A stretch of 64,000 nucleotides of DNA from the NCBI RefSeq assembly GCF_000204415.1, contig NC_015416.1:2728001-2792000 (forward strand), read 5' to 3'. The stretch comes from Methanothrix soehngenii GP6. GTDB lineage: Archaea; Halobacteriota; Methanosarcinia; Methanotrichales; Methanotrichaceae. Below, in pieces: positions 1 through 64,000 of this stretch; position 1 is the first letter of the stretch, and each line of letters starts with the position of its first letter. The position numbers and the translations under genes were made by a program. The notes beneath the pieces were generated by a model that worked only from the letters and a program-made list of their open reading frames with translations, was not told the origin of the DNA and made no database searches.

Positions 1-129
1 GGCGCAATAGACGAAAAGGAGCTTGTCGAGCTCTCAGAGGGAGAAGGCCTGCCTCCTGGAGCCAGATTTTGCGGTCTGGGCTTGAAGGCCAGATCGGCTC
101 TGGAATGGCTGAGACGCTACCGTACTTGA
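1..129 (+). CDS. C-terminal end of an unidentified protein (partial)
   Basis: An open frame enters from the left window edge and ends at a TGA at 127-129, giving the last 42 residues of a protein (ending LEWLRRYRT). The stretch is GC-rich and coding-like, with charged helical residues (EKELVELSEGEG) and one cysteine. Too little remains to assign a family. It runs in the same direction as the permease gene that starts 69 bases later. Confidence 0.5.
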   Translation, partial: GAIDEKELVELSEGEGLPPGARFCGLGLKARSALEWLRRYRT

Positions 130-198
130 GGCAAATGGCTGGGCAAGTCCTGTTCATCCCAAAGTTCATATCGTTGCAGCTCTAATTGAGAATCAGAG

Positions 199-1269
199 AT
201 GGAGAATGATCTGTCATGTCTATGGAGCCATAGAAATTGGCTCTTCGCCGTAACATTGCTTCTCATACTTCTCTCCTCTTACTTCCTCTGGCCGCTGCAG
301 GACGGCATTGTCTTGGGAATAGTCTTCACTTATCTAGGCCGTCCGGTGAGGGATCTGTTTGGAAAGAGAAGACAGATTGGCTCTCTGGCGGCTATTATCT
401 GCATCATCGCCCCATTATCCATTATATTTGCTGCCGGGGTCTTTGAGGCAGCATCTCAGCTCAGATGGCTGCAGAGCCATCGGGCGCAGATCGTAGCCAC
501 TGGCCAGGAGTTCATATCCAGCATTTACATTCCTCAATTCATCTTCGATGAGCTTTCCAGAGGCATGGACAATCTGATGGGAATAGGACTATCGATGCTC
601 ACCAGCTTGCCGGTATTCGATCTGGGAACGACGCTGACCCTCGGGCTTCTGAATCTCTTAATAGCCTTTTGTGTATGCTACTACCTGCTGGTGGATGGCG
701 ATAGGCTCCTCGGGGCAACGATAGATTTCTTGAGGCAGAAGAAGGGGGATTTTGAGCTTCGATGCCTGGGCAGAATTGATGGCATCTTAAGCGGCATCTA
801 TACGGGCAGCATCTCCACCGCCATGGTCTATGCGATCGCCTCCGTTCCCATATTCTATCTCTTCGACATTCCCAGGCCCCTGGCTATGGCCAGCATAATA
901 CTCCTGGCAGGGGTGGTGCCGTTTTTAACCTGGCTTGTCTTCCTCTTGACCGCCGTATCCAGATATATTGAGATGGGGCCGATGGAGGCAGCAGTCTTCT
1001 TCTTCGCGGCCTCGGTTCTGGTGGCAGCAGTGGAGCTGGTCGTCCGGCCCTATATCGTCTATGCCAGATCGTCGATCCATCCCATGCTGGTGCTGCTCGC
1101 ATTTCTGGGCGGAGGGCTTGTGGGCGGGGTCTTTGGATTCTTTCTCGCTCCCGCAATGCTGGGAACGATCTCTGGCATCTATCAGATGATAAAATCAGAA
1201 CTGACAGGGATTAAGAGAGGGCATCAGCTGGAGAAAGTGGATGCTTTTGCGGCCATTCAAAATAATTAA
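199..1269 (+). CDS. AI-2E family transporter (UPF0118-type permease)
   Basis: A 356-residue membrane protein. Hydrophobic segments are visible near residues 14-48, 60-85, 140-165, 205-260 and 265-335, with a long soluble stretch between the early and later groups. This is the layout of the AI-2E/PerM family, whose members have 6-8 membrane helices and usually 330-380 residues. The late motif with the glycine-rich run FLGGGLVGGVFGF is characteristic. Family members export small molecules or ions; the substrate cannot be read from the sequence. It stands alone, followed by about 320 bases of non-coding DNA. Confidence 0.85.
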   Translation: MENDLSCLWSHRNWLFAVTLLLILLSSYFLWPLQDGIVLGIVFTYLGRPVRDLFGKRRQIGSLAAIICIIAPLSIIFAAGVFEAASQLRWLQSHRAQIVATGQEFISSIYIPQFIFDELSRGMDNLMGIGLSMLTSLPVFDLGTTLTLGLLNLLIAFCVCYYLLVDGDRLLGATIDFLRQKKGDFELRCLGRIDGILSGIYTGSISTAMVYAIASVPIFYLFDIPRPLAMASIILLAGVVPFLTWLVFLLTAVSRYIEMGPMEAAVFFFAASVLVAAVELVVRPYIVYARSSIHPMLVLLAFLGGGLVGGVFGFFLAPAMLGTISGIYQMIKSELTGIKRGHQLEKVDAFAAIQNN

Positions 1270-1349
1270 TAAAACTCCAATAATGTAATGAATTCTGCGC
1301 ATTAATAATTCTTGTGCCAAAGATATTTTCATCTATATATTTCGGCCTC

Positions 1350-1450
1350 GTTAATGAACGAATACCGAAAAGTATATATTCGTTAATCGCAGTATAGCGT
1401 ATTGGCAAAAGTCAGAATTCTTTTTCCCTCCTACATCACAGACTTTTGCC
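1350..1450. promoter_or_regulatory. Non-coding gap with two inverted repeats
   Basis: The 1270-1594 gap has no gene. It contains an imperfect inverted repeat around a TATA-like AGTATATATT (about 1350-1387), which could be a promoter with a flanking operator. It also holds a perfect 10-bp inverted repeat, GGCAAAAGTC at 1404-1413 and GACTTTTGCC at 1441-1450, separated by a pyrimidine-rich loop containing CCCTCCTAC. A related structure occurs at about 54128-54195 on the other strand. Function unknown. Confidence 0.4.
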
Positions 1451-1594
1451 TCCCTCCTTATTGCCCTTTCACTGCCTTGTGACGGGCCGATTGCCTGAAG
1501 CTGATCGACTGCCCCGATCATCCATTATTTTTTAGTCGCAAAAAAAACCAAGACGGCAATCCATATATGCCTTGCCGTTTTCAACTTGGCCTGA

Positions 1595-2314
1595 ATGTTG
1601 AGCGACTTGCGCCTCTCCATTGTGGCAGAGCTGATAAAGGATCACGTCGCCTTAGACGGGATCGATGGATATTGCCAGGAGACGGGAGTGCAATGCTTTG
1701 ATTTTATCCCCATCGAGCCGGCTGACTTCCAGGGGAGGATACTGGCCATAGACGGCTCCAATGTCTCCGTCTGCGGCTGGTCTGTAGCAAGCATCAATCT
1801 GATCCGTTCGGGCTATGTGGTCTATCAGGGAAGAGACTGGAAGAGGACGGTCATCACCTTTAATGATATCTTCTTTGCCGATCCGGCAATTTCAGCCGAC
1901 CAGTTCGAGCCCCACTTGAGGCGCCTGGGCCAAAATCAGATCCGCCTTGCGGAAGAGGATTTAGATAGGCTCTCCACTTACTTCCGCGAGCTTCAGGAGT
2001 ACATATCCATAGACGACGCCATCACCGAGGCAAATCCCGGCGACATAATCCTCTATGACGGCAGCTTCGATGTCTTCGAGCCCCTGCGAGCAGCTCTCTC
2101 TCGTGTCTTTGAGCGAGCGGAGGAGAAAGGGGTCGCCCTCCTGGCAGTGGCCAAGTCCAGTTCGCTCTATTGGGGCGAGGGCATATCGCTTCATTTATTG
2201 GAATATGGAGCAGGATTGTATAGAGCTAATTTAGACGATTGCAGGATAATTCGAATTAGTAGGATAAGCGACCGAGCACCTGGTGCAAATGGATTTCAAA
2301 TTCAATCCGGTTAG
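1595..2314 (+). pseudogene. Truncated NurA-like nuclease (remnant copy)
   Basis: 239 residues that align with the first two thirds of the complete NurA encoded just downstream. Shared landmarks are DGSN near residue 53, NLIR-GYV, LDRLSTYFRELQEYI and LLAVAKSS. NurA nucleases are usually 330-450 residues. Here similarity stops after the KSSSLYWGEG region at about position 2190, and the last 40 residues are unrelated and AT-rich. The body is GC-rich (many CTC, GGC, GCC codons), unlike the AT-rich downstream nurA. It lacks the C-terminal part, including the last conserved acidic and histidine positions, so it is probably inactive. It looks like the 5' part of the original resident nurA left behind when a foreign copy was brought in. 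A functional short protein cannot be excluded. Confidence 0.7.
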
Positions 2315-2331
2315 ATATTCACGAATACAAT

Positions 2332-2375
2332 ATGAGGATTGGATGATAGACAAATGAGGATTGGATGATAGACAA
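2332..2375 (+). repeat. 22-bp tandem duplication at the nurA start
   Basis: The 22-base unit beginning ATGAGGATTGG and ending AGACAA occurs twice back to back (2332-2353 and 2354-2375). Each copy carries a GAGG ribosome site and an ATG. In the first copy the frame is MIDK followed directly by a stop; in the second it opens the full nurA frame at 2365. This marks a slip or junction event exactly at the boundary between the remnant and the complete gene. Confidence 0.85.
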
Positions 2376-3402
2376 GACTTCACTCGGAGCAATTGCCGAA
2401 CAGGTCAAGAATTATGTATTGATGGATAGCATAAGTCAATATTTTGAAGAAACTGGCGTTAGAGATAACGATTTTAAAGAAATTATTTCTGAAGATAAAT
2501 TTGAAGGAAATATTTATGCGGTGGATGGAAGCAATGGTATCATCTTTGATCTGCCATCTGTTAGTTTCAATCTAATACGAGCAGGATATGTATCCTATAT
2601 CGCTAAAAATTGGCAAAAAACCATCCTTTTCGATAAAGTCTTTAAAGCAGATCCAGATAACTATCGGTATCAGTTCGAGGCAGATCTTAGCAAGAGTTTT
2701 AATATCAATAGCAATTTTGTCTTGGCCAAAACAGAGCTGGATAGACTTTCAACATACTATAGAGAACTCCAAGAGTATATAGCTCTTTACGAAGCCATTT
2801 CTGACGCCAAAAAAGGAGACCTTGTGCTCTATGATGGAGATTTCGCGTATTGGATGGATCCATTTGGAGAAGTCCTCAAAATGATATTTGATGAAGCAGA
2901 GGACAAAGACTTGGATTTGCTGGCGATCAGTAAATCTAGCACTTTCTCATGGGGCAAAAGCTTTTCAAAACCTTTTATCCTTCATACCGGCTACGTTGGA
3001 AGTCAATTGATATCAAATAATCCATGGCATATAGAATTGAGTGAGAAAAATATAAAGCCACAGCCAAGAGGCAAGAATTGGAACGGAAAGATCTACGTTG
3101 TAAAACTGCATCCAAATTCTGAATTTGTTTTCCGGCTTGACGCGCCGCAGTATGTTTCAGTTCGAATTGATAATGCTTTGGGACATCTATCTGCATATTC
3201 AAAATCATCAGAATGCTTGGGCTACCCGCATGCCCTATTTAGAGCTCATAGAGATATAGCCATAAAAGATTTGGAAAGAGTGCATCTCAATAATCTCCTA
3301 TTAGATGAACTGAGTGATAGAGGTGTAAATGACAAATACATCCGCAACTCATTGAACTATCATATGATATTAGAAATGAAGCATGGGAGGAGAATAATAT
3401 GA
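2365..3402 (+). CDS. nurA: NurA, 5'-3' nuclease partner of HerA
   Basis: A 345-residue NurA-domain nuclease of normal length. It carries the metal-binding DGSNG near residue 53, the helical LDRLSTYYRELQEYI, LYDGDF, and the C-terminal conserved region around ALFRAHRDIAIKD that supplies late acidic and histidine positions. NurA works with the HerA translocase and Mre11-Rad50 to resect double-strand breaks into 3' overhangs. The start at 2365 follows a GAGG site and lies in the second copy of a 22-bp duplication. The stop overlaps the herA start (ATGA), which implies translational coupling. The gene is strikingly AT-rich (ATA, AAA, GAT codons) compared with the remnant upstream. Confidence 0.9.
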   Translation: MIDKTSLGAIAEQVKNYVLMDSISQYFEETGVRDNDFKEIISEDKFEGNIYAVDGSNGIIFDLPSVSFNLIRAGYVSYIAKNWQKTILFDKVFKADPDNYRYQFEADLSKSFNINSNFVLAKTELDRLSTYYRELQEYIALYEAISDAKKGDLVLYDGDFAYWMDPFGEVLKMIFDEAEDKDLDLLAISKSSTFSWGKSFSKPFILHTGYVGSQLISNNPWHIELSEKNIKPQPRGKNWNGKIYVVKLHPNSEFVFRLDAPQYVSVRIDNALGHLSAYSKSSECLGYPHALFRAHRDIAIKDLERVHLNNLLLDELSDRGVNDKYIRNSLNYHMILEMKHGRRII

Positions 3403-5021
3403 AAAATCAATTATCAATCATTGGAGACGACATAGGTTCGAATCTATTAGAAAGAAAGATAGTAGACAAAACGAAAACAACTACTTATAAGATTATATCA
3501 AAAGATGTCAGAGAATTCCATTTTATAATTCCATATGACGAAAGGGTCGAACTGGGCCAAATATTTTCTATCAAGGATTACAGCGTGAAAGATGACGAAA
3601 TTACATTCCTAGCAAGGGTTACGGATATTCAACATGATTCAAATTATGATGGAAAATGGGATACAACGCTTAAAGGAACGGCATTCTATGACGAGGACCA
3701 GATATTCAATAGAGTTGTAGCCGAGCCGCTTGGATGCATAACATTCAATAAAAAAATGGGAAAAAAAGAGTTCAAAAAATCAAAGACAATCCCCTTAAAG
3801 TTCTCTGAAGTAGAGAAAGCAAGTCTTGACGAATTTAGGTTTTTAACGGAGAAGATGGGCGACTTGGAAGTAGGGTATTTGAGAAATGGAAGTCAAGTCG
3901 TTGAAGAGATAGGCGTAAAACTAAATAGTGAGATCATGGATCATCATATGGGCGTTTTCGCGACCACCGGAATGGGAAAATCAAATTTTATGAAGGTTTT
4001 TGCGGCTTCATGCATGAAGAAAGCCTCAATGGGTGAATCAAAACTAGGCCTTCTACTTGCAGATCCACATGGGGAATATCTCATGGGAAGTGCCAAAAAT
4101 AATACTAAAGGCTTACTTCATTTAAGTGAGTACAAAAATGGTTTAAGATGCTATTCCACCAACAACAAAAATGCAAAAGAAAATGCCGAAGTTGAGACTT
4201 TAAAGATAGGAATAAGAGATATAAATCCAACTGATATCTTGCCACTATTTGGGGAATGGCGGCCCGCTCAAAAAGAAGCTATCGAAATCATGGATTCTGA
4301 AAACGCGGCCGATTGGCTTGAGAGTTTTAAAGAGAATAGAGAGTTAGTAATAAAGGATATTCATGAAAAAACAATTGAAGTAATTAAAAGAAGACTGAAT
4401 TTGCTTCTTCGATACAGCTATATAGATGAAAAAAATTCCAGCATCGATAAAATTATCAAGCAACTCAAAGAAGGAAAGGTTATTCTTATAGATATGGAAG
4501 GAATTAAGGAAAGAAGCGAGCTATTCCTTCTTTCGCTACTTTCTCGTCGCATCCTTGATGAATATCAAAAAGATAGTCTGGATAATGATAAAAATACTTG
4601 CCTTATAGCAATTGAAGAGGCGCAAAGAGTCCTTGGTGGCGGAGATGGCAGCATCTCTGGATTCGAAATTATAGCCAGAGAAGGAAGAAAGTTTGGCGTT
4701 GGCCTATGCGCGATAACTCAGCAGCCGAAATTAGTAGACAAGCTATTGTTATCTCAGTTCAATACATTAGTTATAATGGGCCTTGGTGATAGAAATGATA
4801 GAAAATGCTTAGAGGAATCTGCAAAACAGGATTTGACAACTCTTGATGTAGAAATCCAAACTTTGGAAAAAGGTGAAGCAATAATAAGCACACTAAAGGT
4901 GCCTTTCCCTATTCCTGTCACCATTCATTTGTATGAAGATTACATAAAGCAATTGAAAGAGCAGGATAAAGACCTGAATCGCAGTAGCAGAGGCAAGAAG
5001 CTAGTTAGACCACCTAATTAA
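3399..5021 (+). CDS. herA: HerA, bipolar DNA helicase/translocase
   Basis: A 540-residue FtsK/HerA-type ATPase. The N-terminal ~120 residues form the HAS-barrel region. Walker A (TTGMGKSN) lies near residue 190, Walker B (LIAIEEAQRV) near 405, and an arginine-rich IIAREGRKFGVGL with ITQQP follows, typical of hexameric HerA. HerA forms a ring that drives NurA along DNA during end resection. It overlaps nurA by 4 bases and is followed 20 bases later by mre11, so all four genes should be co-transcribed. The whole gene has the AT-rich codon use of the block that ends inside rad50. Confidence 0.93.
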   Translation: MKNQLSIIGDDIGSNLLERKIVDKTKTTTYKIISKDVREFHFIIPYDERVELGQIFSIKDYSVKDDEITFLARVTDIQHDSNYDGKWDTTLKGTAFYDEDQIFNRVVAEPLGCITFNKKMGKKEFKKSKTIPLKFSEVEKASLDEFRFLTEKMGDLEVGYLRNGSQVVEEIGVKLNSEIMDHHMGVFATTGMGKSNFMKVFAASCMKKASMGESKLGLLLADPHGEYLMGSAKNNTKGLLHLSEYKNGLRCYSTNNKNAKENAEVETLKIGIRDINPTDILPLFGEWRPAQKEAIEIMDSENAADWLESFKENRELVIKDIHEKTIEVIKRRLNLLLRYSYIDEKNSSIDKIIKQLKEGKVILIDMEGIKERSELFLLSLLSRRILDEYQKDSLDNDKNTCLIAIEEAQRVLGGGDGSISGFEIIAREGRKFGVGLCAITQQPKLVDKLLLSQFNTLVIMGLGDRNDRKCLEESAKQDLTTLDVEIQTLEKGEAIISTLKVPFPIPVTIHLYEDYIKQLKEQDKDLNRSSRGKKLVRPPN

Positions 5022-5041
5022 ATTGCGGAGCATTAAGAAAA

Positions 5042-6190
5042 ATGAAGATAGTTCACATGTCAGATTCGCATCTAGGTTTTTCTGCCTATAATAAGGTAGA
5101 TCAATACGGCAGAAATATCATTGAAGAAAAAATCTATCAAGGTTTTGAGCATGCAATAGACAAAATAATTAAAGATATAAAACCAGATGCAATTGTGCAT
5201 GCAGGGGATGTATTTCATCATGTAAGACCTAGAATACGAACGCTATACGTATTTAAAAGTGCAATAGAAAAGCTAGATAAAAAAAAGATACCCACAATTA
5301 TTATTAGTGGAAATCATGATGCTCCTAAGTCGTCATCAACTACCAGTCCTTTCTCTCTCTTTGAAGGTCTAGAGCATATTCATGTAGTACATCGCAATGA
5401 ATATGAAAGCATTCCAATTAGAGACTATGTCTTTCATTGCATACCATTCTGCCTTGATAATAGGGCATACTTGGATGAATTCAGCAAAATAAAACCAACA
5501 GGTTCTGACGTTCTCGTTATGCATGGTCTTATCGAATCACTGAAAGATAAACGCCTTAGGACAGTTGGCGAACATGAACTTAGTGATAGCTTTCTCAAGA
5601 GTTATTTTTCATACATAGCGCTAGGGCATTATCATAACCAAGCTCAAATTGCAGAGAATGCATGGTATAGCGGATCTATTGAATATTTTAATTTTGGCGA
5701 GTCATCTGATAAGAAAGGAATTCTTCTTGTAGATCTTGATACAAATAATGTGGAACAAATAGATTTAAGGCCAAAGTATATGATTGACCATCCTGCAATA
5801 GATTGCACCGGATTTTCAACTGCGGATTTGGCGGAAGAACTCTTAGACTTATGCAACGAAGAGGATATTAAGGACAAAATAGTCAGGATAAATTTGAAAA
5901 ATGTTTCAAGAGCCGCATTTAAGAGTATTGATCCTTCATACAGAACAAGGTTGGGTTCCTCTGCGTTATTTCTAAAGATAAGAGTCGAATATTACGATGA
6001 TGAAGAAAACGATAATATTCAATTGGATTCCACACAACTCGATGAGGCTTTTTCAAGATTTTTAGAAGAAGAATCACAAAAAAATAAGATTAGTAGCGAA
6101 ATATCAAAAGATGTTACTACATATGGAAGAGATGTTATGAAAAGAGCAATTTCAATTCATAACTTAGGGAGACTTCATGCTTCTGAATAA
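5042..6190 (+). CDS. mre11: Mre11, DNA repair exo/endonuclease
   Basis: A 382-residue calcineurin-like phosphoesterase with all Mre11 motifs in order: DSHLG (D8, H10), HAGDVFHH, GNHD with downstream PKSS, MHGLIES, and GHYHNQ. These residues bind two manganese ions. Mre11 with Rad50 senses and trims DNA double-strand breaks. Its end overlaps the rad50 start by 14 bases. The C-terminal ~100 residues correspond to the capping and Rad50-binding region. AT-rich like its upstream neighbours. Confidence 0.93.
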   Translation: MKIVHMSDSHLGFSAYNKVDQYGRNIIEEKIYQGFEHAIDKIIKDIKPDAIVHAGDVFHHVRPRIRTLYVFKSAIEKLDKKKIPTIIISGNHDAPKSSSTTSPFSLFEGLEHIHVVHRNEYESIPIRDYVFHCIPFCLDNRAYLDEFSKIKPTGSDVLVMHGLIESLKDKRLRTVGEHELSDSFLKSYFSYIALGHYHNQAQIAENAWYSGSIEYFNFGESSDKKGILLVDLDTNNVEQIDLRPKYMIDHPAIDCTGFSTADLAEELLDLCNEEDIKDKIVRINLKNVSRAAFKSIDPSYRTRLGSSALFLKIRVEYYDDEENDNIQLDSTQLDEAFSRFLEEESQKNKISSEISKDVTTYGRDVMKRAISIHNLGRLHASE

Positions 6191-9100
6191 ACTTGTTTTA
6201 CGTAATTTTAAAAAGTATAGACGCGCGACAATTGAATTTCAGGAAGGATTGACAGGTATCATTGGTAGTAATGGTTCAGGAAAAAGTACAATAGTAGAAG
6301 CAATCGCATGGGCACTATATGGTAATAAGGCATCATTAATCAAGAGAAATCTTATAAAAAATACCCATGCTAATGAAAATGAGCCCGTTGAAATAACACT
6401 ATTTATTAGTCAAGATAATATAGATATGAAAATAATTAGGAACATGAAAGGAAAAAACCTGATTCCTGATGCAACACTATATATAAATGATGATATAATA
6501 TCTTCTGGAACACGAGATGTAGATAAAATGCTTGAAGAAATTCTCAATATCAGCTATCAGGATTTCATGAAGACCTTCTACGCCCGGCAAAAGGACCTGG
6601 ACAACCTCCTCAAAGAGGGAGGAATGGGAAAGAGGGAGTATCTGCTCAAGCTCCTGGGATTGGAGGACATAAAGGAGAGCGCCCTGGAGCAGATCAAATC
6701 CGATCGATCAAGCCTTGAAGACCAGAGAAGCCGGCTGGCCGGAGCCTTGGGGGAGATCGGGGAGGTCCAGGCCCGGCTGATGGAGGCGTCACGGGAGATA
6801 TCCTTTGTCAGAGAGGGGCTGGTGGAGGGGGAAAGATGCGAAGCCCAATTGCTGGGGGAGAAGGAGTTGCGGCTCATGGAACTGGATGTTCTTAACCAGA
6901 AGATGAACTCTTATGGCATTCTGGCGGAGAGGGCCTCCCGGCTGCAGGAGGAAGCCAGGAGCCTGGAGGTTCTCATAGCCAGAGATGAAGGGCGTCTGAA
7001 GGAGATCGAGGCATCAAAGAGGCTTCTCGAAAAGATCGGTCCCGCTCTGGATAGGCTGACCGGAGTCCTGTCAAGGCTCGAGCTGCTTGAGCCCAGGAGG
7101 AACCTGTACGAGGAGATCTCCAGGAAAATAGCAGTGGCAAAGTCTCGACTGGAGGGAGATAGAGCTGCTCTGGAGAAGGATGAGAAGAGGCTCGTGCAGC
7201 TTGAAGGGGATAGGGCCAGGCTCGATGAGCTTCTGCCCCAGGAAGAGGATTACAAAGAGGTTCAAGTGCTCCTGGCCAGGTTGGAAGAGCTGCGAGAGAG
7301 GTATGCCAAAATCAGCCTGAGCCAGAAAGAGGATGCTATCAGGCTACAAGGAGCAAGGTCGAACCTGGTCCGAGCGGACAGATCTATAGAGGATCTGCAA
7401 AGAGCGTCTGCCAGGTACGAAGAGCTTTGGCCGGCAATAGAAGAAGAGAAGAGGCTGAAAGTTGAGCAGACGAAGCTTTCCGGAGAGAAGGAGAGGCAAC
7501 GAGAGCTTGACCTTCTGGAGAGCCAGAAAAAGGCCCTGGCGGGCAGGATAGCAGCCCTGCGGGAGGCAGCAGCAAAAATCCGGGAGAATCTTCTGGGCCT
7601 GGGAGACCTGGAAGGAAGAGAGGGAGAGCTGCGCCGGCAGGATAGGGACCTTGATTCTCTCGGATCCGAGCTGAACAACGCTTTGGCCGACCTCAGGGGG
7701 AGCCTGAAGGTTCAGGAGAATACGTATCTGGAAAATGAGAGGGCACTTAAAAAGGTCAGTACTCTGGGAAGGGAGGGGCTCTGTCCCACCTGCGAGAGGC
7801 CAATAGAGGGCCAGAGGGATCTGCTCCTCGGAAAGTACCAGTTCGCTCTGGCCCAGGCAAAAGAGGAGAGGGAGAAGCTGAAGGGAATGGCGGCCTCACT
7901 CACTGAGAAGATCGAGGGGGTGGCAAGCTCTCGTAGCCGGCTGGCCGGGGCCTTCGAGGATCTGAATGCCAAAAAGAGCCTGCGCTCTGCTCTGCAGGCG
8001 GATATGAGAAATGCCGATTTGCAGATAAAAGAGGCCACTGAAGAGATGGAAGGGATCATGGCTATGGTCGGATCTTTTGGTCCTGTCTCCTTTGACGCCA
8101 AAAGGCTCCAGGATGTCGAAGCCGCTCTGACAAAGCTCGCGCCAATGGCGGAGGAGTGCCAGGGCCTGGCAGTGCGAAAAGAGGAGCTGCCCCGGAGGGT
8201 ACTGGAACGGGAGGCGATAAAAGAAGAGATAGAGACACTGGCCAAGAGAGGGGAGCATCTGGAGGAGCAGATCAGAGAGCTGGGCTACTCAGAATCTCAA
8301 TATATCGAGGCTAAAAGATTGTGGGAGAGCTGCAAGTTCCCGCACGAGCAGTTTATCACCCTTCTGGAGAGGACAAAGGAGATCCCGGCTCTGGAGGAGA
8401 AGATTGCTCTTCAGAGGAGCGAGATAGAAAAAGCCTCCCGGTCCCTGGTGGAGCTGGAGAGATCTGTCAAGGATCTGGGCTTTGATCCGGAAGAGTACAG
8501 CTCTTTACTGGCAGAGAGAAAGAGGCTGGCCCAGGCGGAGGAAGAAGCCAATAAAATAAAAATCCGGCTGGCTCTTGAGCCCGAGGTCAAAGAAAAGCTG
8601 GCCGAGTCTCAAGGTGCCCTGGAAGCCAGGCAATTGGATATCGCCCGGATAAGGGCGGAGATGGAGTCATTGGCCTACAGCCAGAGGACCCATGAGATGG
8701 CAAAACTTGCCCTGGCCGAGGCGGAGAGGAATCTCGTGGCATCGCAAAAGGAACTGTCCGACAAAAGGATTCGCCTTGGCGTCCTGGAAGCGGAACTGGC
8801 AAGGCTGAAAGAAGAGGAGAAGAGAAAGAAGGAGCACCAAAAGAGGCTGGAAGAGACCTCGAGGAGGCTGGAGGTGGTGGAGATGACCCGAGGCCTTGTC
8901 AACGATTTTATGGATCAGGTTCTGATCAGGGTGAAAAACGATATCGCCAAAGCGGCCAGCGAAATCCTGGAGGAGGTCTCAGGCAAGTACAGCCTGCTGA
9001 AGATCGACGACGACTTCAACATTCAGGTGGAGGACGGCGGCAATTACTACCCCATCTCCCGCTACTCCGGCGGGGAGATCGATATGATCGCCGTATCGGT

Positions 9101-9356
9101 GCGGGTGGCCATAAGCGAGTACTTGATGCGCTTCGGCCCGGATGGTGAGAGCTACTCCTTCCTGATCTTAGACGAGGTCTTCGGCAGCCAGGATATCGAG
9201 CACCGGGAGAAGATGATCCAGATGTTAAGAAGCTTAGAAGAGCGTTTTCCCCAGATAATCGCCATCAGCCACATCAGCGACGTGCAGGGGCAGTTCGACA
9301 ATACATTGCTGGTGGTGGAGGACGAGCTGGGCAACAGCCGGGTAGAGGCAATTTGA
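6177..9356 (+). CDS. rad50: Rad50, SMC-like ATPase (compositional chimera)
   Basis: 1059 residues, somewhat longer than most archaeal Rad50 (about 850-900), with the extra length in the coiled coil. Walker A (GSNGSGKST) is near residue 33, the zinc-hook CPTC near 537, the ABC signature SRYSGGEID near 965, and Walker B with D-loop (LILDEVFGSQD) near 1000. The central part is heptad-like, rich in E, K, R and L. Codon use switches abruptly at about position 6560-6580 (residue ~130): before it AT-rich (ATA, AAT, GAT), after it GC-rich (CTG, GAG, CGG). The N-terminal ATPase lobe therefore matches the AT-rich nurA-herA-mre11 block, and the rest matches the host. The frame is intact, so a working hybrid is plausible. 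Confidence 0.93.
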   Translation: MLLNKLVLRNFKKYRRATIEFQEGLTGIIGSNGSGKSTIVEAIAWALYGNKASLIKRNLIKNTHANENEPVEITLFISQDNIDMKIIRNMKGKNLIPDATLYINDDIISSGTRDVDKMLEEILNISYQDFMKTFYARQKDLDNLLKEGGMGKREYLLKLLGLEDIKESALEQIKSDRSSLEDQRSRLAGALGEIGEVQARLMEASREISFVREGLVEGERCEAQLLGEKELRLMELDVLNQKMNSYGILAERASRLQEEARSLEVLIARDEGRLKEIEASKRLLEKIGPALDRLTGVLSRLELLEPRRNLYEEISRKIAVAKSRLEGDRAALEKDEKRLVQLEGDRARLDELLPQEEDYKEVQVLLARLEELRERYAKISLSQKEDAIRLQGARSNLVRADRSIEDLQRASARYEELWPAIEEEKRLKVEQTKLSGEKERQRELDLLESQKKALAGRIAALREAAAKIRENLLGLGDLEGREGELRRQDRDLDSLGSELNNALADLRGSLKVQENTYLENERALKKVSTLGREGLCPTCERPIEGQRDLLLGKYQFALAQAKEEREKLKGMAASLTEKIEGVASSRSRLAGAFEDLNAKKSLRSALQADMRNADLQIKEATEEMEGIMAMVGSFGPVSFDAKRLQDVEAALTKLAPMAEECQGLAVRKEELPRRVLEREAIKEEIETLAKRGEHLEEQIRELGYSESQYIEAKRLWESCKFPHEQFITLLERTKEIPALEEKIALQRSEIEKASRSLVELERSVKDLGFDPEEYSSLLAERKRLAQAEEEANKIKIRLALEPEVKEKLAESQGALEARQLDIARIRAEMESLAYSQRTHEMAKLALAEAERNLVASQKELSDKRIRLGVLEAELARLKEEEKRKKEHQKRLEETSRRLEVVEMTRGLVNDFMDQVLIRVKNDIAKAASEILEEVSGKYSLLKIDDDFNIQVEDGGNYYPISRYSGGEIDMIAVSVRVAISEYLMRFGPDGESYSFLILDEVFGSQDIEHREKMIQMLRSLEERFPQIIAISHISDVQGQFDNTLLVVEDELGNSRVEAI

Positions 9357-9357
9357 T

Positions 9358-9492
9358 TTGATCTATCAACTCACCATCCAGCTGAAAGCACAGCGGTTCC
9401 TTAAGAAGCTAAAAAAGAAAAATCCGGATGCAGCGTCAGAAGTAGTAATGGATATATTTGAGCTAAAAAATGATCCCAAGACATCGATGTGA
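9358..9492 (+). pseudogene. RelE/ParE-type toxin, N-terminal fragment
   Basis: A 44-codon frame starting at a possible TTG two bases after the rad50 stop reads like the beginning of a RelE/ParE mRNA interferase (IYQLTIQLKAQRFLKKLKKK), with the typical FLKKL helix. It stops at 9490-9492 at about half the usual 85-95 residues, so the catalytic C-terminal strands are missing. Probably a decayed toxin gene. The small gene after it may be its antitoxin. Confidence 0.45.
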
Positions 9493-9503
9493 GTTTATAA
9501 AAG

Positions 9504-9677
9504 ATGGCTTCGTCAGTTGAAATCATAAAGAACAAAAGTTCCCGAAAGCTTGATGCCTTCATAGACTCCTTGACCGACAAAGAGATTGATGAGTTGAACG
9601 CCGATGAAGGCGGTGATGAAGAGCCTATGCCTTTTGAGGAGTTTTGCAGGAAAGCAGGCATTAAACTTCAAAAATAA
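9504..9677 (+). CDS. Small acidic protein, possible antitoxin
   Basis: A 57-residue frame starting MASSVEIIKN and ending AGIKLQK. It begins 11 bases after the RelE-like fragment. The protein has a basic N-terminal helix and a strongly acidic middle (EIDELNADEGGDEEP), as in the disordered toxin-wrapping tails of type II antitoxins. No DNA-binding fold is certain. Function is inferred from position only. Confidence 0.4.
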   Translation: MASSVEIIKNKSSRKLDAFIDSLTDKEIDELNADEGGDEEPMPFEEFCRKAGIKLQK

Positions 9678-9726
9678 TTAAGATAGCCCTAGAGCCAGGA
9701 GTGAACCCCTGATAGTAGACAGGTAG

Positions 9727-9812
9727 TTAAGCAACAGTATTTAAAGCAACCTCCAATTCGAACTGATCCGGAGACATGTAATGTTGATCACGTACTCCCT
9801 TTATCCCCGATG
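9727..9812 (-). pseudogene. Possible transposase C-terminal remnant (IS3/integrase-core-like)
   Basis: On the minus strand a short frame ends with YMSPDQFELEVALNTVA and a stop at 9727-9729. The SPDQFE stretch resembles the C-terminal end of integrase-core transposases (IS3 group), which commonly end with a Y-x-SP-x-x-FE motif. Nothing upstream continues the domain. A short relic only, weakly supported. Confidence 0.3.
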
Positions 9813-9842
9813 CAAGGCGGATTTTTTTAAATAAAATCTGGG

Positions 9843-9859
9843 GGGGTGTCAGACACCCC
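9843..9859 (-). terminator. Hairpin downstream of the interrupted LamG-like gene
   Basis: GGGGTGTC and GACACCCC form a compact perfect palindrome. On the minus strand it is followed by a T-rich run (ATTTTATTT). It lies about 45 bases after the stop of the minus-strand gene split by the IS, the right place for a transcription terminator. Confidence 0.45.
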
Positions 9860-9903
9860 ATCCAAGATAGGTTTGGGTCTGTTTATGGATGGCTGCCAAT
9901 TCC

Positions 9904-10074
9904 TCAAGGGGCATCGCCCATCTCGACACAGAGGACATGGGGATCCGCCGTAGAGCGCTTGTACCAGAGCCTCGCCTGACTGAGTCCCACCTCCTTCAGC
10001 ATGGAGTTCAGCTCCTCCGGTGCCACCGGCTTCAGCGTTCCGGCGCTGACGTCGAAGAGGTAGCTTGTCCCTCC
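9904..10074 (-). pseudogene. 3' part of the IS-interrupted secreted LamG-like gene
   Basis: The final 56 codons plus stop of the gene whose 5' part lies at 11788-13065. Reading on the minus strand from the insertion point gives GGTSYLFDVSAGTLKPV and so on to MGDAP and a TGA. The frame matches: both sides use the same codon phase around the duplicated CTTCAG, which encodes Leu-Lys. Excising the element and one duplicate gives an uninterrupted 482-residue protein. This 3' fragment has no start of its own and is presumably not made. Confidence 0.8.
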
Positions 10075-10080
10075 CTTCAG

Positions 10081-11787
10081 CCCACATCCCGCAGGTGGCA
10101 TTTCTTTTATGAAACATTTTTATGTTGACATGATCTTTTAAGTGGAAAAGGGATATGAAGGGGCTTGAAATGAAATTATCAACGCTATCGCTTGACCACT
10201 TAGGTTTAGTTGCCGCGATATTCGATGCTTTGGGAATTTCAGAGGTGATTGATGAATCGATTCCTAAGACTCGTAACTGCAAACTGAGCCATTCTGCGAT
10301 AATAAAAGCAATGGTGATCAACGGATTGGGTTTCGCGGAACGCAGACTGTATATATTTCCCAGCTACTTTGAAAATTTAGCGCTAGAACGTCTTTTTAAT
10401 CCTGGTGTTGTCCCAGAAGATTTTAACGAGGATGTTGTCGGCAGAACCCTCGACCGGATCAATAAATTTGGCTCGACGGCTCTTTTCAATAATATAGCCA
10501 TGAAATGCATGCAACAGCTCGCTTTTGGCACTAATATCTACCATGTTGATACCACGAGTTTTGGTGTTCATGGCGATTACGAAGGACTGGACTGCAATCC
10601 TGCTATGGAGATAACTCTTGGTCATCCTAAAGACGGTCGCTGGGATCTAAAACAGTTCATTGTGAGCATGGTGACCAATCAATGCGGTATTCCTCTCTTT
10701 GTCCAGGCCCATTCAGGAAATAAATCGGATAAGAAAACTCTTATTGAGACGATTCAGATGTTCAAGTCTAATCTGGACTTCTCCGGAAAGAACTACTTTG
10801 CGGCAGATAGCGCCCTCTTCAGTTCCGAGAATATTCGTCTTCTTGGCGATAGCACTCTATGGATAACTCGCGTTCCAACAACCGTTCGTGAGGTTAAAGA
10901 TCTTCAGAGACTAGATCTAGAGATGAAAACATGCTCTGATGATCGATATAGTATCTTTGAGACGGAAATTAACTATGGTGGAATAGATCAGAAGTGGGTT
11001 GTGGTCGATTCCAGAGAAATGCATGCTAGTAAGGCAAAGACTTTCGATAGACGGATCGGCAAAGAGTTCACTGAAGCGCGAAAATCGCTTAAGAAACTGG
11101 GATATATAGTTTTTGCGTGTGAAGCTGATGCCAGAAAGGCTGCAGATCGATGGATATCGGAAAATCCTCATTTCACACTAACTGGCTTAAGTATATGTGA
11201 AATCTCCAAACGCATCGACTCAAAGAGAGGCCGTCCAAAGAAGGATGAGCAGCTTGAGAAAGGCTATCTCATTGAAGGAGAAGTTCAGCGAAATGAGGCA
11301 ACGATCGCTAACGAGAGATCTAGACTTGGCAGATTCGTCCTGGCGAGTAACGATAAGACTCTCGAGGGGGAATTGATGCTTCAATATTACAAAGGCCAAA
11401 ACGCTGTCGAGAAAGGCTTTCGATTCCTAAAAGACAAAAGCTTCCGAGTGGCAGAAGTCTATCTCAAGAAAGAGGAAAGGATCGAAGCTCTATCCATGAT
11501 AATGGTTCTATCTCTGTTGATCTATTCGATTGCAGAATGGATGATTCGGAAGAGGCTGAAAGAATCAGGAGAAACTGTGTTAAACCAGCTAGGGAAACCC
11601 ACGCAATGTCCTACGTTGAAATGGATATTCCAAAAGTTCAGGAATATAAATGAGGCAATTATTGAACTGAAGGGATCGGTTCATCGAGAGGTCATTAATC
11701 TAAATGAAGAACAAATTAAAATTATCAAGTTGTTCGGCCTAGGATGTGAAAAATGCTATATCGGATGAGAGACATGCGGGATGTGGG
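10081..11787 (+). mobile_element. IS1634-type insertion sequence, 1707 bp
   Basis: The element is bounded by inverted ends: CCCACATCCCGCAGGT at 10081 and its near complement ending GCGGGATGTGGG at 11787. It is flanked by a 6-bp direct repeat CTTCAG (10075-10080 and 11788-11793), the target-site duplication. It carries one intact transposase. IS1634 members make 5-6-bp or somewhat longer duplications and have one DDE transposase. Ends and duplication are clean, so insertion is recent. It interrupts a minus-strand secreted protein gene. Confidence 0.88.
10155..11768 (+). CDS. IS1634-family DDE transposase
   Basis: A 537-residue transposase. The N-terminal ~100 residues resemble the DUF4277 region found in IS1634 proteins. 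Candidate catalytic residues are the Asp in YHVDTTSFG, the Asp in FAADSALFS, and the Glu in the C-terminal motif YYKGQNAVEKGFRFLKD, which is the IS4-superfamily Y-(2)-R/K-(3)-E-(6)-K signature. The C-terminal 60 residues sit close to the right terminal repeat. Start is ATG at 10155, or 10170 after an AAGGGG site. No frameshift is seen, so the element is probably active. Confidence 0.88.
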   Translation: MKGLEMKLSTLSLDHLGLVAAIFDALGISEVIDESIPKTRNCKLSHSAIIKAMVINGLGFAERRLYIFPSYFENLALERLFNPGVVPEDFNEDVVGRTLDRINKFGSTALFNNIAMKCMQQLAFGTNIYHVDTTSFGVHGDYEGLDCNPAMEITLGHPKDGRWDLKQFIVSMVTNQCGIPLFVQAHSGNKSDKKTLIETIQMFKSNLDFSGKNYFAADSALFSSENIRLLGDSTLWITRVPTTVREVKDLQRLDLEMKTCSDDRYSIFETEINYGGIDQKWVVVDSREMHASKAKTFDRRIGKEFTEARKSLKKLGYIVFACEADARKAADRWISENPHFTLTGLSICEISKRIDSKRGRPKKDEQLEKGYLIEGEVQRNEATIANERSRLGRFVLASNDKTLEGELMLQYYKGQNAVEKGFRFLKDKSFRVAEVYLKKEERIEALSMIMVLSLLIYSIAEWMIRKRLKESGETVLNQLGKPTQCPTLKWIFQKFRNINEAIIELKGSVHREVINLNEEQIKIIKLFGLGCEKCYIG

Positions 11788-13065
11788 CTTCAGGGTAAAC
11801 GGTCCATAGGCCTTCCAATCGTCGGATACCCCGATGTATCCGGAGACTCTCTTTCCGCTCCAGATTATGTATCTCCCGGGGTCTAAGAGGCATCCTGCTG
11901 TGTTCCTATCAGTGGAGCTGGCCCCGAGATCGGTATAATCGACCGCCGGCCAGGGTAGAAGGTCGAGGCTCTGGCATGGTGCACCCTCCCTGCAATCGAA
12001 GTCGGCACACTTCGGCCTTCCTTCAACGAGCCCCACCTCTTCCGACCTGTCGAAGTCCCCATCAGATAAGGATCTCTGATCATCCCATATTACTACGCTT
12101 CCTATCAGCCCATGAGTGTCAGATCTCCAAGAGTCTGTTCCGATGAGGACCGTCGCATAATTCGGGTTTGGAAGCCCGCCAGTGTGGGGATTAGTTCCCT
12201 TCAGGATCCCATCGACCCAGATCTCCACCCCCCGGGGCCCCCAGGTCCCCATGACATGTCGCCATTCTCCGATAAGATCTTCTGGAGGTATGCCGCTATC
12301 TGCCACCTTCCATCCGCCAGCCCATATCATGAAGACCAGGTTTTTGGAGTACCTGCTGTGCGTACCCAGGTAGAATCCGTCATCATAGCTTCCGCCGTAC
12401 TCCCTCCCTGACGCCGCTAGGACGAAGTCCTTAGGGGCCGACTCAAGTCTGACCCACATCTCTATAGACCCTTGCTTGAGGTCCCTCGTCGGGTTCTGGT
12501 GGACGTTCCCTACCCTCACATAATCTCCGCTCCCGTCCAGCTTCAGGGCAGGAGCGTATCCCTCTTCTGCGACGATGGATACGTTACCAAATAATTCTCC
12601 GGGATGCTGTCCGGTCGCATCGTCGGCATCCCCATCGAAGTAGTAAAGGGCAACGACGGTTTCTTCGATCTCTCCGTTTGCGGCGGGGGAAGCCTCCCTC
12701 CGCACCACAGAGAAGGTGTTGCTCCGGGCGATCTCTTCATAACTGCTGCTTCCGGCCCAGTTCTCAAACATCCTGAACTCGTACTCCCCCAATTCCTGGG
12801 GGGCGGCAAAAGTCAAAGTCCCGCTCTTTTCGCCTCGCAGGTAGCTCCACTCCCCGTATCTTTCATTCGCTGCGTCTATCCTGTAGATGGCGATCCAATC
12901 GGTGTCGAATCCTGGTGCGCCAGAGTAGACGACGGTTATCTTATCTGCAGGGTTTACTGCAGATGGCGAAGCAGAAAGGGTCGGCAGCTGGCCGGAACCG
13001 AGGCTGATAACTGCAAAGAACAATAAGACCATAGTGCCAGCGCATAAAATCCGTCTTATTTTCAA
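11788..13065 (-). pseudogene. 5' part of secreted LamG/ConA-like domain protein, cut by IS
   Basis: TTG start at 13065, chosen because a strong GAGGTGG site lies 6-7 bases upstream. A signal peptide (basic KIRR, then LCAGTMVLLFFAVISLG) is followed by an immunoglobulin-like beta region (about 30-125) and a LamG/concanavalin-like domain (about 135-330) with YYFDGDADDATG, LKLDGSGDYVRV and IEMWVRLE. The C-terminal region has DFDCREGAPC and SGKRVSGYIGVS. Probably extracellular carbohydrate or cell-surface binding. After residue 426 the frame runs into the IS and would end with about 20 foreign residues. The true C-terminus lies beyond the element at 9904-10074. The original product was 482 residues. 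Confidence 0.85.
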
Positions 13066-13076
13066 TTTAAGCCACC

Positions 13077-13271
13077 TCAGGATGAATAAGACGCTAAACT
13101 ATGAACATCTTTTGGTATCATATCATTTTTGGGTAGTCCACCTTGGCAGGCTCTTTCTGCTGGAATAGGGACTGTCCTGGCTATGGCAAAGTAGATCACG
13201 GCAACATCGTTCGATACGGCCGGATCGACAAGGCACTCAGCACTTGAAATGCATACTACTGTCGCAGGCAT
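13077..13271 (-). CDS. Small unrecognised ORF upstream of the LamG-like gene
   Basis: 64 codons from an ATG at 13271, ending with a TGA that overlaps the ribosome site of the LamG-like gene, so the two could be coupled. The product (starting MPATVVCISS) has three cysteines and a hydrophobic VAVIYFAIA segment. No family recognised. The arrangement is suggestive but the frame could be chance. The stretch 13272-13641 beyond it holds no gene, only AT-rich DNA and a fragment of a TTTGTGCCTTTGCGCC-type dispersed motif. Confidence 0.25.
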   Translation of the reverse strand: MPATVVCISSAECLVDPAVSNDVAVIYFAIARTVPIPAERACQGGLPKNDMIPKDVHSLASYSS

Positions 13272-13641
13272 CGTTCTCTAAAATATAGAAGTGATGAGGG
13301 AATAATACGGCAATCGATTCCTATACTAATTGTTCTTTCGCTGGGATCTTTTATATAATTGCTATAATCTTCAGCCATACTGTCTTGCCCCGCTTGTTCG
13401 ATTGATAGATTATATGAAAGAACTTTCGGATGGTTATTTGGTATATGATAAAAAAATATGAATTATTCACACGAAGCGAAACAGGACAGGTACGAAATAT
13501 TTTCGGGACTACACAAAATTTTCCCTTCATCACAATATAATCGCTCTGCTCTAAAATGCGTGGCTAACGTACTGTAGAAAATTTTCCTTTGTGCCTTTGC
13601 GCCTTTGTGGTGAGGCCTACGAATCCCGATTTCACCATACT

Positions 13642-14826
13642 TCAGCCCAAAGCATAGCGCAGCAGTCCGGCCAGCTTCAAGCCATCCCAGTCCAAATGAA
13701 AGAGCATCTTGATCATCAGACTGCTGGGCCGGTCGATATCCCCATGCTCTTCTATGGTTTTGATGAGCGCGGGCCTTCCGGCCAGGTAATTCACCAGCTC
13801 GTCGCATTCTTTTGCGCTCATTCGATTCAGCATCCGGTTTGCCCTCATGCCGATCTCAAGCTCCCGGCCCAGATTGGCCCGCCAGATCCGGTCGTACTCC
13901 TGCAGCCTCTGGGCAGAGCCGTCGCCTTCCATTGCAGCAGCTGCAGCCACGCCACCTGCGATTTTGGCCGCCACCAGTCCGGGATAGATCCCTCCTCCTG
14001 AGGTGGGCTTGACCTGGCCGGCAGCATCGCCCACCACCAGTAGGCCCTGGGCGACGGTCACCGGGGGCGGGCCCAGCGGCAGGCCGCCTACGTTTATCGT
14101 TGTTGCCGATCCAAGGATCCTCTTCCTTATCACCTCCTGCCCGAGAAATCTCTTCAAATGCTCGCATCCCCTCTCTCTGGCGCACAGGCCGATGCGGGCG
14201 GTCTCTTCTCCCGTGGGTATCACCCAGGCGAAGAGGCCTGGTGCCGCTCCAAGGTGCACCTCAACCGATTCGGGATCCTCTACTGCAAACGGGAGCTCCA
14301 GCTGTGCTCCGGACAAAACCAACTCCGGCGGCATGATCCCCGCCTGCCGGGCCAGCCTGCCCCTGACTCCTTCTGCGCTGATGACAATCGATGCCCTTAT
14401 CTCATCTCCTCCCCCAATGGAGAGAACGCTCTCTTCCCCCTCCCGTCTTATTCTTCTGACCGGCGAGCAGAGCCTCATCTCCACCCCCTCATGCAGGGCC
14501 TCGCAGGCTGCTGCCCGGTCAAAGAGCCTCCTGTCCACTACGCTTGCCCTTGGATCCTGGGCTTTGAAGTCCAATCGATTCCCGCCAGGGGAATAGATCG
14601 CTGCCCCTTTCATCCTCCTCAGGACAAAGGAGCTGCCCGGCAGCTCCGACTCCGCCAGAGCGCCCAGGCCCAGGAGGCCGGCGCATTCCACCGGCCAGCC
14701 CACCGCTGGATGCTCCTCCAGAATGACCGCATTAGCTCCCGATTTGGCGGCATACTTGGCGGCCATGGAGCCTGCCGGGCCGGCGCCGATGACAGCTACA
14801 TCAAAGCGTTCTTTCAGGATAGACAT
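13642..14826 (-). CDS. Geranylgeranyl reductase family flavoprotein
   Basis: 394 residues from ATG 14826 (MSILKERFD). A longer frame from 14853 exists, but it would lie deep in the upstream gene. FAD-binding Rossmann motif GAGPAGSMAAK is near residue 15, and the second dinucleotide motif VVGDAAGQVKPTSGGGIYPG near 275, as in digeranylgeranylglycerophospholipid reductases. These enzymes saturate archaeal membrane lipid or quinone isoprenoid chains. A second member, with its own ferredoxin, lies at 47911-49086, so this copy may act on another isoprenoid substrate. It overlaps the upstream minus-strand gene by 13 bases, suggesting one transcript. Confidence 0.85.
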   Translation of the reverse strand: MSILKERFDVAVIGAGPAGSMAAKYAAKSGANAVILEEHPAVGWPVECAGLLGLGALAESELPGSSFVLRRMKGAAIYSPGGNRLDFKAQDPRASVVDRRLFDRAAACEALHEGVEMRLCSPVRRIRREGEESVLSIGGGDEIRASIVISAEGVRGRLARQAGIMPPELVLSGAQLELPFAVEDPESVEVHLGAAPGLFAWVIPTGEETARIGLCARERGCEHLKRFLGQEVIRKRILGSATTINVGGLPLGPPPVTVAQGLLVVGDAAGQVKPTSGGGIYPGLVAAKIAGGVAAAAAMEGDGSAQRLQEYDRIWRANLGRELEIGMRANRMLNRMSAKECDELVNYLAGRPALIKTIEEHGDIDRPSSLMIKMLFHLDWDGLKLAGLLRYALG

Positions 14827-15215
14827 CTCTCCAGGTATTCTACCAGATCGCATATCGTCTCGATCTTTTCATCGATCTGAGTGCCATCGGAGATGCGGTC
14901 GTACACCAGATCCCAGCAGGAATAGTTCCTCAGCCTGAGAACGGGCTCTCCTTTTGGCGTCCAGGCCATTTCAATCTCATAGCGCATCCACTGGCCGTTC
15001 TCTCGTCTGACCTCAAAGCTTGGACAGTCTCCGACGGCGCCGCCGGAAAAGGCTATTCTTCCGCCATCCACTTCCTCATCGATCTGTGCATTGATGAACA
15101 GCCTTATCCAGCGTATATATTTCGAGTAACGGTAAGCCCCCTCCGAGAGACTGACAGGACCCTCCCAGCCGGGGATCTCTCTCATGTTCTCCAGATTCCA
15201 TTCCTCCAAATTCAC
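14814..15215 (-). CDS. Conserved-looking protein of unknown function
   Basis: 133 residues from a GTG start. Composition is soluble and mixed alpha/beta, tryptophan-rich (W6, W18, W36 and later WMRYEIEMAW), ending DLVEYLERC. No family is recognised. It overlaps the geranylgeranyl-reductase-like gene downstream, so a linked role is possible. An in-frame ATG 10 codons later is an alternative start. Confidence 0.6.
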   Translation of the reverse strand: MNLEEWNLENMREIPGWEGPVSLSEGAYRYSKYIRWIRLFINAQIDEEVDGGRIAFSGGAVGDCPSFEVRRENGQWMRYEIEMAWTPKGEPVLRLRNYSCWDLVYDRISDGTQIDEKIETICDLVEYLERCLS

Positions 15216-15315
15216 ATTATCCAGATTGTGCCGAGAGCATATGCCTCTTGCGGGTGGCTAAAAAAATGGCCCAAGGTGCAAAAGATTTTGTACAATCCAG
15301 GGTTAATAATACTCT

Positions 15316-16167
15316 ATGGCCGAGGTAGTGCAGCTGGTCGAAAAGACCGCAGGAAAGGAGGAAGATGGGGCAGAGGACGAGGAGCCAATCCCCTCTGCGC
15401 CTCCCAGAACCATATGGTCAGGCAGCCTGCGAATAGGTCTGGTCAACATTCCGGTCAAAGCCGTCTCCATGATCAGGAACACCCGCATAAGCTTTCGCAT
15501 GCTTCACAAAGCCTGCAAGACCCCCATATCCTTCAAGCGCTACTGCCAGGAGGGGGAGGAGGTCATGCTCGCGGACATCGTCTATGGTTATCCTCTGGGA
15601 AATGAGAAGTATGTGGTTTTAGAGAAAAAGGAGATAGATAAAGCGAAGCCCGAGTCCAGGAGCACCATAGCCCTCGACCGCTTCGTCAGCTTCTTTGAGG
15701 TTGATCCTCATTACTTTGAGAAGACCTATCTGCTCCTGCCCGACCGCTCAGAGGAGGCCTATTCTCTCTTGAGGGCGGTGATGGAAAAGACGGGCAAAGC
15801 GGCCATCGGCAGGATAACCATGCACTCCAGGGAGAGGCCGGTCATTGTCCACTACTACCGGCAGGCAATCGCGGCCACCACCATGAGGTATCCTGATGAG
15901 ATACGGGACCCGTCGGGGTATAGCGTACTCAAAGAGCTTCCCGAGCCATCGGAAAAGGAGATGGTGCTGGGATTTGAGATCGTTCGAGGCCTGACAGGAG
16001 AGCTGGATTACAGCGCTTATGAGGATGAGTACAAGAAGAGAATCGAGGCCCTGGTGAGGTCCAAGATGGAGGGTATCGTGAGCGTGCCGGAGAGGAAGAA
16101 GAAGGAGAAGCCCCCTGCCAAGAGCCTGATGGAGGCCCTGCGGGCGACGGCAGATTCGCTGAAATGA
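15316..16167 (+). CDS. ku: Ku protein, DNA end-binding (prokaryotic NHEJ)
   Basis: 283 residues. After an acidic low-complexity N-terminus (about 1-28), the Ku core starts at RTIWSGSLRIGLVNIPVKAV and includes the bacterial-type RMLHKACKTPISFKRYC and SFFEVDPHYFEKTYLL. The C-terminal tail is basic (RKKKEKPPAKS), as in bacterial Ku, where it helps recruit the ligase. Ku rings hold broken DNA ends. The stop overlaps the ligase start (ATGA), so the pair is a two-gene operon. Ku is rare in archaea; the GC-rich composition matches the host, so any transfer is not recent. Confidence 0.92.
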   Translation: MAEVVQLVEKTAGKEEDGAEDEEPIPSAPPRTIWSGSLRIGLVNIPVKAVSMIRNTRISFRMLHKACKTPISFKRYCQEGEEVMLADIVYGYPLGNEKYVVLEKKEIDKAKPESRSTIALDRFVSFFEVDPHYFEKTYLLLPDRSEEAYSLLRAVMEKTGKAAIGRITMHSRERPVIVHYYRQAIAATTMRYPDEIRDPSGYSVLKELPEPSEKEMVLGFEIVRGLTGELDYSAYEDEYKKRIEALVRSKMEGIVSVPERKKKEKPPAKSLMEALRATADSLK

Positions 16168-17111
16168 ATCCCATCAAGCCGATGCTGGCTGTATCCGGCC
16201 AGCCCTTCAGCAGAGAGGGGTGGATCTTCGAGCCGAAGATAGACGGGACCCGCTGCATAGCCTCGGCCCAAAAAAGGGTCCTGCTCTCCAACCGAAGGCT
16301 GGCGGATATCACCTATCGCTACCCTGAGCTGGCCAGTGCCCTGGGCAGCCTGCAGGGCGAGTGCGTCCTGGACGGCGAGATCACCGTCTTCAAGAAGGGC
16401 ATTCCCAATTTCCGTTCTCTAGCGGAGCGGGACCATCAGAACGATCCGATCAGGATAGACTACCTCTCCCGCGCCATGCCGGCCAGCTATGTGGTGTTCG
16501 ATATCCTCAGTCTTGATAAAGAGAGCCTGATACACCTTCCCCTCAAAGAGAGAAAGAGGATATTGTTCAGGGAATTGGAGGCGGACCTGAAGGATAGCGA
16601 GACCGTGACCCTCATCGACTCATTTCCCGAGAAAGGGGAGGATTATTTTCAGGCAGCTTTGAAGATGGGGATTGAGGGAGTGGTCGGCAAGAGGCTGGAG
16701 TCGCTCTATCTTCCCGGCATCCGGAGCCAGGACTGGGTGAAGATCAAAAAGAGCCTTAAGCTGGATTTGGTTGTGGGCGGCTATATTCCAGGCAAAGGAG
16801 ATCGAACGCCTTATTTTGGCGGACTGCTCCTCGGCGCCTACAGCCAGGGCGAGCTGGTGTACATCAGCAGAGTGGGGTCGGGCTTCACAGACGAGGAGCT
16901 GCAGGATATCACCGGCCGCTTTTCGCCCAGGGAAAAGCCTCCGTTCTCCAATCCGCCAGCAACTGCGGGAGTGGTATGGATCGAGCCGAAGATGGTGGTG
17001 CAGGTCACCGCACTGGAGAGGACACATGACGGCGGCCTGAGAGCTCCGGTATTCTTGCGGATGAGGGATGACAAGGAGCCGGAGGAGTGCACACTGGATC
17101 AGCTCGGATAG
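16164..17111 (+). CDS. ATP-dependent DNA ligase, LigD-type ligase domain
   Basis: 315 residues, the size of a stand-alone LigD ligase domain. The nucleotidyl-lysine motif I is EPKIDGTR (Lys about 25), with later motifs GECVLDGEI (III), ASYVVFDIL (IIIa), GIEGVVGKR (IV) and DWVKIKK (V). The C-terminal OB fold follows (GGYIPGKGDR to HDGGLRAPVFLRMRDD). It seals ends held by Ku. The polymerase and phosphoesterase partners found in full LigD or in Methanocella-type gene sets are not in this window. Confidence 0.9.
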   Translation: MNPIKPMLAVSGQPFSREGWIFEPKIDGTRCIASAQKRVLLSNRRLADITYRYPELASALGSLQGECVLDGEITVFKKGIPNFRSLAERDHQNDPIRIDYLSRAMPASYVVFDILSLDKESLIHLPLKERKRILFRELEADLKDSETVTLIDSFPEKGEDYFQAALKMGIEGVVGKRLESLYLPGIRSQDWVKIKKSLKLDLVVGGYIPGKGDRTPYFGGLLLGAYSQGELVYISRVGSGFTDEELQDITGRFSPREKPPFSNPPATAGVVWIEPKMVVQVTALERTHDGGLRAPVFLRMRDDKEPEECTLDQLG

Positions 17112-17184
17112 CGAAAGAATGCAGGGGAGGGGTTTGGTTTCATATCCTTGTTTTCGGTGGTTACTTCGTTGTTTAGCAGGGGTT

Positions 17185-17452
17185 AACTTGAATCGCAAAA
17201 AATCTATATCTTTTCGCCTCGGTGATGAACCGCTATGCTCTGACCCAACCACAGAGAAACAGAGACTATAACCGCTGCCGTACCTCATCCAAATGATTCA
17301 GCGAAGAGCCATAAACCACAAAGCACACAAAGCACACAAAGACCGCACCAAAGGATTATTGGGCTATCAAGAACAGGATTAACCTTTGCGAGGCCTTTGT
17401 GATCTTTGTGCTCTATATGGCTAAAATCCGTTGTCTGTAATCCAATCAAACC
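17185..17452 (+). repeat. Dispersed non-coding repeat, copy 1
   Basis: About 268 bp running from AACTTGAATCGC to CCAATCAAACC. It matches, at roughly 90 percent by eye, the inverted stretch 43378-43642. Internal features include short direct motifs (CACAAAGCACACAAAGC, ACCACAGAG). No coding frame. The whole 17112-17630 gap between the ligase gene and the CRISPR array is made of this family. Confidence 0.8.
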
Positions 17453-17476
17453 GATCTGCGACGAGTATAAACCAGG

Positions 17477-17625
17477 CTACTCGCTATTTAGCATGGGTGA
17501 ACTTGAATCGCAAATTATCTGTATCCTTTTGTACCTGGGTGAACCGCGATCCTGACCCAACCACAGAGGCGCAGAGGAACAGAGGCTATATTCTCTGCCG
17601 TACCTCACACATATAATTCAACGAA
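17477..17625 (+). repeat. Dispersed non-coding repeat, partial copy 2
   Basis: A shorter copy of the same family (TCGCTATTTAGCATGGGTGAACTTGAATCGC to CCGTACCTCACAC). It resembles the left part of copy 1 and the inverted copy at 54353-54502. Its end merges into the degenerate terminal CRISPR repeat. Confidence 0.75.
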
Positions 17626-17767
17626 GGCTTTTCTCGTGGAACTTGCTCTTGATGTGCCAACAACGATACCAAAGCCCGGATGACAGAGCGTTTCAATCCT
17701 TGTTTTCGTGGAACTTGCTCTTGATGTTCACATACTTAGACTTCATTGCGTATCCTCTCCATGTTTC
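17618..17767 (-). CRISPR. CRISPR array, trailer segment (degenerate repeat, one full repeat, 5 bases of another)
   Basis: The oldest end of the array. A degenerate repeat ends at 17654 (only its last ~24 bases match), then a 35-nt spacer, a full 37-bp repeat at 17690-17726, a 36-nt spacer, and GTTTC (17763-17767) where IS110 copy 1 begins. On the plus strand the repeat starts GTTTCAATCCTTG and ends TTGCTCTTGATG. On the transcribed minus strand it ends GGATTGAAAC, the handle expected for type I-B crRNAs. The degenerate repeat marks the trailer, so the leader is at the other end. Confidence 0.92.
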
Positions 17768-17805
17768 CCATGGAAAACCAAAAAAAATCAAATGCAAGAG
17801 GCTAG

Positions 17806-19125
17806 CTATCCACCTCCATCAGATGACCTTTTCTGGTCGGGCTTGTTCACAGAAATATCTTCAAGCGCTCGCAAGAGAGCCTTCTTCCGGCTACTATCGC
17901 TCATTCCATAAAAGGCATCTACAATTGCAGCTACCTTATCCGTCAGATGCTCATCCTTCAAAGAAGGTTCATGGCAGGACTCATTTCGACCTTTTTTCCT
18001 CTTTCTGCAATCAACCTCTTGATAGAACTCCTGGTTGATCAGAAGATGATAAATCAGACAGATGAGTTTCCTGGCTACGGCAACGATTGCCACATTGTGC
18101 TCCTTCTTTTTGCTCAGCCTCTTGTAGAATCTGGACAGCCCTGTATTTTTCATATTAGCTATTGTCTGGGCAGCCTCGACAAGTACAACTCGGATATACT
18201 TGGAACCGCGCTTTGTGATCCCGCATTTCCTCTTTTTGCCGGCAGATTCATTTTCTCCAGGATTGAGGCCACACCATTTCGCCAGCTGTTCAGGGGTCTG
18301 AAAATCTCTGTAATTTCCGATCTCTGACAGGATGACCGAACCTGAGATAAATGCGATTCCAGGAATGGACATAACGATAGCCAGATCCTTGCTCTTATTT
18401 TGAATCTTTTTCAGAATGTTTAGGCTTGTCTTCTCTATTTTGGATTCGACATTGTCCATGATTTCAAGAGAATCGCTGATCAGCATTCGATTTGTCTCGC
18501 TCAGTTCATTGGCAAGTGCTGATCTGATCTCGTCTTGCTTTTTCCTGATCTTTCCGGAGGGTATGCCTTTCAGGATCTCTTCGACGGGCTTGTCTTCAGC
18601 CAGACCTCTTATGATATGTGTTCCTGATTTGCAGAATATGTCGTCCATAGAAGAGCTGAGTTTAATGCCGTTTGATGAGAGATATTTGTGTATCCGATTC
18701 TTGAACTGAGTTCGTGTCTTGACATATCCTGACCTGGCTCGCGTTAGGTTCCTGAGCTCTCGGTCTTCATCGGAAAAAACCCGAGATCTCTTGATTTGAT
18801 TATTCAAGCACAGAGTTGCAATACGCTTTGAATCTTTTGAATCTGATTTATCGTTTGGAATGGACTTTATCTGCAGCGGATTGGCAACAATGGTATCTAT
18901 GGTTCGGCTCAGAACATCATAAATCGGGATCCAATAGACTCCTGTAGCTTCAAATGCAACCTGTTCGCATTTGTTGTCTGCAAGCCAGTTTCTGAATCTA
19001 TCAAGCTCGGATTTTGTTGTCCCAAAATTCTCTCGAATCGACGGCACTTCGTCGCCAGTTATTGTGGCAACGATCAGATCTTTATGGACATCTGCACCGC
19101 AAACTCTTTCTCTTCGTTTTTTCAT
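17806..19125 (-). CDS. IS110-family transposase (DEDD recombinase), copy 1
   Basis: 439 residues from ATG 19125 (MKKRRERVCG). The frame is open further upstream, but that DNA carries the candidate bridge RNA. The N-terminal RuvC-like DEDD domain has the first Asp in GADVHKDLIVA, Glu in AFEATGVYW, and DKSDSKDSKRIA. The C-terminal Transposase_20 domain has MSIPGIAFISGSVILSEIG and KWCGLNPGENESAGKKR, with the conserved serine region following. IS110 recombinases use an RNA guide to pair target and donor DNA. Frame intact and identical to copy 2. Confidence 0.92.
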   Translation of the reverse strand: MKKRRERVCGADVHKDLIVATITGDEVPSIRENFGTTKSELDRFRNWLADNKCEQVAFEATGVYWIPIYDVLSRTIDTIVANPLQIKSIPNDKSDSKDSKRIATLCLNNQIKRSRVFSDEDRELRNLTRARSGYVKTRTQFKNRIHKYLSSNGIKLSSSMDDIFCKSGTHIIRGLAEDKPVEEILKGIPSGKIRKKQDEIRSALANELSETNRMLISDSLEIMDNVESKIEKTSLNILKKIQNKSKDLAIVMSIPGIAFISGSVILSEIGNYRDFQTPEQLAKWCGLNPGENESAGKKRKCGITKRGSKYIRVVLVEAAQTIANMKNTGLSRFYKRLSKKKEHNVAIVAVARKLICLIYHLLINQEFYQEVDCRKRKKGRNESCHEPSLKDEHLTDKVAAIVDAFYGMSDSSRKKALLRALEDISVNKPDQKRSSDGGG

Positions 19126-19137
19126 ATATGTCTCTGC

Positions 19138-19284
19138 CTGATATGGGCAGATGATCATTCCCTTATATGGGATAATTTCCCATACGCGTTCTATGACGCA
19201 GTCCCGTATTCGAGGGATATTGGCTGGTTTCAATCGCGGGATCAAGCGTCCCATAAACTTGTCAGCCTTCACTGCCCATATCAG
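19138..19284 (-). ncRNA. Candidate bridge RNA of IS110 copy 1
   Basis: A perfect 13-bp inverted repeat, CTGATATGGGCAG (19138-19150) and CTGCCCATATCAG (19272-19284), encloses about 121 bases just upstream of the transposase. Read on the minus strand, GATTGAAAC (19235-19227) equals the last nine bases of the transcribed CRISPR repeat. Further 3', ATGGGAAA (19183-19176) equals the element's right end plus core (ATGG|GAAAC). The first lies in a loop closed by TCCCG/CGGGA. The order target-match then donor-match is that of the IS621 bridge RNA. Not proven; no expression data. Confidence 0.6.
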
Positions 19285-19356
19285 ACTTAACATGGACGGA
19301 TTAAAATATCTGGTTTTCCATCCGTCACGTGTGAGCCCCTGCCTGGGCTCATGGGC

Positions 19357-20023
19357 GTTTCAATCCTTGTTTTCGTGGAACTTGCTCTTGATGATGGAAA
19401 CGTCTTTGAACAAATGGCAAAGGAAGTTGCCACGTTTCAATCCTTGTTTTCGTGGAACTTGCTCTTGATGGTTCACTTTGTAATGCCACGGGCTGTACGC
19501 ATTTCGTTTCAATCCTTGTTTTCGTGGAACTTGCTCTTGATGAGAAGCCCCACAAGCAGAGCCACCGGGAAGAATGCAGTTTCAATCCTTGTTTTCGTGG
19601 AACTTGCTCTTGATGCCAGTTGGGCAAACCGAACAGCATCTTTGAGCAGTTTCAATCCTTGTTTTCGTGGAACTTGCTCTTGATGTCTGAGGAAATCGCG
19701 ATGGAGTTTGCTAAACGATGGAGTTTCAATCCTTGTTTTCGTGGAACTTGCTCTTGATGGCTGGGGTCGATTGCGGGCAAAATCAAAGGCGGTGGCAGTT
19801 TCAATCCTTGTTTTCGTGGAACTTGCTCTTGATGATCAAGGAGGTTGCGTAGATGGGACTCGACGTGTATCGTTTCAATCCTTGTTTTCGTGGAACTTGC
19901 TCTTGATGTCCCGATGAAACCAGCCACTCGAAACCCGAATTTCTAGTTTCAATCCTTGTTTTCGTGGAACTTGCTCTTGATGGACGGGCATCGATCCCGA
20001 GACATGGGATGCGGCGGTGTTTC
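19357..20023 (-). CRISPR. CRISPR array, middle segment (9 repeats) between the two IS110 copies
   Basis: Nine identical 37-bp repeats start at 19357, 19434, 19506, 19579, 19649, 19723, 19798, 19872 and 19946, followed by GTTTC (20019-20023) where IS110 copy 2 begins. The nine spacers are 33-40 nt. The first three, following the repeats at 19357, 19434 and 19506, also occur in the same order in the leader-side segment. Spacer sequences have no recognisable source by reading. Confidence 0.96.
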
Positions 20024-20061
20024 CCATGGAAAACCAAAAAAAATCAAATGCAAGAGGCTAG

Positions 20062-21381
20062 CTATCCACCTCCATCAGATGACCTTTTCTGGTCGGGCTT
20101 GTTCACAGAAATATCTTCAAGCGCTCGCAAGAGAGCCTTCTTCCGGCTACTATCGCTCATTCCATAAAAGGCATCTACAATTGCAGCTACCTTATCCGTC
20201 AGATGCTCATCCTTCAAAGAAGGTTCATGGCAGGACTCATTTCGACCTTTTTTCCTCTTTCTGCAATCAACCTCTTGATAGAACTCCTGGTTGATCAGAA
20301 GATGATAAATCAGACAGATGAGTTTCCTGGCTACGGCAACGATTGCCACATTGTGCTCCTTCTTTTTGCTCAGCCTCTTGTAGAATCTGGACAGCCCTGT
20401 ATTTTTCATATTAGCTATTGTCTGGGCAGCCTCGACAAGTACAACTCGGATATACTTGGAACCGCGCTTTGTGATCCCGCATTTCCTCTTTTTGCCGGCA
20501 GATTCATTTTCTCCAGGATTGAGGCCACACCATTTCGCCAGCTGTTCAGGGGTCTGAAAATCTCTGTAATTTCCGATCTCTGACAGGATGACCGAACCTG
20601 AGATAAATGCGATTCCAGGAATGGACATAACGATAGCCAGATCCTTGCTCTTATTTTGAATCTTTTTCAGAATGTTTAGGCTTGTCTTCTCTATTTTGGA
20701 TTCGACATTGTCCATGATTTCAAGAGAATCGCTGATCAGCATTCGATTTGTCTCGCTCAGTTCATTGGCAAGTGCTGATCTGATCTCGTCTTGCTTTTTC
20801 CTGATCTTTCCGGAGGGTATGCCTTTCAGGATCTCTTCGACGGGCTTGTCTTCAGCCAGACCTCTTATGATATGTGTTCCTGATTTGCAGAATATGTCGT
20901 CCATAGAAGAGCTGAGTTTAATGCCGTTTGATGAGAGATATTTGTGTATCCGATTCTTGAACTGAGTTCGTGTCTTGACATATCCTGACCTGGCTCGCGT
21001 TAGGTTCCTGAGCTCTCGGTCTTCATCGGAAAAAACCCGAGATCTCTTGATTTGATTATTCAAGCACAGAGTTGCAATACGCTTTGAATCTTTTGAATCT
21101 GATTTATCGTTTGGAATGGACTTTATCTGCAGCGGATTGGCAACAATGGTATCTATGGTTCGGCTCAGAACATCATAAATCGGGATCCAATAGACTCCTG
21201 TAGCTTCAAATGCAACCTGTTCGCATTTGTTGTCTGCAAGCCAGTTTCTGAATCTATCAAGCTCGGATTTTGTTGTCCCAAAATTCTCTCGAATCGACGG
21301 CACTTCGTCGCCAGTTATTGTGGCAACGATCAGATCTTTATGGACATCTGCACCGCAAACTCTTTCTCTTCGTTTTTTCAT
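20062..21381 (-). CDS. IS110-family transposase (DEDD recombinase), copy 2
   Basis: 439 residues, identical to the protein encoded at 17806-19125, with the same DEDD and Transposase_20 motifs and the same intact frame. The ATG at 21381 is preferred to the upstream frame for the same reason as in copy 1. Two intact copies less than 1 kb apart inside one CRISPR array could also recombine and delete the spacers between them. Confidence 0.92.
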   Translation of the reverse strand: MKKRRERVCGADVHKDLIVATITGDEVPSIRENFGTTKSELDRFRNWLADNKCEQVAFEATGVYWIPIYDVLSRTIDTIVANPLQIKSIPNDKSDSKDSKRIATLCLNNQIKRSRVFSDEDRELRNLTRARSGYVKTRTQFKNRIHKYLSSNGIKLSSSMDDIFCKSGTHIIRGLAEDKPVEEILKGIPSGKIRKKQDEIRSALANELSETNRMLISDSLEIMDNVESKIEKTSLNILKKIQNKSKDLAIVMSIPGIAFISGSVILSEIGNYRDFQTPEQLAKWCGLNPGENESAGKKRKCGITKRGSKYIRVVLVEAAQTIANMKNTGLSRFYKRLSKKKEHNVAIVAVARKLICLIYHLLINQEFYQEVDCRKRKKGRNESCHEPSLKDEHLTDKVAAIVDAFYGMSDSSRKKALLRALEDISVNKPDQKRSSDGGG

Positions 21382-21393
21382 ATATGTCTCTGC

Positions 21394-21540
21394 CTGATAT
21401 GGGCAGATGATCATTCCCTTATATGGGATAATTTCCCATACGCGTTCTATGACGCAGTCCCGTATTCGAGGGATATTGGCTGGTTTCAATCGCGGGATCA
21501 AGCGTCCCATAAACTTGTCAGCCTTCACTGCCCATATCAG
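21394..21540 (-). ncRNA. Candidate bridge RNA of IS110 copy 2
   Basis: Exact second copy of the structure at 19138-19284: a 13-bp stem enclosing the CRISPR-handle match GATTGAAAC (21483-21491) and the donor-end match ATGGGAAA (21432-21439). Same reasoning and same uncertainty. Confidence 0.6.
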
Positions 21541-21612
21541 ACTTAACATGGACGGATTAAAATATCTGGTTTTCCATCCGTCACGTGTGAGCCCCTGCCT
21601 GGGCTCATGGGC

Positions 21613-22460
21613 GTTTCAATCCTTGTTTTCGTGGAACTTGCTCTTGATGTCCCATCTATGTCTCGGGGGATGATGCTCTGACCGTGTTTCAATCCTTGTT
21701 TTCGTGGAACTTGCTCTTGATGGATCGGGGAACATCGAAGAAGCAACCACGGCGTGGGAGTTTCAATCCTTGTTTTCGTGGAACTTGCTCTTGATGAGGC
21801 AACAAATACGATGCTGTAGAGCTTGGCCCTTAGTTTCAATCCTTGTTTTCGTGGAACTTGCTCTTGATGATGGAAACGTCTTTGAACAAATGGCAAAGGA
21901 AGTTGCCACGTTTCAATCCTTGTTTTCGTGGAACTTGCTCTTGATGGTTCACTTTGTAATGCCACGGGCTGTACGCATTTCGTTTCAATCCTTGTTTTCG
22001 TGGAACTTGCTCTTGATGAGAAGCCCCACAAGCAGAGCCACCGGGAAGAATGCAGTTTCAATCCTTGTTTTCGTGGAACTTGCTCTTGATGTGAATGTCA
22101 TGGAATCGACTGGGGTGGACGAATTTCGTTTCAATCCTTGTTTTCGTGGAACTTGCTCTTGATGTCCTAGAGGAGTCTGGGACGTTTTTCTATGCGGTGT
22201 TTCAATCCTTGTTTTCGTGGAACTTGCTCTTGATGTGTCACCTTCTAATTATGACCACCGCGTCAACTGCAGAGTTTCAATCCTTGTTTTCGTGGAACTT
22301 GCTCTTGATGTTGAGATCAGGGCAGCGGACAGAGCGATGGTGTCCTTGAGTTTCAATCCTTGTTTTCGTGGAACTTGCTCTTGATGTTTTCAACAAAATG
22401 TCAGAAGGAAGTTGCATGATGGCGTTTCAATCCTTGTTTTCGTGGAACTTGCTCTTGATG
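21613..22460 (-). CRISPR. CRISPR array, leader-proximal segment (12 repeats)
   Basis: Twelve identical 37-bp repeats start at 21613, 21686, 21760, 21833, 21910, 21982, 22055, 22128, 22199, 22274, 22350 and 22424, with 11 spacers of 34-40 nt. Spacers at 21870-21909, 21947-21981 and 22019-22054 are exact copies of those at 19394-19433, 19471-19505 and 19543-19578. The full array therefore has 22 complete repeats and 22 spacers, 19 of them distinct. The last repeat abuts the leader. Confidence 0.96.
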
Positions 22461-22619
22461 AGCGGCTTTTTTTCGTTCTTTTTCCCGTTTGACACCGTTA
22501 AACCACCCATTCTTAGCCCTCCGCTGGCATGAATGGAATTTATCAGATGCCTTATAAATTCGTTCCGGCCTGGCAGCTTCAAAATGCGCCCCTAGCTTTA
22601 AAAAGAGTGATTAAGCGAT
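22461..22619 (-). promoter_or_regulatory. CRISPR leader with TATA box
   Basis: AT-rich 159-base stretch between the newest repeat and the cas6 stop. On the minus strand it carries AATTTATAAG (about 22551-22560), a good archaeal TATA box oriented toward the array, then purine-rich DNA (GGGAAAAAGAACGAAAAAAAG) directly before the first repeat. Position and orientation fit an array leader; transcription would start near 22530. Confidence 0.7.
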
Positions 22620-23276
22620 CTATTTTAGCCTCATAACCGCGCCGAATCCTCTGGAGACCGACTTTCCCAGTCCCATGTGATCTGGTATGGCAAAGCAGGT
22701 GGTGAACTCCCCTCGAAAGCCTGTAACCTTTGTGCCCTTGAGCATGCAGATCTCATCTTTCATCCTCCCCAGATCCAGCCTGATATGCTCTTTCGCCACA
22801 TACCCTAGGCCTTTGGAGGCGGAGAGGATGTTGCCCACCAGAATCCTTCTCAACAAATCCCTTCTCTCCTCCTCAGATGCGGCTACATACTTGGCATAGT
22901 TCTCCTGGCTCAGGGCCAGCCATGGCATCGCAAAACTGTAGCTTAAGATCTCCTCTGTGCAGCCAAACTCCTCGCTCTTCACTGTCACGCCGCGCTCCAT
23001 GATGGTGTAGTTGCTCTCGCCCAATTTTATCTCATCGAATTTATCATAAATGTCTTTCAGGACCTCAGCCCCCTCATTGATGCCCATGACCAGAGGGCTG
23101 CCGTCCAGCATCTTGTACTGGATGAGAGGATACCTGTAGATCAGCTTGTCTGTCACATGCTGGTGCAGCAGAGCATGTTCATTGAAGCTGGTGGCAAAGA
23201 AGCCCCGCAGCTTGGCCGCGTCCCCGCGCATGGGCGCGGCCGAGTGCAGAGTGAGGCGGAGGATTTTGAGGTTCAT
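22620..23276 (-). CDS. cas6: Cas6, CRISPR RNA endonuclease
   Basis: 218 residues with the Cas6b-type layout: N-terminal RAMP-like ferredoxin fold (MNLKILRLTL), central IQYKMLDGSPLVMGINEG, and the C-terminal glycine-rich loop GLGKSVSRGFGAVM, the hallmark of Cas6. It cuts the repeat transcript to leave an 8-nt handle, here probably AUUGAAAC. Last gene of the interference operon, 9 bases after cas3 and directly upstream of the leader. Histidines near the N-terminus (H11, H33, H37, H39) are candidates for catalysis. Confidence 0.9.
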   Translation of the reverse strand: MNLKILRLTLHSAAPMRGDAAKLRGFFATSFNEHALLHQHVTDKLIYRYPLIQYKMLDGSPLVMGINEGAEVLKDIYDKFDEIKLGESNYTIMERGVTVKSEEFGCTEEILSYSFAMPWLALSQENYAKYVAASEEERRDLLRRILVGNILSASKGLGYVAKEHIRLDLGRMKDEICMLKGTKVTGFRGEFTTCFAIPDHMGLGKSVSRGFGAVMRLK

Positions 23277-23285
23277 TTATTGCCT

Positions 23286-25763
23286 CTAGATGATCATGGA
23301 GCCCACTCCGGCTCCAGCCCGCATGAAGCCCGTTTCCATATCATAGTAGTTGGGCAGTTCCGCGTTTGATATATATCCAAACTCGGAGTCTTCAATTATC
23401 AAGGAATGAGCGAACTTCTCTGGTGCCGATATCACATATTCGCTGAACTCTTTTCTTATCTCCAGTTTTTTTCGTATTCTTTCTTTGAGATCCTTTTCCA
23501 TTCGCATATCCTGATATTTCTTCCAGATTTCTACAGCCGTCTCATCTAGTTCTACAAATACATTTACCTTTGGATAGTCCTCCTCAATCAGCTTGAATTT
23601 TTTGCTCAGATCCCGGAAGGACAACTGAGCCAAACAGGCCAGGTTCTCTTTTGATTTCTCGTCGCCCATGCCCATCTTCACGGCTTTGAAGTATTTGTTG
23701 TTCAACTCCAAAAAATCTGATTCTTTAATTGTATCATTTATATTTTTTAATGTATCCAGGGTTTTGCTCATCAAAAAGGGATCGTAGATGTATTTATAAA
23801 ATTCTTTTCGGTCATCTTTTAAAATAAAGATCGATACGGTGCCTTTATCTGCTTTGGCCGAGTTTCTGTTGCATCTGCCCGCTACCTGGTTTATGGAATC
23901 CATTGGAGCGAAATCCCGGTAGACCATGTCTGCATCGATGTCCACTCCTGCTTCAATAAGCTGGGTGCTCACAATGACCTTTCTTTTCCTTAACGACTCA
24001 TTGGCCTCTCTTTTTTCCGAAGGTCCTTTGATCTTTCTTATCCGCTCCAGCCTCTCTTTCGGAATCACGTTTGTAGATAGGTAAAAATTCTCCGTGTTAA
24101 CTAACTCGAGGCCTTTCACGAAATTGTAAACATCGTTGGCTGCGCTTATGGTATTTAGAACAATGAGGAAATCTTTCTCAGGATTGCCAGTTATATCTTT
24201 TTCTAGCAGGACCTTGAATTCCTCCAGGGTCAAAGCGGTCTCAATTCTAGGAATCAACTCAATCCTGTCTAGGCCCCGGAAGTATTCTTCTTTCTTCTGC
24301 ACTATCTCCTTTATCTCTCCTATCGCCTCATCAAATATGAGCGGCTCAGTTGCAGTAACGAATACGACATAACTATTGAATTTCTCGCAAAGCATCTTTG
24401 TTGCGTCGTGAATCAACTGCCAGTACTGGTGAGGGACAGCCTGCACTTCGTCCAGAATAATTATGGAGTTGGCCAGCTTGTTGAACTTTCGCAGCAATTT
24501 ATTTTTGTTAGAGAAAAGCGTGTAGAAGTACTGCCAAAATGTGGTTACTATTATCTCTGCGTTCCAACCCTCCAGGAGCAACAGGCTTTCGTCGGCCTTA
24601 TATTCGTCGTTGTCCTCTGTCTTGTAGCTCACATCTGCCAGATGATGGTGCTTGAGAAGAAGCCTGGAATCTTTAAGTCTTCCTCCTTGGGTCACCACAT
24701 CGTCAAATACCGCGTAATTCTGATCTATTATGCTCAGGAAGGGCAGAGCGTAGATTATCCTTGGAGTGAAATTCTTCTCTTTCTTCAATCGATCTCTCAG
24801 CTTCAAAGCAAAGGAAAGAGAGGTAAGAGTCTTGCCTGTGCCCGTTGGAACATTTAACGATAGAATTCTATTATCTAGGTTCCAATCACTAATTCCTACC
24901 ATTGCATCTTCGTAGATCTGATTCCTGAGACTATTGATATTATTTCTGTCGGAAGTGAATCCTTTTCGGTCTCTGTACTGATCCACCAGGTCTGCTGGAA
25001 GGTCTAAACGATCTAGATCTTTGCCATTTAACCCCGCGTCAGTCTTATCTGCATCCAGAAGGGCGGAGTAAAGAAATTGAGTTATGAAATACAGGTAAAG
25101 ATCGCTCTTTTCATTGAGATGCCTTACCAGACGTTTTTCCTTTCTACCGATTTCCCGGGGGGCATCCTGCAAAATGTAATCAAGAATTTTATCGATATCT
25201 ATTTTTAAATTTATCTTCTCTTCGGAAAGAAGCAATTCAAGGATTTCGCTAAGCTCGGTTTTATCCATATCCATGGATTCAATCTGCTCTCTTGCTACCT
25301 TCAAAATCTTATCCTTCTCTGCATCCACTTCGCTTATCTCGTCCATGGCATTCATGAGGTTTCCGTGATGCCTTTTTACTGTAAGGAAAGATATGATGGG
25401 CAGATAATCTGCTAATCCTCCTTTTATCTCCGATTGATGTAGGTATTCTTTGATTACAGCGTAAGCAAAGAAGGCCGAGAGCAGACCATGATGGGTGGTA
25501 TCCTTCGCTTTGAGGGACCTTTTTTTCCTCTCATCTGTTTCAATAATGTACTCCTGGAAGAATTTCGTGGCTTTCCCCAGGTCGTGCGTCACTCCTATCA
25601 GGTAAGCAGCATCTGTCAAGAGATCCTTGTCATCTATGTTTAGAGACTTGTCTCTAACAGTTTTTCTGCTCAATTGCCCCACTCTTCTCAAGTGATCCAC
25701 CAGGCGCTTATCTGGGTGCGACATCAGTTTAAAGGAATACGATTCGCTCGCCATGCTCGCCAT
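23286..25763 (-). CDS. cas3: Cas3, HD nuclease-helicase
   Basis: 825 residues from ATG 25763, picked because GGGAGGT lies 5 bases upstream; it overlaps the cas5 end by 35 bases. N-terminal HD domain: SHPDKRLVDHL, GVTHDLGKATKFF, HHGLLSAFFAY, KRHHGN. Helicase: Walker A PTGTGKT, DEVQ box (LDEVQAVP), VTATEP, and the C-terminal STQLIEAGVDIDAD with NQVAGRCNR. Cas3 is recruited by Cascade to nick and degrade target DNA. Both domains are fused and intact. Confidence 0.93.
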   Translation of the reverse strand: MASMASESYSFKLMSHPDKRLVDHLRRVGQLSRKTVRDKSLNIDDKDLLTDAAYLIGVTHDLGKATKFFQEYIIETDERKKRSLKAKDTTHHGLLSAFFAYAVIKEYLHQSEIKGGLADYLPIISFLTVKRHHGNLMNAMDEISEVDAEKDKILKVAREQIESMDMDKTELSEILELLLSEEKINLKIDIDKILDYILQDAPREIGRKEKRLVRHLNEKSDLYLYFITQFLYSALLDADKTDAGLNGKDLDRLDLPADLVDQYRDRKGFTSDRNNINSLRNQIYEDAMVGISDWNLDNRILSLNVPTGTGKTLTSLSFALKLRDRLKKEKNFTPRIIYALPFLSIIDQNYAVFDDVVTQGGRLKDSRLLLKHHHLADVSYKTEDNDEYKADESLLLLEGWNAEIIVTTFWQYFYTLFSNKNKLLRKFNKLANSIIILDEVQAVPHQYWQLIHDATKMLCEKFNSYVVFVTATEPLIFDEAIGEIKEIVQKKEEYFRGLDRIELIPRIETALTLEEFKVLLEKDITGNPEKDFLIVLNTISAANDVYNFVKGLELVNTENFYLSTNVIPKERLERIRKIKGPSEKREANESLRKRKVIVSTQLIEAGVDIDADMVYRDFAPMDSINQVAGRCNRNSAKADKGTVSIFILKDDRKEFYKYIYDPFLMSKTLDTLKNINDTIKESDFLELNNKYFKAVKMGMGDEKSKENLACLAQLSFRDLSKKFKLIEEDYPKVNVFVELDETAVEIWKKYQDMRMEKDLKERIRKKLEIRKEFSEYVISAPEKFAHSLIIEDSEFGYISNAELPNYYDMETGFMRAGAGVGSMII

Positions 25764-26442
25764 TCTCGACCTCCCAAAGCTCTTTGGCCTTCGCCCTGAT
25801 GCTCCTTCCATTTCTCTCAAAAAGAATCTCGCTGTAGTCAGTCACCTCTCTTGCTTCTCCCATCTCGCCCGGCATCACCTCAGAGAAGTACTCCTTTCCC
25901 TCCTCGAATTCTGGGGTCAGTAGGCATTTTCCTGGCACGACACTATCGATTTCCTGGACTTCTTCCCCAGAACTCTTTAATCCAAACTCTCCTATGAACT
26001 GATAGCTGCAAATGAGCTGACTCAGTCCGAGACATGGAGTATATACAGACTGATGGCTGGTGAGCAGGTCTTTGAGCTTTTTATACAATTGCTCATCGGA
26101 GTGAGAGAAATAGATCCTGTACTTCGGATCTTTGACGAACTCGAATCTGATCTGGGTTCGATTCTTGATCAGATGCATCTTAACTGCGCTCTTGGTGTCA
26201 ATCAGATTCTCTCCGATCCTCACTTTTTTTACAGGCGCCAGGATCCTGCATCCGATATTGGCATCAACCTTACAGAAGTGCCTGAAATACTCCGCTTTGT
26301 CCAGACCAACGACGGCCCCGATCAGCCCTGAGAGAGCCGTTCGGGGTGGGAAAGAATAGGTAAGTGGAGAGCTGGTAGAGTAATTCTTCCTGAAGTGGGC
26401 GTAGTCCCCCCACACATCGAATACTATTACTCTCTCCGGCAT
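25729..26442 (-). CDS. cas5: Cas5, type I-B Cascade subunit
   Basis: 237 residues with the Cas5 N-terminal signature VFDVWGDYAHFRKNYSTSSPLTYSFPPRTALSGLIGAVVGL split across the first beta-alpha units. Cas5 caps the 5' handle of the crRNA in Cascade. Start ATG 26442 has GAGGT 5 bases upstream. It lies 7 bases after cas7 and overlaps cas3, so translation is coupled. Confidence 0.92.
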   Translation of the reverse strand: MPERVIVFDVWGDYAHFRKNYSTSSPLTYSFPPRTALSGLIGAVVGLDKAEYFRHFCKVDANIGCRILAPVKKVRIGENLIDTKSAVKMHLIKNRTQIRFEFVKDPKYRIYFSHSDEQLYKKLKDLLTSHQSVYTPCLGLSQLICSYQFIGEFGLKSSGEEVQEIDSVVPGKCLLTPEFEEGKEYFSEVMPGEMGEAREVTDYSEILFERNGRSIRAKAKELWEVENGEHGERIVFL

Positions 26443-26449
26443 CTGGACC

Positions 26450-27370
26450 TCAGAACGTTATCGGCTTTATGGCGATGCCTGTAGCTGCTGCCAATCCTTC
26501 AATTGGAAAGGCTGCCCCATCTTTGCTGAACCGAATTCTGTCGTCCACGGAAATCTCAATGTCTTTGATTGAGCCCTTTTCAGCAGCAAGTTTCTTGACC
26601 AGCTCGGAGACGTCAAGTTGGTAATCTGTAGTGTCACGAATGTTCTCATGAGGAATCTCGGTCTCCAGCTTCAGCATCTTATCGAGGTCCCCGATATGAT
26701 AATTCTCTTTGCTGTAATTCACTTTGAGGAGCAACCTGGGGACTTGTCCTGCTTTGGATCTTGAAATCAAGCTCTTTGTACCATTCCAAATGCCCTCAAG
26801 CAAGAGCTTCAAATCTTCCTCGGTTAGATGAGTATGTTTGGCAGCGTTCTCGTTAATGATGCCGTAAAAGGAGATAAGCGAATATGCCAGGAAGTCCTCT
26901 TCCCTAAAGGTTGCCTGCTTTGAACCTTCCTTTGAGGCAAATGCTCCTGTTCCTTTAATATGCATCATGCTAACACGATGGAGCGACCGCCCCATCTTGA
27001 ATTGCACTGGACCAGTATAGGTTATCGAGTCGTCTTTGAGTGGAATAACTCCGCCGAAGAGGCGCACATCAATGCATTCGTTTAAAATCCTCTCTGCTTT
27101 ATCCTCGAAGTCCTTGGCTCGTTTTTTCCCATCCTGGATGTAACCATTTTGGGTATCATAAATGATCTCCCTTACGAATATCTCTTGAGCTTTAAAATTG
27201 TAGAGATAATCTCTGATTGTTCGTTTCAGTCTCACATCTGTAACGAGATTTGCCCCTGTTTCCTCATCGATCCTAGGCTTGTTCTCGTCCATGGGATCGC
27301 CATTGGGATTTCCATCTCTTATGTCATAAAGGAAAAGAATCTCAGATCTGTTCTTGATTGTCTCACTCAT
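26450..27370 (-). CDS. cas7: Cas7 (Csh2), Cascade backbone
   Basis: 306 residues from ATG 27370, which is 7 bases after GGAGG; the earlier ATG at 27376 is too close to that site. The Csh2-family N-terminus LFLYDIRDGNPNGDP and the mid-region FKMGRSLHRV are typical. Cas7 polymerises along the crRNA. Neighbours cas8b (upstream) and cas5 (downstream) confirm subtype I-B. Confidence 0.93.
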   Translation of the reverse strand: MSETIKNRSEILFLYDIRDGNPNGDPMDENKPRIDEETGANLVTDVRLKRTIRDYLYNFKAQEIFVREIIYDTQNGYIQDGKKRAKDFEDKAERILNECIDVRLFGGVIPLKDDSITYTGPVQFKMGRSLHRVSMMHIKGTGAFASKEGSKQATFREEDFLAYSLISFYGIINENAAKHTHLTEEDLKLLLEGIWNGTKSLISRSKAGQVPRLLLKVNYSKENYHIGDLDKMLKLETEIPHENIRDTTDYQLDVSELVKKLAAEKGSIKDIEISVDDRIRFSKDGAAFPIEGLAAATGIAIKPITF

Positions 27371-27372
27371 AT

Positions 27373-29256
27373 TCATGCCTCCTTTTCAATCTTTTGCTCT
27401 TCCTCTTTTGCATTCCTGAACAGTTTATGCATATCCATTCCTAAGACGAAATAGAAGCTCAATTCGTCGTCTACCTCTTTCCAATTAACTCCTGCCAAAA
27501 CAAAATGATTTGCAATGAGTGATTCTAGATCTTTGTAGTAGTTCTTCCCATACTCCTCTAGCTTATTCTGAATTTCCGGAAGGAGCCTTTTGATCAATGC
27601 TTCGTTCATCTTCAGGCCGTGCAACTTGCTGCGAAAGGGAGTTGCCTTCTTGTCATTCCACTGTATGTTCAGCAGCATTTGAGTCAATGCTCCTTCCAAG
27701 AATGTTGCCTTCTTAGCGTCGGTATTGAAGAATGACTTGTTCGCTTCGAAGAACCTTTCAACACGTTGCTCTAATGGGAGACTCTCAAGCTCTTCGATGC
27801 GAAGAACCCCATTTCCCTGTTCATTCATGTCTTTCATCTCCACTTTATTTGCTTTGAAAAGATTGAGCTCTTCTATATAGTGCAAGAGCAAGAAGCCATT
27901 CAGGGTAGTGATATTGGTAGGATAACCCTTGATGAACGCCTCTCTCACCTTACTCATTATAAAACCCATCAACAAATAGTAACTGATTTGATCTCCAACA
28001 AATATCTTGTCTACTACTTCCAAGAATATCTTGTCGAAGGTTCTATTCTTTGATTCGGACGGGAAGAATCGTCTTAGGACTCCGAAATTGAATTCCAGAT
28101 GGTTTTTCTCTCTCTGATCTTCACTTAAAATTGAATCGTTATAAATTTTGAACCTCTCATCGACTTTCTCTTTTGCATCGAAAAGAGCCTTCAATCTTGA
28201 TGGAAGAATCCCGTCTATCAAAAGCAAGATTCTGTAAGACGATTGCTCCTTTTTATAAAATATCAGGCTGTTGCTGAAGAAATCCTTCTGATCCTTGACA
28301 AATTCAAGAACCTCCTCTTCATCAGAAGTTATTCTGTTCTTAACTTCTCGATTTATTTTTAGATTCCTCTTTTGATCCTTGTTGCCCAAAATGCCCAAGA
28401 CTTCTTTTAGTGTCTCATTGTCATCCCTTCCAAAGGCTAATTTCGGCACGAGAAGATATCTGAAACCATAGAAGCCAAAGTCGAGGTTTTCCTCGATGTA
28501 TTTTTTCCCAACTTCGAGATGCTTGGCACAATCGAAGCATACCGGCGTATTCTTCCAGGATTCGTTCACTTTAAAACCGCCTGCTATAAATCCTGGCTTG
28601 TCGAAAGTGTGAAAAGTCCAGGGAATTGCGAAGCCGTAGACCTCGTCTTTTGTCCCCCGGCAAACTGAGCAGGCAGAATCTTTTCCAAGAGATTCTCCCT
28701 GAGACTTTTTGAGATAGTATTTATCTTTGCCTTTCCGGAGTAAAATGTTCTTAAATGCTTGCAGATCCCCCAAATAACGAATATTTCCACCTCTCTCGAT
28801 TCCCAAGGTAATGATGGCATATTCATCGGATCTCTTCTGAGAAAATTTTTCATTTAGTTCAGCTAAGATTGTTTCTTTTTGATCCCTCAGTGCCATGTTC
28901 ATCTTTTTGAGAGATTCTTTTTCTTCTTTTGAGATATCGTAGGTTTCATAGTTCTGGAACCATTTTAAAAATCTGTTTTGAAAGGTTTTCCAAATATCCC
29001 CTGCTACTTTGCTAGTTGGTGTAGCATCAGTGCCATTTGACGGCCCTTTTTTATACAGATATCTTGGATAATCGCTAAATTCATCAAAGGCTATGTGGCT
29101 AAATAAGTAATTTCCTTCAGTTTCTTTCAAAATTACTATTAGTACGAATTTATACTTGCCATTGCTATTCGGATTCTCTATAAAAGTAGAGAGCAAGTTA
29201 TCTCCACCATAAGTCATTTGAATGTAGTTACCGATTCTGCTTACAGCATCAATCAC
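27373..29256 (-). CDS. cas8b: Cas8b (Csh1/TM1802 family), Cascade large subunit
   Basis: 627 residues from GTG 29256 with AGGTGG four bases upstream. A zinc-finger-like pair, CSVCRG near residue 195 and CFDCAKH near 235, and overall length fit the Csh1 group of Cas8b. The protein recognises the PAM and starts R-loop formation. AT-rich. First gene of the interference operon, preceded by a 113-base promoter region. Confidence 0.9.
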   Translation of the reverse strand: MIDAVSRIGNYIQMTYGGDNLLSTFIENPNSNGKYKFVLIVILKETEGNYLFSHIAFDEFSDYPRYLYKKGPSNGTDATPTSKVAGDIWKTFQNRFLKWFQNYETYDISKEEKESLKKMNMALRDQKETILAELNEKFSQKRSDEYAIITLGIERGGNIRYLGDLQAFKNILLRKGKDKYYLKKSQGESLGKDSACSVCRGTKDEVYGFAIPWTFHTFDKPGFIAGGFKVNESWKNTPVCFDCAKHLEVGKKYIEENLDFGFYGFRYLLVPKLAFGRDDNETLKEVLGILGNKDQKRNLKINREVKNRITSDEEEVLEFVKDQKDFFSNSLIFYKKEQSSYRILLLIDGILPSRLKALFDAKEKVDERFKIYNDSILSEDQREKNHLEFNFGVLRRFFPSESKNRTFDKIFLEVVDKIFVGDQISYYLLMGFIMSKVREAFIKGYPTNITTLNGFLLLHYIEELNLFKANKVEMKDMNEQGNGVLRIEELESLPLEQRVERFFEANKSFFNTDAKKATFLEGALTQMLLNIQWNDKKATPFRSKLHGLKMNEALIKRLLPEIQNKLEEYGKNYYKDLESLIANHFVLAGVNWKEVDDELSFYFVLGMDMHKLFRNAKEEEQKIEKEA

Positions 29257-29369
29257 TTAACCACCTTTACTCTAAATTACTTTATTTCTTGCAACGTATT
29301 CAAAGCTTTTGTTATATTACTGAACAATTACGCACATTTTTTTTGGCTAAGGCATTATCTTTATAATAT
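29257..29369 (-). promoter_or_regulatory. Probable promoter of the cas8b-cas6 operon
   Basis: A 113-base AT-rich gap separates the adaptation genes (cas1-cas2-cas4) from the interference genes. On the minus strand it contains several TATA-like runs (AATATAAC, AATAAAGTAATTTAG) before the AGGTGG site of cas8b. A second transcript start is likely, but the exact box is not certain. Confidence 0.4.
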
Positions 29370-30005
29370 TTAGACGCATATATTCCTGTACGTGCAGTCC
29401 ACGCACCTTGCCTTCTGCTTCGTCCCATCGGGATAGTATCCCCTCTGAATTATCATCAATATCTCGCGGACAATCTCCTTAGCTTTCTCATAATCTTTCT
29501 GCTTGAAGTCGATTTCCGCCACGTAATTATTGCTCCTGGTGTAGCAGACAAAACCTCGTTTTACATCCACGCCGAAGTGCTCCATAATGAGCAGCCCGTA
29601 AAGAGCAGCCTGAAACTTGTGCGTCCTGTAAACAGTGTTCTTGAACTCCGCATACTTGTAATCCAGAGGCGCTGCTGTTCCATCCTCCAGAAAGAGGACC
29701 TCATCAACTTCTCCCTTGAAGTGGTACTTCTGCGAAGTAAGGTAAACGGAGATCTCTTTTCGGACGCAGTTGAGCCTCTTTCTTACGTAATCCCGATTCA
29801 CCTTCTCACGGCTCTCATGCAGCTCTCTGCCCTTTTGGACCTTGTAGCGCCGTTCCTCTCGCTGAGCGATGCCCAGGCAGTGCATGAAGAATATGAACCT
29901 CGGGCAGAACAGGTACTCCAAAGCATCGGAGACTGTGACGAAAACCTCCTGCTCGATCTTCTGCTCGGGCTCAGGTATCGCTGCCGTTTCGCCTTCCGTC
30001 TGCAT
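29370..30005 (-). CDS. cas4: Cas4, RecB-like nuclease for spacer acquisition
   Basis: 211 residues. Iron-sulfur cysteines: one in YLFCPRF near residue 34 and a C-terminal set CVDCTYRNIC. The PD-(D/E)xK nuclease core is GEVDEVLFL and PLDYKYAE (D-x-K), with the QAALYGLLI helix following. Cas4 trims prespacers and checks the PAM. Starts one base after the cas2 stop, as part of cas1-cas2-cas4. Confidence 0.93.
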   Translation of the reverse strand: MQTEGETAAIPEPEQKIEQEVFVTVSDALEYLFCPRFIFFMHCLGIAQREERRYKVQKGRELHESREKVNRDYVRKRLNCVRKEISVYLTSQKYHFKGEVDEVLFLEDGTAAPLDYKYAEFKNTVYRTHKFQAALYGLLIMEHFGVDVKRGFVCYTRSNNYVAEIDFKQKDYEKAKEIVREILMIIQRGYYPDGTKQKARCVDCTYRNICV

Positions 30006-30006
30006 C

Positions 30007-31421
<1,415 letters not shown>

Positions 31422-31546
31422 ATGATTACCTCTAATATTGCTTTGTCAGTCATCTGTCCTTTATGATTATTAACCTTAACCAATCTGCATATTTGACCTA
31501 AAAAGCAAATCACGCCAATCTCGCCTAACCGTCGGAATCTGGGTAT

Positions 31547-31662
31547 CCAAGCCACCCCGGCGTTGAGGGGGCCAGAGCACTACCGCGCGTTTTCTCGCGC
31601 GCGGCGTCCACAAAAAAAAACAGCCTGTATGGATCAGTCTTGGCAGTATTGCAATCAAGGTT
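31547..31662 (+). repeat. Hairpin-containing dispersed repeat, copy 1
   Basis: About 116 bp from CCAAGCCACC to AATCAAGGTT, nearly identical to 32483-32597. It includes a strong GC hairpin (CCGCGCG and CGCGCGCGG around TTTTCT) and an A-run followed by CAGCCTGTATGGATCAGTC. No gene lies in 31422-31837. Nearby, ATCAACCTTCCAGA is tandemly repeated (about 31714-31741). Confidence 0.8.
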
Positions 31663-31837
31663 TCGGAAATCGACCAAGGAAATGCTTCTTTTCAATCAGC
31701 TTTTGCAGATCAACCTTCCAGAATCAACCTTCCAGAACCATCCGATTCAATTCCCGGATTTTTCGATCCTCGTCTTAAATCTGACGACAAACAAGACAGA
31801 GCAGATAGTTCTTTAAATAAGAAAGTCCAATCATTGA

Positions 31838-32044
31838 ATGATGATGGTGAAGGCAAGATATGAAAATAATGTTCTCAAACCTCTGGAAAAGCTCGATTTA
31901 ACAGAAGGAGATGTAGTTGAAATCGAGATAGTTAAATCAAATGCAGATAGACTAGTTGGCCTTCTAAAAGATATCGATATAGATTCAGTCGACCTGCAGC
32001 ATGCTGCAAGAGATATCTGGGTGAGAAAGGTTGTATCTGATTGA
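31838..32044 (+). CDS. AF2212-like (DUF104) antitoxin
   Basis: 68 residues starting at three consecutive Met codons. The N-terminal half (VKARYENNVLKPLEKLDLTEGDVVEIEIVK) is the small beta-barrel-like DUF104 motif of archaeal antitoxins paired with PIN toxins. It overlaps the PIN gene by 14 bases. It should neutralise the toxin and repress the operon; this is inferred from the family. Confidence 0.85.
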   Translation: MMMVKARYENNVLKPLEKLDLTEGDVVEIEIVKSNADRLVGLLKDIDIDSVDLQHAARDIWVRKVVSD

Positions 32045-32450
32045 TACCAATATTTTTCTGGAGGCAATGCTGGAGAGGAAATATAGAAATGATTGCCTTA
32101 CATTGCTAAGAATGATCGATAAAGGCGAAATTAATGCCTTTGTAACGACCTATTCGATTCATTCCATTGAGACCATTTTAGATAGAATCGGAAATTTGGA
32201 CGCTCTCAGGACATTTTTAAAAAGCATTGGAAGGATGAAAGGCTTGAACATCTACAATACTGACCTCAGAGATGAGCTTGCAGTTATAGATGAAATGGCA
32301 GTAGACCTGGATTTTGATGATGCTCTGCAATCATATGTCACTAAGAAGCTCAATTTGCAGATAATAAGTTTTGATAGACATTTTGATGGAATCGAAGGGA
32401 TAACCAGACTGAGACCGAAGGACGTACTATCTGCTGAGAAAAAAGAATAG
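32031..32450 (+). CDS. PIN-domain toxin ribonuclease (VapC-like)
   Basis: 139 residues from TTG 32031, the earliest possible start because a stop lies three codons upstream. Acidic PIN residues: D4 in YLIDTNIFLEA, E in IHSIETIL, and the late DLDFDDALQSYVTKK with FDRHFDG. The family cleaves RNA such as tRNA. Its last ~50 bases are imperfectly repeated after the hairpin repeat downstream (about 32600-32655), so that element is bracketed by a duplication. Confidence 0.85.
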   Translation: MYLIDTNIFLEAMLERKYRNDCLTLLRMIDKGEINAFVTTYSIHSIETILDRIGNLDALRTFLKSIGRMKGLNIYNTDLRDELAVIDEMAVDLDFDDALQSYVTKKLNLQIISFDRHFDGIEGITRLRPKDVLSAEKKE

Positions 32451-32482
32451 CCAGAACCATCAACTGCAAGGACATTTTTTTC

Positions 32483-32597
32483 CCAAGCCACCCTGGCGTT
32501 GAGGGGGCCAGAGCACTACCGCGCGTTTTTTCGCGCGCGGCGTCCACAAAAAAAACAGCCTGTATGGATCAGTCTTGGCAGTAATGTAATCAAGGTT
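32483..32597 (+). repeat. Hairpin-containing dispersed repeat, copy 2
   Basis: About 115 bp, nearly identical to 31547-31662, with the same GCGCGCGG hairpin. A diverged third copy is at 54553-54640. It is bracketed by an imperfect duplication of the PIN gene end: ACCGAAGGACGTACTATC before and ACCGAAGGACGTATTTTC after. Together with copy 1 it flanks the toxin-antitoxin pair in direct orientation. Confidence 0.8.
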
Positions 32598-32666
32598 CAG
32601 GAACCGAAGGACGTATTTTCCGCTGAAAAAAAGATTGGCCAGAACCATCAAAGGCTGGGCCTGGCA

Positions 32667-33980
32667 CTAGCCCTCTTGCAGCACTCCATCCAGCCAGTTG
32701 AATATCCTCTCGTTCGAGATGGTCGGGGCGCCCATCTGGCAGTGCAGCCCAGCTCCCTCTTCAGTGGTGAAGAGCAGATACTCTTTCGGACCGGTCAGGG
32801 CGTCGTAAAGCGGCCTCGCCTGGCCCGCCAGGAGCGTGTCGTTATCCGAATCGACAACAAGGGTGGGACACCTGATCAGCCCGGCTACGTCCTTCAGCGT
32901 ATATGGAGCGATCATTCGGAAGTATTCGCTGGGGGTTTGGGCTCCGAAAACGATCATGCCGTGTTCTACCGCCCAGCCTGTCTCGATGCTCTGTTTCATG
33001 TACTCGCTCATCTCCTGGTCGAATTCCCGCGACGCATTCTCGTCGCTCAGAATCTCCTCCATATTGGGCAGGGCTTTTTGCATCACGCTGGCATTGAAGT
33101 CGTAGACGCCTCCATTGGCGATGCACGCAGCTATGCGGTGGTCGAAGGCAGCAGCTCTCGGTGCCAAGTAGCCGCCGAAGCTGATTCCCATGAGGGCAAT
33201 TCTATCCGGATCAACCTCGCTCAGGTTCTGGGCAAAATCAATCACTGGCGTTACTGCAGCCTCCCAGTCAGGCCTGAAGGGCATCCCTTGTACTCGGATC
33301 ATCTCACCCTGGCCAGGCCCCTCGAAGATCAGCACGTTATATCCCCTATCGATAGCGAATTTTGCCACCCCGAAGTACAGCTCTTCACCAGTTCCGTCAA
33401 AGCCGGTATGAACGATCAGAGTCGGCCTACTGGTGCCGTTGCCGTCCACCAGACACAGGTAGCCGGGGAGGGTGGTGTTCTGGAAAGGAATGCGGACCGG
33501 CCGGATGAGGCCGCTGGAGAGGTTTGCTGCCTTAATGAAGCAGTCATGGCTCTTCTCCCAGGTGGACACAATCCTAGGATCATCGGGATTGATGTCCAGG
33601 TAGAATCCAGCGTTCCGGTAGTAGTTCGAGGCCCTCAGGAAGGCTTCCTTTGCGCTGATCTTATGTCCACTGGCCAGGAACTCCTCGGCAGTACTCTCCA
33701 GCCTGGCGGCAGTTCTGTTCCATTGGCCGTACCAGCTCTCAGCATCGCCATCTTTGATGCGAAAAGCCGTGTCCAGACATTCGTTGATGTCTGCGCCTCC
33801 GCTCGCTGTATAGCCGATGGTCCGGAGGAACTGGAAGTTGAACTCTTGATTCTGAAATATCGATCCCGAAATATCGGTGCTGTTCATCTCATCAGCTCCT
33901 GCAGCAACAAGAGGTGCGATCAACAGGCTCAGAAATACAACCTGGCAGAGCCTGAATCCGAAAAGAGAATGCTTAAGCAT
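32667..33980 (-). CDS. Secreted alpha/beta hydrolase
   Basis: 437 residues from ATG 33980 (GAGG 8 bases upstream). A signal peptide (about 1-27, FRLCQVVFLSLLIAPLVAAG) precedes an N-terminal helical region. The hydrolase domain follows, with nucleophile elbow GISFGGY, the Asp in VVDSDND, and the His in GAGLHC. Order and spacing resemble the FrsA/2,6-dihydroxypseudooxynicotine-hydrolase group rather than simple lipases. Probably acts outside the membrane on a small ester or carbon-carbon substrate; substrate unknown. A 510-codon open frame opposite it is only its antisense shadow. Confidence 0.82.
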   Translation of the reverse strand: MLKHSLFGFRLCQVVFLSLLIAPLVAAGADEMNSTDISGSIFQNQEFNFQFLRTIGYTASGGADINECLDTAFRIKDGDAESWYGQWNRTAARLESTAEEFLASGHKISAKEAFLRASNYYRNAGFYLDINPDDPRIVSTWEKSHDCFIKAANLSSGLIRPVRIPFQNTTLPGYLCLVDGNGTSRPTLIVHTGFDGTGEELYFGVAKFAIDRGYNVLIFEGPGQGEMIRVQGMPFRPDWEAAVTPVIDFAQNLSEVDPDRIALMGISFGGYLAPRAAAFDHRIAACIANGGVYDFNASVMQKALPNMEEILSDENASREFDQEMSEYMKQSIETGWAVEHGMIVFGAQTPSEYFRMIAPYTLKDVAGLIRCPTLVVDSDNDTLLAGQARPLYDALTGPKEYLLFTTEEGAGLHCQMGAPTISNERIFNWLDGVLQEG

Positions 33981-34104
33981 AGAATTGTCCTCAGAGAACA
34001 TGGGATATTATTAATGGTACTTAAATTTTAGCCCGCATTCAATTATAAAATTATCGTCTTGCAGCGGGAAAGATATATCAATATTGAGTGGCATAAAATT
34101 GACT

Positions 34105-34377
34105 ATGGTTCAAGAGAGCGTTTATCGAGCTATTGAGCTCGTAGGATCATCCCCCATCGGTTGGGAAGATGCTGCCAAAAACGCAATCGACACGGCACAT
34201 AAATCCATCTGGAACCTAAGGATCGCACGCGTTGCTGAGCTTGATGCCAAACTAGATGAAAAAGGTAATATAATATTATACAGAATTAAATTAAGAATAT
34301 CCCTCAAATACGAAGACTGGAAGACAGATTTGGGCTGGAAGGTTCCAAAGGGGGACGCAGCCGAGCCCCTCTGCTGA
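34105..34377 (+). CDS. Dodecin, flavin-storage protein, with C-terminal extension
   Basis: 90 residues from ATG 34105 (MVQESVYRAIELVGSSP). The first ~68 residues are clear dodecin: ELVGSSPIGWEDAAKNAI, W in SIWNLRIARV, and LRISLKYED. Dodecins form 12-mers that bind flavin dimers. About 20 extra residues (KTDLGWKVPKGDAAEPLC) follow the usual end. A TATA-like TTATAAAATTAT lies near 34043. No strong ribosome site is seen. The gap 34378-34586 holds no gene, only the promoter region of fdhA. Confidence 0.85.
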   Translation: MVQESVYRAIELVGSSPIGWEDAAKNAIDTAHKSIWNLRIARVAELDAKLDEKGNIILYRIKLRISLKYEDWKTDLGWKVPKGDAAEPLC

Positions 34378-34586
34378 GGCAAATCGATACCATTGAGCGA
34401 TTCGGAAGAATGATTCCACAAAGCAAATTCGCGTTCTCTTCGGCGGCTCTGGTGCCTGATCGCTCTTCCATAAAAGATCTGAATTGCACCCCACAATTAT
34501 TATAATCTAATTAATAAATTTTGAGGCAGGCAGAGCAACCTACAAATACAATCAACCCTTATCGCTGTCCCGGCGCGGTTGGGAAC

Positions 34587-37340
34587 ATGTCAGAAATAAA
34601 GCTGCTCATCGATGATCGAGAGGTATCCGTCCCCCAGGGGTCCACCATTCTCGATGCTGCCCGCATTGCGGGCTCTTATGTGCCGTCTCTTTGCCACCAC
34701 CCGGACTTGAAGCCCATAGGCTCCTGCAAGCTCTGCATCGTCTCTGTGGAAGGCCTGGATTACTATCCTTTATCCTGCAATACCCCTGCAGCCGAGGGAA
34801 TGGTTGTCCATACCCGCACCGAGGAGCTCCAGGAGATGAGACGACATACCCTGGAGATGCTCCTCGCCCTCACCAACCATCCCACCTCCTGCCTCTTCTG
34901 CGAGAGAAAGAACGAATGCGGCGAGCTGCGGGAGTGCATGCGCAAGTTTCCAGTAACAGTGGGCTGCAAGTACTGTCCTAACGACGGCCAGTGCGAGCTG
35001 CAAGAGGCAGTCACCTTCACCGGTTTGGACAGGATCAGATATCAGACCTCTTTCCGGGATATGCCGGTATTAAGAGAGCCGTTCTTCGACCGCAACTACA
35101 ATCTCTGCATCATGTGCAGCCGGTGCATAAGAATGTGCGACGAGGTACGCGGCCTGGGCATCCTATTTAACAACCCCGATTTTCACCGCAACCACTGGAT
35201 AGGTCCCGAATCCCTGCAGGAGGCAGACTGCAAGTTCTGCGGCGCATGCGTGGACGCCTGCCCCACCGGCGCCCTCTTCATCCGTTCGGAGAAATGGATC
35301 CGGCCCGACCGCACCGTGGTCACCATCTGCCCCTACTGCGGCGTAGGCTGCAGCCTGGATCTCAAGATCTCTGAAGACAGAATATTATCCGTCACGCCAA
35401 GCCGGGATGGAGCGGTAAACCGGGGCCAGGCCTGCGTCAAAGGCCACTTTGGATTGGAGGAGATCATCCACCATCCCGACCGCTTCACCACTCCTCTGAT
35501 AAAGAGAAACGGTCAATTCGAGCCGGCATCCTGGGATGAGGCTTTAGACCTGGTCGCCCGGAGGTTCACAGAGATCCAAGATCGATACGGCCCCGATTCT
35601 TTAGGGGCTTTCTCCTCCTCCCGCTGCACCAATGAGGAGAACTATCTGGTGCAAAAGCTTGCCAGAGCGGTCTTTAAAACCAACAATGTGGACAACTGCG
35701 CCCGGGTCTGCCATGCCCCCTCAGTGACCGGTCTTGCCGCCTGCTTTGGCAGCGGAGCAGCCACCAACTCCTTTGACCAGATTGAAGACGCCGATGTCCT
35801 TTTCATCATCGGCTCCAATACCACTGAAGCCCATCCCGTAGTCAGCCTGAAGATAATCAAGGCAGCCAGAAATGGAGCGAAGATAATCGTCGCTGACCCC
35901 CGTAAAATCGAGCTGGTCGACAGGGCATCGGTCTGGCTCAACCAGAAACCGGGAACAAGCATCGCCCTGATAAATGCAATGATGAATGTGATCCTTAAAG
36001 AAGGGCTGGAGGACCGGGATTTCATAGACCGGCGCACCATGGGATTTGAGAACCTGCAAAAGACGGTGGAGGAGTATCCGCCTGAAAGGGCATCCCAGAT
36101 CACCGGAGTGGCGGCAGAGGATATCATCGAGGCCGCCCGGCTCTATGCCAGTGCCGATAAAGCGATGATCATCTACGGCCTGGGCATAACTGAGCACACC
36201 ACAGGAACCTCCAATGTGATGTCCCTGGGCAACCTGGCAATGCTCACCGGAAACGTTGGCCGCCGCTCGACTGGCATCATGCCTCTGCGCGGCCAGAACA
36301 ACGTCCAGGGGGCCTGTGATATGGGCGCCCTTCCCAACGTCCATGTCGGCTACCAGCCGGTGACCGATGCTGGCATCCGGTCCAAGTTCGAGGAAGCCTG
36401 GAAGGTTGCCTTGCCTTCTGTCCCCGGCCAGACCTCCACCCAGATGATAGAACGCAATCCGGGAAAGGAGATCCGCGGCCTTTACATCCTGGGAGAGGAC
36501 CCCGCCCATACCGAGCCCGACACCAACCGGGTGAGATCAACTCTGGAGTCCCTGGACTTCCTGGTAGTGCAGGAGATATTTCCCACTGAGACCACCAGGT
36601 ATGCAGACGTCATCCTGCCCGCAGCCAGCTTTGCCGAGTGCGATGGAACATTCACCAACGGCGAGCGGCGCATTCAAAGGGTGCGGAAAGCGATACCAGC
36701 ACTATGCGGCCAGGAGAACTGGCTGACGATCTGTCAGATCGCCCAGAGGATGGGCTATCCGATGAGCTACGGCCACCCCTCGGAGATCATGGATGAGATC
36801 GCCTCACTGGCGCCGATGTTTGCCGGAGTGAAGTTCGATCGGCTGGATGACGGCGGGCTGCAGTGGCCCATACCATCCCTTGACCATCCGGGAACAGAGA
36901 CCCTGCATGCGGAGAGCTTCAGCTGCGGCCTGGGAAGGTTCAATGCCGTACAGCACAAGTACCCCGCTGAGCAGACCGATACGGAATATCCCTTGATCCT
37001 CACCACCGGCAGGAGAAGGGAGCATTACAACTGCGGATCCATGACCAGGCGATCCAAAGGAATAATGTGGGTATGGCCGGAGGAGGCCATAGAGATAAGC
37101 CCTGCCGATGCCAGAGAACTCGAGATCGAGGACGGAGAGACGGTTGTTGTCAGCTCCAGGCGGGGCTCTGTTAAGACCAAAGCAAGGGTTACAGACAAGT
37201 CCTCCCGCGGCATGGCCTTCATGTCGTTCCATTACCAGGATGTCTTGACCAACCTTCTGACCAATGCCGCTCTTGATCCTCAGGCGAAGACTCCGGAGTA
37301 CAAGGCATGCGCTGTGAAGATAGAAAAGTTAAAGGCGTAA
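34587..37340 (+). CDS. fdhA: Formate dehydrogenase-like molybdo/tungsto-enzyme with NuoG-like N-terminus
   Basis: 917 residues from ATG 34587. A [2Fe-2S] domain (C36, C47, C50, C64) is followed by a His-Cys cluster (H98, C102, C105, C111), an extra CKYCPNDGQC, two [4Fe-4S] ferredoxin motifs (C174-C184, C215-C225), then the bis-MGD domain starting CPYCGVGC. The metal ligand is Cys375 in NCARVCHAPSVTG, where many formate dehydrogenases have selenocysteine; H376 follows. This is the clostridial/Moorella-type catalytic subunit. No FdhB, NuoE or NuoF gene is adjacent. Instead the gene heads an operon of heterodisulfide reductase subunits, suggesting electrons pass between formate and HdrA. Confidence 0.88.
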   Translation: MSEIKLLIDDREVSVPQGSTILDAARIAGSYVPSLCHHPDLKPIGSCKLCIVSVEGLDYYPLSCNTPAAEGMVVHTRTEELQEMRRHTLEMLLALTNHPTSCLFCERKNECGELRECMRKFPVTVGCKYCPNDGQCELQEAVTFTGLDRIRYQTSFRDMPVLREPFFDRNYNLCIMCSRCIRMCDEVRGLGILFNNPDFHRNHWIGPESLQEADCKFCGACVDACPTGALFIRSEKWIRPDRTVVTICPYCGVGCSLDLKISEDRILSVTPSRDGAVNRGQACVKGHFGLEEIIHHPDRFTTPLIKRNGQFEPASWDEALDLVARRFTEIQDRYGPDSLGAFSSSRCTNEENYLVQKLARAVFKTNNVDNCARVCHAPSVTGLAACFGSGAATNSFDQIEDADVLFIIGSNTTEAHPVVSLKIIKAARNGAKIIVADPRKIELVDRASVWLNQKPGTSIALINAMMNVILKEGLEDRDFIDRRTMGFENLQKTVEEYPPERASQITGVAAEDIIEAARLYASADKAMIIYGLGITEHTTGTSNVMSLGNLAMLTGNVGRRSTGIMPLRGQNNVQGACDMGALPNVHVGYQPVTDAGIRSKFEEAWKVALPSVPGQTSTQMIERNPGKEIRGLYILGEDPAHTEPDTNRVRSTLESLDFLVVQEIFPTETTRYADVILPAASFAECDGTFTNGERRIQRVRKAIPALCGQENWLTICQIAQRMGYPMSYGHPSEIMDEIASLAPMFAGVKFDRLDDGGLQWPIPSLDHPGTETLHAESFSCGLGRFNAVQHKYPAEQTDTEYPLILTTGRRREHYNCGSMTRRSKGIMWVWPEEAIEISPADARELEIEDGETVVVSSRRGSVKTKARVTDKSSRGMAFMSFHYQDVLTNLLTNAALDPQAKTPEYKACAVKIEKLKA

Positions 37341-37347
37341 TGATTGG

Positions 37348-37953
37348 ATGATCTCTAAAGTTTACATTTCCTACGATCCGGATGATGAAGACCTGGCTCT
37401 GCGGCTCTCGCTAGCGCTGGGGCGGGTGGGCCTGGAAAGCTATGTCGCCCTGTACAATCAATCGCCTGCTATCTCTCTTGCCGATAGGGTGTCCTTTGCC
37501 ATAAGAAACTCCGAGTGCCTGGTGGCTCTGGCAACCCGGAAGGGAAGTCGTTCTCCAGCCCTCTGCCAGGAGATAGGTCTGGCCAGGGGCATTGACCAAC
37601 TGATCATTCCCCTGCAAGAGGAGGGCGCTCAGCTTCCTTTTCTGATCGATCAATTGCGAGCTTTACCCTTCAGAAGGGAGAGCTTTGCCGATGCCATAGG
37701 CATCTTGATCAAAAGCATCCGGGAGTTGAGCCGTCTGGAGTGGCTTCGGGTGGTCTGCCCCCAATGTGGAGAGGAGATGACCCAGTATCTGACCGACCAG
37801 GATGAGGTGGACTCTGCCCAGGAAAAGGGAATCTTCCTGGAGACGATCTGCAGCTACTGTCAGAACACAATCCTGCTCGACCCGCGGACATTCGAACCTC
37901 TGCCTGGGGAGCAAGAATCGCTGAAACCCCAGAAGTTCATAGAAAATTTTTGA
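37348..37953 (+). CDS. TIR-domain protein with C-terminal zinc ribbon
   Basis: 201 residues, 7 bases after fdhA. Residues 1-120 read as a TIR domain: VYISYDPDDEDLALRLSLAL, then SFAIRNSECLVALATRKGSRSPALCQEIGLARG and IIPLQ. Glu75 occupies the position of the TIR catalytic glutamate. A zinc ribbon follows (C137, C140, C168, C171). TIR enzymes usually hydrolyse NAD or signal in defence. Finding one between fdhA and hdrA in the same direction is unusual. It could sense or consume a nucleotide, or be a non-enzymatic scaffold. Role unknown. Confidence 0.75.
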   Translation: MISKVYISYDPDDEDLALRLSLALGRVGLESYVALYNQSPAISLADRVSFAIRNSECLVALATRKGSRSPALCQEIGLARGIDQLIIPLQEEGAQLPFLIDQLRALPFRRESFADAIGILIKSIRELSRLEWLRVVCPQCGEEMTQYLTDQDEVDSAQEKGIFLETICSYCQNTILLDPRTFEPLPGEQESLKPQKFIENF

Positions 37954-38017
37954 CAAATGGCTTTTTTTCCCTTGCATAGGTTTAAGTGAATTAAGGAGAT
38001 CATACTACCTGAAGTCC

Positions 38018-40453
38018 ATGCCCATTGGTGTTTATGTATGTCATTGCGGCCTGAATATCGCCGGCGTCTTGGATATTGAAGAGCTGAAGAGCTTCGCCGA
38101 GAAGCTGCCTGATGTGGCCGTGGCCAGAGATCTGCAGTTCTCCTGCTCGGATATTGGGCAGGAGCAGATTCAAAAGGATATTGCTGAATATAAGCTAGAT
38201 AGGATCGTGGTGGCCGCCTGCTCGCCCAGACTGCATGAGCCCACATTTCGCCGGGCCATTGCCAAGGCCGGGCTGAACCCCTATATGCTGGAGATGGCCA
38301 ACATCCGGGAGCATTGCTCCTGGGTGCACATGGACCTGCCAGCCATGGCCACGGAGAAGGCCAAGGACCTGATATCAATGGCCGTGGCCAAGGCCGCCCT
38401 CCTGCAGCCCTTAGAGCAGGAGCAGATACCGGTTAACAAGGATGTGATGGTAGTAGGAGGAGGCGTGGCCGGGATCGCTGCCGCCCTGGACCTGGCGGAT
38501 GCGGGCTTTCATGTGTTTTTGGTGGAACGCCGGCCGACCATCGGCGGTTACATGGCCCTGCTCACAGACGTCTTTCCCACCAACGACTGCTCCATCTGCG
38601 TTCTGGGCCCCAAGATGTCCGAGGTCTTCAACCATCCCAATATCACCCTCTACACCTATTCCGAGGTCCTGGGGGTGGAGGGCAGCGTGGGCAACTTCAC
38701 AGTATCTGGAGTTCACCGGGCACGCTATGTGGACCCGGTCCTCTGCAAAGGCTGCATAAACGAATGCGCAGACGTCTGTCCAGTGGAGGTGCCCAATGAG
38801 TACGACTTTGGCATCGGCAAGAGAAAAGCCATCTATGTGCCCTATCCACAGGCCGTTCCTCTGTCGGCATGCGTAGACCCCAAGGCATGCATCGGCTGCG
38901 GCCGGTGTGTGGAGTCCTGCCCCACCCAGGCGGTCAAGCTGGATCAGGTTGTCGAGCACTTCACGATCAATGTGGGGGCCATAATCGTGGCCACTGGATG
39001 GCAGCCCTTTGACGCTGCCCGGAAGGAGGAGTACGGCTTTGGCAGGCTCAGGGATGTCGTCACCACTCTGCAGATGGAGAGGATGCTCAATGCCTCCGGC
39101 CCGACCAAGGGCGAGGTTGTCCGGCCGAGCACGGGCCAGGTCGCCCAGTCCATAGCTTTCTTGCAGTGTGTCGGCTCCAGAGATGCCACAGTCGGCAACA
39201 TATATTGCTCTCGGATCTGCTGCATGGCCTCGCTGAAGAATGCCCAGCTGATCGCTGAGAAGTACCCCGGCTCGGATATCACCATCTATTATATCGATAT
39301 CAGAGCATGCGGAGAAGGTTATGAGGAGTTCTATGTGCGGGCTCAGATGCTGGGGATAAACTTCGTTCGCGCCCGCGTATCCAGCATCGAGGAGGTTGAT
39401 GGCGATATCTATCTCCGCTTTGAGGACACCCAGACTGGAGAGATAAAGAGGGTCCGGCACGATATCGCTGTCCTATCCGTGGGCCTGGAGCCGGATAAGA
39501 GCGCGGACGTCCTGGGCAACCTTCTCGGCCTCTCCCGCAGGCCGGACAGGTTCTTTGAGATCGCTCACCCCAAGATGAGGCCGGTAGAGGCTCATATCGA
39601 TGGGGTGTTCATCGCCGGGTGCGCCTCCGGGCCCAAGGAGATCCCCATATCCATCGCTCAGGGCAGTGCTGCCGCCGCCAAGGCCATAAGGCTATTGCAG
39701 AAGGGATTCTTGGATCTGGAGCCCACATCAGCCTATGTGGATCCCGATCTGTGCATCAAGTGCAAGCTGTGCGTCGATGTCTGCCCTCAGAAGGCCATCT
39801 CTGTGAAGAGCCCGGCTTATGTGGACGAGGCAGCCTGCAAAGGCTGTGGGTCGTGTGCTGCCGCCTGTCCAGTGGATGCCATCAAGATGCGCCTGTTCTC
39901 AGATGAGCAGATCCTGGCCCAGATCAGAGCGGCGACCGAGGTGAAGAAGGAGTTTCCCCTTATCATCGCATTTTTGTGCAACTGGTGCAGCTACGGTGCC
40001 GCCGATCTCGCCGGTACCTCTCGCATTCAGTATCCCACCAATGCCCGCAACATCCGGGTGATGTGTTCGGCGCGGGTGGATCCCAGCTTCGTCCTGGAGG
40101 CCTTACGGCGAGGGGCGGATGGAGTGCTCATCGCCGGCTGCCGCATAGGCGAATGCCATTACCATGATGGGAACTACCAGGCTCTGCAGAGGGTGAATGT
40201 ATTGAAGGGTGTCCTGGAGAAGATCGGCATAAATCCGGGGAGGGTCAAGATCGTCTGGTGTGCGGCCAGCGAGGGCGAGATCTATGCTCAGGATCTGAGG
40301 GAGTTCATCGGGGAGCTGAAGGCCATCGGCCCCATAGGAACTGAGCTGGATAAGAGGAGAAAAGGGCCTGGAGAGGATGCCACAAAGGAAGCAGAGATAC
40401 AATCGGAAAGCACGATGGCCAAGGGAGGTGAGGGGCAGCATGATGGAGATTGA
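38018..40453 (+). CDS. hdrA: Heterodisulfide reductase subunit A fused to MvhD-like domain
   Basis: 811 residues. Thioredoxin-reductase-like FAD domain with VVGGGVAGIAAALDL near residue 145 and VERRPTIGGYM. Ferredoxin motifs: CKGCINECADVCP, CIGCGRCVESCP, CIKCKLCVDVCP, CKGCGSCAAACP. The last ~170 residues (FLCNWCSYGAADLAG, ADGVLIAGCRIGECHY) match MvhD, which passes electrons into HdrA. This is the HdrA2-type fusion known from Methanosarcina. HdrA holds the flavin that splits electrons between ferredoxin and CoM-S-S-CoB. A charged low-complexity tail follows the MvhD part. Confidence 0.93.
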   Translation: MPIGVYVCHCGLNIAGVLDIEELKSFAEKLPDVAVARDLQFSCSDIGQEQIQKDIAEYKLDRIVVAACSPRLHEPTFRRAIAKAGLNPYMLEMANIREHCSWVHMDLPAMATEKAKDLISMAVAKAALLQPLEQEQIPVNKDVMVVGGGVAGIAAALDLADAGFHVFLVERRPTIGGYMALLTDVFPTNDCSICVLGPKMSEVFNHPNITLYTYSEVLGVEGSVGNFTVSGVHRARYVDPVLCKGCINECADVCPVEVPNEYDFGIGKRKAIYVPYPQAVPLSACVDPKACIGCGRCVESCPTQAVKLDQVVEHFTINVGAIIVATGWQPFDAARKEEYGFGRLRDVVTTLQMERMLNASGPTKGEVVRPSTGQVAQSIAFLQCVGSRDATVGNIYCSRICCMASLKNAQLIAEKYPGSDITIYYIDIRACGEGYEEFYVRAQMLGINFVRARVSSIEEVDGDIYLRFEDTQTGEIKRVRHDIAVLSVGLEPDKSADVLGNLLGLSRRPDRFFEIAHPKMRPVEAHIDGVFIAGCASGPKEIPISIAQGSAAAAKAIRLLQKGFLDLEPTSAYVDPDLCIKCKLCVDVCPQKAISVKSPAYVDEAACKGCGSCAAACPVDAIKMRLFSDEQILAQIRAATEVKKEFPLIIAFLCNWCSYGAADLAGTSRIQYPTNARNIRVMCSARVDPSFVLEALRRGADGVLIAGCRIGECHYHDGNYQALQRVNVLKGVLEKIGINPGRVKIVWCAASEGEIYAQDLREFIGELKAIGPIGTELDKRRKGPGEDATKEAEIQSESTMAKGGEGQHDGD

Positions 40454-40772
40454 GAAGGACATGGAGGTGGAAGGATCCCATATCCTGGCCAAGCAGAGGA
40501 CCAAGGATAGCGAGAAGATCCTGGATTACGATTATAAGAAATGCGCCGGCTGCTCCATTTGCGTTGCCATCTGCCCCAAAAAAGCCTTGCAGGAGGGGCC
40601 GCTGAAGGAGATCGCCAAAGGCCTGGATGCGCCGCCTGTGTTGATAGACCAGGATCTTTGCGTATTCTGTGGGATGTGCGTGAACTTCTGTCCGATGAAG
40701 GCCTTCGAAATGAGAGTTGTGGAGAAAAAGGCTGAGCCAGAGGCGGCAGAGGCTGCCGAAGCAAAAGCATGA
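40440..40772 (+). CDS. 2x[4Fe-4S] ferredoxin
   Basis: 110 residues from ATG 40440 (GGAGGTGA upstream). An earlier in-frame ATG at 40377 lies inside hdrA and is less likely. Two cluster motifs, CAGCSICVAICP and CVFCGMCVNFCP, then an acidic-alanine tail (EPEAAEAAEA). It overlaps the hdrA end by 14 bases and the next gene by 4. Likely carries electrons to or from the HdrA complex. Confidence 0.9.
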   Translation: MMEIEKDMEVEGSHILAKQRTKDSEKILDYDYKKCAGCSICVAICPKKALQEGPLKEIAKGLDAPPVLIDQDLCVFCGMCVNFCPMKAFEMRVVEKKAEPEAAEAAEAKA

Positions 40773-41875
40773 CTGAAAATGTGTGTGAGACAACAGAAAA
40801 GGCAATGCCAAAGCCGGTCGACTTCAGAGAGAGGGAGGAGTATCCCAGGCTCATGGCCGAGGCGAAGCCAAATGAGAAGTGTCTGCCCTGCCTGCTCTGC
40901 GAGCCCGTCTGCCCGACGGAAGCGATCAAGGTGACCTTTGACAAGACTCGGGAGGATTTTGGACCCCTTCGGGAGGGGATTGAAGGGAAGATCTCCATAG
41001 ATCAGGAGAAGTGCAACCTCTGCGGACGGTGCGCCAGGTTCTGCAAGGCCTTCCTTCTGGTCGATAAAGTGGAAAAGGATCGGGATCCCCGCGATCTGGT
41101 GCCTTATGAGCAGCTGCTGATAGACGAGGATCTTTGCGACTACTGCGGGCTGTGCGTCCCCCTCTGTCCGGAGGAGGCGATCGCTGTCGAGGGCGAGCCT
41201 CTAAAGCTTGATGAGGAGCCGAAGATCGAGGGGAAGATAAAGGTCGATGAGAGCCTATGTATTGGCTGCGGCAGGTGCGCTCTGGTCTGCCCCTATGAGG
41301 GCATGGACATATCCAAGCCCTTCCAGGGGGAGATCAAGATGGTGGAGAAGAACCTCGTTCGATGCGATCCCCTGGGCTGTCTGGCCTGCTTCAACGTCTG
41401 CCCTGCCAAGTGCTGGTATGTGGACGAGCGGGGCAAAGCCGCTCCGGTGGAAGATCAGTGCATCCTATGCGGGGCCTGCGAGAAGGCCTGTCCCGTCTCG
41501 GCCATTGATGTGCAGAGGACTGAGGTCAGCCATACGGAGGTAAAGGAGACCCCCTGGGCAGAGGAGTGGAAGGAGGCGATTCGTACCATATTGACCGGCG
41601 AGCGGAAGATACCGGATGTGAGCGGCGCTGTGGTCCCGCCCAAGATCGATAGGACGCCCCTGCCCGCTCCGGAGGCGCCGAAGGTGGATCCCGAGCTTCT
41701 GAAGATGGTGGATGAAGCCTTAAAGCCGCTGGTGCCAATGCTGGCCAAGCCCAAGATCCGCCAGATCATGGAGAACGAGCCGCCGGATAAGGCGAGCCAG
41801 AAGATTGTAGAGAGGCTCCACGAGGCTGAAAGGAAGAGAAAGAAGGCAAGAGAAGAGAACGCGGGGGCAGTGTAA
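40769..41875 (+). CDS. Polyferredoxin
   Basis: 368 residues with six or so [4Fe-4S] motifs: CLPCLLCEPVCP, CNLCGRCARFC, CDYCGLCVPLCP, CIGCGRCALVCP, a variant CDPLGCLACFNVCP, and CILCGACEKACP. A C-terminal helical region without cysteines follows (about 265-368, ending RKRKKAREENAG). It resembles polyferredoxins beside Hdr or formylmethanofuran dehydrogenase. It probably wires FdhA or another donor to HdrABC. Shares one base with hdrC. Confidence 0.9.
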   Translation: MTENVCETTEKAMPKPVDFREREEYPRLMAEAKPNEKCLPCLLCEPVCPTEAIKVTFDKTREDFGPLREGIEGKISIDQEKCNLCGRCARFCKAFLLVDKVEKDRDPRDLVPYEQLLIDEDLCDYCGLCVPLCPEEAIAVEGEPLKLDEEPKIEGKIKVDESLCIGCGRCALVCPYEGMDISKPFQGEIKMVEKNLVRCDPLGCLACFNVCPAKCWYVDERGKAAPVEDQCILCGACEKACPVSAIDVQRTEVSHTEVKETPWAEEWKEAIRTILTGERKIPDVSGAVVPPKIDRTPLPAPEAPKVDPELLKMVDEALKPLVPMLAKPKIRQIMENEPPDKASQKIVERLHEAERKRKKAREENAGAV

Positions 41876-42405
41876 TGGCCACGGCAATAGAAGAGGATTT
41901 CAAGAACGAGGTATTAAGGCTGGCAGGAGAGGAGGTAAGGACCTGCATTCAGTGCGGCACCTGCTCGGCCAGCTGCCCCACGGCTCATCTTATGAAACCG
42001 AGCATAAGAAGATTGGTCAAGCTCTGTCTGGAGGGCAGACGGGAGGAGGCCCTGCACAATGAGACTCTGTGGCTGTGCACATCCTGCCTATTGTGCACTG
42101 TGCGTTGTCCCCGGGGAATAAGGCCGAAGATGGTCGTGTCCGCTCTGAAGGAGCTGGCGGACAGGGAGAAGATAGAAAGCCCTGGAAAGAACTACGACCA
42201 CCTCTTCAATAAGCAGATCGAGGAATACGGTCGGATAAGCGAGCTTCCTCTCATCGGCGAGTTCTTGCTCTTCTATCCCCAAGGGACTGTTCAGTCCATG
42301 AAGGTGGGCCTGGAGCTTCTCCCCCGGGGCAAGATAACCCTGGAAAGAGAGCAGGTTATGGGAAAGGATGAGGTCAAGAGGATTATGGAGGAGCTGGGCA
42401 AATGA
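41875..42405 (+). CDS. hdrC: Heterodisulfide reductase subunit C
   Basis: 176 residues with the two HdrC [4Fe-4S] motifs CIQCGTCSASCP and CTSCLLCTVRCP. The protein relays electrons from HdrA to the HdrB active site. Its end overlaps hdrB by 4 bases (ATGA). Soluble, without transmembrane segments, so this is the cytoplasmic HdrABC type and not membrane HdrDE. Confidence 0.92.
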   Translation: MATAIEEDFKNEVLRLAGEEVRTCIQCGTCSASCPTAHLMKPSIRRLVKLCLEGRREEALHNETLWLCTSCLLCTVRCPRGIRPKMVVSALKELADREKIESPGKNYDHLFNKQIEEYGRISELPLIGEFLLFYPQGTVQSMKVGLELLPRGKITLEREQVMGKDEVKRIMEELGK

Positions 42406-43247
42406 AGCTGGCTTACTATCCGGGTTGCGTTTCTCTCTCCACGGGAAAGGAGATGGACAGGTCCACCAGAGCGGTCTTTTCGAGCCTTGAAATCGAGCTG
42501 GAGGAGCTGGAGGATTGGAACTGCTGCGGGGCAACTCACGTCTCCAATGAGATGGTGGCCACGGGGCTTGCTGCCCGGAACATGTCCCAGACCGAGCTGG
42601 ATATCGTGACCTCCTGCTCCATCTGCTACAGCAACCTCAGGGCGGCTGCCATGAAGCTGGAGGATGTGGAGATCAGAGCCAAAGTGAATGCCGTCCTGGA
42701 AAAGGAGTACAAAGGGGCGAAGATTCGGCACGCTCTGGATGTGATCCTCGAGGTTCTGGAGAAAGATGACCAGGGGATTGTGGTTCCTTTAAAGGAGCTG
42801 AAGGTGGCTGCTTATTATGGCTGCCTCCTCTCACGCCCTCCTGGGGTGTACAGCCCGGAGTATCCCGTTGTCCTGGAGAAGCTGATCCGGATTCTGCAGG
42901 CGGACGCTGTTGACTTCCGGCGGAAGACCTTCTGCTGTGGCGGGCCGATATTCATGCCCAAGGAGGAGGCTGCCAATGAGACCGCCTATCGAATCCTGAA
43001 AGACGCCAAGGAGGCGGGAGCGGAGGTCATCATCACCGTCTGCCCTCTGTGCCAGTTCATGCTGGATACCAAGCAGAGGTCGGTGGAACAGAGGTATGGT
43101 GAGGAGATAGGGATTCCAGTTCTCTATGTGACCCAGCTGGTGGGCATCGCATTGGGCCTGGGGCCGGACGACCTGGGAATGGATATGAATTCCGTATCGC
43201 CTATGCCGATGATGGAGCGGATATACCAGAGGATGGCGGAGCAGTAG
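42402..43247 (+). CDS. hdrB: Heterodisulfide reductase subunit B
   Basis: 281 residues with the two cysteine-rich CCG domains: C9 with NCCGATH and CSICY, then YGC with FCCGGP and CPLCQ. These hold the two non-cubane [4Fe-4S] clusters that cleave CoM-S-S-CoB. Last gene of the operon; a hairpin follows 9 bases after the stop. Confidence 0.93.
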   Translation: MKLAYYPGCVSLSTGKEMDRSTRAVFSSLEIELEELEDWNCCGATHVSNEMVATGLAARNMSQTELDIVTSCSICYSNLRAAAMKLEDVEIRAKVNAVLEKEYKGAKIRHALDVILEVLEKDDQGIVVPLKELKVAAYYGCLLSRPPGVYSPEYPVVLEKLIRILQADAVDFRRKTFCCGGPIFMPKEEAANETAYRILKDAKEAGAEVIITVCPLCQFMLDTKQRSVEQRYGEEIGIPVLYVTQLVGIALGLGPDDLGMDMNSVSPMPMMERIYQRMAEQ

Positions 43248-43255
43248 AGGAGAAA

Positions 43256-43271
43256 TGGCAGGAGTCTGCCA
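43256..43271 (+). terminator. Hairpin after hdrB
   Basis: TGGCAG and CTGCCA pair around a GAGT loop, followed by a moderately T-rich stretch (TTGCTTTTATTCT). Placement 9 bases after hdrB suits a terminator. Confidence 0.4.
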
Positions 43272-43377
43272 CCTGGCTTGCTTTTATTCTATGAGGCAAT
43301 ATTTTCTTCGGCTCTTCGCTTAATTATGTGGGTCAGGCGCGGCTGAGAACAGCCATCTGTTCCTATGCGCCTCTGTG

Positions 43378-43642
43378 GTTTGATTGGATTGCAGATAACG
43401 GATTTTAGCCATATAGAGCACAAAGATCATAAAGGCCTCGCAAAGGTAATCCAGTTCTTGATAGCCCAATAATCCTTGGTGCGGTCTTTGTGTCCTTTGT
43501 GTGCTTTGTGGTTTATGGCTCTTTGCTGAATTATTTGGGTGAGGTACGGCAGCGGTTATAGTCTCTGTTCCTCTGTGGTTGGGTCAGAGCATAGCGGTTC
43601 ACCACAGGGGCAAAAGGATACAGAGAATTTGCGATTCAAGTT
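43378..43642 (-). repeat. Dispersed non-coding repeat, inverted copy 3
   Basis: About 265 bp that, read on the minus strand, matches 17185-17452 closely through the CACAAAGC motifs, CCTTTGCGAGGCCTTT and GTGCTCTATATGGC. Fills most of the gap between hdrB and the membrane protein gene. No coding potential. Confidence 0.8.
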
Positions 43643-43720
43643 CATCCATACTACATAGCGAGGAGCCTCTTCTTCTCTCGCTCCAAATATGCGAGGAATG
43701 GGTCTTTTGGCCAATTTCAG

Positions 43721-44230
43721 CTACTCAATGACGGTGCTGAGAAGGAGCAATATATTCCCAAACATAAAGAGCAAAATAGCGAAAGCGCCAATCATCTTCT
43801 TTGGTGTGGATCGAGCGATGAACAGGAGAATGAACATTACTGCCAGGATCGCTAAAGATGCAAGGAGCACTCTGCGTAATGGTATGAGAACAAGTTTTGC
43901 AAAGCCATAGTAGTATGTCATGTAATCCAGCAAGCTGGTCGCGGAATTAGATATGAATTGATAAACAGACAGTGAAATAACCACGAAAAGTAAAGTAAAT
44001 ATAAAACTTCTATTCCATTTTGAATAATTCTTAACTCTTTTAGAAAACCTATTGTATCTTTTTAATAAATGAAGCTCTAAATATTCATTTATTTTATTTA
44101 TTTTATCATTAAAAAGTAAATAATCTGAGGCCAGGAGGAAGCCAGCGAAGAAGTTTGCAATGATCCCTGCCTGCTCCAGAGTTCTAGAATCCAAGCCTGA
44201 TACAGCTAATTGAATATCAATTAATGGCAT
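43721..44230 (-). CDS. Membrane protein of unknown function
   Basis: 169 residues. Hydrophobic helices near 22-40, 75-95, 120-140 and 145-165, with a basic loop (LKRYNRFSKRVKNYSKWNR) between the first two. AT-rich in the middle, unlike its neighbours. No family recognised. The adjacent gap 44231-44427 shows a short minus-strand reading (FGMDVAKNEFTGLKR) without a supporting start, possibly a relic. Confidence 0.5.
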   Translation of the reverse strand: MPLIDIQLAVSGLDSRTLEQAGIIANFFAGFLLASDYLLFNDKINKINEYLELHLLKRYNRFSKRVKNYSKWNRSFIFTLLFVVISLSVYQFISNSATSLLDYMTYYYGFAKLVLIPLRRVLLASLAILAVMFILLFIARSTPKKMIGAFAILLFMFGNILLLLSTVIE

Positions 44231-44427
44231 TTTTTCACTTTGGGCCCCCAGGTGGACTCTATCTATTTAAAGTCGTTGCGGTGGCTTGCGAGATGTCTGA
44301 GAAATCCGTGATGTAATCCTTTTCAATCCTGTGAACTCATTTTTGGCAACGTCCATCCCAAAGTCATTTCGCAGGATTCGCGCCTCTGACATGATCGTGG
44401 CCAGGTCCCGGGCAGGCTGGAGCAGGG

Positions 44428-44982
44428 ATGCGCCATGCAGCGGTTATCTCTCTAGACATATTGCAGGCCACATTGATCGATGCATATAATGCTGTCTTAT
44501 CATATGGACTTTTCAGAGGGTTAAATTTGAGAAAACTGGAATTCCCCGAGCCGTTTAAGCATGATCATCCTCCTGTCCAAGAGCTTAGTGATATAGATCC
44601 TGGCCCATCCAGTCAAGGAGAGAAGTTTGCCGATTGGGTTTACGAGAACTTGGGGTCATGGCGATTCATACTCGCACAATCGATCCTTGTGGCAGTTTGG
44701 GTGCTGCTCAATGCAACTGCCTACATGCAAGCCTGGGATCCTTATCCGTTCATCTTCATGAACTTGATCTTCTCATTGCAGTCTGCCTATACCGCGTCTT
44801 TAATCCTGATGAGCCAAAATCGCCAGGATCGCCTAAAAGCTCACAATGATTATCTTATGAACATTCGCGCAGAGGAAGAGTCCAAGGCAGTCCTTGACAA
44901 TTTTGCCGCTCAGAATAGAGCACTGGAGGAGATCTATCGTGAGCTTCTTGCCTTGAAGAGCAAAATGGAAAATGTTGAATAA
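44428..44982 (+). CDS. DUF1003 membrane protein
   Basis: 184 residues. The core GEKFADWVYENLGSWRFILAQSILVAVWVLLN, then DPYPFIFMNLIFSLQSAYTASLILMSQNRQ, is the DUF1003 signature with two membrane helices and a conserved polar MSQNRQ stretch. The C-terminal 45 residues form a coiled coil. Function of the family is unknown. The start at 44428 is tentative; the first ~50 residues are not part of the domain. Confidence 0.8.
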   Translation: MRHAAVISLDILQATLIDAYNAVLSYGLFRGLNLRKLEFPEPFKHDHPPVQELSDIDPGPSSQGEKFADWVYENLGSWRFILAQSILVAVWVLLNATAYMQAWDPYPFIFMNLIFSLQSAYTASLILMSQNRQDRLKAHNDYLMNIRAEEESKAVLDNFAAQNRALEEIYRELLALKSKMENVE

Positions 44983-45189
44983 TATGCCAGAAGGAATCTT
45001 GAGTGGCCTGCCAACTCCTGGACCTTTGAGGGCCGGATTGAGTTGGGAGCTAATGCTATTACATTTTGAATTGTCTTATAGCAGGAAAGAGAGATTGGAC
45101 TTCGATTTCGATGGAAAATCCCTTTCCTCGCAGCTTACCTGGGCTGGATCTGGAGGTCAATTATGCGATTCGCATTGGAGAAAGTAAAA

Positions 45190-45220
45190 CGGGGGAGATG
45201 GCTGATATCCCCCGGTTTTT
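45190..45220 (+). terminator. Hairpin with T-run downstream of the DUF1003 gene
   Basis: CGGGGGA and the complementary TCCCCCG (with flanking A/T) form a 7-bp stem, followed by GTTTTT. The rest of 44983-45673 has no recognisable gene, only short chance frames. Confidence 0.45.
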
Positions 45221-45673
45221 AGGTGCGTTTTCATGGAAGAGGCACGGAGACAAAAGGGCGTGCTACCAGGAAATTACCCTGTAGACCCAGTTGCTCAGAA
45301 GCGTCCAGATCTTGACAAAACCAGATCCCTTCTCCAGCTTATTCTTATCCTTTGCAGAATATCTTTCCCTATCATTCATCCAAGAGTCCATGTGAGGCTT
45401 TCACATCTCTTTTGAATATAACAATATCGGTGCGCATGATGAAAGGGCCTGATCTGCAACATTAAGATCCAAGATCTCCTGGCATAGGCGGGCTTGGAGA
45501 CGGCATGAACCCATTCAGCAATAAATTAATAGCAGTGCAAAGGAACGCCTTTTCCGGCATTGATATAAAAAGATAATGCCAGATAAAGGTAATATAGCAT
45601 AAGCACGAAGATGTTGGCGGAAGCATTGAACCGTGGCGAGCAGCAATTTAGCAGGAAAATCGCAGAGGATGAA

Positions 45674-46222
45674 ATGAAGTCGCCGGAAAGGATCACCATA
45701 GCACTGGACGAAGAGACAGCTGGCCTGTTCAAGAAGATGAAAGAGGACTCGAACATGTCCCAGAGCGAGCTGATGCGAGAGTCTCTGAAGTTCTTTGGCA
45801 AACATAAGTTGCTCTTTGAATATGCGGAGGACAACAAGGTCTACACCCATGCAGAGATGCTCGCTGCCGGGGAGCATGTCATACTTGATATCGACCACTG
45901 GATAATGTTTCTGAGCTTCATCGAGACGCATCCGGAGAAAGAGAAGTTCTGGAGCCTGCATAAAGAGGTCAGCCGGGCCCATGCCGAGCAGTTCAAGCAC
46001 AAGCTCTTCAATGCCGAGACCATCCTCCGCCGGCTGGAGATCTGCAACCTATTTACCATGAATAAGACCGGCAAGAACGAGTTCACTCTGATCTTCGGAT
46101 CGGATGCCCCCAAGAAGTTCGTCCTTAAGGAATTAGAGGAGATCTTCGATGGCATGGGCTTTTTGGTGGAGATCAAAGAGGACTTCTCCAAGCTCAGGAT
46201 CAAAGTAATTCATGATCTATAA
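45674..46222 (+). CDS. Ribbon-helix-helix DNA-binding protein
   Basis: 182 residues from ATG 45674, favoured over 45611 by the AGAGGATGA site just upstream. The first ~45 residues are a CopG/Arc-type fold: ERITIALDEETAGLFKKMKEDSNMSQSELMRESLKFF. The rest (about 50-182) is an alpha/beta region with no family I recognise (EHVILDIDHWIMFLSFIE, FTLIFGSDAPKKFVLKEL). Probably a transcription regulator with a sensor domain. Confidence 0.75.
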   Translation: MKSPERITIALDEETAGLFKKMKEDSNMSQSELMRESLKFFGKHKLLFEYAEDNKVYTHAEMLAAGEHVILDIDHWIMFLSFIETHPEKEKFWSLHKEVSRAHAEQFKHKLFNAETILRRLEICNLFTMNKTGKNEFTLIFGSDAPKKFVLKELEEIFDGMGFLVEIKEDFSKLRIKVIHDL

Positions 46223-46261
46223 GAAAAATTAATCCCCTAGAAGGATCATACCCCCGCGAAG

Positions 46262-46765
46262 ATGAATGACGTTTCCCCTTCCATGGATCTTATCTCCCTG
46301 GCAGAGGACTTCATCGCCGCAAAGCAGGAAGAGATAAGCCTGGAGCTGTCTAGAAAATATCTGCTATCCTCAGACGAGGTATCGGAGATCGTATCCACAT
46401 TTTTGGAGGATTCTTATGGGCCGGCCATGGCCCTGGCAGGGGAAATTGCAGGGAGAGAGGGGCTGGTGCTGCTATTTATCGGCAGGAAGGACTGCGCCAT
46501 CTGCCAGCGATGCTATCCGGTCCTGGAGAGATTCATCATTGAGCACAGAGAAATAGAGCCGGTGATCCTCGACTACTCCCAGACTGAGGGACTGATCTAT
46601 CACCTGATCCATAGAGAAGAGAGGGGAATGCTGCCTTTGATCGCTTTCATATTTAAAGGGAAGATGATGATGAAAACCTGTGGCGAATGCGCTGCAGAGC
46701 ATGTTTATGAGAAGTGCTATCGCGACATAAGAGACGATTGCAGCCAAAATTTATATGTCCACTGA
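46262..46765 (+). CDS. Thioredoxin-like protein
   Basis: 167 residues. An N-terminal helical region is followed by a thioredoxin-like fold with VLLFIGRKDCAICQRCYPVLERF, where C-x-x-C is CAIC followed by another Cys. Later LIAFIFKGKMMMKTCGEC fits the cis-Pro-region strand and adds further cysteines. Likely a redox or metal-handling protein. It precedes tpiA by 27 bases in the same direction. Confidence 0.65.
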   Translation: MNDVSPSMDLISLAEDFIAAKQEEISLELSRKYLLSSDEVSEIVSTFLEDSYGPAMALAGEIAGREGLVLLFIGRKDCAICQRCYPVLERFIIEHREIEPVILDYSQTEGLIYHLIHREERGMLPLIAFIFKGKMMMKTCGECAAEHVYEKCYRDIRDDCSQNLYVH

Positions 46766-46792
46766 GATCGCACCGGAGAGCCGAGGAAGAAT

Positions 46793-47458
46793 ATGACCAT
46801 AATTGTGCTCAATTTCAAGACCTACCGTGAGTCTACAGGCCCGGAGGCTCTGCGCCTGGCCGAGATCTGCGAGGATATCGCCAGGGACTATTCTGTGCAG
46901 ATGATAGTGGCACCCCAGACGGCAGACATCCATGCCATATCTCGTGAGGTAAAAATTCCGGTCTACGCCCAGCATGTGGATGGCGTTGGCTATGGCGGCT
47001 TTACCGGCCATGTGACCGCCGCTTCCATAAAAGCAGCAGGTGCGAGAGGTTCACTCATAAACCACTCGGAGAGAAGGATCAAGCTGGCCGATATGGAAGC
47101 CTCCCTCTCCGCCTGCCGGGATCTTGGCCTCGCGAGCATCATCTGCACCAACAACGTGGCCACCACCAGGGCTGCGGCAGCTCTTGAACCTGATTATGTG
47201 GCAGTGGAGCCTCCAGAGCTCATAGGAAGCGGAATTCCGGTATCCAAGGCCAATCCCAACGTGGTTAGCGATTCTGTCAGCGCGGTCAAGAAAATCGCCC
47301 CTCGTGTGGGGGTCCTTTGCGGCGCGGGGATAACCCATGGCGAGGATCTGAGAAGCGCTCTGGACCTGGGATCGGAGGGCGTCTTGCTGGCATCGGGAAT
47401 CATTAAAGCCAAGGATCAGCGTCAGGCTTTAGAGGATCTTGTGACTGGGGCAAAATAG
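46793..47458 (+). CDS. tpiA: Triosephosphate isomerase, archaeal type
   Basis: 221 residues, the short archaeal form. Substrate lysine in LNFKTYRES, electrophile His in INHSERR, catalytic Glu in YVAVEPPELIGSG, and phosphate-binding CGAGI near the end. Interconverts glyceraldehyde-3-phosphate and dihydroxyacetone phosphate for gluconeogenesis. GAGGAAG lies upstream. The acylphosphatase gene starts immediately after its stop. Confidence 0.95.
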   Translation: MTIIVLNFKTYRESTGPEALRLAEICEDIARDYSVQMIVAPQTADIHAISREVKIPVYAQHVDGVGYGGFTGHVTAASIKAAGARGSLINHSERRIKLADMEASLSACRDLGLASIICTNNVATTRAAAALEPDYVAVEPPELIGSGIPVSKANPNVVSDSVSAVKKIAPRVGVLCGAGITHGEDLRSALDLGSEGVLLASGIIKAKDQRQALEDLVTGAK

Positions 47459-47728
47459 ATGATGTCGGTGCACGTCAGGGTTTCTGGCCGGGTGCAGGGT
47501 GTTTATTATCGCGCCTATACCCGTGACCGAGCCAAATCCCTGGGAATCAATGGATGGGTGCGAAATATTCCCGGGGGCGGAGTGGAGGCGGTGCTGGAGG
47601 GAGAGAGACGACAGGTGGGGGAGCTGCTCAAGGCTATGAAGTCCGGGCCTTCCGGTTCTGTGGTCCTGGGTATGGAGCTCTCGGAGATCGAGGCCAAAGG
47701 CTATAATGACTTTGAAATAAAATATTAA
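47459..47728 (+). CDS. acyP: Acylphosphatase
   Basis: 89 residues with the active-site loop GRVQGVYYRAYTRDRA (Arg) and the catalytic Asn in GINGWVRNIPGGGVEAVLEG. Hydrolyses acyl phosphates such as 1,3-bisphosphoglycerate or carbamoyl phosphate. Abuts tpiA, so likely co-expressed. Confidence 0.95.
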   Translation: MMSVHVRVSGRVQGVYYRAYTRDRAKSLGINGWVRNIPGGGVEAVLEGERRQVGELLKAMKSGPSGSVVLGMELSEIEAKGYNDFEIKY

Positions 47729-47743
47729 AATGGATGTGATTTA

Positions 47744-47914
47744 TTGCTTACCGTCAACAGATACAAGTGCTGCTACTGTGGTGCCTGCGTCAGCGTATGC
47801 CCGACATGTGCCCTGGAGCTGGTGGAGACCTGGCTGGAGATTTCCGCAGACTGCAAAGAGTGCGGCATCTGCACCAAGATATGTCCGGTGGGAGCGCTAG
47901 AGGTCGAGGCATGA
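47744..47914 (+). CDS. Small 2x[4Fe-4S] ferredoxin, partner of geranylgeranyl reductase
   Basis: 56 residues from TTG 47744, with GGATGTGA just upstream. Motifs CCYCGACVSVCP and CKECGICTKICP, i.e. two clusters. The TGA overlaps the ATG of the reductase gene (ATGA). In Methanosarcina an adjacent ferredoxin is known to supply electrons to geranylgeranyl reductase, and the tight coupling here suggests the same. Confidence 0.88.
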   Translation: MLTVNRYKCCYCGACVSVCPTCALELVETWLEISADCKECGICTKICPVGALEVEA

Positions 47915-49086
47915 AGTGCGATGTGATAGTGGTTGGAGCGGGCCCGGGTGGCTCCATGGCCGCGAAAACGGCAGCAGCAGCCGGCCTGAATGTGGTCATG
48001 CTGGAGAAGCGCCAGGAGATCGGCGATCCTGTTCGCTGCGCTGAGGGGGTGGGCAAGAGGGCCTTATGCAAGATGGTCAAGCCAGAGCCGGAGTGGATCG
48101 CCTCTGAGGTGAAGGGCGCCAAGATCTACTCTCCAGACGGAAGCAGCATAGTCATGTCCGAGGACCGGAGCGGGAGCGAGGTTGGCTACGTTCTGGAGAG
48201 AAAGGTCTTCGACCGGGCTCTGGCTATGCAAGCCGCCCGCGCCGGGGCCCGAGTGCTGGTCAAGACTCGCGCTGCCAGCCTTCTGATGAATGATGGTGTT
48301 CCCTATGGCGTTAATGCCATTCAAGTGGGAGATCCTCTGAAAATCGAAGCCCCGATCATCATCGGTGCGGATGGCGTAGAGTCAAAGGTAGGCCGTTGGG
48401 CGGGTATTGACACCACGCTCAACCTCAAGGACATCGAATCCTGCGCCCAGTTTCTGGTATTGGATCCGGGAATCGATGATGACTACACCAAGTTCTACTT
48501 GGGAAACAGCATTGCTCCTTCAGGGTACGCCTGGTCCTTTCCCAAAGGGGAGAAGCTGGCCAACGTCGGCCTGGGAGTTCTTGGAAGCCGATCCAGGCCC
48601 GGTGAAGCCATCCGTCTGCTGCGGGAATTTACAAAAAAGCACTTTCCCAATGGCAAGATAGTGGAGATGGTGGTGGGCGGAGATCCCTGCTCCGGGCCCA
48701 TCCAGTCGGCCACTGCCCACGGCGTTATGCTGGTCGGAGATGCCGCCCGCCAGACCGATCCACTGACTGGAGGGGGGATTCTCAATGCCATGGAGGCAGG
48801 AGTCATCGCCGGAGAGGTGGCAGCAAAAGCAATTGCCGCAGGCAACGTCGCGAGAGAGGGGCTTCGAGAGTATGAGGAACGCTGGCGAGAGGGCATAGGC
48901 AGGCACCTGGCTCGCAGCCTGGAGTTCAAGGAGTTCTTCGTAAAGCTGACCGACAAAGATCTCAATATGCTGATCGGTTCCCTGGCAAAGGAGGACATAT
49001 CCAAATTGGATCTGCCTGGCCTCTTGCGGGTGCTCTTCCGGTTGAATCCCAAGCTTCTCTGGGAGTTGCGCCACCTCGTAACATAG
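47911..49086 (+). CDS. Digeranylgeranylglycerophospholipid reductase
   Basis: 391 residues from ATG 47911 (MKCDVIVVGAGPGGSMAAK). FAD Rossmann motif at the N-terminus, RCAEGVGKRAL as in characterised archaeal enzymes, and VGDAARQTDPLTGGGILNAM as second FAD motif. Reduces the double bonds of archaeal ether-lipid chains. The C-terminal region (HLARSLEFKEFFVKLTD) is typical of the family. Together with the ferredoxin it forms a two-gene unit. Confidence 0.92.
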   Translation: MKCDVIVVGAGPGGSMAAKTAAAAGLNVVMLEKRQEIGDPVRCAEGVGKRALCKMVKPEPEWIASEVKGAKIYSPDGSSIVMSEDRSGSEVGYVLERKVFDRALAMQAARAGARVLVKTRAASLLMNDGVPYGVNAIQVGDPLKIEAPIIIGADGVESKVGRWAGIDTTLNLKDIESCAQFLVLDPGIDDDYTKFYLGNSIAPSGYAWSFPKGEKLANVGLGVLGSRSRPGEAIRLLREFTKKHFPNGKIVEMVVGGDPCSGPIQSATAHGVMLVGDAARQTDPLTGGGILNAMEAGVIAGEVAAKAIAAGNVAREGLREYEERWREGIGRHLARSLEFKEFFVKLTDKDLNMLIGSLAKEDISKLDLPGLLRVLFRLNPKLLWELRHLVT

Positions 49087-49129
49087 TTGCCAGGCTCCAA
49101 AGGATCTGGATTCTGAATATGGCTTTGGC

Positions 49130-49678
49130 TTATTCCAGGGTGGAGGTGCCATCTGCCTTCTTTGGCAGCCTCTCCAGGTCAAAGCCGATTTTTATCTTCT
49201 CTTTATCCGCATCGAGCTTCACCACGCCCATATGGAAGATGTAGCGCATGGTCCGGCGGCCATCGGGGATGCGCAATTTATGCTCCCGGCGGAGGATCAT
49301 GGCGCTGGCGGACTGCAGTGCCGGGCCGCTCTGCAAAAACAGCAGTCCGGGTAGGTTGAGCCGCTGGTGGCCAGTGGTCGGATATCTCTCATCCATCAGC
49401 TCTGCCAGTTCTTCGCGACGGATCTCGACGATTTCATCGCTGCTTTTGACAACGATCTGACTCTCGTCGGCATGCACCTCATCTATATGAGAATGAAGGG
49501 CACAGAGCACATAGCTATCCCCCTGGCCCTTATTCTCCTGGGGCAAAAGAGCTTCCAGCTTTTTCATAAAGGGCTTAAGAAGAGGACTGGCACCGGCAAA
49601 AAGTGCCCCCGGTAGGTTTTTAACCTCAGTCTTTGTCAGCTCATCCAGATCCCTTTTGTCAATCTCGATGGCTATCAT
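49130..49678 (-). CDS. Unknown protein
   Basis: 182 residues, soluble and alpha/beta, starting MIAIEIDKRDLDELTKTEVKNLPGALF in pieces and ending in a lysine-rich segment (EKIKIGFDLERLPKKADG). It includes SSDEIVEIRREELAELMDERYP. No family recognised. Convergent with the reductase gene. Codon use is normal for the host. Confidence 0.6.
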   Translation of the reverse strand: MIAIEIDKRDLDELTKTEVKNLPGALFAGASPLLKPFMKKLEALLPQENKGQGDSYVLCALHSHIDEVHADESQIVVKSSDEIVEIRREELAELMDERYPTTGHQRLNLPGLLFLQSGPALQSASAMILRREHKLRIPDGRRTMRYIFHMGVVKLDADKEKIKIGFDLERLPKKADGTSTLE

Positions 49679-50042
49679 AGAGAACCAAAGGACCTTACGA
49701 GATATATCTATATCGGGACGAATAAATTACGATTATAAAAAAATTTTCAAACTTATACTAAATTATTCTCCCTAAATTAATTATTTAACTCTATTTTGTA
49801 GTTGCTTTCGCAAGAATGGCAAAAAAACGGCTTTAATTTTTGAGGGATATCATCCCCTCAAAAAATCATCGTGATTATAAATTCCTAATCAGGCTTATTT
49901 TATCCTAAATAACCATCTAAATGCGAATATCAGCTGCATTTTGACTTATTATCTAAAGTATTAGTCTAAATAAGTAAAATTAAAAGACCAAGCCTTTCAA
50001 AACAAATTATTTATATCATTAAGTATTAGTGACCTGAAAAAT
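49679..50042 (+). promoter_or_regulatory. AT-rich divergent intergenic region
   Basis: About 360 bases of AT-rich DNA without a gene between the unknown minus-strand gene and the HTH gene. A TATA-like AATTATTTATATCATTAAG (about 50005-50023) lies 20-35 bases before the HTH start. GGGATATCATCCC near 49842-49854 is a 13-base palindrome that could bind a regulator. No ribosome site is seen, so transcription may be nearly leaderless. Confidence 0.45.
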
Positions 50043-50432
50043 ATGGTGACGATTATGAGAGAGTCGACAGTAAAGATCCTGGATGACAAGGACATGGAAT
50101 TCGTGGAGACGCTCCGCTCCCTTGGAGTGCCCCGAAACGTAGCAACCCTTATCACATTTCTGGCAAATGTGGATGAGGCCTCCTCAAGGGAGATAGAGAT
50201 GGGCTCAGACCTCAGGCAGCCAGAGGTGAGCATTGCCATGAGAACCCTGCGCGACAACAACTGGATAGAGGAGAAGGAGATTAAACGCGAGGGCAAAGGA
50301 AGACCGATGAAGGTCTACTCATTGAAAGCAGGCATTGAAGAGGTCATAAAACATTTCGAGGAAGAGAAGCTGCATGAGTCCGCTCAGGCCATGGAGAGCA
50401 TCCAGAGGCTCAAGCAGCTCATATCAACATAA
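50043..50432 (+). CDS. Winged-helix transcription regulator (TrmB/MarR-like)
   Basis: 129 residues. Winged-helix core at about 25-100: LGVPRNVATLITFLANVDEASSREIEM, the recognition-helix region LRQPEVSIAMRTLRDNNWIEE, then the basic wing KREGKGRPMKVYSL. A C-terminal helix for dimerisation follows. There is no ligand-binding domain. Stand-alone TrmB-type domains of this size regulate methanogenesis genes in Methanosarcinales, but the exact orthologue cannot be assigned by reading. A long AT-rich upstream region suggests complex regulation. Confidence 0.8.
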   Translation: MVTIMRESTVKILDDKDMEFVETLRSLGVPRNVATLITFLANVDEASSREIEMGSDLRQPEVSIAMRTLRDNNWIEEKEIKREGKGRPMKVYSLKAGIEEVIKHFEEEKLHESAQAMESIQRLKQLIST

Positions 50433-50474
50433 ATTATCCAGGATTCAATTATTGCTCGATCGGGGATGAGGATT

Positions 50475-50735
50475 TCAGATCTGCCTCTTAACTGGGGGAG
50501 ATGAGAGCACCTCAACCTCTATTTTTGCTGCTATTCCCCGTCCAAGCGAGATCTTCGATCCGTTAAGCTCGATTACCACCGGTCCGCCAAAGGGATGGCA
50601 GGTTATTTTGCGCACACGGCTGCCTCTTCTTATTCCCATGGATTCAAACCTCCTCTCCCAGCCATACTCACCGTTCACGGAATGAATCTCCAGGGTCTGA
50701 TTACAGGGGGCCCTTGAGAGCTCAATGTATCTCAT
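50475..50735 (-). CDS. FeoA-domain protein
   Basis: 86 residues with an SH3-like FeoA domain: RRFESMGIRRGSRVRKI, CHPFGGPVVIELNGSKISLGRGIAAKIEVEV. FeoA binds FeoB to help ferrous iron uptake; free-standing copies occur in many archaea. No feoB in the window. Shares direction with hisF, which ends about 100 bases upstream. Confidence 0.85.
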   Translation of the reverse strand: MRYIELSRAPCNQTLEIHSVNGEYGWERRFESMGIRRGSRVRKITCHPFGGPVVIELNGSKISLGRGIAAKIEVEVLSSPPVKRQI

Positions 50736-50832
50736 CTCCGATCATCCACCTCGTCGCCATCACCTCCAGAACACGGATAAATCTTGCGCAGCGATCATCC
50801 TTTCGCAATCCTTCTCTTCCCAATCAATTGCA

Positions 50833-51645
50833 TCATAATCGCACATTCACCCCATTCTTCCTTAGATATGTCTTGACGTCTCTGATGCTGCATTCCTGGA
50901 AGTGGAAGATGCTGGCCGCTAAAGCTGCAGAGGCATCGGTCTTTTGGAAGACCTCCAGCATATGCTCGGGATTTGCGCATCCCCCCGAGGCGATCACAGG
51001 CACCCGGACCATTCTCGCCACAGCAGCGGTGAGGGGTATGTCAAATCCAAGCTTGGTGCCGTCTCTGTCCATGCTGGTGAGAAGGATCTCTCCTGCTCCC
51101 AGGGAGACGGCCTTTTTGGCCCAGTCGATGGCGTCAATTCCGGTGAACTCCCTGCCGCCATAATAGGAGCATTCAAACCAGCAGGGCCCCTCTTCCGTCT
51201 GTACCATATTCCGGCCATCCTCCTGGGAATAGCGCCTTTTGGCATCTATGGCTAAAACCACGGCCTGATTTCCATATCTACCGGCGATCTCGCTGATGAG
51301 ATCCGGTCGCTTTAGGGCGGAGGTGTTAACGGTGACCTTATCCGCACCAGCGTTGAAGACCTCCCTTGATTGCGCCAGGCTGCTTATCCCCCCGCCCACG
51401 GCCAGGGGCACAAAAACCGAGAGCGATGTCTTCTTTATCACACTGGTCATTGTCTCCCGCCGGTCACTGGATGCAGTTATATCCAAAAAGACGATCTCAT
51501 CCGCACCATCCTGATAGTACTGATCGGCCAGCTCCCAGGGGACTCCGGCATATCTGATCTGCTTGAACTCAATTCCCTTGACCACTCTGCCTCCGGGGAC
51601 TCCCAGGTCGCAGTCCAGGCAGGGAATGATCCTTCTAGCTAGCAT
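50833..51645 (-). CDS. hisF: Imidazole glycerol phosphate synthase, cyclase subunit HisF
   Basis: 270 residues. (beta/alpha)8 barrel with catalytic Asp in IPCLDCDLG, the HisF phosphate-binding segments VGGGIS and ASGGC, and the second catalytic Asp in [13 protein letters not shown]. Makes imidazole glycerol phosphate and AICAR from PRFAR and ammonia supplied by HisH. The start overlaps the hisH end by 7 bases. Confidence 0.96.
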
Positions 51646-52244
51646 ATGGTAGACCTCACGAAGTTCTTCAGGATTCTAAGGCCCTTTGGCCCTGATTTCT
51701 CGGGATGAAACTGGGTGGCAAAGAGGTTATCCTTATGGACCGCAGCTGCCAATTCCACTCCATGATCTGTGGTGGCGGCTATAACCGATTTGTCCCTCGG
51801 CTGGCCGTAGTAGGAATGGACGAAGTAGAACATGTCCCCCTCACTGATGCCATCAAAAATCTCCACCCGGTGCTTGATGTATAGGCTGTTCCAGCCCATC
51901 TGGGGAATCATCACTCCATCCGGCAGGCGCACAACCTTTCCCTCTATCCAGCCCAGACCCGGCGCGCCCGGACTCTCCTCGCTCTCCTGGAAGAGCACCT
52001 GCATGCCAACGCATATGCCCAGCATCGGCACTCCCTCTTGGAAGCATGATAAGAGCGAGTCTGAGAATCGAGAGAGCTGATTCATGCAGCTGCCAAAGGC
52101 CCCCACACCCGGGACAACTATGCCCTTCGCCCCGGCCAACTCCCCTGGATCGCGGGCAATCTTGGGATTGCCGCCCACATACTCCAGGGCGTTGTATATG
52201 GAAAATAGGTTTCCCATTCCATAATCCACTATGATTATACTCAT
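51639..52244 (-). CDS. hisH: Imidazole glycerol phosphate synthase, glutamine amidotransferase subunit HisH
   Basis: 201 residues. Class I amidotransferase with oxyanion PGVGAFG, nucleophile Cys in LGICVGMQ, and the His-Glu pair in [10 protein letters not shown]. Passes ammonia to HisF. A perfect inverted repeat ATGGCGC/GCGCCAT lies 20-44 bases upstream of the start and may serve as operator. Confidence 0.96.
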
Positions 52245-52263
52245 CTGCGTCTTCCTTCTCGCT

Positions 52264-52288
52264 ATGGCGCGATTTTATTTGGCGCCAT
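52264..52288 (-). promoter_or_regulatory. Inverted repeat upstream of hisH
   Basis: ATGGCGC (52264-52270) and GCGCCAT (52282-52288) are perfect 7-base arms around an 11-base AT-rich centre, directly upstream of the hisH start. The symmetry and position fit a dimeric repressor site overlapping the promoter. The remaining AT-rich stretch to 52667 has no gene; TATA-like CTTTAAATAGG (about 52520) and ACTTAAATAGGG (about 52583) point toward gdhA. Confidence 0.4.
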
Positions 52289-52667
52289 TAATATCTCTAT
52301 TTGCGATCCTTTCATATCTTTTCATAAGCCTGTTGGCTCGGCGGAACGTATATTCCTGCGAGGTACCATACCCTGCAGGGGGCAAGGATTATGAACTTTC
52401 ATAGTAAATTTTTTAAGATTATTTATGATTTCTTCACAATTTCGCATTCATATAGCTTCATATCAACTCAATTCGTCCGTTATTTCTCTATTTCTTATCT
52501 GCAATTTAATTATAGCAAATCTTTAAATAGGCCGACAACTCAATTCCGCCCTTCTCCATCACTTAAAAACTTGACCCATAATACTTAAATAGGGAACGAT
52601 GGACACCTCCCTCCACCAGGTCATAAAAATTAAGATTCGGGAAAATACTTAATGGAGATGCAATATA

Positions 52668-53915
52668 ATGACCAAATCGAATCCTTTTGAGATAGCTCAA
52701 AAACAGCTTGATGATTGTGCCAAGATCCTAAACCTCGATCCTGGAGTGCATGAGTTCCTCCGCCACCCCAGGCGAGAGTTTCACGTATCGATTCCCGTGC
52801 GCATGGATGACGGCAGCATAAAGATCTTCCAGGGATACAGGGTTCAGTATAACGATGCTCTGGGCCCCTGCAAGGGCGGCATAAGATACCATCCGGATGA
52901 GACCATTGATACCGTGAGGGCTCTAGCTGCCTGGATGACCTGGAAGACCTCCCTTCTCGGCCTGCCCCTGGGCGGAGGCAAAGGTGGAGTGATCTGCAAT
53001 CCCAAGGAGCTCTCCACTGGGGAGCAGGAGAGGCTCTGTCGGGGCTATGTGGATATGGTCTGGCAGAACATTGGACCGGAGAGGGACGTTCCTGCGCCGG
53101 ACGTCTACACCACTCCTCAGATGATGGCCTGGATGATGGACGAGTACTCAAAATTGACCGGCTCGAACAACTTTGGTTGCATTACCGGCAAGCCTCTGTG
53201 CGTGGGCGGCTCCTGTGGCAGAAGCGATGCCACTGCCCGGGGAGGCATGTATGCTCTGAGGGAGGCGGCAAGGGAATTAGGAATTGATCTCTCCCGGGCC
53301 ACAATTGCCATTCAAGGGTACGGTAATGCCGGCAGCTATGCACACAGCCTGGCCAAGGAGCTTTTCGGCAGCAAGGTTGTCGCGGTGAGCGACTCCAAGG
53401 GGGGAGCATTCAATCCGGCAGGAATAGAGCCGGCGGAGGCATCAAGCGTCAAGGCGGAGACCTGTACCGTGGCCAGCATACCCGATGCCAAGAGGATAAG
53501 CAATGAGGAGCTCCTGGAGCTCAATGTGGACATTCTCATTGTCGCCGCTCTGGAGAACGTGATCACCAAGGAGAATGCTGGAAATATCAAGGCCAAGATC
53601 ATCTTGGAGCTGGCCAATGGTCCCACCACACCGGAGGCAGATGAGATCCTCTTCAATAACAAGGTGCATGTCATCCCCGACTTCCTGGCCAATGCCGGCG
53701 GAGTCACCGTCTCCTACTTTGAGATGGTACAGAACATCATGCGCTACTGCTGGTCATTCGAAGAGGTCTATCAAAGGTTGGACGAGAGGATGACCATGGC
53801 CTACCAGGGAGTATTGGCCGCCTCCAGACAGTACAATATCAACATGCGTCAGGCAGCCTACACTGTGGCCGTGGCCAGGGTGGTCGATGCCATGAAGACC
53901 CGCGGCTGGGTTTAA
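52668..53915 (+). CDS. gdhA: Glutamate dehydrogenase
   Basis: 415 residues, the size of hexameric GDH. Substrate motif LGPCKGGIRYHP, catalytic-lysine region MTWKTSLLGLPLGGGKGG, the Asp in ERDVPAPDVYT, and the cofactor Rossmann IQGYGNAGSYAH followed by AVSDSKGG. Acidic D after the beta-2 strand suggests NAD preference, but dual use is common in archaea. Interconverts glutamate and 2-oxoglutarate plus ammonia. Two TATA-like boxes lie upstream. Confidence 0.95.
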   Translation: MTKSNPFEIAQKQLDDCAKILNLDPGVHEFLRHPRREFHVSIPVRMDDGSIKIFQGYRVQYNDALGPCKGGIRYHPDETIDTVRALAAWMTWKTSLLGLPLGGGKGGVICNPKELSTGEQERLCRGYVDMVWQNIGPERDVPAPDVYTTPQMMAWMMDEYSKLTGSNNFGCITGKPLCVGGSCGRSDATARGGMYALREAARELGIDLSRATIAIQGYGNAGSYAHSLAKELFGSKVVAVSDSKGGAFNPAGIEPAEASSVKAETCTVASIPDAKRISNEELLELNVDILIVAALENVITKENAGNIKAKIILELANGPTTPEADEILFNNKVHVIPDFLANAGGVTVSYFEMVQNIMRYCWSFEEVYQRLDERMTMAYQGVLAASRQYNINMRQAAYTVAVARVVDAMKTRGWV

Positions 53916-54127
53916 AGGAGAGACGAGCTTACCTCTGAACAGTCAGATAAGCAGATAAAAATAGGTCCTTTGCATCCTCCGAGCAAGAAGCCCGGAATGA
54001 TTGCAGAGGCCTACAATCTTTATTTGGTCATCATTTGGTCTTTTGATCTTTGCTGGATTGGGGATTCATCTTTTTGAAATGGATATAGATTTCCTGGGAT
54101 GAGTTTTGCTCTCTTTATAGGAGGGTT

Positions 54128-54195
54128 GGGCAAAGTCGATCTCTAACGAGGTAGGAGGAAAATTGGCCGTAATGGTTGTGGTCGACTTTTGCCCG
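54128..54195 (-). other. Inverted-repeat element resembling 1404-1450
   Basis: On the minus strand: GGGCAAAAGTCGACC, then ...TTTTCCTCCTACC..., then GATCGACTTTGCCC. Order and motifs match the element after the permease gene (GGCAAAAGTC, TTTTTCCCTCCTAC, GACTTTTGCC). Could be a small structured RNA or a mobile hairpin. It sits in a gene-poor stretch (53916-54677). Confidence 0.35.
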
Positions 54196-54352
54196 CTAAT
54201 TGCTCGTCATTCAACGATATAAATGTATGGTGCAGATTCCTGGAAATCCTGGTATTCGAGTACGGTCCATGCACCTGCTACATGCTTCTCCTGCTGCAGC
54301 AATCGCTTTCTTCAAGCTCGCAATTCATCCGAATCCTGCTGAGAAAATCAAT

Positions 54353-54502
54353 GGCTCTTCGCTGAATGATGTGAGTGAGGTCAGGCAGAGATTATAGCCT
54401 CTGTTCCTCTGTGCCTCTGTGGTTGGGTCAGTGCATCGCGGTTCACCACAGAAGCACCGAGAATTTCTGATTCAGTCCACCCACACTAAATAGCGAGGAG
54501 CC
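54353..54502 (-). repeat. Dispersed non-coding repeat, inverted partial copy 4
   Basis: About 150 bp from GGCTCTTCGCTGAAT to TAGCGAGGAGCC, matching the ends of the 17.2-kb and 43.4-kb copies, but lacking the middle ~120 bases with the CACAAAGC motifs. More diverged than copy 3. Confidence 0.7.
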
Positions 54503-54552
54503 AAATCAATCATAATATGTCACGAACCTCTTACGGCTTGCCTGCACTCTGC

Positions 54553-54640
54553 CCCGACCCCCCGGTGTTGAGGGAGCCTCATTGGCTGCGGCGGAGTCCA
54601 CTGAAAAACAGCCTGCATGGATTAATATTGGCCTTAATCC
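54553..54640 (+). repeat. Diverged copy 3 of the hairpin repeat
   Basis: CCCCCCGGTGTTGAGGGAGCC, then GGCGGAGTCCACTGAAAAACAGCCTGCATGGATTAAT in pieces resembles 31547-31662 and 32483-32597, but the GCGCGCGG hairpin is largely lost. Identifies an older member of the family. Confidence 0.65.
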
Positions 54641-54677
54641 CGTCTGGATCCGAGAAACAGAATAAAGCAATGCGCCC

Positions 54678-54824
54678 TTACATATAAATGGGAACTTCCC
54701 ATTTGTTCTGCTTATCCTTGGGAGCATTCTTCTTTGACCATGCCGGATAAACTAAGATATTGCCTTGCTCATCCTCTTCATTGACCATCTGCTCATTTTC
54801 TTCCTTTTCCTCTTTCTCTGCCAT
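54678..54824 (-). CDS. Small highly charged protein
   Basis: 48 residues from ATG 54824, with AGAGGG 7 bases upstream. The sequence begins with an acidic run (MAEKEEKEENEQ) and ends with KWEVPIYM. Clean ribosome site and codon use suggest a real gene, divergent from the oxidoreductase gene. No family recognised. Confidence 0.5.
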   Translation of the reverse strand: MAEKEEKEENEQMVNEEDEQGNILVYPAWSKKNAPKDKQNKWEVPIYM

Positions 54825-54932
54825 TTTGAATCCCTCTCGGATCGTGACAGCCTATCGATGATCCATTCCTCGCCCAAGCATTTATTAGTTTTGAAGATAG
54901 ATATAGATCAATTCAATTCATAGGTGAAGTGA

Positions 54933-55661
54933 ATGAAATTCCTCTCCCGGGCAGTCAAGGTCATAAAGAGGACCAAGAGCGTAAAGTCCATTCGTTTCGA
55001 AAAGCCGGAACATTTCAGCTATCTTCCCGGCCAGTGGACTTTTCTGATCTTCGGCGATGGGCCAGAGCGGATCATGAAACCTTTATCCTTCTCAAGCAGC
55101 CCTACAGAAGACCATCTGGAGGTCACAAAAAAGCTGACCGGCCTGAGGTTCTCAGAGCTTATAGACGATTTGGAGGTTGGAGACACACTTTCACTGGACG
55201 GGCCTTATGGGAGCTTCTCTTTTCTGGGCGAGCACGATAAGGTCTGCATGCTATCCGGCGGGATAGGAATCACACCCTTGCGCAGCATGATCAAATTCTG
55301 TACCGATAAGAAAACGAGCACAGACATATCCCTCCTCTACTCCAACCGAAATGAGGATGAGATCCCCTTTTATGATGACCTGATGCCGATGCAGAGGGCC
55401 AATCCCCGTCTTGTGGTCAATATGACCATCACCAATCCCAGCCCCGCCTGGAGAGGCCTATCGGGGCGGTTGAACGGAGAGATGATAAAGAGCACTGTGC
55501 CCCAATGGGCAGAGAGGATCTACTATGTCAGCGGCCCCCAGCCGATGGTCGAATCTATGACCGCCCTCTTAACGGAGATTGGACTTGACCCGAGTCAAAT
55601 TAAGCATGAATACTTCAGCGGGTACAATAGATCGAACGCGGGAGAAGAGCTGGTGGGATAG
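54933..55661 (+). CDS. FAD/NAD(P)-binding oxidoreductase (ferredoxin reductase-like)
   Basis: 242 residues. FAD-binding barrel with LPGQWTFLIFG and PLSFSSSP (R-x-Y-S variant), DGPYGSFSF, then the nucleotide-binding half with LSGGIGITPLRSM, SNRNEDEIPFYDDL and YYVSGPQPMVESM. This is the FNR superfamily, without an iron-sulfur domain, close to the flavin reductase and CDP-6-deoxy reductase-like group. Transfers electrons between NAD(P)H and a ferredoxin or flavoprotein; partner unknown. Confidence 0.85.
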   Translation: MKFLSRAVKVIKRTKSVKSIRFEKPEHFSYLPGQWTFLIFGDGPERIMKPLSFSSSPTEDHLEVTKKLTGLRFSELIDDLEVGDTLSLDGPYGSFSFLGEHDKVCMLSGGIGITPLRSMIKFCTDKKTSTDISLLYSNRNEDEIPFYDDLMPMQRANPRLVVNMTITNPSPAWRGLSGRLNGEMIKSTVPQWAERIYYVSGPQPMVESMTALLTEIGLDPSQIKHEYFSGYNRSNAGEELVG

Positions 55662-55669
55662 AATCTATT

Positions 55670-56560
55670 TTATCTTTTCCCTTCCTCCTCCTTCTCCCTT
55701 ATCCGGGAATTAATCACCCGGTCCGACCTCTGCAGGGCCTCATGGGTCCCGCCATAATGAAGGGCAGCCTCTCTCATCATCTGCTTGAAGCCCTCCATAT
55801 CTCCATCATCCGTTTTTTCGCACAGCCGCATGCACTCCGACACAAAGGCCTGCCGGGCAGCCGCCGCTTTGGGATTCATCTGAATGGAGGCATAAAGCTC
55901 AGGATTCTGGTCCAGGATTCTGCCCACAAAGTCGATCATTATCTCATAAACCGGAGACATGAACCGGTGCGACCTCTGCACATCAAAATCCAGAGCCTTC
56001 AGTGCCGCCCCGATGCTGATATAGGCGAAGTGGGTGAGCGCCTGCACTACGGCCATGGTCTCGTCATGCTCTTCTGCCTCCAGAATCTCGATCTTGGCTC
56101 CATCCGATTCGAAGAGGGACCTGATCACTCCAAGCCACTTTCCCGTCTTCCCCTCCACCGGGGTGAAGATGATCGTCTGGCCAAAGAGTGAGGGCATGGT
56201 GGGCCCGAACATGGGATGAGTGCCCAGTGCTTCCACCCCCTTGGGAGCGTAAGTCTTCATCGCCCTCACCGGCCCGGACTTGACCGAGGTCACATCCATG
56301 ATCAGGCTGCCTGAATGCATGCGTGGGGCAACCTGACGTATCACTTCCACCGTCTTCTCGATGAGCACGCTCACCAAGACCACATCGCTCTCTTCCACCT
56401 CAGCCATCATATCATGGGCATAGCGCACTCCCAGACGTTCGGCTACCTCCACCTTCCCGCTCGGCCCCCAGATGGCCACCTCCCATCCTTTTGATTTGAA
56501 ATAGCGAGCAAACCAGGAACCCGTCTCCCCAGTTCCGCCCAATATCAGTATGCGCACCAT
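55670..56560 (-). CDS. tyrA: Prephenate dehydrogenase
   Basis: 296 residues. NAD-binding GGTGETGSWFARYF at the start, VTSVKSGPVRAM, and the substrate His in GTHPMFGPTMPS, as in archaeal TyrA. The second half is helical (dimerisation; HFAYISIGAALKAL). Converts prephenate to 4-hydroxyphenylpyruvate for tyrosine. Follows aroE by 34 bases, an aromatic amino-acid pair. Confidence 0.92.
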   Translation of the reverse strand: MVRILILGGTGETGSWFARYFKSKGWEVAIWGPSGKVEVAERLGVRYAHDMMAEVEESDVVLVSVLIEKTVEVIRQVAPRMHSGSLIMDVTSVKSGPVRAMKTYAPKGVEALGTHPMFGPTMPSLFGQTIIFTPVEGKTGKWLGVIRSLFESDGAKIEILEAEEHDETMAVVQALTHFAYISIGAALKALDFDVQRSHRFMSPVYEIMIDFVGRILDQNPELYASIQMNPKAAAARQAFVSECMRLCEKTDDGDMEGFKQMMREAALHYGGTHEALQRSDRVINSRIREKEEEGKR

Positions 56561-56594
56561 CTTCCCTCCCTCATCCGAGATCTCCTTATCTTCA

Positions 56595-57449
56595 TCACCT
56601 GCTCTTCCTCTGCCTTCGCTCCTCCAGGCTCTCCCTGACCGCCCTCTCCATCACATCTGCTGGAGCCTTCCTGCCCGTCCAGATCTCAAAGGCCCTTGCC
56701 CCCTGATAGACCAGCATCATCACTCCATCGATGGCCGCTGCACCAATGGACCGAGCATCCCAAAGAAGCTCCGTCTCCCGGTTATACACGATATCAAAGA
56801 CGACATGATGGCTCTTTAAGAGACGGCTATCTATTATCCTCCCATCCCCCTCTCTCATCCCCACCGAGGTGGCATTGATGATAACATCCGCCTGGCGTAC
56901 CAGGGGTTCCAGATCACACAGGCAGTAGCTTATGCCGCCCACAGAGGCAGCCAGCTCATGAGCCCTCTTTAGGTTCCGGTTCGCTATGGAGACCTCCGCT
57001 CCCTCCCGATCCAGAGCATAAGCTATCGCCCTTGCCGCACCTCCTGCGCCAATCAATAAAACCCGGCTGCCTTTGACCTTGACTCCAGCATCCTGCAGAG
57101 CCGATAAAGCCCCCCAACCATCGGTATTGTAGCCCTGTATTCTGTTCTTTCCTTTCTCTTCCCCCGCCTCTCCAGAAAAGGATATGGTGTTTACCGCTCC
57201 AATCGCTCTGGCCAGATCATCTGCCTCCAGAAAATCCAGGCTCAAAGCCTCCTCCTTGAGAGGAATGGTCAAATTCAGTCCGCCAAATCCCATAGCATCT
57301 GCTCCAATGACTGCATCTTTAAGCCTGGACCGGCTGACGCGAAAGGCATGATAGCATCCATCCATGCCCAGGGCCCGAAAGGCGGCATTCTGCATGGCTG
57401 GAGAGAGGCTGTGCTCGATTGGATCGCCAAAGATTCCGAAGATCTTCAT
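56595..57449 (-). CDS. aroE: Shikimate dehydrogenase
   Basis: 284 residues. Substrate motifs EHSLSPAMQNAAF and LNLTIPLKE (catalytic Lys), NTDGWG, then NADP-binding GAGGAARAIAYAL with basic NRNLKRA. C-terminal DGVMMLVYQGARAFEIWTG in two parts is typical. Reduces 3-dehydroshikimate. Same transcript as tyrA. Confidence 0.95.
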   Translation of the reverse strand: MKIFGIFGDPIEHSLSPAMQNAAFRALGMDGCYHAFRVSRSRLKDAVIGADAMGFGGLNLTIPLKEEALSLDFLEADDLARAIGAVNTISFSGEAGEEKGKNRIQGYNTDGWGALSALQDAGVKVKGSRVLLIGAGGAARAIAYALDREGAEVSIANRNLKRAHELAASVGGISYCLCDLEPLVRQADVIINATSVGMREGDGRIIDSRLLKSHHVVFDIVYNRETELLWDARSIGAAAIDGVMMLVYQGARAFEIWTGRKAPADVMERAVRESLEERRQRKSR

Positions 57450-57513
57450 TTTTTCATGTGCTCCTATGATCCAGATTCTCGGCCTGACTTATTGACCGGG
57501 TGCTTTTGATGCT

Positions 57514-58728
57514 CTAGAGGATATTCCAGATATGCAGCACATACCAGACAACTCCTCCCGCAATGGCTCCAAAGGCAGTAGCTGCCAGGTTCACCCCGTT
57601 ATTGCTCAGGGTGCCCCGGCTCTGCAGGGTCGCTCCCAGCAAGCTGTCGAAGTTGGTGCCCAGGAATCCAGCAGCTGTCCCGATAACGATTCCTAAGAGT
57701 CCAGTCATCCCGCTGATCGCGGCCAAAATGCTGATGATCAGTGCGCCGAGCAGCGATGCCCCCTCGCCAAGCAGCGTCACCCCTCCATCCACACCCGGCT
57801 CAGTCTCCTTAAGAGTGGTAATCATCCTGGGCTTGGAGCTGCTGGTCTCTCCAATCTCGCTGGCCAGGGTATCGCCATTGGCCGTGGCCACAGATCCGAT
57901 GAAGGCGTATACGAATAGGTCGTTTCCGTAGATGCCATAGAATACTGCCATGGCCAGCGGTACCAGGCTGTTGCTAAAGACGTTCTTGTAGCCTCGCGCT
58001 CCTCCATGTGACTGGGCTATCCCTAGCTTCTCCTTTTTAGCATATCCGTAACGAGTGAAACCGCCACCCATGAGATAAAAGATCAAAAGAAGCAAAAACC
58101 AGCTCAAGCCAGCGAAGATTATAACCAGAAAACCGACTATGGTCTCGCTGATCACGGCAGATATGTCCGCCGCTTTAGCCCAGTAAGCGCCCACTCCTAA
58201 AATGAGGGCGAAAAGGCATATGAGTATGATTGTATGCAGCTCCGGGAATGGATAGCGGAAGGAGAAGAGCCACATCACCATGGCGGTTCCGAAGGGAACG
58301 GCAAAGTCTCTCATCCTGGATGCCTGATTTAGAAATGTGCCGGAAAGACCACCCAGGACCGCAAGGAACATAGCGCTCTCCTTGGGAATAGTACCCGCGG
58401 AGATCCAGATCGCGAGGGGATAGCCCAGAGCTACAGTAATGAGAAGATGAGCTATGCTTCCTGTTAAGGAACTAAACCTCAGATAGCCCAATGAGGCAAA
58501 GGTGGAGGCCATAAAAGAGATGGCGATAACATACAAAGGAAGATCGATGCTCATCTGGGCGAGAACAGGCCTAATGATCAGGAGAAAACCCAGGGTTGCC
58601 GCAAGCAAACGGGTGCTCTTCTCCATAAAAAAAGCCGCCGCCAGAGCAACTACTGTGAACGGCCAGGCATAAGGCAGAAGCAATACCATAAGTCCTATGG
58701 CCAGCCTGGAGGCGTTCTCGCGGTTCAT
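57514..58728 (-). CDS. DUF92 (TMEM19-type) membrane protein, possible isoprenoid phosphate kinase
   Basis: 404 residues from ATG 58728 (a TTG lies three codons earlier). Ten or so membrane helices. The conserved DUF92 motifs are ANGDTLASEIGE, with a nearby TTLKETEPGVDGGVTLLGEG, and FLGTNFDSLLGATLQ. A plant member (VTE6) phosphorylates phytyl phosphate. Divergent from the cis-prenyltransferase-like gene 60 bases away, which fits a role with polyprenyl phosphates. Confidence 0.85.
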   Translation of the reverse strand: MNRENASRLAIGLMVLLLPYAWPFTVVALAAAFFMEKSTRLLAATLGFLLIIRPVLAQMSIDLPLYVIAISFMASTFASLGYLRFSSLTGSIAHLLITVALGYPLAIWISAGTIPKESAMFLAVLGGLSGTFLNQASRMRDFAVPFGTAMVMWLFSFRYPFPELHTIILICLFALILGVGAYWAKAADISAVISETIVGFLVIIFAGLSWFLLLLIFYLMGGGFTRYGYAKKEKLGIAQSHGGARGYKNVFSNSLVPLAMAVFYGIYGNDLFVYAFIGSVATANGDTLASEIGETSSSKPRMITTLKETEPGVDGGVTLLGEGASLLGALIISILAAISGMTGLLGIVIGTAAGFLGTNFDSLLGATLQSRGTLSNNGVNLAATAFGAIAGGVVWYVLHIWNIL

Positions 58729-58788
58729 GCAGTACAAACCAGTTTCATCGCAAAAATACTTTGCCTATGGAAAACCAGTGATGAATTG

Positions 58789-59400
58789 ATGATTCACCGC
58801 CTGTATGAAAAGCTCCTAGAGATGCGCATATCCAAGGCCAACCTCCCTGGCTGCATTGCCATAGTCCTCAGCTCAGGGGATCTATTTGATGAGGGCCTGG
58901 ATAAGCTGAGGGATATCATCGAATGGAGCAGATCGATGGGTCTTGCCTCACTCGTCCTTTACATAAATGATAACGAGCCCACACTCTGCCAGAAGATCGC
59001 AGACACTCTGCGGAGCTCTCCCGCTCAAATCTCTCTGCACACAGCAGATGCAGATCTGCTTACAGGTTCCGGCGGGAGGATGAGGGTTACCGTCTCTTTA
59101 GGATATGGGGGCAAAAGAGAGGTGACTGAGGCTTTCCGAGATCTTCTCAGTGAGGTGGAAGAGGGAAGGCTGATTCCGGAGGATATAGATGAAAAGGCAA
59201 TAGAATCCCGTCTTCGCTTCAGCCAGAAGCCCGATCTGGTGATAAGGGCGGGAGGAAAGCAGCTGAGCGACTTCATGATCTGGCAATCGGCCTACTCAGA
59301 GCTTTATTTCACCGATGTCAACTGGCTGAGGCTGCGCAAGATAGATTTTCTCCGTGCCATCAGAGACTATCAGGGGCGAGAGAGGCGCTTCGGCCGCTGA
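58789..59400 (+). CDS. Non-catalytic cis-prenyltransferase subunit (NgBR-like)
   Basis: 203 residues from ATG 58789. The C-terminal half is clear UPP-synthase fold: PDLVIRAGGKQLSDFMIWQSAYSELYFTDVNW. The N-terminal catalytic loop, normally MDGNGRW, reads VLSSGDLFD, so the diphosphate-binding Asp and Arg are missing. The C-terminus ends RRFGR, containing the RxG motif found in partner subunits of heteromeric enzymes (human NgBR, and heteromeric pairs known in Methanosarcina). Predicted to need a catalytic UppS elsewhere to make glycan-carrier polyprenol. Confidence 0.78.
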   Translation: MIHRLYEKLLEMRISKANLPGCIAIVLSSGDLFDEGLDKLRDIIEWSRSMGLASLVLYINDNEPTLCQKIADTLRSSPAQISLHTADADLLTGSGGRMRVTVSLGYGGKREVTEAFRDLLSEVEEGRLIPEDIDEKAIESRLRFSQKPDLVIRAGGKQLSDFMIWQSAYSELYFTDVNWLRLRKIDFLRAIRDYQGRERRFGR

Positions 59401-59404
59401 TCAT

Positions 59405-60049
59405 TTATTTTCCGGTCTTGGGAATATCCTTTGAGGCGAGAATGCAGAGAAACCGGGCAGGTATCATCTCTGATATAACGATATCATCATTTACTGTCAT
59501 CATCTTCACACCTGCCTCTCTGGCCGGGGCGGCATCCACCTGGATTACCTTGGGATTCCCAGTGCGGTAGCCTGCCACATCCCAGGCCTTATTTGGGGTG
59601 GTTGATAGATGGACATACCTCTGGGACGCGGACTTGAGGCCGATCTCCAGGATCCTGTCTGCCTCCTCCTCGCTCGCTCCGTAATATAGCCTGGGAAGAT
59701 GGCATTCCGGATGGTCCAGTTCTATATCCATAGAGTGACCGTATCTGGCCCTGATCCTCTGATTTGAGATCTCATATCTCTGCTTGGGATCGGATTGAGC
59801 AAGGGCGATAACCATCTCTTTGTTCGCCCAGCGATGTCTTTTTTGAACCACCTCTCCCAGCTTCGAGAGGTCGATCCAGCCCCGAGAGTCCATCTCCAGG
59901 CCCAGATCAAGGGGAAAATGCCGAAGGCCCCCCGCTACCAGTCTGCCCAGCTGTTCCGTCCTGGCCTCATCCAGAATAAGCTGACCGGCAAGTCCGCACT
60001 CACAATGCTCTTCTCTGAAAAATCCGTGCTGAGGGCAACGCTTGATCAT
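59405..60049 (-). CDS. kptA: RNA 2'-phosphotransferase (Tpt1/KptA family)
   Basis: 214 residues from ATG 60049, preceded by GGAGGAGGT at ideal spacing. A short zinc-binding start (CPQHGFFREEHCECG) leads to the KptA fold: LRHFPLDLGLEMDSRGWI, RARYGHSMDIELDH (the R-G-H catalytic motif), LYYGASEEEADRIL, and VHLSTTPNKAWDVAGYRTGNP in parts. Moves a 2'-phosphate from RNA to NAD. Convergent with the cis-prenyltransferase-like gene. Confidence 0.92.
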   Translation of the reverse strand: MIKRCPQHGFFREEHCECGLAGQLILDEARTEQLGRLVAGGLRHFPLDLGLEMDSRGWIDLSKLGEVVQKRHRWANKEMVIALAQSDPKQRYEISNQRIRARYGHSMDIELDHPECHLPRLYYGASEEEADRILEIGLKSASQRYVHLSTTPNKAWDVAGYRTGNPKVIQVDAAPAREAGVKMMTVNDDIVISEMIPARFLCILASKDIPKTGK

Positions 60050-60228
60050 CAGTAGACCTCCTCCGTCATCATGAATAGCCTTTCGCATAGATATAGCTGA
60101 CTGCTCTCCATTAAAAAACCGATATTCAGTTCCTATAGTCAGGCATGGCTATTCAATTCAATCGAGAAAATCAAGGTCCGCATTTCAGGAAGCAAAGACT
60201 CAAATATGTCTGTTTTGAATAAACTATT

Positions 60229-60459
60229 ATGCCCGGTTCGAAAGATGTCGAGAAGAGAATATGCCGGATGCTCGATATGGATGAAGAGGAGCTGATGGCC
60301 GAGCTGGAAAGGTCTTTTATTTTGTCTGATGATTGCGATGAGCGGATTAAAACCAGCTTGGAAGAGATGATGCAAGAAGTGGACAGGCTCCTATTGAAGA
60401 TCGATCAGCTGGAAGAGGACGAGTCTGAGGTCTGCAACTGGGAATCAAATCAGGAGTGA
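60229..60459 (+). CDS. Small helical protein of unknown function
   Basis: 76 residues, rich in Glu, Asp, Leu and Met, reading as helices and a coiled coil (SLEEMMQEVDRLLLKIDQLEED). Its TGA directly abuts the mptA start, and its last codons provide the GGAGTGA site for mptA, so the two are coupled. No family recognised. Confidence 0.6.
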   Translation: MPGSKDVEKRICRMLDMDEEELMAELERSFILSDDCDERIKTSLEEMMQEVDRLLLKIDQLEEDESEVCNWESNQE

Positions 60460-61410
60460 ATGCATTTGGACTCTCTTCCCGATATTCAGGCCTGCGAGCC
60501 AGATTTTCCTTTCAATCTGACCAGAGTGGGTGTTACCGGCGTCAAGAAGCTGATTAAAGTCGAGAGGGGGAGCGACGAGAGGCCAGTGGTCCTGATTTCC
60601 AATTTCGAGGTGTTCGTCGACCTTCCATCCGACCGCAAGGGTGCCAACCTCTCCCGGAACTTCGAAGCCATTGATGAGGTTCTCGAGGATGCCATAAACC
60701 TGCCGGTTTATGAGATCGAGGAGCTATGTGGCGAGATCGCCAAGAGGCTTCTTGCCCGGCATGAGTATGCGTCCAGGGCAGAGGTGAAGATGAAGAGCGA
60801 GTACATCGTTCGCAGACAGACGCCCTTCACAAAGGTCACCTGCCAGGAGGTAGTGGACATATTTGCCGAGGCGGTGGCAAGAGCAGGTCCCACCGGATGT
60901 CTGAGAAAGACGGTAGGTGCAGAGGTCATGGGGATGACCGCATGTCCCTGTGCTCAGGAGATCATGAAAGATCAGGCTCGGGGTGAGCTGATCAAAGCCG
61001 GCCTATCCGAAGAGGTCGCTTTAGATGTTTTGAGCCGATTGCCTGTGGCCACCCATAACCAGCGAGGCAGAGGCAGCATCTCGGTAGAGGTGCGCGACCG
61101 GCGTTGCGTCTCTATAGACAGGATCATCAAGATCATCGAGGAGTCCATGAGCTCCAAGGTTTATGGCCTGCTCAAAAGGCCTGACGAGGCCTTAGTGGTG
61201 AGCCGGGCGCATAGCAATCCCAAGTTCGTGGAGGACTGCGTCAGGACTATGGCTCAGAAGACGGTGGAGGCTTTCAGCGATCTGCCGGATGATGCTGCAG
61301 TGACGTTGAAACAGATCAATGAGGAGAGCATCCATCAGCATAATGCTTTCGCTGAGAGGACTGCCACCATGGGCGAGCTGCGAGCAGAGCTGGCCTGCCT
61401 GAAGGTTTAA
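60460..61410 (+). CDS. mptA: GTP cyclohydrolase MptA (type IV/FolE2 family)
   Basis: 316 residues. Metal-site Glu and His motifs within [11 protein letters not shown] and [14 protein letters not shown]; the C-terminal [17 protein letters not shown] and [11 protein letters not shown] complete the family signature. It catalyses the first step of tetrahydromethanopterin synthesis (GTP to 7,8-dihydroneopterin cyclic phosphate). A 13-bp palindrome TGGTCTAAGACCA lies just after its stop at 61423-61435. Confidence 0.95.
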
Positions 61411-61466
61411 ATGCCTTTGAGTTGGTCTAAGACCAGTTTAAAATCGATTGGTTGCAGTTGATCAAT

Positions 61467-62228
61467 ATGGAAATTGACAAGATCGCCGGCCCCCTCCGCA
61501 AAGTGCTGCGAGAGAGGGAGATCATCGCTCGATGTGAGCTATTGCTTCGTACCTATGATATCGTCAGGGCAGCGGATTTGAGCGAGGAGGAGCGAGAAGA
61601 GCTGCAAAAGACCATAGGCAAGAAGATAGCTCCCGGCATATTTGTTAGCATTATGAGCAAGGAGCCAGCGTTCTTCGATCTGCCAAGGCTGGATACTTTC
61701 ACCCAAATGGATGGGCGGATATTCCACTTCATGCATACAAAAAAATACAGCAAGCAGGACTTCGCTGAAGCCAACCGCAAATTCCTCAATTCAATGCCCG
61801 AGCTGAGGAGGATCATGTATCAGAGCCTGAAGGATCTCTTAGTGGAGTTCATGAGCGATGCAGGATATAGACTTACCTCAGAGGAAACTGGGGAACTGGT
61901 ATTCAGCGCGCCAGAGAGGAAGGCCAGGGCCTTTGTGGCAACGAGCGTGAGGTCGCTAGATATAGATAAGTGCCGGGGAGAGCAGGGCGAGGATGTGGTG
62001 GCCCTGGTGCCCAGCGGAGAGAACCTGGAGCCTTTTATGCAGTTCTACCAGGAGAATGGCCTAAAGGCAGAGGAAAGGGAGATTCAGATATGGGTGACCA
62101 ACATGGAGAAGGGCAGCATAGATCCCTTTGTGGGTTATACCATGGACCTGGACATCTACAATCAATTCGAAAATCCGCGCCTGGCGGAGATGGTGAGAAA
62201 CAACTGGAGCCGGAGAAAGCAATTCTAA
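61467..62228 (+). CDS. Unknown soluble protein
   Basis: 253 residues from ATG 61467; a TTG five codons earlier is possible. The N-terminal helical half (KVLREREIIARCELLLRTYDIV; FMHTKKYSKQDFAEANRKF) is followed by an alpha/beta part with VVALVPSGENLEPFMQFY and WVTNMEKGSIDPFVGYTMD. No family recognised. Preceded by the palindrome after mptA. Confidence 0.6.
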   Translation: MEIDKIAGPLRKVLREREIIARCELLLRTYDIVRAADLSEEEREELQKTIGKKIAPGIFVSIMSKEPAFFDLPRLDTFTQMDGRIFHFMHTKKYSKQDFAEANRKFLNSMPELRRIMYQSLKDLLVEFMSDAGYRLTSEETGELVFSAPERKARAFVATSVRSLDIDKCRGEQGEDVVALVPSGENLEPFMQFYQENGLKAEEREIQIWVTNMEKGSIDPFVGYTMDLDIYNQFENPRLAEMVRNNWSRRKQF

Positions 62229-62363
62229 TTCGATTAAATTGAATGACTGAATATTATTATAAACTGATCGATTCTGGTACTCGCTTCTAAAGCAAGTATT
62301 AAATAGAATAAAGGCGCTAAATCTGCAAACAACAGATCAAAAGTTGATCGGGAGTGGGGTACA

Positions 62364-64000
62364 ATGAAGGGAATAGTAAGGCATTTTCTATTGGCAACAA
62401 TGGCGGTGTTCTTGATCACTACGGGCATCTCCTTTGCTCTTGTAGGCGATGTGGATGAATCTGATCTTTACATGCAGTCGGACCAAGGCCTGTCAGGCAC
62501 CGCCTCAGAGAATAGCGTTGGGCGATCGGCAAGCATAGAAGAAACTGGCCCGGTTGGAGCTTATATTCCTTATCAAGGGAGTTCATCAACCCAGGCGCCA
62601 TACCAGAAAGGCTATGCTGAAGGATTTGCAGAGCTATCGGAGTCTTCATCCGTTCCTGTTACTTCATCGCAAGGATCGTTATATCAAGCGCCATGGATAA
62701 GCGGGCCGGTCGAGGATCAGATGACAGCCGAATCGCTCGGATTATCTATCCCCAAGGCGGAGAGCTTTTCGCCTGATGAAAGCCTGAACTTCGTATCACA
62801 TCCAATTCCCACGATGACTGCAGGTGAAGCATATGGTCAGGATGGTTCAGCTATGCTGGGCTTCGAGGCCGGCTCAGGGATCAGCAAGGCTACCAGCTCC
62901 AAGGTGGGCTCGACCGGGTGGTACTATCCGGGCCTGGTCACATCTTCAAACCGGTTCTATGTTCAGACCGCTTCCGGTCTGGCAACAGTGGCTGGTTGCA
63001 GCTACAGAGGATATCTACCCCTGTGGGCAGAGATCAAGTCGAAGGGTTATTTCTTCGTATACGAATGGTATCCGAAGACGTCCACCCCACTGGTCAGATT
63101 GTGGGGCTGGTCAGTTCCGGGCTGTAAGAAGGGCTGGTTTACCGGCGATGTTCCCGGCTGGCATGTAATAAGCTACTACTGCGGTGCCTGGTCCAACTAT
63201 ATCTATATCTATGTCTATCCTTCAATGTACAGCTCAATCCCGTCTTCATCATCATCCGGCTATCTGGCAGGCGAAGGATCTGCCATTCAGCCCACGATAC
63301 CATCTGCAATGCAATCTACGATACCGTCTGCCATTTCGGCCACGATGCCATCTGCCCTGCCATCTGCCGGGCAGTCATCCGTCCAGCCATCCATGCAGCC
63401 CTCATTGCCTGCTGGAGCGCCAACACCGCCTGACATCTATTCCGAGAATATTGCCCTTCCCAATTACAGCTTGTATCGGCCGGCCACCGGTCAGACGGGA
63501 AGCATGAGCTACTATGATGGATCGGCTCCAAAGAGCACCATTCCCGCAGCGGCCGCGATGTATCCAGTACCGGGAAGCTATCCCCAAGGATTGGATGGAA
63601 AGACTCTTGCCACGCCCACCGCTGGTGGCAGCACATCTGCCCAGACCACAACCTCCTTCACCACATCTACTCTGATAACCGAAGGAGTCTACGGAAACTG
63701 TCCTTATGTGGACGATAGCGGCCGTTGCCAGGATGATATGATCTCAAAAGTCCCCGTGGGGCCGAGCAATTATGCCTCCCATAGCAGCAAAGCAGTATTT
63801 CCAAAGCCATCTAAATGCAGATGCAATGAGTATTATGTCCTGGATTGCAATGACGATATAGATACCGTCGCGGGCGTATATTGCGGTGACTGGCTCCCCC
63901 TCTGGTCCAAGATAAGCCGTCATGGAGAGTACTGGTCGTATGAATGGAAGATCTGCCATACTGGTGGCAAGGGGTGCAATCCCGAGGTCAAAAACTTTGG
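62364..64000 (+). CDS. Large secreted protein with duplicated aromatic domain (partial)
   Basis: Open from ATG 62364 (GGAGTGGGGT upstream) to the right edge: 545 codons without a stop. A signal peptide (about 1-26, HFLLATMAVFLITTGISFA) is followed by a Ser/Gln-rich stretch. A Trp/Tyr-rich Cys-containing domain lies at about 190-290 (VAGCSYRGYLPLWAEIKSKGYFFVYEW in parts). A Pro/Ser/Thr linker at about 300-470 has repeated TIPSA units. A second copy of the domain begins near 502 (VAGVYCGDWLPLWSKISRHGEYWSYEW in parts). Probably a cell-surface or sheath protein. The C-terminus is outside the window. Confidence 0.8.
   Translation, partial: MKGIVRHFLLATMAVFLITTGISFALVGDVDESDLYMQSDQGLSGTASENSVGRSASIEETGPVGAYIPYQGSSSTQAPYQKGYAEGFAELSESSSVPVTSSQGSLYQAPWISGPVEDQMTAESLGLSIPKAESFSPDESLNFVSHPIPTMTAGEAYGQDGSAMLGFEAGSGISKATSSKVGSTGWYYPGLVTSSNRFYVQTASGLATVAGCSYRGYLPLWAEIKSKGYFFVYEWYPKTSTPLVRLWGWSVPGCKKGWFTGDVPGWHVISYYCGAWSNYIYIYVYPSMYSSIPSSSSSGYLAGEGSAIQPTIPSAMQSTIPSAISATMPSALPSAGQSSVQPSMQPSLPAGAPTPPDIYSENIALPNYSLYRPATGQTGSMSYYDGSAPKSTIPAAAAMYPVPGSYPQGLDGKTLATPTAGGSTSAQTTTSFTTSTLITEGVYGNCPYVDDSGRCQDDMISKVPVGPSNYASHSSKAVFPKPSKCRCNEYYVLDCNDDIDTVAGVYCGDWLPLWSKISRHGEYWSYEWKICHTGGKGCNPEVKNF

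Follow-up and report, generated by a model that had tools for sequence, protein, structure and literature searches.

Foreign, AT-rich nurA-herA-mre11 genes and a hybrid Rad50 at the resident DNA end-resection locus of Methanothrix soehngenii

The locus studied here raises the question of why a truncated nurA stands before a second, complete nurA with herA and mre11, and why the AT-rich composition of the latter genes ends inside rad50. We analyzed it in a window of 64,000 nucleotides, which is the whole stretch of DNA considered, from Methanothrix soehngenii GP6 (genome G000; 2 contigs, 99.96% complete), and compared it with other genomes of the genus and of the family Methanotrichaceae. The features of the locus are as follows.

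199-1269, plus strand: AI-2E family transporter (PF01594), resident left flank
1404-1450, no strand: inverted repeat GGCAAAAGTC-N27-GACTTTTGCC, conserved upstream of resident nurA and still there after the replacement
1595-2192, plus strand: 5′ part of resident nurA, codons 1 to about 199, without the conserved C-terminal part
2199-2330, plus strand: decayed donor-gene remnant (clear match at 2199-2270) of an 850-aa ORF that is whole in genome G030
2332-2375, no strand: 22-bp tandem duplication, copies beginning at 2332 and 2354, spanning the start of the new nurA
2365-3402, plus strand: foreign nurA, complete (PF09376, E 3.5e-11)
3399-5021, plus strand: foreign herA (PF01935)
5042-6190, plus strand: foreign mre11 (PF00149)
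6177-6548, plus strand: foreign part of rad50 (codons 1-124), covering most of the N-terminal ATPase lobe including Walker A
6549-6625, plus strand: rad50 junction block ISYQDFMKTFYARQKDLDNLLKEGG, codons about 125-149, containing the Q-loop glutamine
6563-9356, plus strand: resident part of rad50, from about codon 130 onwards to the stop; includes the coiled coil, CxxC hook, signature and Walker B
13642-14853, minus strand: FAD-dependent reductase-like gene (geranylgeranyl reductase type, named from sequence), resident right flank

The composition plot showed a GC content of 0.50-0.55 at positions 1401-2200, 0.32-0.41 at about 2200-6570 and 0.52-0.59 at 6600-9200. Similarly, GC3 was 0.61 in the nurA fragment, 0.35 in the new nurA, 0.34 in herA, 0.26 in mre11 and 0.63 in rad50 as a whole, and mostly 0.55-0.75 in the other long ORFs of the window, with a few AT-rich exceptions. 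Both measures confirmed that a GC-rich, truncated nurA precedes an AT-rich, complete nurA-herA-mre11, as a preliminary description of this DNA had stated. The composition step is not common to all relatives; GC3 of mre11 and rpoB differed by at most 0.07 in all family genomes with both measured, except for five. The flanks are those of the resident operon locus: the AI-2E transporter lies to the left and the reductase gene to the right, an arrangement shared with other members of the genus, in several of which the latter gene immediately follows rad50. The transporter is 57-66% identical across the genus, and genomes with a replaced locus are no outliers. The foreign block is edged by parts of the resident nurA and rad50. 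These results showed that positions 2193 to about 6550, comprising nurA, herA, mre11, rad50 codons 1-124 and, at the left, the end of a donor gene, are foreign, with resident sequence on both sides.

Phylogenetic trees separated the parts of the operon in the same manner. The new NurA, HerA, Mre11 and Rad50 residues 1-130 grouped with foreign copies in G030, a Lake Pavin Methanothrix metagenome-assembled genome (MAG) of another species group, outside the host genus, whereas the nurA fragment and Rad50 residues 131-1059 followed the host genus. G030 is the only close relative of the foreign segment: its copies are 82% (NurA), 82% (HerA), 78% (Mre11) and 82% (Rad50 N-terminal part) identical to those of G000, compared with 38-49%, 56-60%, 47-62% and 48-63% for others. 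Between the two genomes, foreign copies showed dS of 0.65-0.99, as against 1.6-2.0 for host genes, and dN/dS of 0.09-0.14. Within the class, this type of Mre11 is confined to Methanotrichaceae, and others are at most 37% identical. An assignment of the herA gene to an anti-phage HerA system was rejected, with NCBIfam models scoring 46-50 bits against cut-offs of 800-850, NurA as the partner and only generic PADLOC hits.

On present evidence, the donor was an AT-richer relative in or near the family Methanotrichaceae. The genus nearest to it differed from one gene tree to another. In AU tests, monophyly of the genus including the foreign copies was not firmly rejected (p 0.06 for Mre11, p 0.39 for the Rad50 N-terminal part), and a deep lineage within the genus is therefore a possible donor. 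Searches of IMG/VR with the 850-aa ORF and an Mre11 profile, and of phage and plasmid collections, found no donor match closer than about 30%. Among GTDB contigs, a scan with the single NurA protein found no match, and the Mre11 profile recovered the family. Incoming DNA from an AT-richer relative, recombined in rad50, had been suggested before, and is supported by the trees, the composition and the breakpoint scan described below.

Next to the right junction, rad50 GC3 per 20 codons lay between 0.05 and 0.30 as far as codon 120 and between 0.65 and 0.85 beyond it, a step that is absent from resident rad50 genes of the genus. A maximum chi-square scan placed the switch directly after 6548 (chi2 605, compared with a maximum of 19 in 1000 permutations). 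The last donor-like site is 6548 and the next informative site, 6563, is already host-like, so that the switch lies in frame just before the Q-loop, whose position was taken from alignment to M. jannaschii Rad50 structures. Hence, the preliminary description was right that the AT-rich style stops without a frame break, although its estimate of 6560-6580 was about 10-20 bp too far right. The Q-loop block is among the best-conserved DNA of the operon between genera, whereas the longest exact match between donor-derived and resident nurA-herA-mre11 does not exceed 20 bp. The translation read as one frame of 1059 aa containing GSNGSGKST (Walker A), Q138, CPTC, SGGE and LILDE, and matched archaeal Rad50 structures over both lobes; with this intact frame, dN/dS was 0.09-0.20. 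The proposed hybrid Rad50, with a foreign ATPase lobe and a foreign Mre11 beside it, was upheld, both grouping with the foreign copies of G030.

At the left side, similarity to resident nurA stops at about 2192, which marks the junction, and the fragment ORF runs on into foreign DNA up to 2314. The fragment, which had been read as the resident nurA start left behind, is indeed a 5′ part of about 199 codons, which shows 54-66% identity to the resident NurA proteins of the genus and groups with them in the tree. Beyond the junction, the donor-gene remnant scored 164 at the nucleotide level (97±11 in 500 shuffles, none reaching 164) and 55 at the protein level (30±4 in 1000 shuffles, none reaching 55). 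The corresponding 850-aa ORF occurs within the family in G030 only, and searches of Pfam, NCBIfam and PADLOC assigned it to no protein family above the cut-off. We confirmed the 22-bp tandem duplication; however, it does not lie at the junction, as had been described, but about 140 bp to its right, covering the new nurA start, where the first copy forms a 4-codon mini-ORF (ATG ATA GAC AAA TGA) immediately before that gene. Upstream, the inverted repeat also precedes nurA in many members of the genus and in G039, and has 3 copies in its own genome compared with 0 for a reversed control. The incoming operon is probably driven by this resident upstream region. The nurA cut points of G000 and G030 are at most about 20 codons apart; a shared event with later spread would also fit this near coincidence.

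The G000 genome holds a single rad50 and a single mre11, and its NurA genes are the fragment and the foreign copy only. With a divergent phylogeny of the inner genes, the resident locus and loss of the resident counterpart, the locus represents in situ xenologous operon displacement (a mosaic operon). An integrative mobile element would carry an integrase or transposase and bounding attachment repeats; no ORF of the segment, either in G000 or in G030 with its additional 2.6 kb, encodes one of these enzymes, and the IS-type transposase at 10155-11768 lies outside the foreign segment.

From the sequences, we propose with a probability of roughly 0.85 that the foreign operon replaced the resident one through recombination at the rad50 Q-loop and a non-homologous left join. 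An ancestor of the strain would have acquired DNA from an AT-rich, unsampled relative, most likely a member of Methanotrichaceae. The right join would be a homologous crossover within the conserved sequence around the Q-loop, which keeps rad50 in frame. As the donor is not found and its rad50 past codon 125 is unseen, the crossover point is deduced from the two products. The left join would be non-homologous, within resident nurA, and would also have carried in part of the gene upstream of the donor nurA. Homology-facilitated illegitimate recombination would account for both, with one junction in shared sequence (donor sequence unseen) and the other joining resident nurA without homology to an unrelated donor ORF. 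The cell would be left with one end-resection machine, namely foreign NurA, HerA and Mre11 with a hybrid Rad50 that sets a foreign N-terminal lobe on the resident coiled coil and C-terminal lobe.

G030 shows the same kind of hybrid. Its Rad50 reverts to the sequence of its own lineage in the same conserved block as in G000, and past this block its similarity to G000 is no higher than the genus average. Its rpoB is all but identical to that of G027, and around the foreign part it retains G027-like flanks, nurA fragment and Rad50 body, with 96% identity in the transporter. Because G030 comes from a different species group and has its own-lineage Rad50 resuming in the same block, the two Rad50 hybrids appear to be independent; for the resident part of Rad50, a clade of G000 and G030 was rejected (AU test, p 9e-5). 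Rad50 codons 181-300 showed pN of 0.21-0.23 between G030 and G027 and 0.06-0.13 between G027 and G031. We do not claim this change past the junction as compensation for the new Mre11, since pS was raised too. In a small background sample of 64 syntenic ORFs compared between G030 and G027, 2 of about 60 others were less than 65% identical. Other AT-rich replacements occupy the same locus in G034, G035 and G039, and in G039 AddAB-like genes stand where nurA-herA would be. Altogether, the locus is replaced in 5 of 22 informative genomes of the genus, and no replacement was seen in the other genera of the family. In G034, a complete foreign operon is followed by the C-terminal remnant of a resident rad50, which has the same orientation and starts only at residue 844. 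The last 50-140 Rad50 residues, highly identical in G020, G025 and G039, were first read as resident remnants; this region is conserved genus-wide, and therefore G034 and G039 are assigned from position and gene context only, and G020 and G025 are uncounted. We conclude that about five swaps of the repair locus occurred within the genus, and that the splice of G000 arose twice.

The same end product could have formed in two steps, by insertion of a whole foreign operon into resident nurA (carried by a mobile element or joined illegitimately) and then deletion between the foreign and resident rad50 copies, whose Q-loop blocks would serve as direct repeats, with loss of the rest of resident nurA, herA, mre11, the resident rad50 start and the foreign rad50 end. 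G034, where a complete foreign operon directly precedes the resident remnant, suits this route, which we regard as the lesser but still credible possibility: none of the genomes examined has both operons complete, the enzymes of a mobile element are absent from the segment as noted above, and the remnant in G034 begins only at residue 844, so that G034 is not itself a precursor of the G000 form. More doubtful is that a single hybrid spread between Methanothrix species by homologous recombination in the resident flanks, the G030 switch being inherited. The shared switch block, the close left cut points and the Rad50 codons 151-330 of G030, which resemble G027/G031 less than the remaining body does and are a little closer to G024, would agree with such a spread. 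However, G030 and G000 share nothing above the genus average past the block, G030 differs from G027 across the block by 1 base in about 74, the left joins retain different donor DNA (the whole ORF in G030, a fragment in G000), and dS of the foreign copies exceeds the 0.13-0.61 between G030 and G027. That no transfer took place, and that the pattern came from a local drift in composition, a faulty assembly or a mixture of strains, is scarcely conceivable; MAGs do make up several of the relatives, and G035 is represented by a short contig (4.6 kb, coverage 2.6), but the G000 assembly is nearly complete, an unrelated assembly with a 123-kb contig (G030) has the same switch, and the foreign parts diverge in protein phylogeny as well as in base composition.

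Replacement at the rad50 Q-loop with a non-homologous left join would be an instance of in situ operon displacement, a known process. Since the components of a repair machine have to fit together, such machines are commonly expected to resist transfer. A 2003 Genome Biology study (4:R55) reportedly described displacement of operon genes in situ by foreign ones, giving mosaic operons. There, as here, a foreign block takes the place of its counterpart and resident neighbours are retained; at this locus, by contrast, the boundary within rad50 gives a chimaera, a nurA fragment remains, and a single genus shows about five such events at the locus. RecBCD and AddAB are said to have been shuffled among bacteria (Cromie, 2009), so that end-resection machines of different types interchange by transfer, comparable to the AddAB-like genes of G039. 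The present case differs in that it concerns archaea and an exchange in place at a single locus, with hybrid proteins formed and parts of the resident genes left at the joins. Type VI effector modules of Vibrio cholerae were displaced sequentially through a conserved anchor and an illegitimate join, with remnants left beside them (PMC5361080). The model of one anchor and one illegitimate join and the displaced remnants are alike, whereas those effector-immunity modules are under obvious diversifying selection and ours is a chromosomal DNA-repair operon. In Sulfolobus islandicus, nurA, herA, mre11 and rad50 are all essential (PMC4351679); that operon has the same gene content and presumed end-resection function, and here it is of mixed origin. 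Our literature search found no account of such a replacement in Methanothrix, nor of its recurrence with parallel Rad50 chimaeras.

As a speculation that we hold unlikely in full, the locus may be an exchange site for various kinds of AT-rich mobile end-resection cassettes, including AddAB with Mre11-Rad50, which would displace the resident one again and again, and where viruses blocking one machine would select for swaps and the rad50 Q-loop block would serve as a reusable splice point keeping hybrids working. A machine that is essential in another archaeon was swapped in place about five times, twice through a chimaeric Rad50. G030 and G027, with and without the swap, provide a natural test of which Mre11-Rad50 contacts must co-evolve, and also bear on whether archaea trade resection machines as bacteria do RecBCD and AddAB.

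The Methanothrix soehngenii GP6 genome (3,026,645 bases, two contigs) carries in the window, from left to right, an AI-2E transporter gene, a nurA-like ORF, nurA, herA, mre11 and rad50, the last four forming the DNA end resection operon. Two features precede it:

1404-1450, ahead of nurA, inverted repeat GGCAAAAGTC-N27-GACTTTTGCC, its loop rich in CCCTCC
1595-2314, GC-rich nurA-like ORF of 239 codons, left of the AT-rich nurA

AT-rich DNA makes up nurA, herA, mre11 and the beginning of rad50, and the remaining rad50 is GC-rich. As the preliminary description had stated, a GC-rich, truncated nurA stands ahead of an AT-rich nurA-herA-mre11 (GC3 0.61 vs 0.35, 0.34 and 0.26, respectively). The rad50 GC3 per 20 codons rose from 0.05-0.30 to 0.65-0.85 past codon 120 within an unbroken frame, confirming the described switch without a frame break; Walker A, Q-loop, hook, signature and Walker B were each found. 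Between rad50 and the reductase gene lie ~4.3 kb (9357-13641) that hold a 446-aa ORF and, at 10155-11768, a DUF4277/DDE transposase gene, and in several relatives the reductase gene adjoins rad50 directly, without this spacer. Further right, an identical pair of 495-codon ORFs on the minus strand (17809-19293 and 20065-21549) looks like copies of one transposable element.

The mre11 GC3 was compared with rpoB GC3 across the family Methanotrichaceae. In all genomes with both measured, the two values were within 0.07 of each other, bar five: GP6 (0.26/0.76), the Lake Pavin Methanothrix MAG G030, of another species group (0.30/0.65), and the further genus members G034 (0.40/0.62), G035 (0.30/0.60) and G039 (0.38/0.64). 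In the NurA tree, the truncated GP6 NurA fell within its genus, and the new one fell outside, paired with the new NurA of G030 (100/100). Mre11 of GP6 and G030 formed one clade beside other family genera (100/100), and their Rad50 residues 1-130 were sisters (100/99). For residues 131-1059, G030 grouped with its near relative G027 and with G029, G031 and G024, and GP6 stood elsewhere in the genus. AU tests rejected GP6 plus G030 for the C-terminal part (p 9e-5), and G030 plus its own species group for the N-terminal part (p 2e-5) and Mre11 (p 2e-67). The GC3 outliers and gene trees agree that the segment is foreign and its surroundings resident. Neither one host tree for both Rad50 parts and Mre11 nor a composition step in all relatives, either of which was to count against the preliminary description, was found, and its hybrid Rad50 with a foreign N-terminal part and foreign Mre11 is upheld.

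G030 carries a second such hybrid, ordered as resident nurA fragment (92% identical to NurA of G027), donor 850-aa ORF, NurA, HerA, Mre11, Rad50 1-130 and Rad50 body. Identity to GP6 was 82, 82, 78 and 82% for NurA, HerA, Mre11 and Rad50 1-130, and the Rad50 body was 70-86% identical to G027. The rpoB genes of G030 and G027 are nearly identical; among 64 sampled syntenic ORFs the median identity was 95%, and three of the five below 65% were nurA, herA and mre11 of this locus. The 850-aa ORF (L095:5926-8478), with a weak DUF5711 match only, is possibly a beta-propeller; it was absent from all other family genomes, except a fragment in GP6.

The right join was placed by DNA alignment between AAT and TATCAGGACTTCATGAAGACC, past which G030 and G027 show one difference in ~74 bases. 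A joint breakpoint scan (chi2 605 vs a permutation maximum of 19) bracketed it between the last donor-like site, 6548, and the next informative site, 6563, which is host-like; the abrupt switch described earlier thus stands, but not its position at ~6560-6580. The block encodes YQDFMKTFYARQKDLDNLL, in which an alignment with M. jannaschii Rad50 locates the Q-loop glutamine, and ranks in the top 0.1-6% of 60-bp windows of operon DNA for between-genus conservation. Such a block is where crossover of diverged DNA is expected.

At the left, homology to resident nurA runs up to ~2192 in GP6 and at most ~20 codons further in G030, supporting the earlier view that the resident nurA start was left behind. 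Positions 2199-2270 hold a degraded remnant of the ORF intact in G030 (nucleotide score 164 vs 97 +/- 11 shuffled; protein 55 vs 30 +/- 4), indicating that at the left join nurA meets a donor gene unrelated to it. The 22-bp tandem duplication previously assigned to this junction exists, but its copies (2332 and 2354) lie ~140 bp to the right, where they overlap the beginning of the new nurA; it is a change separate from the join. The duplication (2332-2375) creates a four-codon mini-ORF directly ahead of the new nurA, which could alter its translation.

With two corrections, the position of the duplication and the piece of a donor gene at the left join, the proposed recombination inside rad50 with incoming AT-richer DNA is supported. 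Most likely, homologous recombination would have occurred at the rad50 block and the left end would have been joined illegitimately. Two steps, first an insertion and then a collapse across a pair of rad50 copies, are also possible, and G034, where foreign rad50 is followed by a resident rad50 end, illustrates states of this kind. In-place operon displacement is already known; for Vibrio cholerae, whose modules were displaced repeatedly, the same mechanism as our preferred recombination plus illegitimate join has been proposed (PMC5361080). The dS between foreign genes of GP6 and G030 was 0.65-0.99 (host genes 1.6-2.0; G030 vs G027 0.13-0.61) and dN/dS was 0.09-0.14, which fits two entries from one donor group with continued function. 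Different gene trees placed the donor beside different family genera, of which G005 was the sole AT-rich member seen (GC3 0.40/0.43), and viral, phage and plasmid collections held no close donor match; the donor is unsampled.

Swaps were found in 5 of the 22 genus genomes with readable mre11, and the GC3 test detected none in other family genera. G034 has resident nurA cut near codon 137, another complete AT-rich operon, and what is left of the resident rad50, beginning at residue 844. In G039 (L032:2426-9085), nurA-herA give way to AddB-like and AddA-like genes, next to which lies oppositely oriented mre11-rad50, with remnants of the C-terminal parts of resident nurA (frame broken) and rad50; the type of resection machine has changed at the same locus. 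G035 retains resident nurA and the herA start, herA being foreign from ~codon 247 and followed by AT-rich mre11 and rad50; it is the weakest case owing to its short, low-coverage contig. Separately, besides its intact nurA, genome G017 holds a further, incomplete nurA-like fragment elsewhere, close to the end of a contig (C3, L096:125-556); this fragment may be another remnant. No description of the recurrence at this locus, the twice-made Rad50 splice or the AddAB swap was found in the searched literature, outside which most subscription papers lie. The five incoming operons are all AT-rich (mre11 GC3 0.26-0.40), though from different branches, which may reflect AT-rich mobile carriers or AT-rich donor species.

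The upstream inverted repeat was retained through the replacement. It recurs at L032:2016-2061 and L104:5627-5675, among other places, and is conserved genus-wide and in genome G003. GP6 holds three exact copies (reversed control, 0), the other two near 938607 and 1196355, the latter adjoining a threonyl-tRNA-synthetase-like ORF. It is possibly a regulatory or leader element, and since it was kept, the resident promoter may drive the new genes. All four operon genes are essential in Sulfolobus islandicus (PMC4351679); the replacement therefore presumably had to work immediately, and joint arrival of NurA, HerA and Mre11 would be as expected.
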